Assembly: GCF_965363235.1 (NCBI RefSeq)
Contig: NC_134849.1
Span: 13,542,863 to 13,606,862 of the forward strand
Reading direction: 5' to 3'
DNA from: Mytilus galloprovincialis
Taxonomy: Eukaryota > Mollusca > Bivalvia > Mytilida > Mytilidae
DNA: 64,000 nucleotides
In this document: in pieces, positions 1 through 64,000 of the stretch
Position numbering within the stretch: position 1 is the stretch's first letter
Layout: every line of letters starts with the position of its first letter
Made by a program: the position numbers and the translations under genes
The notes under the pieces: generated by a model
Database searches by the model: none
Told to the model about the DNA's origin: nothing
Seen by the model: the letters and a program-made list of their open reading frames with translations, nothing else

Positions 1-188
1 ATATTTTTTTAACTACTGAGCCAAGTTCATTAATTTATAGATAGATATAATTGTAAGCAGCAAGAATGTTCAGTATAGGTAGATCTACACACACATCACC
101 ATCACCAAAACACAATTTTGTCATGAATCCATCTGTGTCCTTCATTTATGATATGCACATAGACCAAGGTGAGCGACACAGTCTCTAG
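1..188 (+). repeat. 3' fragment of the AGCTCACCTGG long repeat
   Basis: This stretch matches the last 190 bases of the full copy at 17902-18998. Shared landmarks are the segment on AGCAGCAAGAATGTTCAGTA, CATCACCATCACCAAAACA and AGGTGAGCGACACAG. The window edge cuts the copy, so its 5' part lies outside. Confidence 0.85.
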
Positions 189-591
189 TTATGATACATA
201 CTGATAAGTCAATGTACAGTTTTCTAACTTGTATAAAAATTAGATTATATGTGGTACGATTGCCACTGAGACAACTCACCACAAGAGACTGTACAGCCTT
301 TAAGAATGACCAATGGTCAGTTACTCAGATATGATATTAGCAATAGGCTAATTTGGTGTATTGCGTTACAGTAATTCACTGATACATGTATATCAGACTT
401 TTTAGTTTTGAGATAAGTAAAGCAGACTTGTATTTATAAAAAGGACATATCTCCATTCCTGACAAACATCTACATATATTCATGCTGGGATTTGAATAAA
501 AATTATGTTTAAGTATACTTTGCTATTCCATTAAAAAAAATGATTTCCCACGGTCCACCAAACTACATTTTCTTTTGTTTTTACATTACAG
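189..591. other. Intron sequence, no gene seen
   Basis: This is probably the last intron of the gene ending at 687. It includes a short piece (about 245-300) of the common GATGTGGTA...GAGACAACTC repeat. It ends in a good acceptor: TTTTGTTTTTACATTACAG at 591. Confidence 0.5.
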
Positions 592-687
592 CTGCTGAAG
601 AAATCTTTCGAAGGATGGATTGTTGATTATGAACAACAGGATTATATCATCATGACCTTGGAATCTTACAAGGAGAAGTTCAAGTAA
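592..687 (+). CDS. Terminal coding exon of an unidentified gene
   Basis: A pyrimidine-rich tract and CAG acceptor at 591 are followed by 31 codons open in only one frame, ending in TAA at 685-687. The peptide reads LLKKSFEGWIVDYEQQDYII, then MTLESYKEKFK. The other two frames stop within a few codons, and codon use looks coding. Downstream sequence behaves like a 3' UTR with two AATAAA signals. The rest of the gene lies to the left of the window, or in small exons I cannot place. I do not recognise the family: 31 residues are too few, and there is no catalytic motif. The exon call rests on the acceptor, the single open frame and the polyadenylation context. Confidence 0.6.
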   Translation: MLKKSFEGWIVDYEQQDYIIMTLESYKEKFK

Positions 688-950
688 ATGAAGGAATTCA
701 TGTGCAAAAATTACAATATTGTAAACAGGAGAACAGTTTAAATAATACTAACAGTACATGTACTAGTTAAACAGTTTTGTGAGACCAAGAGCAAGGCAGA
801 GTAAACTTGGAGTGTATATATGTCAACCACAAGTACATTTAAATACCACATAATGCTAATGAAATAAGAACTATGGTACACACATTTTGTATGATTGTGA
901 ATATCGGGTCCCAAAATAAATGCAGTTGTTAAATAAATAGAATTGAAATA
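688..950 (+). other. 3' UTR with polyadenylation signals
   Basis: AT-rich sequence after the stop codon carries AATAAA at 915-920 and again at 932-937. The transcript end is inferred, at about 950. Confidence 0.5.
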
Positions 951-1734
951 ACCAAATTTGTAGTGTTTATATGACCATCATATTTTGAGGTCTTTTTGCA
1001 AATTCTATCATAGAACCAACCAACCAACAATCAATTCAAAGCACAATTGTAGTGAAAAAAAATTCCATTGACCAACAGAAAAAGATGATGTCTAATCCTT
1101 AATACATACATGTACCTTTTCTTCTTCACATTGGCTTGAGTATAACCAATTCTTTTCAATATAAAAAAGGAGATATTGCGTATACATCAATTAAACCAGC
1201 ATAAAGACCAAAAGACATCTTTAACATGTTTAAGGCAAATAGTCCATTCTAAATGGTAATTGATAATCTTTCTTATGAGGGTTTTTTCATGGATGTAGAT
1301 CATTTGTATAGGCTGTCATAAAATATTGTGCTTCAATTCTAATTGTAAGATAGCGCACAGTAAATGTATGCCTTGCCAAAAACAGTTCTGGAAGGGAGGC
1401 AAAGGTTGAAAAGGACAGACAACACTATCATATTTAAATGTTGTCATTTTGATTTCCAACTAAATACTACAAGGATATATACTCATTGATTTATATACAT
1501 ACATGAAGATATGTAAAAGAATCAAATTGTTAGTGTTTACGTAAGAAAAGACAAATATCTATGGTTTATCCATTTATACCAACCAGAAAAAAAATTCCAA
1601 AAAATCATATATATAATGTGTTTGGAAATTTTTTGGATGTTGTGGACAACAAAAAATGTTAAACAGATGATGCGTTACCCCATACAAAAAAAAAATTTCA
1701 TTAAACTGGTGTAGATGCAAAAAAAAACCAAGAA
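951..1734. other. Intergenic, nothing recognised
   Basis: AT-rich sequence. I see no coding signal, RNA gene or clear repeat. Minus-strand ORFs starting here are low-complexity Phe-rich readings of the neighbouring minisatellite. Confidence 0.5.
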
Positions 1735-1949
1735 CATACATACTATTGGTGCTGTGGAAAAAAACCCATGTAAAACAGGTTTTGAAGACTACAAAAACAT
1801 GTATAAATAGTTGTTGCAGAGAAAGAAAAAACATACGTAAAACAGGTGTTGGAGGACAAAAAAACATATGTAAAACGGGTGTTGAGGACATAAAAAAACA
1901 TACGTAAAACGGGTGTTGAGGACATAAAAAAACATACGTAAAACGCATG
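1735..1949. repeat. Minisatellite, about 34-bp unit
   Basis: Units contain GTAAAACGGGTGTTGAGGAC followed by an A-run and CATAC. The last three units (about 1837-1939) are nearly identical. Earlier units are degenerate. The minus-strand ORFs here are only translations of the array. Confidence 0.8.
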
Positions 1950-2165
1950 ATTTGTTAGAAATTAACAGGCGTTTAACGTGCGTTTACACGTAAAACGGGC
2001 GTTATACGTACAATTTTAACGCACGTATTACGTGCGTCTAACATACGTAATTCATACGTTTTAAACGGGCGTTTTACATGCGTGGTCCTCAATATGCGTT
2101 TTACGTACGTTTTCTAACATACGTAAAACGCCTGTTTTACGCATGAAAAACAGGTATGCAATTTT
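1950..2165. repeat. ACGT-rich quasi-palindromic block
   Basis: Variants of ACGTAAAACG, AACGGGCGTT and CGTTTTACG alternate on both strands over about 215 bases. They are far richer in CpG than the surrounding DNA and continue the GTAAAACG motif of the adjacent minisatellite. Function is unknown. It may be the core of a palindromic transposable element. Confidence 0.6.
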
Positions 2166-3139
2166 TGCTGTGTTCAGTTCGGACCAAAATTGACTATTAC
2201 TTAATTTTGATGGAAAATGCCAAGTAGCAAGTGTTTAGACAATGGTCAAACTACGTAGACAATTTTGAGTGTTGTTAAGTTATTTGAACAAAACAAATTA
2301 GTTATATTGACATTTATAAATATCTTAAAGTATATAAATTATGATTGTTGTATATCATGTTGTGTATATTTTCAAAAACAAATTCTTCTATACTATATTT
2401 CATTAATAGCGAGTTTCTTGATCTTTCTAGGTGAGTTCTTAGTTTGAAAATAATTTATATCTAAAATAAGTAACTAATATTTCAGTATTCTAACTTACAA
2501 GGCTTACATTTATAACAATAATTATTTTATTATTCAACAATTAATTGTAATTATATATTGTACTTTATTAATGTTTTCAATTTTTTTTAACTTTGAAATT
2601 ATATTGTAAAATTGTAATGTCATTACTTTGATATTTTCTTTATTAAAATAGCGAGTTTCTTAATCTTTCTACTTAGTTTACTTACCTGTGGCTTTTCCTA
2701 GCCTTTCTACTGTTAGCCTTACCCCTCAATTGTGCTGTAAGGCAATTCAATTGAAAAAGTATTCAACATACAAAACATCAACACAATATCTAATCTATTT
2801 TACAAGGACGTATTTATAACTATTTTGTTTTGATAAAATACGTCCTCGTGGTTTTTATCGTGCTTTAGTCGTTTCTTATGTTGTTATCTGCGGGTGAACC
2901 TAGTTTCTCAAACATTTTATTTGAACGGTAAACTGCTTAAAATTGCAATGTTCAATGCGAAAGTTTCATAAAAACCTAAAGAAAAAAGTAAAATAGTGAT
3001 TATTACTGTAAAATAGCTCGGTAAAATGTATAGCCAAGAGCGAGTGAGACATTGCGTAGAATTTTTTTTATAATTTGTCAAAATGAAGTTTTATTATGCT
3101 TTTTCAGAAATATAATAAATAGCCTGGGTCGCCGGACTT
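2166..3139. other. Intergenic, nothing recognised
   Basis: AT-rich. The only structure noted is an 11-bp inverted repeat, AGGACGTATTT at about 2806 against AAATACGTCCT at about 2836. Confidence 0.5.
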
Positions 3140-3330
3140 ATTCACACTACAGGTTGTGCAAAATTATCCGATTTTGTATAGCTTATGCATAAAAAAATTG
3201 TGGTCACCGAACTTGTTTTCTTGCTACAAATTAAAATAAGTAAATTTACAAAACTTTCTATTTGAAAAAAAAAAACTCTATCAGAGTTATCTCCCCTACA
3301 ATCTTAGTTATCCCTGTAAGCTTATAAGGC
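3140..3330 (+). repeat. Dispersed repeat, partner at 32.9 kb
   Basis: The run GCATAAAAAAATT ... CACCGAACTTGTTTTC ... TTGCTACAA ... GAGTTATCTCCCC matches, in inverted orientation, sequence at about 32870-33085. Two diverged copies of one dispersed element are inferred. Confidence 0.55.
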
Positions 3331-3844
3331 AAATGTGAAAAAATCAATAAAACACAAATATGGTGGTTATTATTAGAAAATACAGCCGTAAATATCATAC
3401 TAAACACATCATTTTCTATATTCACTTCTAACGTCTTATACATGAATTACATCCTTCTCTCAAAATTGGCACATTTCATCAAAGATATAGACCAACTAGT
3501 CTATGCTACTTTAAAATCCAAGATGGTGGAAGACACCCAAACCACATTAACAGATATAATCTTTCGAAAACAAATGTTATGATCATGTATCAGGTTTTTG
3601 TTTTGTTTTGTTTTGACTTGCTCTGATTTTTTTTATGTAGCCAGGAGTGTGTAGAGTTTGTGCAGAGTTTGTTTTCTTTGTTAAGATAATTATTATCATC
3701 ATTATTATTTTTTCAAAGAAACCAGAGCAACTATAGACTCATAGATTGGTTGTTGGTTGCTTAACATTCAGTGGAGGATTCATATATAATTACCTTTTAA
3801 TAAATGTATCAGCGATTTATATTCTATCATTCTTCAAAAAGACA
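3331..3844. other. Intergenic, nothing recognised
   Basis: AT-rich and T-rich low-complexity stretches. No supported feature. Confidence 0.45.
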
Positions 3845-4475
3845 AAATTGAGAATGGAAATGGGGAATGTCCCTAAGAGACAACAACCCGACCATAGAAA
3901 AAAACAACAGCAGAAAGTCATCAACAGGTCTTCAATGTAGCGAGAAATTCCCGCACCCGGAGGCGTCCTTCAGCTGGCCCCTGAACAAATATATACTAGT
4001 TCAGTGATAATGAACGCCATTCTAATTTCCAAATTGTACACAAGTAACTAAAATTAAAATAATACAAGACTAACAAAGGCCAGAGGCTCCTGACTTGGGA
4101 CAGGCGCAAAAATGCGGCGGGGTTAAACATGTTTGTGAGATCTCAACCCTCCCCCTATACCTTTAGCCAATGAAGAAAAGTAAACGCATAACAATACGCA
4201 CATTAAAATTCAGTCCAAGAAAAGTCCGAGTCTGATGTCAGAAGATGTAACCAAAGAAAATAAACAAAATGACAATAATACATAAATACCAACAGACTAC
4301 TAGCAGTTAACTGACATGCCAGCTCCAGACTTCAATTAAACTGACTGAAAGATTATGATTTCATCATATGAACATCAGGCACAATCCTTCCCGTTAGGGG
4401 TTTAGTATCATACCATCATAACATATATGAGAAGAACATAACCCGTGTCATGCCAACAACTGGTTTTTGAATACC
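3845..4475 (+). repeat. Dispersed repeat family A (GACAACAACCCGACC type)
   Basis: Landmarks are GAATGGAAATGGGGAATGT, AGACAACAACCCGACCA, a GGTCTTCAATGTAGCGAG block, GGCTCCTGACTTGGGACAGG and CACAATCCTTCCCGTTAG. Shorter copies lie at 16125-16390, 44630-44720 and about 53935-54000. I recognise this type as common in mussel sequence. No coding capacity. Confidence 0.75.
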
Positions 4476-5505
4476 GTGCGATTTTCATCTATTAGTATAC
4501 ACATTTCTAATTTGTCTACTGTTTAAAGATGTACGTATTATTGCGGTGATCAAAAACCTGCATGGCCTTTGTTTGTCTTGTGTGTTTTTCAAGCTCATGT
4601 TCATTTATATGTTTCGGAGATTAGTATGGTGTCCATTTCGCTGAACTAGTACATACATAATTAGTTGATTACATACCAGCTTGGGCTTTTTGGTGGTCAC
4701 GGGTTGTATTTTGCATGCTATTTAGTAAGGTTGTTGTCTCTTTGACATATTCGCCTTTTCATTTTTATATACTCCCTTTTACAAATCTATATATATTTTA
4801 TTTTTCAGCTTTTTACAAAAGTAAAAATGTTCAGAAATTAATTTGGATATGATAACGTAAGTACATCATACTTTAAAAAGCGCTGAAAGTTTATCATGGC
4901 TTTTGATCACTCTCTTACATAAAGATAGCTTCTGACGGACCTTGCATCGCACATGATAATATTATACAATATCAAAGAAAGTCGAAACTCACCCTTTTGA
5001 ATCATTGTTACATTTTATTTAACATTACAAAACAAATTAACCAAACACGAGGCACACAAAAAAACCATACAAACCATGAAACCTCAATTGTATATAAAAA
5101 CCGTAATGAATGCCTGTCGTTATTGATACATCAGTTATACTTATTATAGCATACGAAAAAAAAATTCTTCAGAAGTTGGAGCAACCCAACATAGGTTTTA
5201 CATGAGTTTTGTGTGATCTTAATTCATCAGAAGATGTGCTATCCAATTCGTATACCAATGTTTCAAAACTAAAACGGATTGAATATCTGTTCGTCACATT
5301 ACGAATTATTGAAACTCGTATGTATGTTATCATCCTTTACAACATACGGGTATCTGAGTCATCCTTGTTTCCCGAGCCAAGCAGATGAAGGAAAGGATAC
5401 CAGTCCATATAAACAAGGTCATTTTTACCCTTGTTAAGTGAGTGTTACCATGGATACAAGTAACAAAGAGTACAATAATATAACCTTACTGTTTTCACGT
5501 GCATG
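4476..5505. other. Intergenic, no supported gene
   Basis: It includes TTGTTGTCTCTTTGACATATTC near 4735, a piece of a common mussel repeat end. Otherwise it is AT-rich without recognisable features. Confidence 0.45.
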
Positions 5506-5507
5506 TT

Positions 5508-6575
5508 AAAGTTGGTATTACTTTGCTTCATAAAAAAGAATGGCCAACGTAGATACAAGTATCTTGTCTTAGGGAGGGATAAATCATACTTTGTAAAGAA
5601 TCACTCTGATTCAAACAAAAAATTCTCTGAAACCGATATTATCAAGATGCTTGATTTCTTGATTAACAACGGAGGACGTGTTTTTCAACAGACTGTCGGC
5701 ATCCCAATGGGAACAAACTGTGCCCCTCTACTTGCCGACTTGTTTCTTTATTATTATGAGGCTGACTTCATGCAGGAACTTCTTAGGAAGAAAGATAAGA
5801 AGTTAGCAATATCCTTTAACTCTACTTTCTGCTATATAGATGACGTTCTTTCACTAAACAATTCAAAATTTGTTGACTATGTGGAACGCATCTATCCCAT
5901 CGAATTGGAGATAAAGGATACTACAGATACAGTTAAGTCGGCTTCATATCTTGACTTACATCTAGAAATTGATAATGAGGGTCGGTTGAAAACAAAACTT
6001 TACGACAAAAGAGATGATTTCAGTTTTCCAATTGTGAACTTTCCATTTCTAAGTAGCAACATTCCAGCAGCACCTGCATACGGGGTATATATCTCCTAAT
6101 TGATACGATATTCCCGTGCTTGCATTCCCTATCATGATTTTCTTGATAGAGGGTTACTGCTCACAAGGAAGCTATTAAACCAAGAGTTCCAATGGTGAAG
6201 TTGAAATCATCCCTTCGTAAATTTTACGGACGCCATCACGAGTTGGTTGACAGTTATGGAATAACCGTTTTACAAATCCCCTTCCCTTTCATGAATGTGA
6301 CCTACCGAATTAGACTATTTACCGGATTTGTAATCACATAAGCAACACGACGGGTGCCACATGTGGAGCAGGATCTGCTTACCCTTCCGGAGCACCTGGG
6401 ATCACCCCTAGTTTTTGATGGGGTTCGTGTTGTTTATTCTTTAGTTTTCTATGTTGTGTCATGTACTATTGTTTTTCTGTTTGTCTTTTTCATTTTTAGC
6501 CATGGCGTTGTCAGTTTGTTTAAGATTTATGAGTTTGACTGTCCCTTTGGTATCTTTCGTCCCTCTTTTAAAAGG
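5508..6575 (+). mobile_element. Penelope-like RT element, 5'-truncated copy
   Basis: The 5503-6099 ORF carries RT core motifs: GIPMGTNCAPLLADLFL (motif B), YIDDVLSLNN (motif C) and SYLDLHLEI. It is a close relative of the minus-strand element at 26.6-28.4 kb and shares that element's 3' tail (MPHVEQDLLTLPEHL-like reading at 6354). The front of the RT is absent and the copy is broken by a few changes, so it is inactive. Assignment to the Penelope-like clade is by motif style and is less certain than the RT call itself. Confidence 0.8.
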
Positions 6576-6599
6576 AAACCACAAAATGTTGCGTTTTGA

Positions 6600-7184
6600 A
6601 TGTAATATATCTACAGTATCTGGTAGAGTTTGTTTTATAATATATTTTTTTCTGAACCTTTAGCAATTTTACAATCTATATTGAATCTCATGAGTTTAAT
6701 ATGCAACATTGCGTTCTTTTTCTCAACTTTTGTAAACGTTTAAAACAATCAAAATACCACAATTATCATAATTTACCAAAAATTTAATGTTATTAGTTCC
6801 AAATTGATCTTGTGCATTAAAATTAATGACAAGAAGTAGATTCGGACTTTTCAATTAATTATACATATGGTCTAAATTTCCGATCAAAAGTAGTGTTTTC
6901 GTTAGATACAGTGACCACTCTGTCACGTAAAGTTTTTAATGTATCTTGCATCGTAATCGATCAACTTTGTAATAGTATATACTGTTTGTACCAGTAATTT
7001 ACTATTCAGATAATTATATTAATGTTATTTAATATAGTTAATTTTACTGAATATTCTCCCGGGATATGAAGAGGTACATTTAACAGGGATATTTGATGGT
7101 ATGCTGTACACCATGTTTTTACGAGGCAAAAAACAATCTAGGTGAATGATACTAAAGGATTACCAAACCTCGTGAGTTGAAAAC
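6600..7184. other. AT-rich spacer, nothing recognised
   Basis: No coding or repeat feature could be supported. Confidence 0.45.
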
Positions 7185-7435
7185 AAACTGACAAGGCTAT
7201 GACAAAAAACGACAAACGACAAAGACAAGTTACAGTGTACAAAACACAATGTATACTAGTAAATAAAACATTGTAAAAGATAGAGCAACACGAAACATAC
7301 AAGAGAGGTATCGAAAATCATTAGTCAAAAAAATACTGATAATGTCTTGGCAAAAAAAGAAAAAGATCACAAGACAAATAATATAATACAAAACCCGACA
7401 AAGAGAACTAAAGACTGAGCAACACAAATCCATCA
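7185..7435 (-). repeat. Degenerate 3' tail of the Penelope-like family
   Basis: AAACAAACTGACAAGGCTATG and AAAACTAAAGACTGAGCAAC match, with divergence, the tail at 26655-26760 (AAACAAACTGACAACGCCATGG, AAAACTAAAGAATAAACAAC). Confidence 0.6.
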
Positions 7436-7595
7436 AACTCAGTTGGTGATTTTAGGTCATATTTTGCTTTAGGAATTCTCATGTTCAAACTTCAGTATTG
7501 GTACTTAGCTTTTAAGTTACTACAAAACTTATTTTATTTCTAGTTGCAGATTAAAGTTAGGATGTCTAGCCTCTGTTGTTATGTTCTGTGGATAG

Positions 7596-7880
7596 ATTCC
7601 CTTGTTTGCATGGATATATATGAGCAAAAAGTACGAAAATAATATCCATGTTAAGACTCTAGTTGTCCATAAGCAGTCACGTGACAAATCTGTTCGTTCA
7701 TTTCAAGTGTTTGACAGTTCATTCATTAATGTAAAGGATTTTCGGAATACAGAACATAAATTTGTACACTATTCTTTACCCAATATTTCCTATCCTTTTA
7801 ATTGTACTGAAACATTTGGACTGGTACCCCAGAAGAACCTTATAAAAATCAAAGAACCAGTCGAGGACATTGTTTGCATG
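7596..7880 (+). CDS. Sulfotransferase-like gene, exon A (stem region)
   Basis: An open frame ends exactly at a strong donor (TTTGCATG followed by GTAAGTG at 7881). Its last residues, KEPVEDIVCM, join in phase 0 to exon B at 9492, whose start KRPRLLENYKNPCW fits the CHST15-type lead-in to the sulfotransferase domain. The exon likely encodes the lumenal stem before the catalytic domain. Potential N-glycosylation sites NIS and NCT are visible. The 5' boundary (AG at 7595) is a guess. An upstream exon with the expected type II membrane anchor was not found. Exon assignment is inferred from phase and position, since this stretch itself has no signature motif. Confidence 0.55.
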
Positions 7881-8235
7881 GTAAGTGATTTTTTTAATCA
7901 TGACTCGAATTTGATTTAGAAGTGGGCAATATTTGTAATTATATTTGTGTAACACACAAGCCGTAAACGTATCAATCAGTTTATTATTTACATTGGTAAT
8001 TGAATGTGTACAACAAATATCAGTTCTGAATGTTAGTAAATGTTCAACTTAACTCATCTGGTTCAGTAACAACTAATCGTCCTTTCAAATCTGCCGTACT
8101 CTTTGGTACTGACGACAATCTCTCACTTCCGGTCTGACTAATCACCGATCTAGTCTGAAAACGTAACAAACACTATAACGTACCATATAACATTTGTTTT
8201 CCTCAAATCTGAATTTTCCAAACAATCTCGTTATT

Positions 8236-8400
8236 TATATAGATTAGACCGTTGGTTTTCCTGTTTGAATGGTTTTACACTAGTCATTTTTGGTGCCCTT
8301 TATAGCTTGCTGTTCGGTGTGGGCCAAGACTGCTTTTTGAATACCGTATACTGACCTATAATAGTTAACTTTTTCAAATTTGACTTGGATGGACATAAAA
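8236..8400 (-). repeat. SINE-like short repeat
   Basis: TATAGATTAGACCGTTGGTTTTCC, CACTAGTCATTTTTGGTGCCC and TTGCTGTTCGGTGTGG are the reverse complement of the unit at 57606-57800. This copy lies in an intron of the sulfotransferase-like gene. Confidence 0.75.
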
Positions 8401-8649
8401 TATAGGGTTTTGTTTGGGTTTTTCATTTTGTAATTTTTTATGTTTTGGTTCGTTTTTTCTTTTCTTTATATGTTTGCTCTTAATTCTCTATTCTTTATAT
8501 TTAATACCACCTAAATGTGTCGCTTTTCCTTATTTTCTTGGATAATTTTCTCTATAATATAGTTATCAAATATAGTTTAAAGGTATAAATTATCTTTTGG
8601 CGCGACTTTATTTAGCCACTTTTCTGTAGATTATGTCAATTATTATCTA

Positions 8650-8770
8650 TCATCATTTCGGAGCCTTTTATAGTTCATGCGGTATGGGCTTTGCTCATGA
8701 TTGTTAAAGGCCGTACAGTGACATATAGTTGTTAATTTCTGTGTCATTTGGTCTCTTGTGGAGACATATT
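8650..8770 (-). repeat. SINE-like short repeat, second subfamily
   Basis: This is the reverse complement of the 35207-35350 and 61915-62040 copies. Landmarks are CATGCGGTATGGGCTTTGCTCA and TTTGGTCTCTTGTGGAGACA. Confidence 0.7.
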
Positions 8771-9491
8771 AAGAACATGCGTATTCACTTCAAACACGGG
8801 GAAACATTCTACAACTCTGCATAGCACGTGATACAAACGTTTGTATAAAGTTAAGGACTTCAAAATATTTGCCCTCAATCATTACACTTGTCAGTTTAAA
8901 CATCCATTTTCGAAATGAGCATCTGGTTAAGTACAAAGGGTTAAAGTTCCATTAATGTTATGATAATATTCAACTACCAGTTTGTGTTTTAAGAAAATGA
9001 GTCCCAGCCGAAATATTGACACTAACAATATTACGAAGGTCAGTGTATATTTTTTTGTATTTCTTTTTAATATAAATTAAGTATTTTTAATGCTCCTTTT
9101 GTTTTTCAATGTTTGCCACATATTCGGAATACTCTAGTTTTGTCCATGCAGTGCCAATAAAAAGTTTGCCCGCCAACCATTTCTTTTTTTTTCATGATTT
9201 TTTACATTTAGTTTAAAAAGTAGTACATTTTTGTGTTTTTGAAAATCCTTGTTATTTTTTTATTGTTTTTGAAAGAAAAAAGATGATAGTAATAAATGAA
9301 GTCTAGAGAGAAAAAGACCCTGCCAAAGTTTCAATGGGTGTTATTGCAATAACAAGCACACGGAATATTCATTTTTTTCTGTTGGTTTTTTAGTTCCTTT
9401 TTTTACAAACTATAAAATTAAAGCCTAGTTGTTTTTGTTTTTTTAAAGAATAGCTTGCATCGTCAAGTGAATCGCTATATATTTGTCATAG
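8771..9491. other. Intron between exons A and B
   Basis: AT- and T-rich, no repeat clearly recognised. It ends in the acceptor TATATATTTGTCATAG at 9491. Confidence 0.5.
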
Positions 9492-9702
9492 AAAAGACCA
9501 AGACTTCTGGAGAATTATAAGAATCCGTGTTGGATAGAAGATGGACACCTTCGTTGTTTCCCATACTTCCACATTTTTGGTGTATGTAAATCAGGAACGA
9601 AAGATTTATTCCGCCGGTTGATGATACATCACCAGATTATGCCAAATAAAGGATTGATGAAGAAAGAAACTTGGTTCTGGTCATGGAAACGGAATGGTGA
9701 AC
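9492..9702 (+). CDS. Sulfotransferase-like exon B, 5'-PSB motif
   Basis: Seventy codons read in phase with exon A: KRPRLLENYKNPCW, then RCFPYFHIFGVCKSGTKDLF, then KETWFWSWKRNGE. In the CHST15 / GalNAc4S-6ST family this is the 5'-phosphosulfate-binding loop (CKSGTKD here, PKCGTTDLF-like in vertebrates) that grips the PAPS donor, followed by the conserved aromatic stretch before the RKRFG-like turn. The enzyme type transfers sulfate from PAPS to glycosaminoglycan chains in the Golgi. The exon ends GAAC with donor GTAAGT at 9703. That donor is the first of a tandem series, because the exon's last 22 bases and the donor form one unit of a 30-bp minisatellite. Family assignment is from remembered motifs, but the match is strong. 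Confidence 0.85.
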
Positions 9703-10008
9703 GTAAGTTGTCATGGAATCGGTATGGTGAACGTAAGTTGTCATGGAAACGGTATGGTGAACGTAAGTTGTCATGGAAACGGTATGGTGAACGTAAGTTG
9801 TCATGGAAACAGTATGGTGAACGTAAGCTGTCATGGAAACGATATGGAAACGTAAGTTGTCATGGGAACGGTACTGGGAACGTAAGTTGTCATAGAATCG
9901 GATGGTGAACATAAGTTGTCAAGGAAACGATATGGTGAACGTAGGTTGTCATGGAAACGGTATGCTGAACGTACGCTGTCATGGAAACGGTATGGTAAAC
10001 GTAAGTTG
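9681..10008 (+). repeat. 30-bp minisatellite spanning a splice donor
   Basis: There are eleven units of the form TCATGGAAACGGTATGGTGA ACGTAAGTTG. Unit 1 is the coding end of exon B plus its donor. Units 1-5 are exactly 30 bases, so they stay in frame. Later units vary by a few bases. Seven units keep GTAAGT, three have weaker donors (GTAAGC, GTAGGT, GTACGC) and one has lost the GT. ORFs on both strands through the array are translations of the repeat. Confidence 0.95.
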
Positions 10009-10074
10009 TCATAACAAAGAAATTTCATAAAAGGCCGTTGTTTAAATACATTGTAGTTGAATTTTGATTGATAG

Positions 10075-10157
10075 TTGTCTCATCTGATATACCATTTAAA
10101 TCCAAATATCAAGCTTATTCTCGTTATACGAGATCCAGCTGAAAGGGAATTCTATGA
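10075..10157 (+). CDS. Sulfotransferase-like exon D, 3'-PB motif
   Basis: After the acceptor TTTTGATTGATAG at 10074 the frame reads LSHLIYHLNPNIKLILVIRDPAEREFY. LILVIRDPAERE corresponds to the 3'-phosphate-binding loop of PAPS sulfotransferases, and the preceding segment aligns with the family's FIHAFQPDAK-type helix. The next residues in the family (YSDYL-like) are found 4.3 kb downstream in exon E. The natural junction would be after TATGA at 10157, but the next bases are GAAAGA, not GTAAGA. Either the donor is mutated or the exon ends elsewhere. Exon B does not join exon D in frame, and the family expects about 75 residues between them. That intervening exon is not visible in the 370 bases available. 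Confidence 0.75.
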
Positions 10158-10559
10158 GAAAGAATTTAGCATTATTGTAATATTTCATGGCGGTCAATTT
10201 TTATTGGTGGGGGAAGCTTAAGAGAACCAGCGAACTTAGGAAAACTGACAATCCTAGTCAATTGAGGTTACAGTCGAGCGCTACTTCGAAATTTTGCTTT
10301 CTGATATGAATCTGAAATTGTTTTCACTCATGAATCTGTATTTTTTTAATTCAATTTATAAATATTGTTTAATTATGCAGACTGAACTACAGCGATCCGA
10401 AAATATTAATACAGAAAACCTGTTAAGTTTGAATATTATGCAGCCTTTGCAAAAAACAGAAATGTCTACTTTGATAACCAATTAAAACAAAAAATCAAAA
10501 TTTATCTGATATAAAAGATTTGATGCATTAGCTATCACAAATAAGAACCATTGATTTGT
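10158..10559. other. Intron, nothing recognised
   Basis: Part of the long intron before exon E. A 63-codon ORF at 10294-10485 has no family resemblance that I recognise. Confidence 0.4.
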
Positions 10560-10760
10560 TTATATAGATTAGACCGTTGGTTTTCCCGTTTGAATGGCTT
10601 TATACTAATACTTTTGCGGGCCCTGTATTGCTTGCTGTTCGAAATGACTCTAGGCTCCGTGTTGAAGACCGCACCTTGATCTATATGAGTTTACCTTTAT
10701 AAATTGTTACTTGGATGGAGAGTTGTCTCTTTGGCACTAATGCCACGTCTTCCTATATCC
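10560..10760 (-). repeat. SINE-like short repeat
   Basis: Reverse complement of the 57606-57800 type. Landmarks are TAGATTAGACCGTTGGTTTTCC, TTGCTTGCTGTTCGAAATG, TTGGATGGAGAGTTGTCTC and ATGCCACGTCTTCC. Confidence 0.8.
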
Positions 10761-11323
10761 ATTGATTTATTTATTGCTGGACATAACACTTCAAGGTAGT
10801 GGTAATCTAACCATTTGCGTTACTGAAACCTAGATTTCAAGATGCATAATTCATTTATTTATTAGTAAATATTATTGTGTACTTGTCCCAGTCAGTAGCC
10901 TGTAGTTCAGTGGTTATCGTCAGTTCTGTCTGGCATATTTATTTTTCGTATAAATTAGACAGTTAGTTTTCGCAATTGAATTGTTTCATGTCGTTTATGG
11001 GTCATTTTCAAAAAATGTTGAATTTTCAGTACACCCATGCTAATTTTTTTATTTCTAATGGAAATTTCAGTTGTAATGGTTTAAATGAAAGCTTGTCGGA
11101 TTTGTGATTCAGAACATTTATGATTAGCATACCTTACATCTATTTTGATAAGATTAAACTGCATTTAAGTCCGATTTCAGGGGTATTTGTGTGCGTACAG
11201 TGTCAGAAAGACACATTTCAAATGATTTTTTCCGATTTTCTGATCGCCTTGATATCTGCAAAAGGGACTTTTTAAGAACGCTAATTATTACTCTAACGAA
11301 AAATCGTAGCTTCTTTATCATTG
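10761..11323. other. Intron, nothing recognised
   Basis: AT-rich sequence with no supported feature. Confidence 0.4.
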
Positions 11324-11331
11324 TATGTAAC

Positions 11332-12801
11332 AAGGGATGTCAAAAGATCTGAAATTTGATACTCGGATACTCGGTCATGATACTCGAGTACTCGCGAGTA
11401 CTCGGATGAATCTTAAACGTCTATTGAAAAGTTTAGATTCTAGTTTGGATGCAGTGTCTTTGTTATTACCTTTCATAAACATATTAACGAGAGACAATTA
11501 AACAATGTATTACCTACTGCCGTTTCTACAAAAACCTATCATAAATCATAACAACTATTGTTTATGTACGTGTTCATGAACCAAATTAGTTATTCCAATA
11601 AAATCAAAAATATTTGCATATACAGTCCGACAAAGTGGACAATAAATGTATCATCTGTTCCTGAGGAGTTGGTATTTTTTTTTATAATACGACTGTGTCC
11701 ATTAATTTGTCAACAACAATATTGGACTTCAAATTACTTGTGTTGCTCAGTCATACTTTTTCTGTTTTGTTTTTTTTTGGGTTTTTTTTTGGCACTATCG
11801 TTTGTCTAATTCTTTTTAAGCCATGGCGTTGTCGGTTTATTTTCGACTTTTGGGTTTTAATGTCGCTCTCGTGCAAGGATACTTTTTTTTTGCACAGATC
11901 AGAGACAAAATACAATATGTCTCTGCACAGATGTAACATACTAAAATTTGAAAAACTATTTCAGTTAAAAATTAAAAACAAGTTGAAAAAGCTTTGAAAA
12001 TTCATCAGGGTTATAACTTTTTAAGTGAGTCTTCCTGGTTAATCACCACTCTTCGCTTCTATACTGTTATTTTATTTATTTTATATTTTCATCTCATCTT
12101 GTCATGTGTGTTTGTGTTATGTTATATAACTTTTGATGAACTTCTTTGTACCATTGTAATTTTATGGTGTTTGAGAAATAAAGAATATTGAATCTTGCTT
12201 TCGCCTATCTTTAAATTGTAAATTAAACAATAACAGTTAAGTTTCAAATACAGAGTAATAAAATTAATGTAAATGAACATCTCATACCAATTACGTTTAC
12301 AGAGAAGGCTTGATTAACAAACAAAGGAAAGTTTTTACGGCTTGTGATGAGTTTATTATTAATCCCTGAAAGTTTTGATCCGTGTACAAACACCGTTAAA
12401 ATGTCTCTAATCAGTTGCGTAGGGTTTCACCGCAGGTCATTTTGATTTTCTTCTTGTTTAGAAATATGATCTGATCAACAATTTCAAACAAAAAACTGTT
12501 TGACTTACTATTTTTTATTCCAAGTAGTGCAGATGAAATTAAACCTTCCCTCGGAAGGAAAGGATGTGACTGGCACTACTATAACAAATAGTAGCCTCAG
12601 AATTAACATATTTATGTTGTTAATTGATTTTATTTAGTATACAAAATGGATATTTCAATGGAATTAAAGCTACTGAAAATGTGAAGAGAAATATCTCAAG
12701 ATTTATAACAGGCAAACGAGTATCCGAGTACTAAAACTGTACTCGAGTACTCGGCCTTCCGAGCGAGTATCCGAGTACTCGAGTACTCGTTGCCATCCGT
12801 A
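11332..12801. mobile_element. hAT-type non-autonomous element, 1.47 kb
   Basis: A perfect 8-bp target duplication TATGTAAC occupies 11324-11331 and 12802-12809. The ends AAGGGATGTCAA and (reverse complement) TACGGATGGCAA form short imperfect inverted repeats of the hAT style. Just inside both ends lie arrays of GAGTACTCG / CGAGTACTC palindromes (11380-11410 and 12715-12790). No transposase is visible. A degenerate Penelope-like tail (GCCATGGCGTTGTCGG at 11820) is nested inside. The element sits in an intron of the sulfotransferase-like gene. Confidence 0.8.
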
Positions 12802-12849
12802 TATGTAACATATTATCTACAAACTAAATTCAATCAGCGTACGGGTGGT

Positions 12850-13790
12850 TCATGTCTATCTTGTTACCGCTACTTTACTCAGCCGTTAAATTATTCTCCC
12901 TATGAATATTGAATCAGTCAGTGTTGATTTCAAAAGTGCAAAGTAATCTTAACATTTAAAACGCCTCGTTTCTTCAACGACAGTGTAGAGAAAAGCAATT
13001 TCAAGACATTTAGTGAAAAAAATAGTGTACTTTTTTCATGTCTATGCTGTTACCAACAATTCTGATTAATTACACCAAACGTATACTTGTAAAAAGTGCA
13101 ATAACGTGTTTGAAACCAAATTCACAATATAGAAAACCATAATCACTTCATTAAAGGGAGAAGTTATTTTACAACAGCAATCAAAAACGAAGAAAGTCTA
13201 TCTTGTTATGTCTATCCCGTTACTATGGTTGCTATGGTTACAGTTACAGGATAGACAATTGTAGACAAAAACGTCGTTATATTTTTTATCTTATCATATA
13301 GGTTCAAAACGAATGAAATATTCCGTTGTTTGAACTCGTTTTAAGGTTATAACGTCTTAATCTTCCCAATTAAGCATTTACATTGTGAAATACTAATATC
13401 GGTAACAGGATAGACTTTTATATAGTGATATATCAGAAACGTACGTTCCTGTTACCAATGAAATAAAGAGAAAAGTAAACAAACTTATGAGGGATTTACT
13501 TGATGTTGGGTATGTTTGAAAGGGGGAAAAATGCCGAACAATATAAATTGCTATCTTAGACTTGCATTACTGGTGGTAATTTTTACAACCTTTGGAACCA
13601 TTTTTTAGGGGCATTTTTCAGTACAACCTGGACAATTGGCAAATAATCTATTATTTTACAGAATGAATATATATAGAAGTTTATTCTCTTGAAAACCATC
13701 TAATTGGCTACGTAAAACAAGCTTAACATTTCTCTAAACCTTTTCTTAATAACCAAAAATTTCTTTTGAAAATGGTAACAGGATAGACAA
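12850..13790. repeat. Cluster of GGTAACAGGATAGACA motifs, both orientations
   Basis: Forms of GGTAACAGGATAGACA occur near 13236, 13401 and 13773. Its reverse complement (GTCTATCCTGTTACC and variants) occurs near 12852, 13037, 13196 and 13447. The intervening sequence is not repeated. Confidence 0.6.
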
Positions 13791-14260
13791 AATATTGAAC
13801 CACCGATCAAAAAATGTTTCAAGATATTCTTGTATGACATTATTAAGAATGCATCTTTTAATATGTTGTTCTTCAAGTACTGTTTGTTTTGATTTGCTAA
13901 TGTAAAGGGTTGTCTGAATAAGTAACTTTTAATAAATTTTTCAATTTCAAAATTCGATATTTTTTTTAAATTACCCTTATAGCAAGCTATGCAGTATTTG
14001 TCCTGTAGTTGTTGAAGGCTGTACGGTTGCTTATAACTGCTTACACTCACTTTATTTGAACTTTTGCTTGACAGTTATCTCTTTATTATCTATGTTTTAT
14101 TGAAATTCAAAATAACTCTATTAAGTAATTATTTTATTTTCAAAAACTAAAATTACTTATATAAGTAACTTTAAAAAATAACTTGCTTAAGTAATGCCCC
14201 TGACTGATTATTATATGAGTACATAATAAAAGATACATATACAACTGTATCAAAAAAATA
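13791..14260. other. Intron, nothing recognised
   Basis: AT-rich. A minus-strand ORF (13700-14050) is low complexity and has no recognisable family. Confidence 0.4.
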
Positions 14261-14436
14261 TTGGTTAGATACCAATTTTCGTGGACTTCGTGCGTACAGA
14301 ATTTTAGATGTTCAACGTATTTCTAATTTCTAAGGAATTGTATGCAGACTTTGCCAAAACAACACAATTAAATATCAACGAATACACAATTTTTCCTCAA
14401 TGCACGAAAAGTGGCACCCATGAAAATAAATGAATC
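14261..14436. mobile_element. Palindromic MITE (ACCAATTTTCGTGG type)
   Basis: The left end AGATACCAATTTTCGTGGAC and right end GTGGCACCCATGAAAATAAATGAATC are inverted versions of each other. The same structure occurs at 49018-49213. The element stops a few bases before the acceptor region of exon E. Confidence 0.75.
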
Positions 14437-14454
14437 AACAGTTAGACTATACAG

Positions 14455-14610
14455 TCATTACCTACATAAGAATTTGGGGATCAATATCCACCCCAGTGCC
14501 AAGGAATTCCATGAAGGTGTTCAACATGCTGTTTCTACTTTTGCTAGTTGTACCAATAGCAAAAGTCTGCGAGCATGTTTATATGATACAGTTCTATGTA
14601 AAGATTACGG
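14455..14610 (+). CDS. Sulfotransferase-like exon E
   Basis: The frame reads HYLHKNLGINIHPSAKEFHE, then SKSLRACLYDTVLCKDYG. It matches the CHST15 segment RLYSDYLYF ... SADDFHEKV ... SLRACVYNNTL in order and spacing. Either ACAG at 14441 or ACAG at 14454 could be the acceptor; 14454 fits the end of exon D best (REFY-[D]-HYL). The 3' boundary is GATTACGG with donor GTACGT at 14611. This leaves two bases of a codon, whereas exon F starts a whole codon, so the canonical join shifts frame by one base. A MITE ends only 5-18 bases upstream and supplies the local 3' splice-site context. Confidence 0.75.
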
Positions 14611-15388
14611 GTACGTTTTATTATGATTAAAGATGATAGCAAAAGACATTGTAATTATGCAAAGAAACATAACTAGGGTTTTTATCATACAGCGTGTATA
14701 CTTGATAATACATCATTACATTTTCTCCATCCAAACCGAATATTTTTTTCGTTATATTTCTATCACTACGATTACTTTAGAGGAGGAGAGAATCAGAGAC
14801 GGAAAGGGCTTGAATTATTCGAGTTCGTCTTCATCAGTAGTACATTTTGATTGGCAGACAACAGACACATGATGTTTTTAAGAAAAATATATTGTTCCAC
14901 TTTAACTCAGAATCCATGAATGCACATTACTCTTCATGACACGTTACGACAATTCGTTTGAATTGCAAAACAAATCTAACTAAAAATTTTGATTTAGTTT
15001 GTATTTTTTCTGTATTTGGCATTAAACTTGACTAAAATTCAATTAACAATAAACAAACGGTAGAGTGTATAACAAAACAATTTACGAAAAACAAGTATGA
15101 CAAATTTCAACCAACTCCAACTACTGAACTACTGTTGAATTGGGACAGGCAAATTGAGTGAGTGTATTTCTTGTAAGGTTAGTTGATTTCCTTATTATAT
15201 ATTTCTTACAGTAATTCTCAAGGTGAAAATATCGTCCAATTTTTTTTCTGTAAAAGTATGCACTATATATGTGTTCATTAGAATAAGAATTATTAATCTC
15301 TCAACTAAAATAGGTAAATATAGAAACACTTGAAAACGATTTGTTTTCTATTTTCCATTCGGATTACAATACTGTTTTTCCGTTTCAG
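14611..15388. other. Intron between exons E and F
   Basis: AT-rich, no recognised repeat. A small plus-strand ORF at 14633-14872 shows no family resemblance. It ends at the acceptor TTTTTCCGTTTCAG (15388). Confidence 0.5.
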
Positions 15389-15536
15389 GCACCAATATCC
15401 TCAGGGTTTAACAGTACTTTTCTGCGTGATTGGTTGAAGGTCTTTGACAACGATCAGATTATGGTTATACGTACAGAAGACTACCGTCATAATATAGCGG
15501 GAACTCTGGTGAAGGTGTTCCAGTTCTTAAATCTGG
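15389..15536 (+). CDS. Sulfotransferase-like exon F
   Basis: After TTCCGTTTCAG the frame reads APISSGFNSTFLRDWLKVFD, then NDQIMVIRTEDYRHN, then VKVFQFLNL. This is the family's conserved LLDWLxVFDKxQxLILRLEDY ... MKKVFxFLxLG block, which closes the catalytic domain. The distance from TVL in exon E to DWL here equals that in CHST15, so no residues seem missing between E and F despite the phase problem. The donor is at 15537 (CTGG then GTACGT), leaving one base. It joins exon G in frame as a GAC codon. Confidence 0.9.
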
Positions 15537-15588
15537 GTACGTACAATAATCTCTTCCTTGAATTAAATACTCTATTTCATACAATTCT

Positions 15589-15712
15589 GCGTCGTAAACT
15601 ATTTCAAAAAATTTCTCCTCTAAAACTACTGGGCCAAATACCTTCAAACTTTAACTAAATGTTCCTTAGGGTATCTAGTATATAAATTGTATCCGAAGTG
15701 TATTTGATATTC
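15589..15712 (+). repeat. Fragment of the AGCTCACCTGG long repeat
   Basis: CAAAAAATTTCTCCTCTAAAACTACTGGGCC and the following GGGTATCTAGT...AAATTGTATCCGA match 18020-18110 of the full copy. It lies in the intron just after exon F. Confidence 0.7.
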
Positions 15713-16124
15713 TATTGAAGAATATTTTGTATATGAAAAAAAACAATATTTCTGAAAGTACACGTCGAACTGTTAGATTTCGTTTTTTAATACTTGTCAT
15801 ACTTGTTTCATACCGTGAGACTTTGATATCTGTATAACTAATGAACAGTATACTAGTACTTGAACATTGTTCTGCGTAGATTGTTTTAAGTATACCAGAT
15901 TGCATGCGAATGTGACATATATTCTACTATAGATATACACCCAACATTCATGTACTTATCCCTTTTTCAGTATGCAAAGCTTTTAAAACCGTTTTATACA
16001 TGTTTCGTTACCGATGCCACTAATTTGAATCAACGTTTTATTTAGAGGTACAAGTTTTACTGCTAACTCTTTGTGACGTCATATATGATGTACTATGTTG
16101 TTTGTATTACAATGATAAAATACA
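15713..16124. other. Intron, nothing recognised
   Basis: AT-rich sequence without a supported feature. Confidence 0.4.
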
Positions 16125-16390
16125 GAAGAGAATTGGGGAATGTTTAATAGAGACAACAACCCGACCGAAGAGTAAAAAAAACCCATTCATAATCACAACG
16201 GGTCTACAACATAGCGAGAAAATACCACACCCAGAGTCCGACGTCAGCTGACCCCTTAACAAAAATATGTACTTGTTCAGGACAAAATGACGTCATACTA
16301 AACTCCTAAACATATAAAATAAACTTAGATTAAAAAAAAAAAGAACAACATACAGGGGCTCCTGATACGGGACAGGCACGAAATGTACAT
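16125..16390 (+). repeat. Dispersed repeat family A, second copy
   Basis: GAGACAACAACCCGACCGAAG, CATAGCGAGAAAATACCACACCC and GGCTCCTGATACGGGACAGGC align with 3870-4110. Confidence 0.8.
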
Positions 16391-16443
16391 TTTTTTTTGT
16401 TATAGAAAATTTATAAATTAATTGAATGCATTTTTGTTTACAG

Positions 16444-16748
16444 ACGAAGTAGGACCGTATGTTCTGGAGAAAATGGCGTGTAGAGAGTTGGAGTATAAAA
16501 CAAAATACAGGTCGCCAATAATGAACAAAACGAGAAGCCTTTTAGAAACATTTTATTACGATAGCCAGCGCGAGATGGACAGTCTACTAGAAGAATATGG
16601 AATAGACCTTTCACTTCAACCACAAAATGAAATGGCCAGTAAAATAAACTGTTCAAGATTTATTGCCAAAAAGAATAAAGTTAAACGCTATTTTGTAAGC
16701 CAAAAAAATAATACGAAATATTTCAAGAATAAATATATAACTCGTTAA
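16444..16748 (+). CDS. Sulfotransferase-like exon G, C-terminus
   Basis: The acceptor TTTTTGTTTACAG (16443) opens with two bases that complete the codon begun in exon F. The frame then reads DEVGPYVLEKMACRELEYKT and ETFYYDSQREMDSLLEEYGI, ending at TAA 16746-16748. The order (short acidic linker, basic region, then a helix ending FYxxxxxxLxxLL) fits the C-terminus of CHST15-type sulfotransferases. A Lys/Asn-rich extension of about 40 residues follows the usual family end. Phase continuity F to G is exact, which supports these two exons as real parts of one gene. Confidence 0.85.
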
Positions 16749-17344
16749 TTTCTATTAGATTACAGATTTTATTTTGAAACAAAAGTCATATTTATTAATA
16801 GATCGAAATGATAATTTTAGTAAGGATGCACATGTATTATAGTATATAACCAAACCCTCTTTGAAGGCTCGTTGCAAAGGTGGTAATCTTGAGTCTGGAA
16901 TGTGAGAGGTTCGATCTGAAGACGTGGTTTATTATATGGATCTTCACTTACTCACACACGGTCGTTGAGAGTAAGACGAAAAACAGGTCGGCTCAGAGAC
17001 AGACTAATTTTTCAAGACAGAGCAACGTAGAGTGTCATTCTTCTTATACCTTGTGGACTTTTACATTGTGCACCTTTACCTTGTTGACTTTTACGTTGTT
17101 AAAAAAACAGTTCAGCCTGAGAGTCTAGTACCAAATAGGATTTTGAATACTTACATCCAAACATACTTTTGCAAGCAATCTATTTTCACGACATCAGCGG
17201 ATTGGATATATTTCGAAGAAGATAAAAAAAAAACGGATATAACACACTTTAATAATTTCTAAATTAATACGAAAAATAGTTCTTGAAAGTGATTCGTCGC
17301 GAATTGGGCTCTCAAGCGCTCAACACCAAATAAAATGTTTTCCA
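16749..17344. other. Downstream spacer, no supported gene
   Basis: It includes a decayed unit near 16865-16930 with a GGTTCGATC box, and short TTTACCTTGTTGACTTTTAC repeats around 17045-17100. No reliable feature. Confidence 0.4.
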
Positions 17345-17895
17345 AAATTAACATCAATTTTATCAATAATCAAATCCGGGCTTCAAAGCTTTTGTGAAAC
17401 TACCCATTCCAGAGGCCGGGTGAATCATGTGAATATAAAAAAAAAATCTAAATCTGTTAGAGAACATATAATCTAAACCCTTTCAGCTTGTGATAATGTC
17501 AATAAATTTGACTATCCTTAACCATACACCAAGGGATATATGTTCCCCAATCAAATCCAAAGGAAATATTGATATAGTTGGTTCTGCTTTGTTTCATAGA
17601 AAATAATGGCTGACGTAGGGAAAGATAAATAGTACTTTGTAAAAAAAAAACAATTTGATTCAATAAAAGAAAAATCCTCTGAAACTGACCTTATAAATAT
17701 GTTTGAATGTATTAATTGTCAAAATATTGAAATATTTATAAGACGTGTTTTTCAACAAACAATTGTCATTTCCATAGGAACCAACGGTGCTCAGTTGTTG
17801 ACTTGTTTTATAATTTATAAGAGGTTGACTTACTTGAGAAGTATGAAAAGAATCTTGTATTATCCTTTATGTTAGATATCATGACCTTAATGTTC
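17345..17895 (+). mobile_element. Heavily decayed Penelope-like RT
   Basis: Scattered matches to the RT at 26.9-28.4 kb run in the right order: GGGCTTCAAAGCTTTTGTGAAAC (GLQSYCET), CTGCTTTGTTTCATAGAAAA (LLCFIKKN), GTTTTTCAACAAACAATTGTC (VFQQTVG), GGAACCAACGGTGCTC (GTNCAP). Broken by many changes, so an old copy. It ends where the AGCTCACCTGG repeat begins. Confidence 0.75.
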
Positions 17896-17901
17896 TTTTT
17901 T

Positions 17902-18998
17902 AGCTCACCTGGCCCACAGGGCCAAGTTAGCTTTTCTCATCACTTGGCGTTCGTCGTCGTTCGTCGTTGTCGTCGTCGTCCGTCGTCCTCGTCGTCGTCG
18001 TCCGTCGTCGTAAACTTTTACAAAAATCTTCCTCTCTGAAACTACTGGGCCAAATTTAACCATACTTGGCCACACTCATCATTGGGGTATCTTATTTGAA
18101 AAATGTGTGCGGTGAACCGGCCAACCAACCAAGATGGCCATCATGGCTTCAAATAGAACATAGGGGTAAAATGAAGATAGTTTGCCTCTATCTCTAAAAC
18201 AAAGCATTAAGAGCAAATCAGACATGGAGTAAAATTGTTAATCAAGTCAAGATCTATCTGCCCTGAAATATTCAGATGAATCAGAAAACCCTTTGTTTGG
18301 TTGCTGCCCTTGAATTAGTAATTTTGACCATACTTGTCCACAATCATCATAAGGGTATCAAGTTTAAAAAAATGTGTCCGATGACCCGGCTTGCAAACCA
18401 AGATGGCAAATGGCTAAAAATAGTACATAGGGTAAAATGCAGTTTTTGGCTTAAATCACAGAAACCAAAGCATTCAGACAAATCTGACAGGAAAAATTTG
18501 TTAGCTAGGTCAAGGTCTATCTTCCCAGAAATTTTTAGACCAATCAGACAACCTGTTGTTGGGTTGCTGTCTCTGAATTGGTAATTTTAAGAAAATATTT
18601 GCAGCTTTTGGTTATTATCTTGAATATTACTATAGATAGAGATAAACTGTAAACAGCATTAATGTACAGCAAAGTAAAAACTACAAATAAGTCAACATAA
18701 TCAAAATGGTCAATTGATTTCTTAAGGAGTTAATGCCCTTTATAGTAAATTTTGAACAATTTTCTTAAATTTTGAAAATTTTGTTAATTTTAAGAAAAGA
18801 TTTTAACTACTGGGATAGATTTATAGGTTCATTAGATATAGATAATTGAAAGCAGCAAGAATGTTCAGTAAGGTAAGATCAACAAACACATGATCACCAT
18901 CACCAAAACAAAATTTTGTCGTGAATCCATCTGTGTCCTTTGTTTATGCTATGCGCATAGACCAAGATGAGCGACACAGGCTCTTTAGAGCCTCTAGT
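17902..18998 (+). repeat. AGCTCACCTGG long repeat, full-length copy
   Basis: It starts AGCTCACCTGGCCCACAGGG, has a (CGTCGT)n-rich segment at about 17945-18010, and two ACTACTGGGCC / AACCAAGATGG modules. It ends AGATGAGCGACACAGGCTC TTTAGAGCCTCTAGT. The start AGCTCACCTGG and the inverted end CGCTCACCTTGG resemble each other. I recognise it as a very common mussel repeat. The 102-codon ORF inside is not a gene. Confidence 0.85.
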
Positions 18999-19254
18999 GT
19001 ATGGTCACGCTTTGTTGAAAAAAAGAATCCCAAATATATGTACACATACATCATGTACATTCTGCACAGGAAGTTTAGTTGAGAAATTATAAAATCAAGT
19101 CAAATTTCCGTTACGAGTAGGAGTGTTTCCTTTGCAAGTAAAGGTATATGTAAGAAATGAATATTGTTGGTGATACTTTATACATATACGTGTTTTAGTA
19201 TTATATCAAAATAATGGAAAGGAGTTCCTTTTTTTTGCCGATATTTTCCGGAAC

Positions 19255-19435
19255 ACTAGAGATCAACCCCAGTTTGTAATTGGGTTCGTGTTACTCAGTG
19301 TTTAGTTTTATAGTGTTTTGTGTACCGTTGTTTGTCTTTTACGTCTTTTTCATTTTTTACAATGTTGTTGTCAATTTATTTTTGACTTATGGTTACCAAT
19401 GTCTCTTTGGTGTCTTCCGTCTCCTTTTCGGAATT
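19255..19435 (+). repeat. Degenerate Penelope-like tail
   Basis: Matches the tail at 6400-6570: GGGTTCGTGTTACTCAGTG, TTGTTTGTCTTTTACG, TTGTTGTCAATTTATTTTTGAC and ATGTCTCTTTGGTGTCTTCCGTC. Confidence 0.7.
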
Positions 19436-20537
19436 TAAAGCTGATTTAACGATAACATATTCATGTATGATACTTGGATGGATTCGAATATTAAAATGAT
19501 AGTTTAGTTTGTTCTGACCTGTGTCCATGAAACACCAATTACTATATATAATATTTTTCAAATGAACTAATATTTTAGAAACCAGTTAAAAACATTCAAT
19601 TACAGCAATGCCTTATAGACAAATAACAATATCATACAAAGCTGTTGGTCATCAATCATGTTAATGTCAAACTTGATATTAGACAATTAAATAAATGTAA
19701 TTTTTACTAGATTTTATTAAAGTATTGAACAGACCGACAAATACTTAAGCAAGCTATATAAGCTCCAAATACTGAATAAATGATAATAAAATAATATAAA
19801 GATACTCAAATAACAATAAAATAACCCATAACATCTGTTAATTTATTTGAAATACTAACCTTGTTACAAAATTAAGTGATAAATGCACGAGAAAACGATT
19901 TTTTTTTATGTATTTACAATATTTGCAATAACTCACTGCTTTTACAATTCAAATGATGAAATGCAAGAACCAGATGTGAATTTGAATTTCAAAGTACGGC
20001 ATTGATTCCGATATGCTTTACAAATCCAGAGAACAAACAAGAACGGTCTTGAGTTTGTATTGTGTGCAATACAACATGGTTTTGGAATTCTCTGTCGTAC
20101 CATCTATTTACAAAATTGTTTAAGATATGACATTAAAAAACACTCTGATTTGCATCGAGCAACAATCGTTAATAAAATATACAAAGAAAGTATGAAAACA
20201 TGTCTCAAAATCATACCAGGTCTCTTTATGTTTTATTTTGAACTTTTGTTTTAAATACATACACGTGTGTAACGTAATGGTCTTTGTATATCTATATAAT
20301 GACAGAAAGCAACCATTTCGTAAGACATAATTGGGTGAAATATGTTTATGTCCAGGACATCATTTGATGTATTTTACATACAACTGTAATGCCTATGATT
20401 GAGTAATATAAACCTATCAAAACAGTTGGTGATCACATGTGCTACATCAGTGTTAGCTTATTCTGTTCCACATATGGCAACTGTCATGGCACTTATGGTC
20501 TCATTTGGTGACGGCATGTGAAGTTATCTTACACTTC
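19436..20537. other. Intergenic, nothing recognised
   Basis: AT-rich. Small ORFs (for example 20060-20254) have no recognisable family. Confidence 0.45.
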
Positions 20538-20541
20538 TTAA

Positions 20542-20812
20542 GGTGGTACCCAAAACCCTGACTTAAATTAATTTGGCTCATTTAATTTTTATAATATTTT
20601 GACAAAGTATTTACTTTGACCCTTTGACAAAAATAATTATTTTTTTAAATGTGAACCACCCATTTTATCTGAAAAATTACACTGGTTATATAGCAGTTTG
20701 ACAAACCCCAATTTTGATCATTGAGAATATTAATATTCCTTTAACAACACAACGTAATTTAAACGTTCAGTTGATTTTACAGAGTCATCTCCCTGTAGTG
20801 TTAGGTACCACC
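20542..20812. mobile_element. TTAA-flanked MITE, 271 bp
   Basis: TTAA target duplications lie at 20538-20541 and 20813-20816. The inverted ends are GGTGGTACC and GGTACCACC. No coding capacity. TTAA duplication is typical of piggyBac or Kolobok relatives; the superfamily is not decided. Confidence 0.8.
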
Positions 20813-20816
20813 TTAA

Positions 20817-22630
20817 TTAACCTTTTTTTACACATCAACGATAATGATACAACACATGACAATCCATTTCACAAAAATAACTTATGAGAAAACACACTTG
20901 TATGTTAAGAACCTGAGATATTGCGTCGAAAAACTAAAACAGATTTATTTGTGCTTTGCGTAAAAATAATTGTCGGACTCAGAAACCCCAACCCTGGCAG
21001 GTTTCATCTGAACTTGACCTCATTTTCATGATTCATTGGTCATGTTAAGTTACCCTCGTTAGATCATCTTCTGAGATACTATAAGAATGTGTCAACTATG
21101 TATGCTGTGTGGAATAATTGTAAGGGAAACATGTCTGTCTGGCAAGATTTATCTGCTTGTTTACATTTTTATGGTTCATTGATCAATGCAATGATTTTAT
21201 GTTAAAGCTGGTTCTTCGATTTATAAGGAAAAATATCAGTTAAATTTGAAGTGTTTATTATTTATAAAGTAAACCTATCTGTCTTGCAAGGTTCACTAGA
21301 CCTTGATCTAATTTGCATGGTTCATTTGTTGATATTCAATCATTACGCTGATCTGTTTATTGAAGGGCAATATATGTGGTTTGATGGCCAATGAGACAAC
21401 TCTCCATCCAACTCTATTTAGTGTATGAATAGATTGTACGGTGTAACTAACTGTCTGTCTGACTTGGTTTATCTGACCTCAAACTCGACATCATTTGTAT
21501 GGTTTATGCATAATTTTAAGTTTTTGTGAAATTTGTAAACAAAACCTTTATCTTAAAGGTTTTGCTCCTCCATTTTTTTATTTTTTGCCAGATTTTCGGA
21601 ATCCTCTGGTTTCATCCATGTATTGTCACTAAAACATTTTGCCCACTAACCCCTACTTTTCTTTTCATAATTTTATTACATAATGTTTAAAAAGCCATAT
21701 TTTAAAATTTTATATAACTATTGTTATTTTTTCATTTTTTTTAAACAAATAAGTGCCAATGTAAAATATATGAAAAATCGAGAGAGAATTATTTCCCGCC
21801 AAATTTTCAATGGCTTATATCTCAAAAAAGAGCACATGAACCCTCCATTTTTCTCTACTTTTTTCGTTTCTTTATTAATATACTATCAATTCATAATAGT
21901 CTTTTAAAAAGCTTGTTATTTTTTAACAGAGTAGCGAACATCCTTAAGGACTATCAACTTCAAATCGATCTGTGTAAGTAAAGTAAGCAGTATAGAAATT
22001 CAAACATGGTTCGAGTTCCAAGAAAAACAAAACTATTCAGAGGAATCCCTACACACTATATACTGTTATATATAATTCACCCGAATTTTGACAAATACAT
22101 GATATAGTGGTTACTGATGTACTGACTTTAGCAGTCATTAACAGCAAGGATAAACAAAAAACTGACAACCAAACATAGACAACAGAGAAAAGCAAACTTT
22201 CATGAAGGACATAATACAAACATCAATGTTCTTTACTCCTTCATGGGTGATTTTTGGACTACATTTTAATTTCCTGTAGAAATAAAAAAAAATATAGAAA
22301 AGATTACACAGGTCAACAAAGGCATCACACTTATATTTTTTGGTTTATAATACAAAAAAGCTAATTATGTCTGTCGTTTGTTAATGTGGATCATACGTGT
22401 TTCTTGTTTGAATAAAAGACTTAGTGTATATGAAATTGATATATGAAGACCTTAATAATAGATATACGAAGTGCTGAAGTCTCAAAAATTCATTATCAAT
22501 CTGATTTATCTGGAGTATTCAAAAATTTGGTCAACAATTTCCACCAAAAATAGTAAAGAGTCGATTAAGCCATTTAGATAACAACATTTGGTGTTTTTTA
22601 ACTACGTGTAATCATTCAATTTTGATATAA
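20817..22630. other. Intergenic, no supported gene
   Basis: It includes a short SINE-like piece at 21365-21415 (TATATGTGGTTTGATGGCCAATGAGACAACTC). The other ORFs are AT-rich and unconvincing. Confidence 0.45.
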
Positions 22631-22633
22631 GCC

Positions 22634-22639
22634 TTTATT
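22634..22639 (-). terminator. Possible polyadenylation signal of receptor gene 1
   Basis: TTTATT on the plus strand reads AATAAA on the minus strand, about 310 bases after the stop codon of the minus-strand receptor gene. Confidence 0.3.
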
Positions 22640-22947
22640 AGGGATGTCTGCAAAGCACTTATTTTAGAGTGAACTTTCATTTGTCAAGAGAAAATTGCGT
22701 ATATTCATACATTTACCCATGTCCTGTTATTCGATTGAAGGCTATGTAGTCAATGAAACAAGCAAATTGATTGCGCAGGCTACAGTCTTTAATACGGAAA
22801 TACAGTACTTTCATTATCAGTAGTGTTTTGTATACAATACAATGAAAGTCTGGATTTTTTTTTTTCTTCATGTATCTCTTTATACATGCCTGTCTTAAAA
22901 CGACGATCTCTATATCTATTTCAATAATACATAGTTATTCAAATAAA

Positions 22948-24177
22948 TTATATATACTTAAGTCCTGCAACAAGTAACGTGATCAAAGTGGATGAAACAA
23001 ATATTATCAGGCAAACCCAGAACAAAACTTTATCAAGAGCTGATATTGCTTCTTTCCATGTAACACAGACTTCTTCTCCTTCTAAACATAGACACTCATG
23101 ATTAGCAAATGTAGTTAAACACCCCCTATCCAAACACATGGAATTTTCAGGTTCGTTTTGTTTTCGGCACTTTTTTGTGAGTGTTTTTAATATGTAATAT
23201 ACTGATTCATCATCGGACCGATGTGCACATCCGGATTCTATTGCTGAAATGATAACAATCACAGTTCCGATAAATATTTGTAGCATGATATAGATAGAAA
23301 CAATCGGAATAGATTCTGAACTCTGTGGTAACGCATCACTGATAATCGTTAGAAACACAGCAAATGCTAACCACACTGTTATAACATATCCTATGCGTTC
23401 CCCTGTGTCAACCGGTATTTTGAATGTAAAAATATCCAGTATTGAAAGTAACAAGATCGGTATGATATAATTCATTATAGCGTACAATGATTTTCGTTGA
23501 ATCATGATTGTAAACCGAACTTTCGTCTCGTGAGATTCCGCGAGATTCACGGCAGATGACGATACTATTTTCCATTCCCCATGTTTCTGTAGATCATCGG
23601 CCAATACTATTCCCTTGCTTCCTTGTATTATATGAACATCTGCACTAGACAAACTCCACGCCTCAAAATCTAAATGACAAGTCTGCCTATCAAAAGGGAA
23701 GTATGTTGAGTCAATATCGCATTTAGACTTAAAAACCTGGAAGGGCCTCCAATTTACCAATCCATTTGAATCAATATACACCGATATGAATTTCGAACCG
23801 AGCTCATCCAGTTTTGAAAATCCATTTTGTAAAGATATATCTGGTTTCCATACGTCACCTTGAGGATAATATATATATCTTAGCCCTCCAAAACATGAGG
23901 GTGTCCATGACAACAATTCATCTGTCCATTCAATCTCAAGCCAACCGGTAGTGGTCAGTTTCTGTTGGATCTCGTCCACTCCTGATATTCCGTAAATTGT
24001 AAAAATGACGTGAACTGATAACGGAACCGACTGATTTCTGCTCGGTCTTATGAGCTTGTTATAATTGTTAGTAGTGAACAAATGTGTATATAAATTTTGA
24101 ACATCCATGTTGGTCTGTGAAATGACTGATCCATATAGAAGTGTCAATGAAGTTATTAAACACCAGGTAAAATACAT
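22948..24177 (-). CDS. nAChR-like Cys-loop channel subunit, gene 1
   Basis: An intronless 409-residue pentameric ligand-gated channel subunit of the nicotinic acetylcholine receptor family. It has a signal peptide (1-21), then the extracellular domain with GWLEIEWTDELLSWTP (loop D region), WKPD at 110-113 (loop A), and a Cys-loop C153-C167 with 13 residues between (CDIDSTYFPFDRQTC). M1 is at about 231-254, M2 261-283 starting from GER, M3 288-314 and M4 381-405. The loop C region has no adjacent cysteine pair, so it is a non-alpha type and its ligand is uncertain. The M3-M4 loop is short and cysteine-rich (C337, C348, C353, C362, C364, C371). It is shorter than the roughly 500 residues of vertebrate subunits, mainly in this loop. 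Closest neighbour is gene 3 at 40.2 kb. It is likely a plasma-membrane cation channel subunit. The absence of introns suggests descent from a retrocopy. Confidence 0.93.
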   Translation of the reverse strand: MYFTWCLITSLTLLYGSVISQTNMDVQNLYTHLFTTNNYNKLIRPSRNQSVPLSVHVIFTIYGISGVDEIQQKLTTTGWLEIEWTDELLSWTPSCFGGLRYIYYPQGDVWKPDISLQNGFSKLDELGSKFISVYIDSNGLVNWRPFQVFKSKCDIDSTYFPFDRQTCHLDFEAWSLSSADVHIIQGSKGIVLADDLQKHGEWKIVSSSAVNLAESHETKVRFTIMIQRKSLYAIMNYIIPILLLSILDIFTFKIPVDTGERIGYVITVWLAFAVFLTIISDALPQSSESIPIVSIYIMLQIFIGTVIVIISAIESGCAHRSDDESVYYILKTLTKKCRKQNEPENSMCLDRGCLTTFANHECLCLEGEEVCVTWKEAISALDKVLFWVCLIIFVSSTLITLLVAGLKYI

Positions 24178-25007
24178 TTTTCTTAAACTATTGAATTATC
24201 AGTTTAAGTCAAAATTGAAGTACACGTCCAGTCGTTATTGAGTTCGAAGTAGTTTAGATTCCGTGCTTTCGGATTATTATGTCCCTGAAAATGACATCAG
24301 CTCTCTATGGGTGATAAAAATCCGATTTTAACAAACCAAATTGATTTTTCTCTAAATCAGTGTTTTTAAGTATCCTGTTATAAATTATGATACTTGTAAA
24401 ATATCAAAACGCTGAGAAAATTAACTTCACGAAGTGAATGCATTGTCTTAAATCTGTTACATTACATTACGTCTTTGTTTGAACATCTTTTCTTATAAAT
24501 GTCCTGCATTGGTTTCATTGTCTTGAACTGCCAATATATAAGTATTGTTCATCCGCATAGCAATATTTACGTTAACATATTTGATATGAATAATTGTTCT
24601 CGAAATAATTGACAATTCTTTCTTCAATTGTGTTATAAAATTTCAATCAAGTTAATGACATTAAATAATATCATAGCATTTCTTCTAAAAACATGTGAAA
24701 CAACGACTACTTTACTTTAATAATAGTTTTCTTGTTGTAATGTACCTGTCTTTGAATTACTGTGTAGTGACATATATTTATAGGTTTCATGACGTAAAAG
24801 AATTAGATATCGCTAAAGCTCATGTTATTCAATTTCAGTATAATTATAAAGAAGCATTCGGCGAGTGTAGTGTTACCGTTTGATTAAATGACACTGTTAG
24901 GGATGAAACCCATTAACACGAAATGAAAGTGAGCTAGCATTATGTCAGTATATTACTTGCTAAAGTACAATCACGTATCGCATGAACATGTTATCGTCCT
25001 GAATATG
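24178..25007. other. Upstream region of receptor gene 1
   Basis: AT-rich. No clear TATA box near the start; a TATATAA-like run at about 24533 is remote. Small ORFs are not convincing. Confidence 0.4.
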
Positions 25008-25015
25008 GATATAAT

Positions 25016-25836
25016 CAGGGTTTCCGCTGGCGGTCGCCATTTTCGCAATTTGCGAAAAAATAATAATTGTGGCGATAAAAATTCGTCATTTGCGAAAGAA
25101 TTTGGCGAAAGAAATATATAAACCGATTTATTTTCCTCCATATTGTTTATTTACTTTTTTTCGAGTTTCTCGGACTTTACCCGATCAGACAATACTCGGA
25201 ATTCACCTTGACCTCATTAAGATTTAGACAGAAAATCAATAATCAGCTGATTGCATTTTATAGCTATCGACAACAAAGGACTAATTAATAAAGGTGTTGA
25301 TTGAATTGTTTCACAAAATGATATGGTCAAATGGCTTCCGCTATGTCACATACAGAATTTATTTACATCTTTGCGACGCACGTGTTTGAAGCAAACTTTT
25401 GACATCTCTCCCTTTAAAGATAGTTTTGTAAAGAAAGCTGTTGTTGTGACGAAAATTGTTCAAAAGCAAGAAAAATCTCCGATTTAAAACTTTAATTCTT
25501 TTATCCTTTGACTTTAATAAAGTCGTTTGAGTGACACATGCACGTGTTTCAAGCATAGTTGTACGTCTCAACTTTTTCATATACGATATCGATGGTCAAG
25601 AAAAGAAAACTGTCGTTATGAAAAAATCTATCCAAAAGGCTGGGAACAACCCCTCGAATGAGAGAAACCCTCTTTAAAAGCTTTTGTTTTGTTGTAAAAA
25701 TTACTTCTTAGTACAAAAGGGCACAACAGGAAAATATATTTATGTTACTTGGTGAAAAAAATAATAAAGTGGCGAAAAATATATTGTTTTGGCGAAAGAG
25801 GTGGCGAAAAAAATAATTGACCCAGGGGAAACCCTG
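25016..25836. mobile_element. hAT-type non-autonomous element, 821 bp
   Basis: A perfect 8-bp target duplication GATATAAT lies at 25008-25015 and 25837-25844. The terminal inverted repeats are CAGGGTTTCCGCTGG and (reverse complement) CAGGGTTTCCCCTGG. An 8-bp duplication with CAGGG ends is the hAT signature. Subterminal TTTCGCC / GGCGAAA motifs recur in both halves. No transposase ORF; the 73-codon minus ORF is not recognisable. Confidence 0.92.
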
Positions 25837-25844
25837 GATATAAT

Positions 25845-26599
25845 ACTTTCAAATTTCTGTATTTTAATGAATATCAATATTAAATTTGCATACTGTTTTG
25901 CAGTTTATATCATTCTAAACACCTAGATGTTAAAATCAAGATTGCATGCAATGAACGTGGTTGAATATGTAGTTGTGACTTTGGTGTGCTTGCTGATCAT
26001 TAAATTGATATGTGTAGATAAATAGTTTTGTTATACGTTTTGTTTTTTTAGTTTATTAATTGAAATAGGACTGGTGACCTTCTAATGAAGTGCACGGAAG
26101 CGTATGTGTCGTCACAGTATTTGCATTTTGACAGATTTGAAAACAAACAATAGGAATTTTATCTAAATGAACCCGAATCTGTATGAATTGCATATAAAAA
26201 TAAAACAAAAGTAGCATATACAGTCAGTGTGACACTTCTACTTAACCAGACCTGTTACTATATTTACTTCGTTTCTATCTTGTATTATTGAGAACAATTT
26301 ATTATATATTTATGATTCAAAACTTTTAAACTGCACAAGTAAATGTATAAAGAAATTTAAGCTACATGCGTTTTATTTCATAATAATTACATTACATGTA
26401 TGTTTCCTTATTATTGGTTATTATGATAGACTAACATCAATCTCTCGTTATTCTGAAATCAATCTTCATTTCCAAATAAATATAAATTTCATGATGAAAT
26501 AAGCTTCTACAATAAAGTGCACATGTAAAGAAAATAAAAACTTGATATAAATCGTGTTGTCATGGTCCTAGCGATTTAATGTGATTATAAGTATCGAAT
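25845..26599. other. Intergenic, nothing recognised
   Basis: AT-rich sequence without a supported feature. Confidence 0.45.
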
Positions 26600-28390
26600 A
26601 CTTCTTTAAAAGGGGGACGAAAGATACCAAAGGGACAGTCAAACTCATAAATCTAAAACAAACTGACAACGCCATGGCTAAAAATAAAAAAGACAAACAG
26701 AAAAACAATAGTACACACGACACAACATAGAAAACTAAAGAATAAACAACACGAACCCCACCAAAAACTAGGGGTGATCTCAGGTGCTCCGGAAGGGTAA
26801 GCAGATCCTGCTCCACATGTGGCACCCGTCGTGTTGCTTAAGTGATTACAAATCCGATAAAAAGTCTAATTCGGTAGGTCATATTCATGAAAGGGAAGGG
26901 GATTGTAGTTACGACGTAAGGAACATATCCGATATCATTTGTGAAACGGTTATTCCAGAACGGTCAACCAACTCGTGATGGCGTCCGTAAAATTTACGAA
27001 GGGATGATTTCAACTTCACCATTTGGAACTCTTGGTTTAATAGCTTCCTTGTGAGCAGCAAACCTCTATCAAGAAAATCATGATAGGAAATGCAAGCACG
27101 GGAATATCGTATCAATTGGGAGATATATACCCCGTATGCAGGTGCTGCTGGAATGTTGCTACTTAGAAATGGAAAGTTCACAATTGGAAAGCTGAAATCA
27201 TCTCTTTTGTCGTAAAGTTTTGTTTTCAACCGACCCTCATTGTCAATTTCTAGATGTAAGTCAAGATATGAAGCCGACTTAACTGTATCTGTAGTATCCT
27301 TTATCTCTAGTTCGATTGGATAGATGCGTTCCACATAGTCACCAAATTTTGAATTGTTTAGTGAAAGAACATCATCTATATAGCGGAAAGTAGAGTTAAA
27401 GGATATTGCTAACTTCTTATCTTTCTTCCTAAGAAGTTCCTGCATGAAGTCAGCCTCATAATAATAAAGAAACAAGTCGGCGAGTAGAGGGGCACAGTTT
27501 GTTCCCATTGGAATGCCGACAGTCTGTTGAAAAACACGTCCTCCGAACGTAACAAATATGTTGTCAATCAAGAAATCAAGCATCTTGATAATATCAGTTT
27601 CAGAGAATTTTTTGTTTGAATCAGAGTGATTCTTTACAAAGTAGGATTTATCCCTCCCTAAGACAAGATACTTGTATCTACGTTGGCCATTCTTTTTTAT
27701 GAAGCAAAGTAATATCAACTCTTTCAATTTGTCTTTTAGTTTGGAATGTGGAATACTTGTGTACAGGGTAGAAAAGTCAAATGTTTTAATACTGTTACAA
27801 GATGAAAGAGAGTTAGATTGTATGTACTCTAAAAGATCTTTTGAATTTTTAAGTATCCACATCTGATTCACGCCACCTCTGGAATAGGCAGTTTCACAAT
27901 AACTTTGAAGCCCGTCTTTGATTGCTGATAAAATAGATGTTAATAATTTAGAAAGAGGTTTCGTGGAGCACTTGGAAGACCCAGCAATATACCGTTGTTT
28001 GTAAGGACACTTATGTAGTTTAGGTATCCAATACAGTGATGGAAGATCCAGTTCTTCATCTTTGGTTGATATTCCAAAGGAACATAGAACAGACCTATGA
28101 TTATCCAGGATTTCCTCTTTGGTAAGTGTCGTGAGGGTATATGTTGAGTTACCAAGTGAATTGTCAATACCTAATTCGTTTATCAAGCAGTTGATGTAGT
28201 GACTTTTACACACAAAAACGATGTTATTTGGGGTTTTATCTGCAGGGACAACAACATATTTGTCATGGAGGTCGGATAGGTGTTTTGCAACATTTGGGTC
28301 TTTAAAGATTGACGTAGCATGGGCATTGATGGACCCATTACAATCTTTAAGTAATTTTAAAGGATTGTAAAGCGTTGTCCGTGTGCACAT
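26600..28390 (-). mobile_element. Penelope-like RT element, longest copy
   Basis: An RT ORF (26909-28390) is followed on the minus strand by the family's 3' tail (reading MPHVEQDLLTLPEHL at 26825 and a T-rich end at about 26600). The tail is shared with 6354-6575 and with decayed tails elsewhere. No GIY-YIG endonuclease segment was seen after the RT. The 5' part upstream of 28390 is not recognisable, so the copy is probably 5'-truncated. Confidence 0.8.
26909..28390 (-). CDS. Reverse transcriptase of Penelope-like element
   Basis: A 493-codon open frame. Motifs in order: PSLYWIPKLHK (about 118-128), KTFDFSTLYTSIPH with the first catalytic Asp (motif A), GIPMGTNCAPLLADLFL (motif B), FRYIDDVLSLNN with the catalytic Asp pair (motif C), SYLDLHLEI (motif D) and a thumb-like SRACISYHDFLDRGLLL. 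These are RNA-dependent DNA polymerase hallmarks, and the PKLHK and DFSTLYT style is that of Penelope-like RTs. The frame is open throughout, in contrast to the copies at 5.5 and 17.3 kb, so this insertion is younger. Whether it was recently active cannot be told. An alternative label is an unclassified non-LTR retroelement RT. Confidence 0.85.
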   Translation of the reverse strand: MCTRTTLYNPLKLLKDCNGSINAHATSIFKDPNVAKHLSDLHDKYVVVPADKTPNNIVFVCKSHYINCLINELGIDNSLGNSTYTLTTLTKEEILDNHRSVLCSFGISTKDEELDLPSLYWIPKLHKCPYKQRYIAGSSKCSTKPLSKLLTSILSAIKDGLQSYCETAYSRGGVNQMWILKNSKDLLEYIQSNSLSSCNSIKTFDFSTLYTSIPHSKLKDKLKELILLCFIKKNGQRRYKYLVLGRDKSYFVKNHSDSNKKFSETDIIKMLDFLIDNIFVTFGGRVFQQTVGIPMGTNCAPLLADLFLYYYEADFMQELLRKKDKKLAISFNSTFRYIDDVLSLNNSKFGDYVERIYPIELEIKDTTDTVKSASYLDLHLEIDNEGRLKTKLYDKRDDFSFPIVNFPFLSSNIPAAPAYGVYISQLIRYSRACISYHDFLDRGLLLTRKLLNQEFQMVKLKSSLRKFYGRHHELVDRSGITVSQMISDMFLTS

Positions 28391-28946
28391 TTGTATAATG
28401 AAGCGTTTTATTCAAAATGTACGATCAACGCTTTGATAACTATTTACACCACAATAAAATTACAAAAAGAACCTATCAATTATTAATTATAACAAATGAA
28501 TACATCAATTTTCTACTAGACGTAAAGCTAACAACAATCAATCAATTGTAGCATAAATCAGATACATTTGCATAACGTATTCCGGTTTGCTGAACTGATA
28601 TCTTATTTATTTGTTGTTCTTAGTTTATTTCTGGTCACTTAATTTGTAGTTATCAATCGTTTCGTGGTTCATAACGCGCAGTCTTTAATTTTTTTACGGA
28701 AGGTTGTGTAGACTTTGCCTTTTCGTCTTTAGTTTATGTCTTTCATTTATCTCTTTTCGGTTTTTTTTCCCTCTTTGTATATCCCACCTCTTTTTTGTAA
28801 CTTTAATTCTATCTCCTTTTGTTCTTTTGTTCTTTTGCAGATTTAGTAAATTATTTTATGATTTATATTTGTTACGAACTTTTTATTTCTTATCTTATGG
28901 GGTAAGATTAATGGGGTATATTAAAAATGTTAAAGAAGATGGGGTA
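28391..28946. other. Spacer, nothing recognised
   Basis: AT-rich. A cysteine/phenylalanine-rich ORF at 28704-28949 looks like low-complexity translation. Confidence 0.4.
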
Positions 28947-28951
28947 TAATG

Positions 28952-29056
28952 TGAAAAGTCACTATTATTTATGCTACTGACTCACCAAGTTGTCTTCATC
29001 TGTGTCGGGCGCCCTGAAACCAAACTACGGAACATGCTTATATACGGAACTTAACA
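28952..29056 (-). repeat. 3' LTR of the copia-type element
   Basis: 105 bases with TG...CA ends on the minus strand. It matches the other LTR with about one substitution over the aligned bases. A purine-rich tract lies just inside it (about 29058-29080). Confidence 0.85.
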
Positions 29057-29192
29057 AACTCCCCTTCTTTCTTTTGAAGGAGCTAACTGTTCAATAATGT
29101 TGTCAATAAACGGTAGATGTTCAATTCCTTTGAACTCATTAATATAATCCACATAGTCTATGTACACTGTTTACAAATCTGGCTTTAGAAAG

Positions 29193-29750
29193 TTACTCAT
29201 CCAAACACCTGTTCCCTAAGACACCATCTTGAAGTGCCCTGAGTCTCCAGATAATATTTTTGCACTGAGCTTCTATTGGTTTTTTGTCATAAATCTTTCT
29301 TTCTATTTCAACTCCTTGTAAAAAAGCAGTTTTAATGTCCATTGTTCGTGTTTTCCAACTTCTTTGAGCTAGAATAGCTAGAACTAATCTTAGGAAATAT
29401 GTTCCACACGTGGGTGAATCTTTCGGTATATCATCTCCTTTGAATTCTTCAAATCCTCTGGCAACTAATCTTGCCTTATGTATTGTTCCTTCTGAGGTGT
29501 CCTTCAAACTACATATCCATCTCGTAGAAATACACTTTTGACCGGTATCTGTGCATTCTTCATAAACACTGTTGTTTTTCCATGAATTTTGTTCTTTTAG
29601 TTTAGCTTCCCTGAAAGATACATCTTCAAAAATCATAACACTCTCACCATCAGATCTAGGAAGTTCTACTTCTGGAGCAACATTTTCTAATTCCTCCAAT
29701 TTACTCAAATCAACTGAAATTTCTGCTCCTATAAGTGTGTTAGGTTCCAA
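29193..29750 (-). pseudogene. copia-type RT region (fossil, partial)
   Basis: Minus-strand reading with WICSLKDTSEGTIHKARLVA and RTMDIKTAFLQG, hallmarks of the front of copia RT. Only part of the domain is present. Confidence 0.85.
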
Positions 29751-29771
29751 TTATTGCATGTTAAACCAGTT

Positions 29772-31058
29772 CTAATTACTACCCGTCACCTTTCCCGCAC
29801 GTCCAGTGACCTTTGCAACACTCTGTTTACCACTTTCAGCATTTCTATATTTCACTGTTTGTCCTATTTTCATGTCTGCAAGTTTAGGTCGTTCTGTTTC
29901 TGCTATTGCATTTTCGACTTGTTCTTCATTATTTGCATTATCGACTTGTTCTTCATTATTTGCATTTTCGACTTGTTCTTCATTATTTTCATTTTCTACT
30001 TGTTCTTCAATATTTGCATTTTCGGCTTGTCCTTCATTATTATCAATTTCAATTGTTTCAACATTACTATCACTATCGTTTTCATTCTCCATGTCACTGT
30101 CACAATAACTTACAAATCTGTTTTCCTGAATAGGCATTGCCTTAGAAATAATCCTCTTTGCTTCTTTTTCTTTTTCAGAATTATTAGTATTTTTGTTTTG
30201 TTCTGTTTCAGGTATTGTTGATACCTTAGTTAAGCTGCACAGATGCACTCTTACAAGCATCCCACCATGTCTTACAAAAACAACAGCTCCATCCTGTCCA
30301 ATCACAATGCCAAGCCCTTTCCACTCTTTGTTATCTGGTCTTTTATAGGAAACTTTATCACCTGTCTGGTAGGATATACCACTTGGACGAGTTTGTTTTT
30401 TTAATGCTCTGCGGATTCTTTCAGAACATTCACTTCTAGTGAAAGCTGTTCTAGCTGAGTGCAAGGTCTGAATATGTTTTCCATCAATTTCACTTATAGT
30501 GGTACCCTCAAGTGCAGGCAGCTTATCTGTTAAAACACTAGGCAGGTTTGGATTGCGTCCATAAACTAACTGGTATGGACTATACCCATGTGCATTATCT
30601 AACGCATTCTTTGCCACGAAAGCCCAACTTAAAGCAATGTCCCAGTCACAATTATTATCCGCTTTCAATTTGAGTAATGTGTCCGTAAGAGTTTGATTAT
30701 GCCGTTCTAGAAGCCCATTACTCCAAGGACTATAAGCTGCAGTAATTTTCACTTCAATGTTAAAGTTCTCTGCCATATCTCGTACTTCATCATTATTGAA
30801 TTCACCGCCATTATCACTGTAAAGACGTCTTGGTGAACCATTTATTGAAATCCAAGATTCCAAAAATTTCTTTACAAATTCTGATCCTTTTTTTATTTTC
30901 ATTATACTCCTTGCACTAAAGCTTGTGAATTCGTCAATTATATGAAGATACCATACATTGTGTCCTAGTTCATGCAGATCAACTGCTACTGTTTCGTTAA
31001 ACTCTGTTGCCAATGGCAGTCCAACCACCGGTCTCGAACTTGGTCTTTTGTTGGTCAT
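29772..31058 (-). pseudogene. copia-type integrase region (fossil)
   Basis: Integrase core motifs are visible: VAVDLHELG, RRLYSDNGGEFN and WSNGLLERHNQTL, the three acidic positions of the DDE catalytic core. An Asn/Glu-rich stretch (EEQVENANN repeats) follows near the end. Confidence 0.85.
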
Positions 31059-31259
31059 ACAAATTTCACAATTTTCACAAACTGATCGTAAAAGATCTTA
31101 TGTATCAGCATTGTTCATTCCAGCCTTATTAAGAAGTTTAGATAAACGGTTAAATGTTGCATGTCCAAATTGTTTGTGTACTTTAACCAATGTCATACGT
31201 TTCTCCGCTGTATTCATTTCATCTGTGATATTAAGTACGTTCTCCTCTACGTTAACAGG

Positions 31260-31830
31260 TTAATTTTGTATTTCAGGTTTTGTTTTCACAATATTTACAC
31301 AATAATGTCCACTAGATGTGAACTCCAATTCCACCGGTATGTTAAACATGAATGCCCTATGATTCTTTAAGTCCAGTACAGTACCAGCCTTCTTCAATGA
31401 TGCCTCACTGAGTAACAAAGGGATATCAGCTTTTACAATTTCAGTTTCAATTTTGCAATTGATACTTCCTATCTGAGCAGGTATAGTGGCACGCATGAAA
31501 GAGTTAACTACTTATCCATCACTAAACTTAAACGATCTATTACTTGTCACTGTAGTAATGTCCCCAGTTCTCTCTAAAAGCTGTTTAAACCAATTCTCCC
31601 CAAACACAGTACGAATACATGCAGTGTCTATGATTGCTGAACATGCTGATTCAAGTACAGATATTTCACTGACAGGTGGCTGCTATTTTGTGAAAAGCAT
31701 TATATTGCAATTCTCTACAATTTCAATTTCAGACTCAACTAAATTAACAGAATTTCCTTTGTCAGGACAGTCCTTGGCCCAATGAAAAACACTCTGGCAG
31801 ATAGCACATTTTGTTCTTTTTCCAAACTTG
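31260..31830 (-). pseudogene. Protease and zinc-knuckle region (fossil)
   Basis: A CCHC knuckle (CAICQSVFHWAKDC, about 31760-31810) is followed by a region with a DTA-type aspartic protease motif. Interrupted, not functional. Confidence 0.65.
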
Positions 31831-31839
31831 TTTAACGGA

Positions 31840-32415
31840 TTAACTTGATTTACCCCCTTTATTTTGTTGTGTATAATATACCGGTTCTTGCTTTATTGTT
31901 ATACTTGGAACATTACCAGTAATTTCTGAAGGTCCAGACATTTGCTCACCAAATATTCGTTGCAATGCTGACTTCATAGAGGTATATTTAACATCACTAG
32001 ATGCTGTTAAGGCTAGTTGTTTGTCTCTGGAAGATAGGCCAGCATTATCTAATAGTTTGAAAGCAAGGACAGCTTCTGCGAGTGTCATATCATATTTTTT
32101 AGATTTGCTATATCTTTTGTCGAATTCAAAAATGTAGTCTGACATTGACAAATTTTCAGTTTCTACAAACGTATCAAAATTTTTGTAAGCTTCGTATGCT
32201 TTGTCCTTATCATCTCGTAAGAACGCCTTGTCCAATTGTGTTATCAGTTTTGCCATGCCGTCTGCCTTGGCCAGGTCGGCAGCCGGGACATCAATAGCCA
32301 CGTCCCATGCATTTCCCGTACGTGTAAGTGAAACAGCAAGTGCTTGTTTGTCAACTTTCAAATCAGTAACTAATTGCCAGACGGAAATTTCATTCTTCCA
32401 TGTTTCGTAAGTCAT
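31840..32415 (-). pseudogene. copia-type gag-like region (fossil)
   Basis: 191-codon reading beginning MTYETWKNEISVWQLVTDLK. It is of the UBN2/gag-polypeptide style typical of copia elements in invertebrates. Part of the broken element. Confidence 0.7.
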
Positions 32416-32484
32416 TGACCTCGGGTCAAACGTAGGTGGATTCTTAAAACTTGTTGCCTTTATGATCGCTATGCTCTGCTACCA

Positions 32485-32645
32485 TGAAAAGTCACTATTA
32501 TTTATGCTACTGACTCACCAAGTTGTCTTCATCTGTGTCGGGCGCCCTACTCAAACTCCATGTGAATCAAGGATAATAATTCCCGCCACTTGCGGGTCGG
32601 ACTAAAAACCAAACTACGGAACATGCTAATATACGGAACTTAACA
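32485..32645 (-). repeat. 5' LTR of the copia-type element
   Basis: 161 bases with TG...CA ends on the minus strand (TGTTAAGTTCCGTATA...TTTTCA). It is longer than the partner LTR. The primer-binding site TGGTAGCAGAGC follows directly on the minus strand (32473-32484). Confidence 0.85.
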
Positions 32646-32650
32646 TAATG

Positions 32651-33627
32651 CAGTAACCAAACAACAAAACAAACAAGCTATTAAGGTATATTCATGGTAT
32701 ACCGCCATCACAGTACACAATCAGTCTATTTATTTGCCCAAATCTGCAAATGTGGAGACAGATTTGCAATTTAATAGTTAACTGTTTATTTATATAAAGA
32801 AAACTTGGTGATGAATTGTATTATTCAAAATATTTAAACAAATATAATTTTTTGTTGTTTTTAAAATCATTTTTTTAAATAAGCCATTTAAGGGGAGATA
32901 ACTCTTTAAGTAAAAAAAATATACTGGACTTATAGGGAAATTTTTTATTTTTACTTGTAGCAAGAAAACAAGTTCGGTGTCACCATTTTTTCTTTTTCTT
33001 TTCTTTAAACAGATAATAAAATATATCTCCTCACAATTTATTTCAAAATTCTTTCTCATAGAATTTTTTTATGCACACAAATGTCTATTTTCATGCACAA
33101 TCTATTAATCAAATTTTGGCAATTTTCAACGACTGATAGCTTGAAAAATAGCACGATGACCCATACTAATTCTGTCTAAAAAAAAGTCTATATAATTCTA
33201 ACAGGAAAAGGAAAGATTATATTACAAAGTTTTTTACAAACAACTAAAATAGTATTACGTTTTTGTAGATAATCGTCAATTTTTGGCACATGGCTTAGTG
33301 CAAAATTATAGAAATAAGGTCATGGTATAAATGTGCTGTATTGAAAACAACCGTAAAATTCCCCTAATCCAATTTCATCATAGTTGTGATTTGTTTAACA
33401 GTATAAACGGAGATCAATGACAGCTAACGTACTAGTTAGCTTAGAGTTATGCAAGATGTATAACGATTGAAAATTAGAACATGTTCGGTTTAAATCTATA
33501 ATCTATAATCCCCATTACCCTTTGAAAAACAAAAACATAATAATTAGAAACTTCAAAAAGTTTGTGACTTAGTACTTACGTTAAGAATATACTACATTTC
33601 AAACTTTGACAGTCAGCTCTATGAAAC
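32651..33627. other. Spacer upstream of receptor gene 2
   Basis: It contains the inverted partner (about 32870-33085) of the 3140-3330 repeat. The rest is AT-rich with no clear promoter element. Confidence 0.45.
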
Positions 33628-34803
33628 ATGAAGGCAACACAGCTGTGGGTAATTTTCTCTCTGTTTGGGATAGCTAAATTGCAGAGTAATACAGATGTTC
33701 AGAGCCTGCTAACACAGCTGTTTACAACTAATAACTATAACACGTTGATAAGGCCAAGTACCAACCAATCGGCACCGAAGGAGATTGATATCAACTTCAA
33801 TCTATATGGAATAACAGATGTTGATGAAATTGAACAAAAATTAACAACGACAGGATGGCTGGAAATAACATGGCAAGACGATCTGTTGACATGGACACCA
33901 GCCTCTTATAATGAAGTAGAAAAACTGTATTTGCCGCAGGGTAATATTTGGAAACCTGACGTGTCATTGCAAAATGGATTTAGCGAGTTGGAAGAACTAG
34001 GCTCTAAGTTTATTCAAGTTTATGTCCATAATTCGGGCTTTATTATGTGGAGACCTTTTCAGGTATTTGAGACTAAATGCGATATGAATTCCAAATACTT
34101 CCCTTTTGATGAACAAAAATGTCATTTGATTTTTGTGTCATGGAGTCATGCATCTGACGATATAACGTTAACACAGTCCAGTAACGGTATAGAGCTTTCT
34201 GAAGAATTGAATGGTCATGGTGAGTGGGAAATTACTTCCTCGTCTGCCACAAGTGATTTAGATGGCTTTATATCAAGAGTAAAATTCACAATTGTAATTA
34301 AACGAAAACCTTTGTATATGATAATGAATATCATTCTACCAATTATTTTGTTGGCGTTGTTAGACATCTTTACTTTTAAGATTCCTGCGGATACTGGTGA
34401 ACGTTTAGGCTACACAATAACTGTATGGTTATCATTTGCTGTATTTCTGACCATCGTCTCAGATTCTCTGCCCAAAACCTCGGACTCAGTTCCAATCGTA
34501 TCAATTTATATTATTATACAACTGCTCATGGGAACTTTGATTGTTTTGATATCGACAGTAGAAGCTGGCTTTGTTGCAAATCCGGAAAGTGTACCAGTGT
34601 ATAATATTCTGCGATTTATTGCATTGCGGTTGCGTCGGAACAATGTAAAATCGTCTGAGGATATGGTGATGAAAATAAATCCGGAAATATTAGAAGTCAC
34701 GTGGAAAGAAGCCATCACTGCAGTAGACACGTGTTTGTTCTTGATTTGTATGGGGATCTTTGTTATTACTACTATTATTTGTTTTTTGATTGTTGCAATA
34801 TAA
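33628..34803 (+). CDS. nAChR-like Cys-loop channel subunit, gene 2
   Basis: An intronless 391-residue nicotinic-receptor-family subunit. It has a signal peptide (1-20), GWLEITWQDDLLTWTP, WKPD at 109-112 and a Cys-loop C151-C165 (CDMNSKYFPFDEQKC, with DEQK in place of the DRQT of genes 1, 3 and 4). M1 is at about 228-251 and M2 258-282, from GERLGYTITVWLSFAVFLTI with Glu at -1' and Leu at 9'. M3 is at 286-312 and M4 366-390. There is no vicinal cysteine pair in loop C and the M3-M4 loop is short. M4 is unusually cysteine- and isoleucine-rich, and the protein stops right after it. The closest relative here is gene 4 (52.0 kb). The ATG chosen gives a proper signal peptide. Likely a cation-channel subunit with uncertain ligand. 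Confidence 0.93.
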   Translation: MKATQLWVIFSLFGIAKLQSNTDVQSLLTQLFTTNNYNTLIRPSTNQSAPKEIDINFNLYGITDVDEIEQKLTTTGWLEITWQDDLLTWTPASYNEVEKLYLPQGNIWKPDVSLQNGFSELEELGSKFIQVYVHNSGFIMWRPFQVFETKCDMNSKYFPFDEQKCHLIFVSWSHASDDITLTQSSNGIELSEELNGHGEWEITSSSATSDLDGFISRVKFTIVIKRKPLYMIMNIILPIILLALLDIFTFKIPADTGERLGYTITVWLSFAVFLTIVSDSLPKTSDSVPIVSIYIIIQLLMGTLIVLISTVEAGFVANPESVPVYNILRFIALRLRRNNVKSSEDMVMKINPEILEVTWKEAITAVDTCLFLICMGIFVITTIICFLIVAI

Positions 34804-35206
34804 GGAGACAATTGATTGCTTTAATACAATTATTGTTATTGTTAGCGGAAAAGTAATTTGACGGCTTTATTGTGTATAACAGTAAAACAAACCTGCAAAT
34901 ATCAAACGACATCGAACAGATTTCTTGGAACTTTGGGACAATATTTAAAAAAAAAACATGTTTGGTCATAAGCTTAGACAATCTAAAAAAAACCTTTCTA
35001 CAGTGTTACTGTATAATAATAAAAAAAATACGTGAGACTTGTAAAGTGTGGTCTTCAATGCTCTTCAATTTCGTACTTTATTTGGCCTTTTTAACTTTTT
35101 TGGAGTCTGTCGTATATACAAAATTTAGTCCTGGTATCTATGATGAGTTTATTGTAACAGCAGTTTATGTTTGGTGGAATGAGAGGTGAAATGAGTTAAA
35201 ATATAA
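34804..35206. other. 3' flank of receptor gene 2
   Basis: AT-rich. AATAAA-like runs near 35015 could serve as a polyadenylation signal. The 105-codon ORF at 34872 is unconvincing. Confidence 0.4.
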
Positions 35207-35545
35207 AACAAGAAGATGTGGTGTGATACCCTATGAGACAACTCTCCACAAGAGACGAATTGACACAGAAATTAACAACTATAGGTCACCGTTTGGCCTT
35301 CAACAATGATTAAAGCCCGTACCGCATGCGCATGGTCAGCTATAAAAGGCCCCAAAATCACAAATTTAACTAAATTCAAACGAGAAAACTAACGGCCTTA
35401 TTCAGGTACAAAATATGATCGTAAAACCAATTTGCAACTAATCAAAAAACGATAATCACTGAATTACAGGCTCCTGACTTGGGACAGGCACAGATATACA
35501 AAATGGGGTGGATCTAAACATGCTATCCTGGGACAGTGGTGTACC
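35207..35545 (+). repeat. SINE-like repeat joined to a family A-type tail
   Basis: GAAGATGTGGTGTGATACC, CACAAGAGACGAATTGACACAG, ACTATAGGTCACCG and AAAGCCCGTACCGCATGCGC, then GGCTCCTGACTTGGGACAGGC. It shares its front with 61915-62040 and its tail with repeat family A. Confidence 0.8.
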
Positions 35546-35554
35546 AGTTTAACA

Positions 35555-35640
35555 TAATAGTTATCAAAGGTACCAGGATTATAATTTAATACTTCAGGCG
35601 GGCGTTTCGTCTACATAAGACTCATCAGTGTAAAAATTTA
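35555..35640 (+). repeat. Dispersed repeat E (GCGTTTCGTCTAC type)
   Basis: GGCGGGCGTTTCGTCTACATAAGACTCATCAG matches 43190-43255 and, inverted, 45762-45815. Confidence 0.75.
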
Positions 35641-36399
35641 ACGACACATTTTTAAAGAAAAACAATCTTCTTCAAATAATAGAACCATCGCATTCAGTAT
35701 TTGGGGCTGGCTCTGGTATCCCTTTTTTTTAGTTCGGGCAAAAATTAAAATCCAGAATAAAAAAAAAACTTACATGCAAAGGTTATCAGTGAACTGAAAT
35801 TCGCCTCAGCTATCATTATTAACAATGATATTGTTATTTTATGATTAATTTAAGAAACAAATATCATCATATATACTCCTATACCCATGTTTCTGAAACT
35901 TCCAAATTTTGCCGATACTAGCATGTAAAAGATGCCATATTTGAGTTGCCAATTCTTTCTAGCCTATGGTTCAAATTTTTTTAAATGATTATAATATGTA
36001 TATCTTGGCCGAGTTTATCAATGAGAGAAAAACAAGAATAATTTAACTAAAGGCTTTTTTAGGGTATAGTGTTGATTATCCCCTTAACTAATGCTTGATG
36101 TGATTAAGAAAGAAAAGATTCAGTTAAAACAGTCACCGAACGTTGTGTCTATAAGGCGGATATTTGGACTGGTCCTCTATCCTCTGTTTTCCATGTATCA
36201 GATACAAGGATAACATAAACAAAACTGTATATTGTTTTGGAGAAAACCAGCCTAGCAAATTATTTCCCTCATGTCATTAGTTAAATAAATGGTTATATAA
36301 ATTGAAAATTATATTGAAAAAAAAACTACACATGAAAGCAATAAAATTGACGGCAACTTGAAAATATATAAATGTACAAAATCTGTCTTTAAAATGAAA
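35641..36399. other. Spacer, nothing recognised
   Basis: AT-rich sequence without a supported feature. Confidence 0.4.
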
Positions 36400-37185
36400 C
36401 TAAAAAAATAAAACACCCGGCATTTGATGGTTTCCGAATTGAATTTTATAGATTTGTTTTGGTCAAACTTACAAAACTGTGCTGTAGATGACTTTAATCA
36501 TTGTTATAAAAAAAAACAAAGAATTGACAGATTCACAGAAACTAGGATGAATTACCTTTATTTACAAGAAAACTGACCCATTAAATTAAGATAGGTATAG
36601 ACTAATTACCTTATTAAATGTAGATACCAAAATTATAGCATATTCTCCTGCATATAGACTTAAACCAATATTGCATAAAATTGTTCATAGTGATCAAAAC
36701 CGTTATGTAAAAAACAGATATATTGGATTTAATATTAGACAAATCCAAGATATTACAGATTATTCGGAAAAGTTCAATGAAGATGGGAATTTATGGATTG
36801 TTTTTTAAAGAAATTTGGCTTTCAGAAATCTATTTTGAGGTTGATAAATACTTTATATACAGATATAAAAGGTGGCATGTTAAATAATAGTTGGATTTCA
36901 AGACCCTTCAGCAATAAACTCGGAATCCGTCATGGGTGGTCCGTGAGTTCTATAATTTTCCTTATTGCTATTGAACCTTTTGCAAGTAGATGATACAAAA
37001 TAAAAAAAATAAAGGTTTTCAAATTAATCTTCACAACAAAACCTATACTTTAAAGTAAGGCCAGCTTGCAGATGACACCACTTTTTTAAAATTCAAAACA
37101 AGAAGTTTCATTAACTTTCAATATTATAGAAACGATGGATTATTTTCATGCCTAAAGCTTAACCGAAATAAAACAATAATTCCCC
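36400..37185 (+). mobile_element. LINE RT fragment, L1/Tx1-like
   Basis: Decayed readings in order: PGFDGFRIEFYRF, RLITLLNVDTKIIAYS, NRYVKNRYIGFNIRQIQDI, LRLINTLYTDIKGGMLNNSW, KLGIRHGWSVSSIIFLIAIE and QLADDTTF (the YADD-type catalytic motif). This is the order of an L1-clade RT, probably Tx1-like. Several frame changes and internal stops, and both the 5' and 3' parts of the element are missing. Confidence 0.8.
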
Positions 37186-37506
37186 GACATGATAAAATGA
37201 ATAACGATTCAAAACTGGAAAACCAAAGCACTAATTCATGTACAAAAAAATAAACGATAAAGATAAATGAAATACAGCAACAAACGATAATATCTGAATT
37301 GAATGCTCCTGACAATGGGTCTGTGCATCATATGCAAAACATATGTACTTTGTGCATAAGGAATAGATGTTTCATTGTATCTACCTTTTTATCTTAAATA
37401 TATCTAAATTACAATTAATTATAAAACAATAATTTTTAAAAGTTAGAATAACATCCATCGGATTAGAATGCGGAATGATCCTGTATCTAACATTTCGGTT
37501 TACACT

Positions 37507-37993
37507 GTTTGAAAGTTCTTTCGTGATCCTTGGATCTAGTCGGATTAATGCTTACCTCCTTACTCTCTGTTTGAAAGATCGTTCGTGATCCTCTGATCTT
37601 AACGGATTAATGCTTACCTCCTTACTCTCTGTTTCAAAGTTCTTTCGTGATCCTCTGGTCTTGTCGGAATAATGCTTACCTCCTTACTCTCTGTTTGAAA
37701 TATCTTTCGTGATCCTCGGGTCTTGTCGGATCAATGCTTACCTTCTTACTTTCTGTTTGAAAGTTCTTTCGTGATCCTCGGGTCTTGTCGGATTAATGCT
37801 TACCTCCTTACTCTCTGTTTGAAAGATCTTTCGTGATCCTCTGGTCTTGTCGAATTAATGCTTACCTCCTTACTTTCTGTTTGAAAGATCTTTCGTGATC
37901 CTCTGGTCTTATCGTATTAATGCTTACCTCCCTACTCTCTGTTTGAAAGATCGTTCGTGATCCTCTGGTCTTGTCGGATTAATGCTTACCTCC
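37507..37993 (+). repeat. 61-bp minisatellite, 8 units
   Basis: The unit runs GTTTGAAAGATCTTTCGTGA TCCTCTGGTCTTGTCGGATT AATGCTTACCTCCTTACTCTCT. Units differ at a few positions (AGTTC / AGATC, GGTCT / GATCT). Each unit carries a GATCNTTCGTGATC-like partial palindrome. Confidence 0.92.
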
Positions 37994-40217
37994 GATACTT
38001 TGATGGCTGGAGTCGTATATATAGTTACCAGAACAGTATTTAAAGCGGAGCGTTTCCAGATCCGTGTAGGCATTGCTGAGAGACATGCTATGTATTTTAT
38101 AGTTTGAATGAACATGATCGTGCTATCAACTCAATAGTCAGTATTTCCCTTTTGACATGATTTACAACATATCTTTCGGATTTCAAATGTTTGGCTTTGA
38201 GTGTTCCTGATGAAGATGAATCAAGAAAAGCGCTTCGGACGCAAGAAATTATTAAACGTGATGTTGTCATTTTTTTCTCCAAAATCGCCTTTTTATAAAT
38301 TTAGAAATTATGAGGAAAGTAAGGTTTCAACACACTATGGATATATCAGACTATTATGTTGCGTTCTTTTTTGTCACATAGGTCTTTGTTTTTAAATAAT
38401 CAGCTTAGCGCAATTTTGATGAGGCTTAATACAGAAAACAGCATTTCACGCGTGCAATGTGTTATTGGCTGTTTTGTTTTTATACTCGTTAGGGATGTTA
38501 ACGGAATGAAACTAGACAACGGTAAACAATTACCTGTTTTTCCTCTTGAACAGTAAAAATAAGGAAATTCTAGACAAAATAGATATCATCTGAGTTCAAT
38601 TATAGAAATCGATTTCTTCTAGGTACAAACGCGGTTGCAAATATTCCGACTGATCAATATATTCATACACAAATGATTATCTTTGTTAGTACAGAACATG
38701 TGTAAAAAAACGTTAAGGAGAGAAATAAATTACACATAACTGCAGATTGTTACCCAGGGAAATCATCGTCAATGTCTGTTTGAGGGGTAACAGTCCGTGA
38801 AGAGTGTAATAATGTATTAACCAATCAAAATCTGACATTTTGAAGTATGATAAAGTATTTTTCACTCGAAATCAATCTTTATTCATCAATTCGTATCAAT
38901 CATAAAAGTGGAAATATACTTTTCTCTTTTCTTTTAAGTCATCGATAATAGCGATTAATTTCTTTTTGGATGTAACGCATCTTTTGAGTGGATGACAGTG
39001 TTTTGTCTATGAGTTCATAGACATAATTTTGTCATGAGACCGTGACGTCATCAACGTTTTCCAATGTGTTATGCAAGCTTAAAAGGAACGGAATGACTGT
39101 TTTTCTGTTTATTCAAATAACATCAAAAATGTGGACACACTTTCAAAAGACCCGCTACAAGGGTAATTCAGTGTGCACTACATATTTTATGTTATTTCGA
39201 TTAGACAGAAATAAATATTCTTAAAGAAATTTTGGTTGAAATAAACAACCGTTAGATTTTTGGCACAGGGTTTTGAAAGTTGGGCCCATATTTATTTTAT
39301 TCAAATGATTTTGAAATTCTATAAAGGTTCTAGTGCTTCACTAAATAGCAAGTTAGTTATGAAATATACAAAAGTAACCAATATGTATTTCAACACAATG
39401 AGAAACATACATTAATTTGATATTATCTATTTCCAAATTATCGATTTCCTAATAAATGGGTTTATCGAAAGACAATGACAATCAAAACCAGGAGTAAACA
39501 AAGACTCACAAAACCAAAGGACATTTACGAAAATGTTATATTAAAGATACAAAGGTAATTAGGTTCTTAAAAGATATTGATTGTTAAGTTTTACATTAAG
39601 TTAAAATGTTTAGTAAACATACATAGCAAAATTAGTTGATGTCAAACATAAATGATTCACAGAAAAATAAACAGCGAATTATAACATAAAAAATGTGACA
39701 TAAGAGTAAAGTGTTCCTTGTTGATCATATGCTTCAATATATTTACGTCAAAAGAAAAATAAACAATTTATCAGTTCATGTCAGTAATTTATAACACGTT
39801 TGCATAAATGTTTCATAAAAAAATTAATAAAGCAATCAAATGTTTCATAACCGAAAAATAAATAACTCAAAACAAAAATCGTCATGAGGATAAATAATAC
39901 ATACCACTGGCAATTCAAAACTATACATACTATGTTGAAACATCGACGAGAAAACATGTAGATGTTAAACAAATGCCTTTCGTAAAATAGTTCAGTTAGA
40001 AGGATATGTTTTGATTGCTTATCATTTGATCGTTTGTATATTTTACAGTATATCAGCTTACTATTTGTCGATATTATGATCACAGTTGCCATAGTGAAAA
40101 TGAAGTAAATCAGAAATTTATAATCAAATCATTAATAATAAAGCTCCGGTCTCATTGGTGAACTTCGACTTGTTGGAACTGTTATTTGGATTTCTTAAAT
40201 GATGTTTTAATTTTAAA
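37994..40217. other. Spacer with one dispersed repeat, no gene
   Basis: At about 38185-38285 a repeat (TTTGGCTTTGAGTGTTCCTG, AGAAAAGCGCTTCGGACGCA) also occurs at 48297-48402. Small ORFs (38201, 38356, 39042, 39781) look like chance AT-rich readings. Confidence 0.5.
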
Positions 40218-41405
40218 ATGTTTTCTATATCGTGGTTAATTTTGTTGTTGACTTTTTTGTTCGGATCGGTAATTTCACAGACCAATGTCGATGTTCAAAC
40301 GTTATACACTCATCTGTTTACTACTAACAATTATAACAAACTGGTTAGACCAAGCAGAAATCAATCGTATCCGAACTACTTGTATGTCTCTTTTAATCTT
40401 TACGGAATATCAGGCATAGACGAGATTCAACAGAAGTTGACAACTACTGGATATCTTGAGATTGAATGGGTAGATGAATTATTATCGTGGACACCCTCAC
40501 AATATGGCGGACTAAGTTATATCTTATATCCTCAAGGCGACGTATGGAAACCCGACATATCTCTACAAAATGGCTTTTCAAAGCTATAAGAGCTCGGATC
40601 AAAATTCATATCGGTGAATATTGATTCATCTGGACATGTGATTTGGAGGCCCTTCCATGTCTTTGAGTCTAAATGCGATATAGATTCAACATACTTCCCG
40701 TTTGATAGACAGACGTGTCATTTATATTTTGTAGCATGGAGTTTGTCAGAGAGAGACGTCAGACTTAAACGAGGCAGCGGAATAGAGCTGGTCGATGATC
40801 TACAGAGTCATGGCGAATGGAATATTGTATCTACTTCTTCTCTGAATCTGAGGAATCAATATGAAACTAAAGTTCGGTTTACAATAGTGATTCAGCGAAA
40901 ACCATTGTACGCCATAATGAATTATATTTTACCGATTATATTACTTTCAATTCTTGGTGTCTTTACATTCACGATTCCTGTTGATACTAGGGAACGCATA
41001 GGGTATGTGATAACAGTCTGGCTAGCATTTGCCGTTTTTCTTACGATTATCAATGATTCGTTACCAAAGAGTTCAGAAACTATCCCAATTGTTTCCATAT
41101 ATATTATGATACAAATATCCATAGGGACTTTGATTGTTATTATTTCAGCAATAGAATCAAGATTCGTGCATTTGTCTGACCATGAACCGGTAAATACTAT
41201 ATTACTTACACTTGCACAAAAGTGTCGAAAACGCCGTGTTCAACCTGAAACAGAAATTAAGAAATGTATTGAAAGAGACGAAACCTGTGTGACGTGGAAG
41301 GAAGCGATAACAGCTCTAGATAAATTTCTTTTCTGGATTTGCCTTTCATTTTTTGTTTTCTCCACGATGATTTCCCTATCAATTGCAGGTTCCAAGTATA
41401 TATAG
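40218..41405 (+). pseudogene. nAChR-like subunit gene 3, one in-frame stop
   Basis: The 395-codon frame starts MFSISWLILLLTFLFGSVIS (signal peptide) and keeps the whole family plan: GYLEIEWVDELLSWTP, WKPD, the Cys-loop CDIDSTYFPFDRQTC, M1-M4 and the VTWKEAITALDK segment before M4. A TAA replaces one codon at 40587-40589, where gene 1 has Asp (SKLDELGSKF against SKL-stop-ELGSKF). Nothing else breaks the frame. The residue before GER at the start of M2 is Arg (DTRER), where genes 1 and 2 have Gly (DTGER). Closest relative is gene 1. A very recent pseudogene, a segregating null allele, read-through, or a sequence error would all fit. Confidence 0.9.
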
Positions 41406-42039
41406 TATACTTAAGAATTATCAGCATACTGGATCTTTTGGATCAAAGTTATCAGAGGTTCTTCCGTTGTGTTTAGGAGATGCGTGTGTCTAGTATATTA
41501 TCTTTCGAGTAGTTCCTAAGACTCTATGGTACAATGCTGTTTTACCCGAATACACATGTCAATTACTCTTCACTTTGTATTTATAAATAACTGATTCAAT
41601 CATCGTTTATTTGTGCCTAGATATCATTCAATCGTTCCAATACAAAAGGAACATGTACAATGAAAGTAAACAGTTTTTCTCAAAAGTAATTGTTTTATAA
41701 ACTGAAAAAAGTTCATGTCCTATTGATTGATAAGTAAAGGTCTAGATGGGGTTTACAGAAACAACGAATTTAAGAGAAACATGTGTAGAATAGGGCGTCA
41801 AATAAAAAAAAAAGTAGAGACAAAATTAACAAAAAATAAAGATTAGTGGGCCAAAAATAATAAATAATAAGAAAAAAAGCATTAAAAATTGATAATAAAG
41901 AAATGGAGGACCCCACCCCCTTTCCCTGGCTTAAAGAACTTTTGCATACTCAGCAAAACAATATTCTGACAAATCCATTTGTTTGATGTTTTAGGTTTAT
42001 GTTGGTTGGATAAAGGTAAATTCATAAATGCTTTTCGGA
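41406..42039. other. 3' flank of receptor gene 3
   Basis: AT-rich, with AATAAA at about 41801. No further feature supported. Confidence 0.4.
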
Positions 42040-42160
42040 CATTCAAAATGTACTTAAAGGCCGTACATTGACCTATAATGGTTTACTTTTATAAATTGTT
42101 ATTTAGATGGAGAGTTGTCTCACTGGCACTCACACCACATCTTCCTATATCTATTTAGTG
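42040..42160 (-). repeat. SINE-like short repeat
   Basis: GGCCGTACATTGACCTATAATGG, TTATTTAGATGGAGAGTTGTCTC and CACCACATCTTCCTATATC, the reverse complement of the 57606 type. Confidence 0.75.
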
Positions 42161-42639
42161 TTATTTTATGTGTAGTACCATGTTGATAATTCCTGTAAAT
42201 GTTAGATATAAATCAGAATTTGTATAACAAAACTACTACTGGAAATATTTGAAAATTTATAAATTGTGATAATACGCATATCTGAAATATTCTTTATCAA
42301 TTGTAAATTATATTATCGCATATTTGTTACGCAAACATTGGGTTTGGCATATGTTATAACGGCTAAATTGTCCAACTGATATTGCTACTCAAACAAAAAG
42401 GTGGTTTATGGTTATTGCGCTCTGCAAACAACGGCAAACAGTGACGTTGCTCAATTCGTCACAGACGAGGAAACAACAACTATGTAGAACAAATGAAAAA
42501 CGCTAACTCAAGGTAAAAAAAATTAAACGACAATTCTGAAGGAAGTGTTTACAAAGTGCTGAAGAGCTTCGTAATCCAAAGGATATTTCATCTGAAAGCT
42601 GAACATTGTTTTAAAGATTTTTAGCTTTAATAAAGGCAA
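42161..42639. other. Spacer, nothing recognised
   Basis: AT-rich sequence without a supported feature. Confidence 0.4.
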
Positions 42640-43070
42640 CAGTAGTATACCGCTGTTCAAAACTCATAAATCCATGGACAAAAAACAAAATCGGGGTAAC
42701 AAACTAAAACCGAGGGAAACGCATTAAATATAAGATGAGAACAACGACACAACACTAAAATGTAACACACACAGAAACGGACCAAGCATCAGACAAAATC
42801 CCACGAGAATAACAAAAAAAACATCAAAACCAAATATATGAATTTGGGATAGACAAGTACCGTGACACGTCTTATCGCAATGTGAAATTACACTCAAAAA
42901 TAAGAGAAAACAAACGACGCAACGTTAAAATGTAACACACACAGAAACGAACAATAATATAACAATGGCCATATTCCTGACTTGGTACAGGACATTTTTA
43001 AAGGAAAAAATGGTGGGTTGAACCTGGTTTTGTGGCATGCCAAACCTCGCTTTTTAATGGCAATGTTAAA
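42640..43070 (+). repeat. Dispersed repeat D (GGCAACAGTAGTATACCGCTG type)
   Basis: Starts AAAGGCAACAGTAGTATACC, continues through CAAAATCGGGGTAACAAACT and GAACAACGACACAACACT, and has a second internal ACGCAACGTTAAAATGTAACAC module. A shorter copy is at 45565-45770 on the same strand. Confidence 0.8.
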
Positions 43071-43184
43071 TATAACATTGAAATGACAACATAATATTAT
43101 CAGTTATCTGTTAATTAAATAGAACAATTGAAAGTGTGTTTCTCTTTTCTGCAGATCTTAGATATGAGAATAAAATCATCATAG

Positions 43185-43460
43185 ATACCAGGACTAAATT
43201 TAGTATATACGCCAGACGCGCGTTTCGTCTACAAAAAGACTCATCAGTGACGCTCGAATCCAAAAAAAATGGTTTTTACTTTGAAAAATCATTATTATTT
43301 TAAAAAGTTCAAGCAGCTTCCTGTTAAATAATTAAACGAACCCTATAAACGATATATAGATTACAACATATTAGCCCTGGCATCATCCCTCGACCCATGT
43401 CGGAATCGGCTAAAGTATCAGTTTGATATGAAAGTCTCGGAATGATACCAGGGCCAATAT
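43185..43460 (+). repeat. Dispersed repeat E, longer copy
   Basis: CCAGGACTAAATTTAGTATA, GCCAGACGCGCGTTTCGTCTAC and GACTCATCAGTGACGCTC, then an inverted pair CCTGGCATCATCCC at 43376 against GGAATGATACCAGGGCC at 43438. Confidence 0.7.
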
Positions 43461-44419
43461 GGTAAAGGGCCTGTTATAATATATAAATGCTGGATATTTC
43501 AATAATAATTTAAAGCTTTTGACTGACATAGATCTCAATTAACTTCAACCTTTGTTAATTTCTAATATTGGTCCATGTTTTTGAACAGATTTTTTTTTGA
43601 AAATAAATTATGTAATGGAATTGAAGAAAAAAAAAATTAGGTTTTTACTTTGAAAAATCATTTTAATTTAAAAAAAAAGTTCAAGCAATTTCCTGTTAAA
43701 TGATTAAACGATCCCTAAAGAAAATGTGTCTAAATGCCCTTTTTGTTATCCTTTTTGCAAGGTTTGGACGCATGAAATTAAAACGGGGTGTTGTAAAAGT
43801 GAGAGGTTTAGCGCTATAAAACCAGGTTCAATCCACCATTTTCTACATTTGAAAATGCCTGTACCACGTCAGGAACTTGACAGTTGTGGTCCATTCGTTT
43901 GATGAGTTTTATCATTTGATGTTGCCATGTGGTTAGTGACTTTCCGATTGAACTTTCCTCGGAGTTCAGTATTTTTTGTGATTTCACTTTTTTCTTTTTA
44001 ACCACAAAAAGGAAATTCGTTTCACGTAAATACATACTTATGTATAGATGGTTTCTTGTTTATTTTCTTAATTTCTACATAGGCCGATAGGGCATACAAT
44101 AAAACGTTTAGGTTTTTCTTAACTCGTTCATATTTAGACCACTGGATAAATTTTAAGAACAAGTTCAAAGTTTTATTCAACAAAGACTTAAACTTACGGA
44201 AAATTACTTTTTATATAAAAGGACGGCTCGAAAATTCGGCTATGCTGTTTTAAGTATAACAATTGAAATAATTGTACATTTCCATAGGCATCATTTCAAA
44301 TTGTGGGTTTTCTTTGCTTACGTACATTGCTCTGCATGTATGTTCCGATGATTTTAGATGCACAATATATTCTGGATATCATCTCATTGAAATATATGTT
44401 ATATCACCAAATGTCGAGT
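43461..44419. other. Spacer, nothing recognised
   Basis: It includes a GGTTTTTACTTTGAAAAATCATT segment (43637) duplicated from 43271. No gene supported. Confidence 0.45.
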
Positions 44420-44568
44420 TGGTATTCAGTAGTGTAGGGACCAAAATAATAGAATTTAACAGCTTCTTCACTATAAACAAAATAAGAGGAATTTGATATT
44501 CTGTAGTACAGGGACTAGAATATTAGACTTTAACAGCGTCTTCACTATTACGAAAATTAGAGGAATAA
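44420..44568 (+). repeat. Direct tandem duplication, about 75 bp, two copies
   Basis: GGTATTCAGTAGTGTAGGGACC ... TTTAACAGCTTCTTCACTAT is followed by GATATTCTGTAGTACAGGGACT ... TTTAACAGCGTCTTCACTAT. Both end AATAAGAGGAAT or AATTAGAGGAAT. Confidence 0.75.
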
Positions 44569-44629
44569 AGAGAAGAAAGAGAAAGAGAGAAGTGATTATT
44601 TGTAATTGTAGATACACGTAAATACACTG

Positions 44630-44720
44630 ATTGCAGGCTCCTAACTAGTGACAGGCACATACATATAGAATATTAACAGGTTCCCAACCCTCCCCTAACC
44701 TCGGACAGTGGTATAAAAGT
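44630..44720 (+). repeat. Fragment of repeat family A
   Basis: GATTGCAGGCTCCTAACTAGTGACAGGCAC and CCCAACCCTCCCC match 4086-4155. Confidence 0.65.
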
Positions 44721-44989
44721 ACAACATAAGAACGAACTATAAAAATCCGTTAAAAAAGGCTTAACTTATCAGATGAATACAAATAGAAATACATCTAACA
44801 AAAACACAGAGAGACCGTGACCGGGTAATTGTATATCCCGACAACAAAAAAGCACTAAGTTTTGATCTGAGAGTAGGCTACTAACAGCTAGTTCAAAAGC
44901 CATTGACAACTTATAAAAGAAATCATGAATTTCAGACTACAATAGCAATCACTTCACATTCAACATCCAATGGATTTAGTGTAAAAACG

Positions 44990-45400
44990 TCATAAACAGT
45001 CAGAAAAAATATGACCTTGTTCAATGCCATGATACAGATATCGATAGTAATCCTTTAGAATAAGTTTATTTAAAGGATCGAAAAGTTTACCAGGACCGTT
45101 TTTAAATTTCCAGACACGGTAAACAACTTTTTTTGTAAAAATGAGGATGTGCCATTCCGTTTGAAATAAGTTTTTCTACAGGTACAGCCAAACTTCAAAA
45201 CCAAATCTGTATATCCATGGAAGAATTGGTAAACGTTTTCGGGAATTTGTGGTATCTTAATAATTTACCATTAATACATAGATTACATTCGTTGAAATCA
45301 AAAACGGCATAATAGACATGAGCACAGCGAACTAATGAAATATAAACACCGTTGTATGGTGCCAAAGGAACATCACATGCATCCAAAAAAGGGATCGCTT
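44990..45400 (-). mobile_element. Decayed RT-element fragment, second RT family
   Basis: Minus-strand readings VPLAPYNGVYISLVRCAHVY, DFNECNLCINGKLLRYHKFP and then NGMAHPHFY follow the C-terminal part of a Penelope-like RT family distinct from the one at 26.9-28.4 kb. Old and fragmentary. Confidence 0.6.
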
Positions 45401-45564
45401 TTTTTTCTTTTTTGAATTTTTCGAAAAACTAAGGACTTTCTTATCCCAGGCATAGATTACCATAGCCGTATTTGGTACAACTTTTTGGAATTTTGGATCT
45501 TTAATGATCTTAAACCTTGTACTTGTTTGTCTTTATAACTAGTTCGATATGAGCGTCACTGATG

Positions 45565-45815
45565 AAGAAAGGCAACAGTAGTATACCGCTGTTCAAAACT
45601 CGTAAATCCATGGACAAAAAACAAAATCGGGGTAACAACTTTAAACTGAGGGAAACGCATTAAATATAAGAGGAGAACAACGACACAACATGAAAATGTA
45701 ACACACACAGAAACAGACTAAGCATTAGCCAAAATCCGATGAGAATAACAAATATAAAATCAGTCTACGGTAGACGAAACAAGCGTCTGGCGTGCTAAAC
45801 TATAATCTTGGTACC
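45565..45815 (+). repeat. Repeat D copy abutting inverted repeat E fragment
   Basis: 45565-45760 repeats the start of 42640-42830 with few differences. From 45762 GGTAGACGAAACAAGCGTCTGGCGTG is the inverted start of repeat E. Confidence 0.75.
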
Positions 45816-46858
45816 TAATTATGCTCTTTTGTCGGGTTGTTGTCTCTTTGTTTGACATTTCCTATTTTCATTCTCAATTATATTAAACAATAGTTTGTTT
45901 GCATGGTGCACCTAATTCACAGGATGGGTATTATAACAAATCAATAAACAGAAAGTAAAGACTGTTTTAGTGTTAGTTAAATACATCTGTGTTATCTATA
46001 TGACCATTTAGTAAGTGTTCGGAGATTGGTATCGCTGTCTTATGTATTTGTCGTCAGTTTTGATTAAGTTCTATAATCATGAACTGTAACAATTAAAGTG
46101 ACATTTATATAAGCGTCCAATTGCAAGTTCAAAATTAGTGACCAACAACTTTTGATAATAATGTTATGCGTGTAAATAATAGTTTATAAGTCATTTTGAC
46201 ATTGAAACATTTAATCTGATTAATTTGTTAATCTTAATTCATTCAAGCAATATTCAGTTACTTATTGTAGAATTACATCTGACTTTGACTTAGTTGTATT
46301 ATTATTAAGTGCACCATGGACAAGGTCAGATCAACCTCTTAATCATATTTAAATTTTATTCTGTTATATACAGTTTGTATGTATACTATGTAAAAGCTAT
46401 ATAAACGAAAGTATCGTTAGTTTTGTCATAGGATATATTTTTAGGACAAATCTTATGACCATATTATATGTCATAATATGCAAATCAACGCTGTCCTAAG
46501 ATAGTAACACCTGTGATGTTCTTATGACAGTTATAAGAACATATTTTCTTTTATTTCAAATAATGATAAAAAAAAAAAGATAAAAAGAATATGAAAATAA
46601 TGAAATACGAACTTATAATTATTACCATTCTTATCATTTACGAATATGAAAAAAAAATGAAAAGGAATTAAAATCTTACAAAACAAAAGTGGATAATTTG
46701 TTTAAATTTAGTTTGTATATAAAATATATTTTGAACATCGCATTTATGTAATACCATACATGAAGTGTTATTTGATTGTGAATACTTTTTAGATTCGGTA
46801 CATCGAGTACCCGTTTAACGCAATCCCCCTGCAAATACGTAAATAAAGTGCTATATAG
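45816..46858. other. Spacer, no supported gene
   Basis: Includes TTGTCGGGTTGTTGTCTCTTTG at about 45829 (inverted piece of family A) and short CTTATGAC/GTCATAA motifs around 46440-46540. No gene seen. Confidence 0.45.
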
Positions 46859-47044
46859 AGCCCCAGTCACACTAGACCACGATCGTAGCGGGATCGTTGT
46901 AGGAGCGTAATGAGGGCGTAGTAGTAACGTGAAAGAAACGAAAATTTATATTTTCTAGCCGCTCATACTGCGAGCTCACCACGATCTGAATTTATTTAAG
47001 ATCGCGGTGAGCGGGTGTCATCGTGGTCTAGTGTGATTGGAGCT
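46859..47044. mobile_element. MITE with CACACTAGACCACGAT inverted ends
   Basis: The left end AGCCCCAGTCACACTAGACC and the inverted right end AGCTCCAATCACACTAGACC match over about 25 bases. Interior contains ACCACGATC/GATCGCGG motifs. No obvious target duplication. Confidence 0.75.
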
Positions 47045-47486
47045 TTTGGAAAGAAATAATATGTCGTATAGTTATTTTACAAAATCATGAGCAAGAAAAG
47101 GAGTTCAAAGTTAACGTTGCAGGAGATTGTAATCTTGATTGCAAAGAGGAGAGATAGTGAATCTTTACTATTTTGTCGACTGAACAACACAACTATTATT
47201 TTAATTGTACTATACATTGAATTAAACATAATGTTAATCGTAACTTAGGACACATTCGAAAACAAATCTTACGACTATGAAATTTCCGAAGACCATCATA
47301 AGACATGTCTTAGTCATACGATACTTTCCAAATCCAGGCCTAAGCCTTATAACTTATGACATTCTTCTTTTCAATTATGTTAATGCTTTTACTAGCGCAA
47401 GTTTCAAGTATCACCATCCTTATATCTAAGGACCTGGCATTTACATTGAAAACGTCCAACATCGATATTATCTAGCTTAAGGTGTA
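47045..47486. other. Spacer, nothing recognised
   Basis: AT-rich; a TAAGACATGTCTTA palindrome at about 47302. Confidence 0.4.
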
Positions 47487-48122
47487 ACACCACTAATTTA
47501 GACCCAGCCAGATAACACATACCAGAAAGTATAGTTCTTACGCATGAGTGTAACATACAAAATTAGGAGTGTTTGGTATCAAATGAAAGCTGATTGACTG
47601 GTGATCATTGTAAAGCACTTTTTGACTTATAATTTTTAATATCAAAACAAAAATGCACCAAATTTTAAAAAGAGGGTACATTTTCCGTTTGTAAAATCTG
47701 AAGTACCTAGTTTGGTACACCAAAGTTCCGAGAACCAGTTCCTTCTTTTATGCCATTAAAGGTATGTTGATTTTTTTTAGTACATGACACCATAAAGTGT
47801 TGCTTTGACATGCAATGATTGTCACTTTATTTAACAAGAGAACTATGCCTCCTTGAAATTGAGGAAATTAACATAGAAGTAATTGGTCCATTAATGAGGG
47901 GGGCAATACCTTTTTGTGTTAACCTGTTATGGCCCTTTTCAAGGTGTTGTTAACTGTTATCTGAGATCAATTTAAGTTGTTAACTGTTTTCAATCCACTT
48001 TTAAACTGTTATCAGCATTTTTGCATTTTTTGTTAACTGTTTTGCCAAAAACTAGGTATTGTTAACATCTGAACGGATCCCCTATTTGCCCCTCCCCCCC
48101 CCCCCTCATTAATTAGTGGTGT
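47487..48122. mobile_element. MITE-like element, 12-bp inverted ends
   Basis: ACACCACTAATT at 47487 and AATTAGTGGTGT at 48111-48122 are perfect inverted repeats bounding 636 bases. Interior includes GTTAACTGTTTT-type repeats (47950-48045) and a C-run at 48094-48105. No target duplication seen. Confidence 0.55.
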
Positions 48123-49017
48123 GCTTTGTTATTACAATGTACATTTGAGACTAGTTGCCGGAATGCATGGCCGGGTTTGGAACTGATAAATTACGGAAGA
48201 CGTAACCGTAAACAATTACCCCCATATATTTTCTTTTCGAATAAAAATATGTGTGGTTGTACATTTATTTAGCTCTTCAACGGGTTCGGTACTTATACAT
48301 CTTCGGATTTCCAATGTTTGGCTCTGAGCGTTCCTAATGAAGGTAAATCCAGAAAAGCGCTTCGGACGCATTAAATTATTTAACGTGTTGTTTTCCATTT
48401 TTTATTTAAAAAACGTTTAGCGTGGAATTTGAAATTTTATGAATTAGATTCAACGAAAATAGGTACGATGAGTACTTTGATGGCGCTTTCAAATAATTTT
48501 CAATATTACTACTTAATAAATTAAATAGTCAAACTGTCTAATAGGACATGACAAAAATCGCTTCAACTTAACCGTTTAAGTACATGTTAAATTAAACATA
48601 AGTATATATTTATTAAGGAATTATATCTCTCGATTTAAAAGGTTAATATCTGAATCTTATTTACCGCAAACTTTTGACCGAATGGTTGACATAACAGTAT
48701 ACTATTATTCTAAATTAATTGGTCTAGCTTTTGAACTCGTTTTACCATTGAAGCGGGGAAATGTAAACTAATGTATATAATGTTTAATCGAATTGTTTTA
48801 TCTGATGTCAATAAATCCTATTTTTATTTCGTTTAAAACTAATAAGAGAAAACAGCCATTATTCGATGATTTCGATGAATAATTCAAACAACACTTTTGA
48901 TTGTGATATCGATGGTTTTTTGTTTTCTTTTTTTTAATTGATCATAAAATAAATAATCACATCTTCTTTACTTCATTGATAGCAATTTGGAAAACTCAAA
49001 TTGAGAGAGATATACTG
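48123..49017. other. Spacer with one dispersed repeat
   Basis: 48297-48402 repeats the AGAAAAGCGCTTCGGACGCA element of 38185-38285. The rest is AT-rich. Confidence 0.5.
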
Positions 49018-49213
49018 TGGATTCATTATTTTTCGTTGGATACCAATTTTCGTGGGTACATGTGAACAACCACGAATTTAAATATTCAACGAATTGCAAA
49101 TTTTCTATAGACTTGTTAGCAGACATTAGCAAAACCAAGAAATTAAATATTCACAAAAGTGTAAGTTTTCATCAAAATCTGAAAAATGGTACCCACGAAA
49201 ATAAATGCATCCA
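49018..49213. mobile_element. Palindromic MITE (ACCAATTTTCGTGG type)
   Basis: TGGATTCATTATTTTTCGT and ACCAATTTTCGTGGGTAC at the left are mirrored by GGTACCCACGAAAATAAATG CATCCA at the right. Same family as 14261-14436. Confidence 0.8.
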
Positions 49214-49278
49214 TAGAATACCATAAAAAATGTTTCCGTGTTCATGTAGCCTACAATCTCTCTCTATATATATACATG

Positions 49279-49719
49279 TATGTTGTGTACAAGATGTAGG
49301 TTTGTACAAATTATAATTTATACAAGTTTTTTTACACAAACATGTTTGCACCAGGTTATAAAAGTGTATCTTCTAAAAGGTATCGGTTTAATTTCATAAA
49401 TTCATTTTTTATACATCAACCTAAAATTGAATGATAATTCCGTGTCCCCCCCCCCCCCCCCCTCCCGTCTGGATATAAGGACATCTGAATGGTTTAAATT
49501 CTATTTTCAACTATTCCTTTTAACCAACTTATATCAATAAAAAGTCTTATTGTGTTCTTTATAATGGAAATATGTCAGAAATATTCAAAACAAAACTCAG
49601 TGTACTCGCATCACTCGTCTGTGTTAAGCATTCATTAAACACTGAAACTTGTACAGAATTTGTACGACATTACAACATGTACAGAAATTGTACAACATTA
49701 AAACTTGTACACAGCATAT
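49279..49719. mobile_element. MITE with TATGTTGTGTACAAG inverted ends, copy 1
   Basis: The ends TATGTTGTGTACAAG and CTTGTACACAGCATA mirror each other, with TTGTACA-rich subterminal palindromes. Interior matches 62855-63334 along its length. A C-run of about 20 bases (49444-49463) interrupts this copy. Confidence 0.8.
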
Positions 49720-51051
49720 AATTATATATACATTGGATGGATTGGATGGAGAGTTGTTTCATTGCATTGCACTCATTTCACATCTTCTTGTATCTTTGTA
49801 TATATAAATATGCATTAATGATACATGTACAGAGTTAATTTAAAAAGACTTGATTCGAGTAGTAAACTATTTTCTTGAATATCAGAATAAATAGAAAAAA
49901 AAACTCACTAGGATTATTGATACATTAGAATACTTCTTTACTATTAATTGATAATACAATATATTTTAATATATTCATTCAAATTTTTGTTTAACACCAG
50001 TAGTACTAGAAACATATACTTAAAATGCATAAGCATTAAAGTTAAAGAATCAATGAACAAAAAAATAACAACAATTATAAAGGAAAATCTTTCTTTGGAG
50101 TTCGGGGTTAAAATTGTTTGGGCGGAAGGATAATATTGTGACACGGTTAATAACTTTGTGTTCCTACTAAAAATGTCCACTGGTCATAACGTTGTGATTA
50201 TAATCTACAGTCTGCCAGCTATAAGATAAAAAAAAGATTCAATGGACCGGCAACCTTGTTTATTTCTGTCAAATGAAACTATGGTTACGCGATAACAATA
50301 CGAAAACACCAACCAGCGTACTCGTAGACCTCTACCAGTTGCATTAACTTTTCATGAGGGTCTTTGAGGGGTTTCTTTATTTCTATTTTTTTTATTTTTT
50401 AAGGACTTTTTTCTTTATTCTTTATACATTTTGCCCCATGTTGTAAAATCTTTATATATATATTTTAGCACCTCGACGTTATTCTCTATTCCTTATTTAT
50501 CCATTTTTCTCTATTCCTATCTTTTTATCCATTTTTCTTTATTCCTATTTTTTTATCCATTTTTCTGTTTTAAATATCCCCTTCCCCGAAATTATTCTTC
50601 TCTTTTGTAAACCCCCATCAACACCCTCTTTTATATCAAACAAAAAATAAGTAATTAAATTTTAATTTTTTGAAATAATAGTAAATACTCTTGGAAATCG
50701 CAAAAGAAAATAAATCTTTAATCCTTTAAATACATGTACTACATGAAAGTTCCAAAACAGTTGAAGAAAAGGGTTTAGGCTAAAGACTTCTAAATTGATG
50801 TTATCCATTGTGAAAACATCTTCTTATTTTAGTGTCAGTTTTAATCAAGCAAATTTAAAGTGATAACAATCAAAATAAATCCTTATAAACACATTACGGA
50901 GAGTCTAGATTGGTGGTCTTTCATTCCTGCATTCTTTATTTATCTTAGTCGTTTTTCGCTATTCTTTATATTGTTTGCTCTTCATTCCTTTTTTTTGATT
51001 TTACAGCAAGCAGTTATTCACTAACTTTTTTTGGCCTATTTTTCTCTGATC
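49720..51051. other. Spacer, low complexity, no gene
   Basis: Includes T-rich TTATCCATTTTTCTTTATTCC repeats at about 50500-50565. Nothing else supported. Confidence 0.45.
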
Positions 51052-51500
51052 TTGAATTTTTGTCCTGTAAATTTGACCCATTATTTTCGTCTTTGCATTG
51101 TCTTCGTTGCCCTTCGATGATATAGTTTTCCTTGGTCGTCATCCTTTCCTAATCTAATACAGATCAAACGACGTAGGTGTAAGGGAGCAAGTATTTAACT
51201 GAAAAAAGGAGGGGGTATGGGTTTTGTTTTCTTTTTTCTGAATCAGATTTTCTTTTTCGACGAATTTCTTTAATCTGAATTTTTTGTCCTGTAGATTTGA
51301 CCCATTATTTTCGTATTTGCATTGTCCTTCGTTGCCCTTCGCTGTTATTGTTTTTCTTGGTCGTCATCCTCTCTAATCTAATAGAGATAAAACGACGTAG
51401 ATGTAAGGGACATTTAACCTCAAAGTTGGGGAGGGGAGTATGGTTTTTGTTTTGTCCCAGTCAGATTTTTTTTCACGCATTTTGTTTTACTTTTTCGACG
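51052..51500 (+). repeat. Direct tandem duplication, about 225 bp, two copies
   Basis: Each copy carries TTTGTCCTGTA(A/G)ATTTGACCC, ATTATTTTCG, TTGGTCGTCATCCT, CTAATCTAATA and AACGACGTAG. Confidence 0.8.
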
Positions 51501-52037
51501 CTATCAATCATTTTTGTTTTCAATATATTTTAACACTATAAGGTATGAGGAAAATCTAGATTTAGAATATTTTGTTTTGTCATCTTGGGGATCCGAATAT
51601 TTTTTAGGACACAATGTATCACTACGACCTTCAAATAATAGGAAAACACATATTTTAATGGTTTACTATAAAATGCCCTGACATGATAAAGTCAATGTGG
51701 AAATGGTTCAACCAAACGCGCTAATAAATGATTAAACGAAAAACAAATAAAAAGACAGAAACCAACAAAGTTTGTGATTTAAAATATATTGCAAATAACT
51801 ATCAAATTTTAAATCAAATGAAATCTTAAACGGGTGTAATATCTCCTCCGTTTAATTAAATCTTTAAAATAAATAAATAATAGAAAGCTACTCAAGTAAA
51901 GAACTATTAAAAACAAATATCACAAAAGATTCACTTGAATTAGATACATTACTATAACTTTAAAGTAACTAGTATATAAAACAAAATTATATCACTGTCC
52001 CTAGCCCATTCTTGACAACACCGTCAAAAGTATAAAG
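51501..52037. other. Upstream region of receptor gene 4
   Basis: AT-rich. The only candidate regulatory element is the TATA-like site reported separately at 51973. Confidence 0.4.
51973..51980 (+). promoter_or_regulatory. Possible TATA box of receptor gene 4
   Basis: TATATAAA lies 58-65 bases before the ATG of gene 4. AT-rich context makes chance occurrence possible. Confidence 0.35.
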
Positions 52038-53213
52038 ATGATACGGTGGATATTTCTGTTTTCGGTTTTTGGTCGTACTTTTTGTCAGAGTAATACGGAT
52101 GTTCAAAACTTACTGACACAACTTTTCACAACAAATAGTTATAACTACTTGATCAGACCTAGCACCGACCAGTCAGTGACAAAGGAAGTTTATATAAGTT
52201 TCACTCTTTACGGAATAACGGGAATTGACGAGATTGAACAGAAACTAACAACTACGGGATGGTTGGAGATTCATTGGCAAGATGACCTTTTGACCTGGAC
52301 ACCTTCTAGCTATGGTGGATTACAGGAACTTTATGTTCCACAGGGAAATCTATGGAAACCTGATATCTCACTGCAAAATGGTTTCAGTGATTTGAAAGAA
52401 CTTGGATCTAAATTCATTCAAGTAAATATTCAGAGCGATGGTCAAGTCACGTGGCGTCCTTTTCAGGTGTTCAGTACAAAGTGCAGTCTTGATTCGACCT
52501 ATTTCCCTTTCGATAGACAAACATGTGACCTAGTGTTCGTCGCGTGGAGTCTTGATCGACACGATGTATTTCTCGCGCAATATTCTGACGGAATAGATAT
52601 TTCTGAAGAATTACAATCTCATGGAGAATGGGAAATAATAACATCGTCCGCCACAGACGAGGTGGAAAGTTACGAAACTAAAGTTAAATTTACAATTGTT
52701 ATACAGAGGAAGCCGTTGTTTGTTATTATGAATTTTGTTCTCCCCATCATATTGCTCTCTCTGTTGGACATTTTCACTTTTAAGATTCCCGCGGATATAG
52801 GAGAACGATTGGGTTACACGATTACTGTATGGTTGTCATTTGCGGTATTTCTGACGATTGTTTCAGCTTCTCTTCCTCAGAGTTCAGAAACGGTCCCTAT
52901 AATGTCCGTTTATATAATTATACAACTGGTGATGGGCACCCTCATTGTGCTTATTTCGACCGTAGAATCTGGGTTGATAACTCTTTCGGCGGAGGAACCA
53001 GTGTACAGGATATTGAAAATGCTTACACTGCGCATGCGTGGTAAAAAGGTTTCTATTTCAGAAGAATCCAAAACAGATGCAGTAGCAGAGAAGGATGTCA
53101 CGTGGAAAGAAGCTATCACAGCATTGGATAAATTATTGTTTTGGATTTGCTTTGCGATATTCGTTCTATCCACCGTGATTGCTTTTCTAGTTGCTGGATT
53201 GAAATACAAATGA
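52038..53213 (+). CDS. nAChR-like Cys-loop channel subunit, gene 4
   Basis: An intronless 391-residue subunit of the nicotinic receptor family. It has a signal peptide (1-18), GWLEIHWQDDLLTWTP, WKPD at 106-109 and a Cys-loop C149-C163 (CSLDSTYFPFDRQTC). M1 is at about 226-249, M2 256-280 (GERLGYTITVWLSFAVFLTI), M3 284-310 and M4 364-387. Loop C reads SSATDEVESYETKV with no vicinal cysteines. The M3-M4 loop is about 50 residues with a basic start (RMRGKKV) and a Ser/Glu stretch. Closest here is gene 2. AATAAA at 53450-53455 could end the transcript. The frame and start are unambiguous. Plasma-membrane cation-channel subunit is the family expectation; ligand and partners are unknown. Confidence 0.93.
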   Translation: MIRWIFLFSVFGRTFCQSNTDVQNLLTQLFTTNSYNYLIRPSTDQSVTKEVYISFTLYGITGIDEIEQKLTTTGWLEIHWQDDLLTWTPSSYGGLQELYVPQGNLWKPDISLQNGFSDLKELGSKFIQVNIQSDGQVTWRPFQVFSTKCSLDSTYFPFDRQTCDLVFVAWSLDRHDVFLAQYSDGIDISEELQSHGEWEIITSSATDEVESYETKVKFTIVIQRKPLFVIMNFVLPIILLSLLDIFTFKIPADIGERLGYTITVWLSFAVFLTIVSASLPQSSETVPIMSVYIIIQLVMGTLIVLISTVESGLITLSAEEPVYRILKMLTLRMRGKKVSISEESKTDAVAEKDVTWKEAITALDKLLFWICFAIFVLSTVIAFLVAGLKYK

Positions 53214-53693
53214 CAACTTTCAAATTTCTACAATACAATTTGTATTTGCATGACAATTTTTATCTTACTAACTCAAATATTTATAACATTGCTGATTACA
53301 ATGGTTTAAATTTTGTATTATTGGGAAATGAAAAACGTTATTCCTTACTTTCATTAGTGAAAGACCATTTAACTTCAAGGTGGATCATGATTTTTTCCTA
53401 AAAAAAAAATATTCTGATCACTAATTTGATGAAAACAAGCAGATGACCAAATAAAACGTATTATATTCAGATTTTCCCCAACCTTATAGTACTAAATTTT
53501 GCAAACAATTAATTGATTGATAGCGTTGAAAAACTAATATCAAGTTTGACACAGACAAAACACCATAATCCCTCTTTGAAGTTGAATGGTTTCTCCCTTA
53601 GGCAAAAAGTAATGTGCTTCCAACCTCCTGACCAATGCTAAATGTTCATGTCTACCCATTTAAATTTTATGTACAATTTTGATTAGGCACAAC
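53214..53693. other. 3' flank of receptor gene 4
   Basis: AT-rich with AATAAA at 53450-53455, about 240 bases after the stop codon. No other feature. Confidence 0.45.
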
Positions 53694-53726
53694 AAGGATT
53701 TGTATAGTGACACTATACAAATCCTT
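53694..53726. repeat. Perfect 16-bp stem palindrome with 1-nt loop
   Basis: AAGGATTTGTATAGTG, one A, then its exact reverse complement. Flanked on both sides by the direct repeat AGGCACAA (53685-53692 and 53727-53734). Confidence 0.9.
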
Positions 53727-53997
53727 AGGCACAATAAATGTGTAAAATATTTTTTTATCAAGCACCAACCTATAAATCCAAAATATTCCGTTATAATCTG
53801 TGTGAATGTTCAAAAAGAATAAATTAGTTTACCCATACGCTTTTTTGTTCTACCGGACGTCAGGAAACAATTGCATATATTTTACTTGTCCTACACAAGT
53901 TCTTCTTTCCATAGTTTTCTTTTTATATAATTAATTGAGAATAGAAATGGGGAATATGTCAAGGAGTCAACAAACTGACCAAAGAGCAGATAACAGC
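53727..53997. other. Spacer, partial family A repeat
   Basis: From about 53935 GAGAATAGAAATGGGGAATATG starts like repeat family A and runs into the minisatellite. Confidence 0.5.
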
Positions 53998-54150
53998 TGA
54001 AGGCCACCAACGGGAGAATAATAGGAGCCGCCAATGGGAGTATAAATTAATAGGGGCCGCCAATGGGAGAATAATAGGGGCCGCCAATGGGAGAATAATA
54101 GGGACAGCCAATGGGAGAATAATAGGGGCCACCAATGGGAGAATAAAAGG
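53998..54150 (+). repeat. 24-bp minisatellite, 6 units
   Basis: Unit GGCCGCCAATGGGAGAATAA TAGG, with variants. The minus-strand Leu/Pro-rich ORF here is only its translation. Confidence 0.9.
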
Positions 54151-54710
54151 CAACATGCGCAGAATTAAGAATGATTAAATTAACGAATAGAGAAAAATAG
54201 GCAAAACAGAAATAGAAAATGGAAAAAAAATGTCAAATGAATAAAAGAATAGAGAAAAATGGTCTAAAATTAAACTGATGGACCGGACCGCCCGATCCAG
54301 ACCACCAACTTTATTACCGTTTTCAATTTTTTTTCAATTTTTTTTTAGTAGTTTTCAGCAGTAAAACTATAAATCGTACAGTGTTGTCTTTGTAAACTTA
54401 ATAAAATCAAGTATATACTTGTGCTATTTATCTATAAGCCACTGCAGTATAACACTTTGATTCATGCTTTACACAATCATTTTGTATTTTATGATTATTA
54501 GTATTCCAGAATGAGAAAAAATATAGTGTCCCCTGCATTATCATCAAACGGGTTATATCTGAGACTCATACACTTAATTCGGCCTGATTTACGTTCAAAA
54601 TGATGAACGAAAAAACAATTAAGTTAAACAGAAACAAACGACTGAATAACAGGCTCTTGAATATGTTTACTACCGATAATCTAGATATTACTCAGTGTCA
54701 CCTTTCATTT
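54151..54710. other. Spacer, nothing recognised
   Basis: AT-rich sequence without a supported feature. Confidence 0.4.
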
Positions 54711-55331
54711 TATTAAAAGAGAGGCATTAGTTTGTTTTATTCAAAGGCATTTTAGGCATTGAGCCCTGGTTTTTGTTTTCTCGTTTTCTTCTTTTTTCTT
54801 TATTTTGGTGTTTAAATTCGTGATTTTCAGTTTTTTAATGTATGAAGTGTACGATTTTACAATAAACGTGTTTTCTATCTGGTCCTATGTAGAAAATAAA
54901 AATAGAGGGTCAGCACACACAAACTACTGTTATCTTAAATGGTATCAAGGAATTGTCCATTATAAACCCATTAGTAATATTATAGTTGTCTCCCTTTAAC
55001 CAGATCTACTGCGTTAAGTCCAGGGGTCGAAATTAGCGCTGGTCCGGTGGTCCGAGACCAGTAGAATTTGACTCGGACCAGTAGATTTTGTCAGCTGGTG
55101 GTCCGGCGGTCCAGGAGAAATTTGTCGATAAAAATCACTGATTGCATCGCAATCTCGGTTTGTTTACAAAACATATTACCTGCGAAATCAATTACACGGT
55201 ACTGGGGGGTACTAAGTATTACAATTAATCAAGTTAACTAATATAACCCCCCTGAATAAAGGTCTGCCAACTCGCCCCACTTATAAAAAGATCTTGCTTC
55301 CTTTAAGTATGTTAAGTTACTGATAGTTCGT

Positions 55332-55418
55332 ATCCAGTCGTCCTGGTGTAGTGGTATGTGTCGTGGCTTGATATGCTAAAGGTCTTTAGTTTGATTTCCA
55401 GCATATACACTGGATTTT
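55332..55418 (+). ncRNA. tRNA-like segment, unit 1 (SINE-head type)
   Basis: ATCCAGT and ACTGGAT form a 7-bp acceptor-like pair around CCTGGTGTAGTGGTA (A-box-like) and AGTTTGATTTCCA (B-box-like), followed by a T-run. The internal arms do not fold as a standard tRNA, so this is tRNA-derived rather than a tRNA gene. Confidence 0.4.
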
Positions 55419-56221
55419 TCTACGTGAATTTTGATTAGATAGTCTTTTCCGTATAATCAATCATAAGTTTTATAGTGGATTTGACATTCCCGCCAAAATG
55501 TTACAGAACAAAGGAAAGCATGCATAACAAAGAAACTCAAACTGGGGTGATCCGGCTCAGATCACCCCTGTTGGAACAAAGGAGCTGGGATGTAATTTTA
55601 TTAGGGAGGGGGCATTAGTTTGTTTTATTCAAAGGCATTTTAGGCATTGAGCCCTGGTTTTTGTTTTCTCGTTTTCTTTTTTTTTTTTCTTTATTTTGGT
55701 GTTTAAATTCATGATTTTCAGTTTTTTTAATGTATGAAGTGTACAATTTTACAATAAACGTGTTTTCTATCTGGTCCTATGTAGAAAATAAAAATAGAGG
55801 GTCAGCACACACAAACTACTGTTATCTTAAATGATATCAAGGAATGTCCATTATAAACTCATTAGTAATATTATAGTTGTCTCCCTTTCACCAGATCTAC
55901 TGCGTTAAGTCCAGGGGTCGAAATTAGCGCTGGTCCGGTGGTCCGAGACCAGTAGAATTTGACTCGGACTAGTAGATTTTGTCAGCTGGTGGTCCGGCGG
56001 ACCAGGAGAAATTTGTCGATAAAAATCACTGATTGCATCGCAATCTCGGTTTGTTTACAAAACATATTACCTGCGAAATCAATTACACGGTACTGGGGGG
56101 TACTAAGTATTACAATTGATCAAGTTCACTAATATAACCCCCCTGAATAAAGGTCTGCCATTTCGCCCCACTTATAAAAAGATCTTGCTTCCTTTAAGTA
56201 TGTTAAGTTACTGATAGTTCG

Positions 56222-56320
56222 TATCCAGTCGTCCTGGTGTAGTGGTATGAGGTCTGGTATGTGTCGTGGCTTGATATGCTAAAGGTCTTGAGTTTGATTC
56301 CCAGCATATACACTGGATTT
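56222..56320 (+). ncRNA. tRNA-like segment, unit 2
   Basis: Same as in unit 1, with AGTTTGATTCCCA as a better B box and a 12-base duplication of the GGTATG region, then TTTTTT. Confidence 0.4.
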
Positions 56321-56840
56321 TTTCTACGTGAATTTTAATAGATAGTCTTTACCTTATAATCAATCATAAGTTTTATAGTGGATTTGACATTCCCGCCAAA
56401 ATGTTACAGAACAAAGGAAAGCATGCATAACAAAGAAACTCAAACTGGGGTGATCTGGTAGTGGTGATCCGGCTCAGATCACCCCTGTTAGAACAAAGGA
56501 GCTGGGATGTAATTTTATTAAGGAGGGGGCATTAGTTTGTTTTATTCAAAGGCATTTTAGGCATTGAGCCCTGGTTTTTGTTTTCTCGTTTTCTTCTTTT
56601 TTTCTTTATTTTGGTGTTTATTTTCGTGATTTTCAGTTTTTTTAATGTATGAAGTGTACAATTTCACAATAAACGTGTGTTCTTTCTGGTCCTATGTAGA
56701 AAACAAAAATAGAGGGTCAGCACACACAAACTACTGTTATCTTAATAAATGGTATCAAGGAATTGTCCATTATAAACTCATTAGTAATATTATATATATA
56801 AAAGTTGTCTCACTTTAATCAGATTTACTGCGTTGAGTCA

Positions 56841-57142
56841 TTTGTTGTGTAGATTAAAATGAAATTCTGCTCCGATACTGAATGCAACCCAGTAAACCTC
56901 AGTCCACGACATAATCCAGAGCAAGTGTTATGTTAAATCTAAATTTATTTGACTGGACTACTAGAAGTTAATGTCAGGGCAGCTCCAGATCATTGGAAAT
57001 TTTTTTCTTAATTACTTAGTATATGAAAATCAAGCACAATCCTCCCCGTAAGTATCATAAAAAAAGAGAGTAAACCTACGCTAACCTTTGCACATTTGTT
57101 CATTTCGTGCATGTTCAGCAAAAGTGAACGAATTTACAATAA
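56841..57142. other. Spacer with a family A tail fragment
   Basis: GGGCAGCTCCAGATCA and AAATCAAGCACAATCCTCCCCG (56975-57045) resemble the end of repeat family A. Confidence 0.45.
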
Positions 57143-57448
57143 ATGCAAAAGGTAGGTCCGATAAAAGAGGCCGTCCGGGATAAAGGTCGGGGTAAATTGG
57201 ATTGCCACTGGAATATGAGGGTACATTGCGTAGAGAGAGAAATATTTCCTAGTACGAATCAACGGATCCCTCTAAATTTGTTGCAAGGCTTTTTAACGTT
57301 CAAAGAGCGTATCACTTTACTCGAGGCATCGGATTTTACGTCAACATTCTTGCCGGCCGTGTCTGGGAACTTACACATCCCTGGCAACCAAACAGATGAC
57401 ACACTTTGTCAAAGGTTTTACTGCCGATCGGAGGAAGACCAATGGTGA
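57143..57448 (+). other. Unexplained 101-codon ORF in GC-richer block
   Basis: An open frame without low complexity, in DNA clearly richer in G and C than its surroundings. It has six cysteines and mixed composition. I recognise no domain. It could be an exon, part of a transposable element, or chance. No convincing splice sites or promoter seen. Confidence 0.25.
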
Positions 57449-57605
57449 TCATACTCAATAGATTAAACCTAAGTTTCAGTTTTGTTGTATGTTCCCATAT
57501 ATTTATTGCAGTTTTCATGGATGCATTTAAAAATACGGAAATATGGTATGATTTCCAATAAAACAACTATATATTACAGTACTAACTTCAATTATGAATA
57601 CATAG

Positions 57606-57925
57606 ATATAAAAAGATGTGGTATGAGTGCCTATGAGACAACTCTCCATCCAAGTCTCAATTTGTAAAAGAATATCCATTATAAGTCAAAGTACGGTGCC
57701 TTGTCCCACACCGAACATCAAGCTATAAGGGCCCCCAAAAATGACTAGTGAAAATTAATTCAAACGGGAAAACCAATTGTCTAATCTATATAAAAAGATA
57801 AAGGGGAAACAATTATGAACCATATATCAACAAACGACAACTACTGAATGTCAAATTCCTACTTAGTATAGGTACAAAATGCAGCGGGTTTGAACCATTC
57901 GTCACAACTCGGCCGATTCCGTATG
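57606..57925 (+). repeat. SINE-like repeat with tail, best plus-strand copy
   Basis: AAAAGATGTGGTATGAGTGC, GAGACAACTCTCCATCCAAG, TATAAGTCAAAGTACGGTGCC, CACCGAACATCAAGCTATAA, AAAAATGACTAGTG and CAAACGGGAAAACCAATTG. Other copies here are on the minus strand (8236, 10560, 42040). Confidence 0.85.
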
Positions 57926-58328
57926 TTCATACGGGATAGACGGAGAGTAGCGGATTCAGCCGATGATTGCCGATTGGGGTTTAAGCCTTAGTCCATACCA
58001 AAAGTAAGCTAAAATAAACATGCGCACAACACGAAGAGATGTGAAACACTTTAAAAGAGAAAACCAACGTTTCTCATGCGACTTGTCTGATTCAATTAGT
58101 GATGATAGTCCATGACCCTTGGACGTTTTTAATATGACACTGAATAAATATGTCGCTTCACTAATCTTTTGTATATTTTCACTGAATTATCGGGATAAAA
58201 AACTATAATCTGTATTTCTCGAAGATTTATATTACATCGTTTGTTTCATTGATTTCAGTTTCAGATATAACTAATAATTGTATAAAAACCAACTGTTAAT
58301 TCTTATCTGCAATTGATTTGATTCATCT
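57926..58328. other. Spacer, nothing recognised
   Basis: No gene. Short CGGATTCAGCCGATGATTGCCG stretch (57950) is unexplained. Confidence 0.4.
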
Positions 58329-58389
58329 GACGATTATGGAACGCCGTAGCTGCCTTATGTGTACTTGTTTTTAGATACGCTTATACTTT

Positions 58390-58640
58390 TCAATATATGC
58401 ACATAGTTTTTCTATATATGCACATACTTTTTCTCTATATGCACATAGTTTACTTTATATGCACATAGTTTACTTTATATGCACATAGTTTTTCTATATA
58501 TGCACATAGTTTTTCTATATATGCACATAGTTTTACTATATATGCACATACTTTTTCTCTATACGCACATACTTGTTCTCTATATGCACATAGTTTACTT
58601 TATATGCACATAGTTTTTCTCTATATGCACATCTGTTACT
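58390..58640 (+). repeat. 21-bp minisatellite, left arm
   Basis: About 12 units of TATATGCACATAGTTTTTC and variants. Confidence 0.92.
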
Positions 58641-58721
58641 TATTCGTTTTTAATGCGCGGAGTATACGGTTGCACTTTGAATTAAATCGTTTTTCAATTG
58701 TGTTCATGTCTCTGGTGGTAA

Positions 58722-59831
58722 TGTAACAAAAAATTTGTTCCGGCGTGACATAGGAAATATGTTCCACTGGAACTTATGTCACTGAAAATATGTTCCAGCA
58801 CTATAAAATTTGTTCCGGAACTAATTTTTTAACCAAGTGTGAAATAAGTTCCGGAACAAAAATCACAGCACCATGAGTTTTGTTCCAATATTAAAATTTT
58901 AAAAAAAAGTGAAATAAGTTCTTTTGATATTAGTTTTAACATGTTTAAACGAAGGTATTTTATAGGAATCAATGAAAATGTTCTGCTCGAAACTTATTTC
59001 ACAGAAAATAAGTTCTGTGCTTGCATGGGGTACATTTGCAATTGAAGGAATGACTGTAGGATGAAGATAAGAAAATGATGCGATGATAATGTATCTGTGT
59101 TTTATGGTTTATGTGGTATTCAACCTCCTTGTTTCCTAATGATCTGTCATGGGTGTTCTAATCATACATGTACTTAGCTATGATAATTCCACTTTTTAAA
59201 AGAATGTGTCTTTTGTTTCTTTATGTCTTTTAATATAATTGATCAGTCACTTTGTCCTTTTCAAAAAGTACAAATGTTCATCTTTAACTATAATACTTTT
59301 TTCGGAGTGACTTTTATTATTATTTCTTATTCTACTCTTTCCCTGGCTCATAAGGTCCATTTTTAGTATTATTAATTGAGCATGTTATTTAAATTTTGCT
59401 TTACTCCACATGATCCAATTAGATGTTTACACTTTTTATTTATTACATTATCAATATAATACATGTTTTTTATAATGACTTTAAACTCACTGATGACAAG
59501 TGCTCAGTATATAAGATAACTTGTTTAACCAGTGGAACATATTTCACAGACAAGGAACTTATTTCACCAGGTAAGGAACAAATTTCACAAATCCAGAACT
59601 TATTTCACCAGGTAAGGAACAAATCTCACAAACATGGAACTTATTTCACTAGGTAAGGAACAAATTTCACCAACCCAGAACTTATTTCACCAAGTAAAGT
59701 GTGGAACTTATTTCATAGAGATGGAACAAATTATATAGAAATTGTCTGTGAAAAAAGTTCTCCCAGAACATATTTCCTGTGAAATTAGTTCCACTGGAAC
59801 TTTTTTCACAGGAACAAATTTTGGCTCACAG
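58722..59831. mobile_element. Inverted-repeat element nested in the foldback
   Basis: Interrupts the left-arm sequence GGTGGTAACAATGTG, whose uninterrupted version is present (inverted) in the right arm near 61340. Target duplication TAA. Ends TGTAACAAAAAATTTGTTCC and (inverted) CTGTGAGCCAAAATTTGTTC. Interior has many GGAAC(A/T)(A/T)ATTTCAC motifs; the 77-codon ORF at 59423 is their translation. Confidence 0.8.
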
Positions 59832-61429
59832 TAACAATGTGTTCTTACAGATGAAATGACCCTATAAGCGCGATTGCAACCGTTCCAGTGCTCGGTTAAT
59901 ACCCTGTTACTTATTCACTTATAATACGTTTGTTGTACGTTGCACCTTTTAAAAAAAAAATTCAATTGTGCCCATGTCTCTTGGTGTAACAATGTGTTCT
60001 TAGAGATGAAATGACCCTATTAGCGCGCATGTACCCGTTCCAGCGCTCGGTAGACACCCTGTTATCTATTCGTTACCTATTCGTTACCTATTCACTTATA
60101 ATACGTTTGTTGTACGTTGCACCTTTTAGAAAAGGATTTTCAATTTTGTTCATGTCTCTGGTGGTAACAATGTGATCTTAGAGATTGAATGACCCTATTA
60201 GCGCGTATGTACCCGTTCCAGCGCTCGGTTAATACCCTGTTACCTATTCGTTACATATTCGCTTATAATACGTTTGTAATACTTTTTATGTGTAGTGTAG
60301 TATATGTTCAGACTTATTTTTGTTTGTACGTTTTGGATGATTTTGTTTAAATATTCCATGTGTAATGGCAGTGTAAACATTCAGAGTTTGAATTTATTAG
60401 AATAGTAAATTTAACATTTAAGAGAAAGCTGTACTTGTCACAAAGCTGCCACCAAAAAATTGGGACATTGCTTTAATGTACAATTTTTTATGACAATGAT
60501 AAATGTTCATTAAGAAGAGCAAATTTTTATCTTTTATTCATCATATTTGATTTTCAACCATATTTGTCAGGGTTCTCCAAGGAAAATATGTGCAAAAGCA
60601 GAAACATGTAAATACTTTAATTTTATATAACAGGTAACAGGTTATTTACCGAGCGCTGGAACGGGTACATGCGTGCTAATAGGGTAATTTCATCTCTAAG
60701 AACACATTGTTACCACAAGAGACATGGACAAAATTGAAAATCCTTTTCTAAAAGGTGCAACGTACAACAAACGTATTAAAAGTGAATAGGTAACACGGTA
60801 TTAACAGAGCGCTGGAACTGGTGCATGCGCGCTAATAGGGTCATTTCATCTCTTAGAAAACATTATTACCACCAGAGATATGAACTTAATTGAAAATCCT
60901 TTTCTAAAAGGTTCTACGTACAACAAACGTATTATAAGTGAATAGGTAACAGGGTATTAACCGAGCGCTGGAACGGGTACATGCGCGCTAATAGGGTAAT
61001 TTCATTTTTTAAAACACATTGTTACCATCAAAGACACGGACACAATTATAAATCCTTTTCTAAAAGGTGCAACGTACAACAAACGCATTATCAGTGAATA
61101 GGTAACGAATAGGTAACAGGTTAATTACCGAGCGCTGGAACGGGTACATGCGCGCTAATAGGGTCATTTCATCTCTAAGAACACATTGTTACACCAAGAG
61201 ACATGGGCACAATTGAATTTTTTTTTTAAAGGTGCAACGTACAACAAACGTATTATAAGTGAATAAGTAACAGGGTATTAACCGAGCACTGGAACGGTTG
61301 CAATCGCGCTTATAGGGTCATTTCATCTGTAAGAACACATTGTTACCACCAGAGACATGAACACAATTGAAAAACGATTTAATTCAAAGTGCAACCGTAT
61401 ACTCCGCGCATTAAAAACGAATAAGTAAC

Positions 61430-61685
61430 AGATGTGCATATAGAGAAAAAGTATGTGCATATAAAGTAAACTATGTGCATATAGAGAACAAGTATGTGCG
61501 TATAGAGAAAAAGTATGTGCATATATAGTTAAACTATGTGCATATATAGAAAAACTATGTGCATATATAGAAAAACTATGTGCATATAAAGTAAACTATG
61601 TGCATATAAAGTAAACTATGTGCATATAGAGAAAAAGTATGTGCATATATAGAAAAACTATGTGCATATATTGAAAAGTATAAGC
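61430..61685 (-). repeat. 21-bp minisatellite, right arm (inverted)
   Basis: About 12 units of CTATGTGCATATATAGAAAA, the reverse complement of the left-arm array. Confidence 0.92.
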
Positions 61686-61914
61686 GTATCTAAAAACAAG
61701 TACACATAAGGCAGCTACGGCGTTCCATAGACGATTGTATACTTCAAGTAACGGTATGTCTGATTTATAGTTTTACTTAATATATATACATGACAAATTA
61801 ACAGGGTTGTTTTTTGGGGATATTCAAAGAATTATTTAGACGGTATATGAAGACCAGAGATACATAAAGACGGTATATGAAAAGCTATATATTTCGTTAT
61901 ATTTACAATATAAA

Positions 61915-62040
61915 TGAAGAAGATGTGGTATGATGAGACAACCCTCCACAAGAGACCAAACTGACACAGAAATTAACAACTATAGGTCACCGTAAGGCTT
62001 TCAACAATGAGCAAAGCCCATACCGCATAGTCAGCTATGC
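61915..62040 (+). repeat. SINE-like repeat, second subfamily
   Basis: GAAGATGTGGTATGATGAGA, CACAAGAGACCAAACTGACACAG, ATAGGTCACCGTAAGG and AAAGCCCATACCGCATAG. Confidence 0.8.
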
Positions 62041-62246
62041 AAGCCCATTTGTCGAAACGTATTTCCACTTGAGAATTTTCAAGCTCAGTATAAAATCTGT
62101 TCGTTTTTAAGAATTTGATACACACATTTGTTAATTGGAGTGCAAGGTTTATTTATTTTAAAAAATTAAATTGTTTGATTTTAAATTTATCGAAAAACTA
62201 TTGTTTTCAGAAATGAAGTGAATGATATATAGTTTTGTTTATGTTG

Positions 62247-62854
<608 letters not shown>

Positions 62855-63334
62855 TATGTTATGTACAAGATTTAAGTTTGTACAAATTATGATTTGTACA
62901 GGGTTTTTGTACAAGTTATAAGTTTTTTTACATCTACCTTCTTGCAATAGGTGATACAAGTTTATCTTCTAAAATATTTCAGTAAAATGACTTAAATTTA
63001 AATCTATAAACTTCAACTTAACATTTAGCATTATTAAATAAAAACTGGATATGAGGATACCTGAATATTTTTAAATTCTTGTTTTATTTTTCTCCATATA
63101 CCAAAATCATATCTATTAAAAGTTCTTTATGTTCTAATAATGTTTTTTTTTATATCAATACTCAGTAATAGACTGTGTCATGTAGTTGTGGAAATATGAC
63201 AGAAATATCCGAAACAAAATACTGTTTGCTTGCATCATTCATTTTTGTAAAGCGGTTCATAAAACTCTGATAACTTGTACAAAAAGTCTGTACAAATTAT
63301 AATTTGTACAACATTACAACTTGTACACAACATA
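62855..63334. mobile_element. MITE with TATGTTGTGTACAAG-type ends, copy 2
   Basis: Ends TATGTTATGTACAAG and CTTGTACACAACATA. It has palindromic TTGTACAAATTATAATTTGTAC and an interior colinear with 49279-49719. Confidence 0.8.
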
Positions 63335-64000
63335 TATATATAATCAAAATGAAACTTTGAAGAATTAGAAAATAAGCATGATTTTTTTTTAAATCTATTT
63401 AATCAAACAAGTTTTTGGAACAACTAAAAAGAATAACCGCATATCATTCTTTGAAAAAAAAACATAAAGAAAGCTTATATAGATGCATTTCGTAGAATTG
63501 CTTATTATATGAATTGATGGACTCATGATAAAACAGGTTTTTTTTAAGAAATAAGGGACGTAACAAATGATCCGAGGTAGGGGCGTGATTGCCACAAAAT
63601 TGTAGGAAAGTATAAGGCCAAGTCGAATTTTTGTATACAATTTTAAGCAAATATCATGTTTCCGAACGCTCTCTACGTCCGTCATTCCTCAACTTGAAAC
63701 CAATATATATACTCCAATCACCCGACTTTGCAGATTCTACGTACCTACACTGTGAAACTTATCCTTAGAATTAAACGTGTTGCAAGACCAGTGTTAAGGA
63801 AAGTGTTTAATTTCTAAACATAAATAAAGATTGATATATTTTGCCCTCATCACTTCGCAATTAACATGTTGCTGTGCTAAAACATGTTTAGATTCTTCGT
63901 GGAGTATATAATTCTAAGCCTTTTTAATATCTATCTAAACATTTTATAGCTAAACATGTTCACAGTCTAATCAATTTATAGCTTGACATGTTTAGGCTGC
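63335..64000. other. Right edge, nothing recognised
   Basis: AT-rich. CTAAACATGTT-type motifs recur at the end (63880-63995). Minus-strand ORFs at 63395-63685 are not convincing. Confidence 0.4.

Follow-up and report, generated by a model that had tools for sequence, protein, structure and literature searches.

Features of the window and state of its sulfotransferase gene

The window, i.e. the whole 64-kb stretch of mussel DNA analysed (C12:13542863-13606862), carries one copy of a clustered sulfotransferase gene, and a minisatellite lies at the 3' end of exon B of this copy. The coordinates of the gene features, together with those of the other genes and repeats in the window, are collected in Table 1.

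Table 1 Coordinates of the features (window positions unless another locus is named)
Feature	Position	Strand	Basis or remark
Fragment near-identical to the Penelope-like frame at 26909-28411	5479..6099	+	comparison by eye
Possible exon A, upstream	7602..7895	+	open frame, position only; no family match
Exon B, 206 nt, sulfotransferase; 3' end inside array unit 1	9497..9702	+	limits by homology with exon B of L011 (206 nt)
30-bp minisatellite	9680..10007	+	begins within exon B, extends into the intron; 7/11 units with GTAAGT
Unit-1 donor, probably authentic (GAAC|GTAAGT, phase 1)	9703..9708	+	paralogue B-B2 joins
Further GTAAGT donors, at 9733, 9763, 9793, 9852, 9882 and 10001	9733..10006	+	unit split
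Deletion junction	10074..10082	+	about 3.5 kb of L010 (1466 to about 4925), including exon B2 and the exon C acceptor, absent
Exon C remnant (..NPNIKLILVIRDPAER)	10082..10145	+	donor GT replaced by GG at 10146
Exon D with 1-nt deletion (frameshift)	14446..14610, ends approximate	+	paralogue comparison
Exon E, open	15389..15538	+	single-exon search, Pfam Sulfotransfer_1 at E 5e-4, under Pfam's own cut-off
Exon F, open part	16443..16634	+	paralogue comparison
Single-frame gene, presumably nicotinic-acetylcholine-receptor-like	22948..24195	-	
Frame taken to be a Penelope-like reverse transcriptase	26909..28411	-	
Region presumed to resemble a Copia-type element	29193..32478	-	
Single-frame gene, presumably nicotinic-acetylcholine-receptor-like	33625..34803	+	
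62-bp tandem repeat	37505..37993		7.9 copies, 90% match
Single-frame gene, presumably nicotinic-acetylcholine-receptor-like	40203..41405	+	split by an in-frame stop at 40587-40589
Single-frame gene, presumably nicotinic-acetylcholine-receptor-like	52005..53213	+	
21-bp minisatellite, two arrays in opposite orientations	58387..58632 and 61432..61677		11.9 copies each; tandem repeats of 178 bp and 156 bp lie between, giving a large inverted arrangement
Duplication at the exon end of L023	L035 about 1120-1318 (same place as L023; C12:12233508 region)		two copies

The open frame of exon B encodes KNPCW...GVCKSGTKDLF...ETWFWSWKRNGE. The array at its end consists of 11 head-to-tail units with the consensus GTCATGGAAACGGTATGGTGAACGTAAGTT (29-30 bp in the window), and the lengths of the units by unit split are 30, 30, 30, 30, 30, 29, 30, 29, 30, 30 and 30 nt, respectively. 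The same array was found by Tandem Repeats Finder at 9680-10012, with a period of 30, 11.2 copies, 87% matches and a score of 517. A 30-bp unit repeated 11 times with seven consensus donors, as described in the original prediction, was thereby confirmed, and only the position given for it (9681..10008) was off by one base. The first 23 bases continue the exon B frame and are followed by GTAAGTT; the four units lacking GTAAGT read GTAAGC, ATAAGT, GTAGGT and GTACGC. GTAAGT occurs 17 times on the + strand of the 64 kb, seven of them within the 328 bases of the array, and the frequency in the rest of the window is 0.157 per kb. Units 1-5 are exactly 10 codons long and open in the exon frame, just as had been predicted for the window copy; the 29-nt unit 6 shifts the frame, and a stop is met in unit 8. 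The period of 30 lies within the range of head-to-tail minisatellite units (10-100 bp), and the variable unit number characteristic of minisatellites was seen across the eight paralogues (6-13 full units).

The window copy is a damaged gene. The exon order in the paralogues is B, B2 (114 nt), C, D, E and F, and relative to them the window copy has a gap that opens about 67 bp past the array and closes in mid-exon C; no match to exon B2 was found in it by comparison with seven paralogues, and the 62 bases preceding exon D in L010 have no alignment in it. A complete sulfotransferase gene was thus not found in the window, since B2, the 5' part of C and the C donor are lost and D is frameshifted. 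Among five single window exons searched against Pfam, exon E alone gave a match (sub-threshold, to Sulfotransfer_1), and exon B searched against PDB gave chance-level matches, including heparan sulfate 3-O-sulfotransferase 1 at E 0.22-0.46. Because the usual partner exon B2 is gone, the donor series of the window copy would have no productive use in the manner of the family.

Of the seven copies in this comparison, the window copy has diverged furthest, with dS of 0.18-0.21 and dN/dS of 0.22-0.38 to the six others (L013 was left out of this set; L012 and L014 entered it without exon F, and the window copy without B2 and some of C), and these dN/dS values point to window exons that were long under constraint. 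Among the six other copies dN/dS was 0.25-0.61 where computable, with the highest value for L010-L011 (0.61), so that constraint on them is not strong everywhere. Judged from the sequences compared, the age of the array is at least that of the split of the window copy from the other copies.

The eight-copy cluster and the donor of exon B

A DNA search of the genome (1.38 Gb, 331 contigs) returned eight copies of exon B, all on the + strand of C12 at 12.50-13.55 Mb, and the seven non-window copies were taken as 10-kb loci (L009-L015). The array is present in all eight copies found, with 8 (L009), 12 (L010), 13 (L011), 12 (L012), 6 (L013), 8 (L014), 6 (L015) and 11 (window) full units by wrap-around alignment, i.e. 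76 in total with partial end units left out, and GTAAGT is exact in 53 of the 76. A pattern search of the genome for the unit at ≤3 mismatches gave 32 forward matches, all at the eight cluster sites, and no match outside the cluster, no reverse match and no control match genome-wide; since this search scores the best candidates only, decayed copies elsewhere could escape it. With the exon-intron boundary placed by the B-B2 join, the array spans it in 8/8 copies, and arrays found by Tandem Repeats Finder cover the exon B donor in 8/8 copies vs 0/29 other located donors (B2 7, C 7, D 7 and E 8). Some pairs of copies are closely alike in their aligned parts (L009/L014 98.5%, L013/L015 98.2% and L010/L012 95.8% identical), as plain uncollapsed haplotypes would be, but L009 and L014, as well as L010 and L012, occur in different order along C12 and such an artefact of assembly seems unlikely. 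The separate genes in the cluster may be fewer than eight.

Exon B ends in GAAC|GTAAGT in phase 1 (GAAT|GTAAGT in L013 and L015). Exon B2, which reads HSDGPISTLKNFTDLFDVLPQRLTYSYDLDMYYSHFVT in L010, is preceded by TTTTTAG (TTTTAAG in L010), ends in ACAG|GTAA and is in phase 1 at both ends, and exon C, which encodes GHGDPMDIWY...RDPAER in the paralogues, is preceded by TTTATTAAG (TTTATAAAG in L013 and L015). When exon B was joined to B2 via the unit-1 donor, the join was open in six of the seven copies with B2, the sole exception being L013, which has a deletion within its exon B. B-B2-C reads through in L011, and the joined L011 exons matched Pfam Sulfotransfer_1 at E 1.1e-11 (45.1 bits vs a cut-off of 22) and, as protein, heparan sulfate 3-O-sulfotransferase 1 at E 6.4e-7. 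Exons C, D and E presumably match blocks of human CHST15, and the enzyme may be CHST15-like. At the B2 acceptor (about 2848-2857 in L010), two AG lie six bases apart in L009-L015 (TTTTTAG|ATTCAG|ATGG), both in phase 1, and by these paired acceptors, including the TTTTAAG variant in L010, two residues could be gained or lost.

For the relatives, a protein search with exon B returned 19 rows, which are the eight cluster copies in nine rows (L013 being split) and ten others outside the cluster (L023-L025 and L027-L033). Donors at the RYG codons were found in L025 (TATG|GTAAGT), L027 (TATG|GTAATG) and L024 (TATG|GTTAGT), all in phase 1, and the GTAAGT donor in the cluster and in L023 is located six bases 3' of this place. 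The protein sequence SWKRYG (or WSWxRYG) is common to L023, L024, L025 and L027, which are devoid of the array. Outside the cluster the best-scoring relative is L023, with 55% identity and at a distance of 0.26 Mb from L009. It carries a two-copy duplication of its own over the exon end and the donor (109 vs 95 bp, 79% identical, with a stop between), and in the other nine of the ten relatives no duplication was detected at the exon end or within 1 kb after the exon. Two duplications that differ in unit length thus appear to have occurred at this junction; those of L023 and of the cluster may be independent events and, given L023, the junction may be prone to duplication.

The unit-1 donor, GAAC|GTAAGT in phase 1, is likely the authentic one, because the B-B2 join is open in 6/7 copies, B-B2-C is open in L011 and three array-less relatives have a phase-1 donor 6 nt upstream. 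The joins of the paralogues and the array-less relatives likewise support the prediction that the unit comprises the coding end of exon B and its GTAAGT donor, which is in phase 1. Splicing could instead use TATG|GTGAAC, which lies 6 nt upstream of GTAAGT in the same phase, at the site of the donors in L024, L025 and L027; GTAAGT is preferred to it on consensus alone. In one simple duplex model, U1 pairing was -5.7 kcal/mol for most copies of the donor, -6.4 for some downstream ones and -7.3 for one, with no preference for donor 1 over its copies, and the values for the nearby TATG|GTGAAC (-5.4 kcal/mol) and ACG|GTATGG (-6.0 kcal/mol) were not separated from that of donor 1.

Reading frames, selection and polarity of the downstream units

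The use of successive donors was predicted to add 10 residues each time and so to create length-variable isoforms, and this expectation failed at the joins of the paralogues. Where the donor-1 join is open (six copies), seven of the 53 downstream donor positions are open into B2 and 46 lead to a stop (in this test the row for unit 2 of L015 sits 3 nt off the GT owing to an insertion); five of 53 are open when GTAAGT is required. One open position is found in L010, two in L011, one in L012 and three in L015 (only one of the latter being GTAAGT), and none in L009 and L014, in both of which a stop is already met in unit 2. Joined to the next exon, donor 2 is open in L010, L011 and L012, donor 3 in L011 and donor 4 in L015. 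Units of 29, 31 and 33 nt in the paralogue arrays shift the phase or lengthen the step. The long open run of donors 1-5, which agrees with the isoform reading, is peculiar to the window copy, where the partner exon B2 and the exon C acceptor are gone. Judged from these joins, length-variable isoforms are not a conserved property of the family, because 46/53 downstream joins lead to a stop and units of 29, 31 and 33 nt break the phase; a role of the array in adding 10 residues per donor is regarded as very improbable.

A count over 16 columns of non-first units gave 73 distinct changes; the counts are rough, since the columns were set by hand from diagnostic changes and inserted bases and partial end units were left out. 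The GTAAGT hexamer was not significantly spared (12/73 changes vs 14.6 expected from 6/30 positions, P 0.28), and no sparing was seen for the GT dinucleotide (4 changes, P 0.46). The ten-base block AACGTAAGTT had 16/73 changes vs 24.3 expected (P 0.023, one of three tests, with the block picked post hoc). Unit 1 was not significantly less changed than expected (2 changes vs 4.6, P 0.17). Selection keeping the decoy donors was not accepted on the hexamer and GT values and on the nominal, post hoc value of the block; from the latter, weak selection to keep the donors could be present. Divergence from the consensus grows with distance from the exon in 8/8 copies (rho 0.32-0.64, with one P below 0.05, the copies being related and so not independent). 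That the units nearest the exon are closest to the consensus fits a growth of the array at the exon end.

Origin of the array and comparison with known systems

The explanation that we favour, with a probability of about 0.7, is that the minisatellite arose from the end of exon B, and that the unit-1 donor is used while the downstream donors are drifting decoys; the array is most likely a by-product of DNA copying errors and not a device for protein variants. It would have started in the ancestor of the eight-copy cluster, when the final 23 coding bases of exon B were duplicated in tandem together with the 7 bases at the start of the intron, and its length would later have been changed by whole units among the paralogues, with its upkeep by copying and unequal exchange. 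The spliceosome would take the unit-1 donor to make the enzyme, and the downstream units would be decoys within the intron, most of them out of frame or carrying stops, drifting with little or no selection and mostly inert or mildly harmful. Exon-proximal units would stay near the consensus because new units are copied at the exon end and unit 1 is coding. This explanation is preferred because the array is found in all eight copies, nowhere outside the cluster (≤3 mismatches) and over none of the 29 other donors; it is also backed by the open donor-1 join (6/7), the few open downstream joins (7/53), the hexamer value (P 0.28), the polarity (8/8) and the constraint on the window exons (dN/dS 0.22-0.38). 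Counted against it are the neutral U1 pairing, the nominal sparing of AACGTAAGTT, the possible use of TATG|GTGAAC, the dN/dS of up to 0.61 among the other copies and the retention of the array in every copy found, even at dS of about 0.2. In addition, competition among identical donors in series often favours the downstream one, so that silent decoys are not guaranteed.

A serious rival, to which a small probability is given, is that the downstream donors are used to a sizeable extent and lead to early stops, the number of units setting the amount of productive mRNA. Poisoning of splicing in this way is possible, as 46/53 downstream positions in the six open copies lead to a stop, GTAAGT is exact in 53/76 full units, the unit number varies among the paralogues and AACGTAAGTT is nominally spared (P 0.023); the hexamer itself, however, is not significantly spared (P 0.28), and a mere by-product predicts the identical anatomy. 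That array length would act as a heritable splicing rheostat, with 5-12 extra donors diverting a set share into truncated, decaying mRNA, is considered quite unlikely; if true, gain or loss of units would retune the enzyme dose across the cluster. The array adds as many as 12 U1-like sites where the intron begins, and instead of providing splice sites it might serve as a U1-binding platform that raises transcription or shields the intron behind it from premature cleavage, but 9/10 relatives outside the cluster do without any duplication at the exon end and this role is judged very improbable. An unrelated dispersed satellite that landed by chance at the exon end is hardly conceivable, since the unit occurs at these eight exons only (≤3 mismatches), its first 23 bases belong to the codons of the exon itself, with SWKRYG/WSWxRYG also in L023, L024, L025 and L027, and no support for such an origin was found.

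The family offers a natural competition series, with 6-13 near-identical 5' splice sites spaced at about 30 nt. In at least some copies the coding sequence demands the most upstream donor for the enzyme, and a single animal carries several array lengths at once. The choice of the spliceosome among equal donors has been studied mostly in built constructs. An exon-intron junction can, moreover, itself seed a minisatellite.

In the open-access literature (titles and starts of abstracts), no published example of a native donor with so many copies was found, and nothing specific on this sulfotransferase family in molluscs was met. The closest published kind is that of the boundary tandem repeats of recent human paralogues (De Grassi & Ciccarelli 2009, PMC2812944), together with PRDM7 (Fumasoni et al. 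2007, PMC2082429). In the human segmental-duplication paralogues, minisatellites of 30 bp on average are described at exon-intron boundaries and reported, with transcript support, to create novel introns via cryptic sites or to stay in exons (PMC2812944). The mussel array is like them, according to that description, in its units of about 30 bp at a boundary and in a unit number that varies between recent paralogues, and unlike them in that its unit multiplies the apparent native donor 6-13 times. In exon 3 of PRDM7, an 89-nt unit within the exon is reported to make a new GC-AG intron and to be duplicated 8 times in chimpanzee (PMC2082429); there, as here, a tandem duplication in a recent paralogue alters the splice sites on offer, whereas in the mussel it is the donor of an existing intron that is duplicated. 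Intron gain by tandem genomic duplication, as outlined for the potato RdRp (PMC4974935) and in a review (PMC3443670), likewise involves duplicated sequence with splice-site potential, but no new intron is evident in the mussel cluster, where the units add donors to the same intron.
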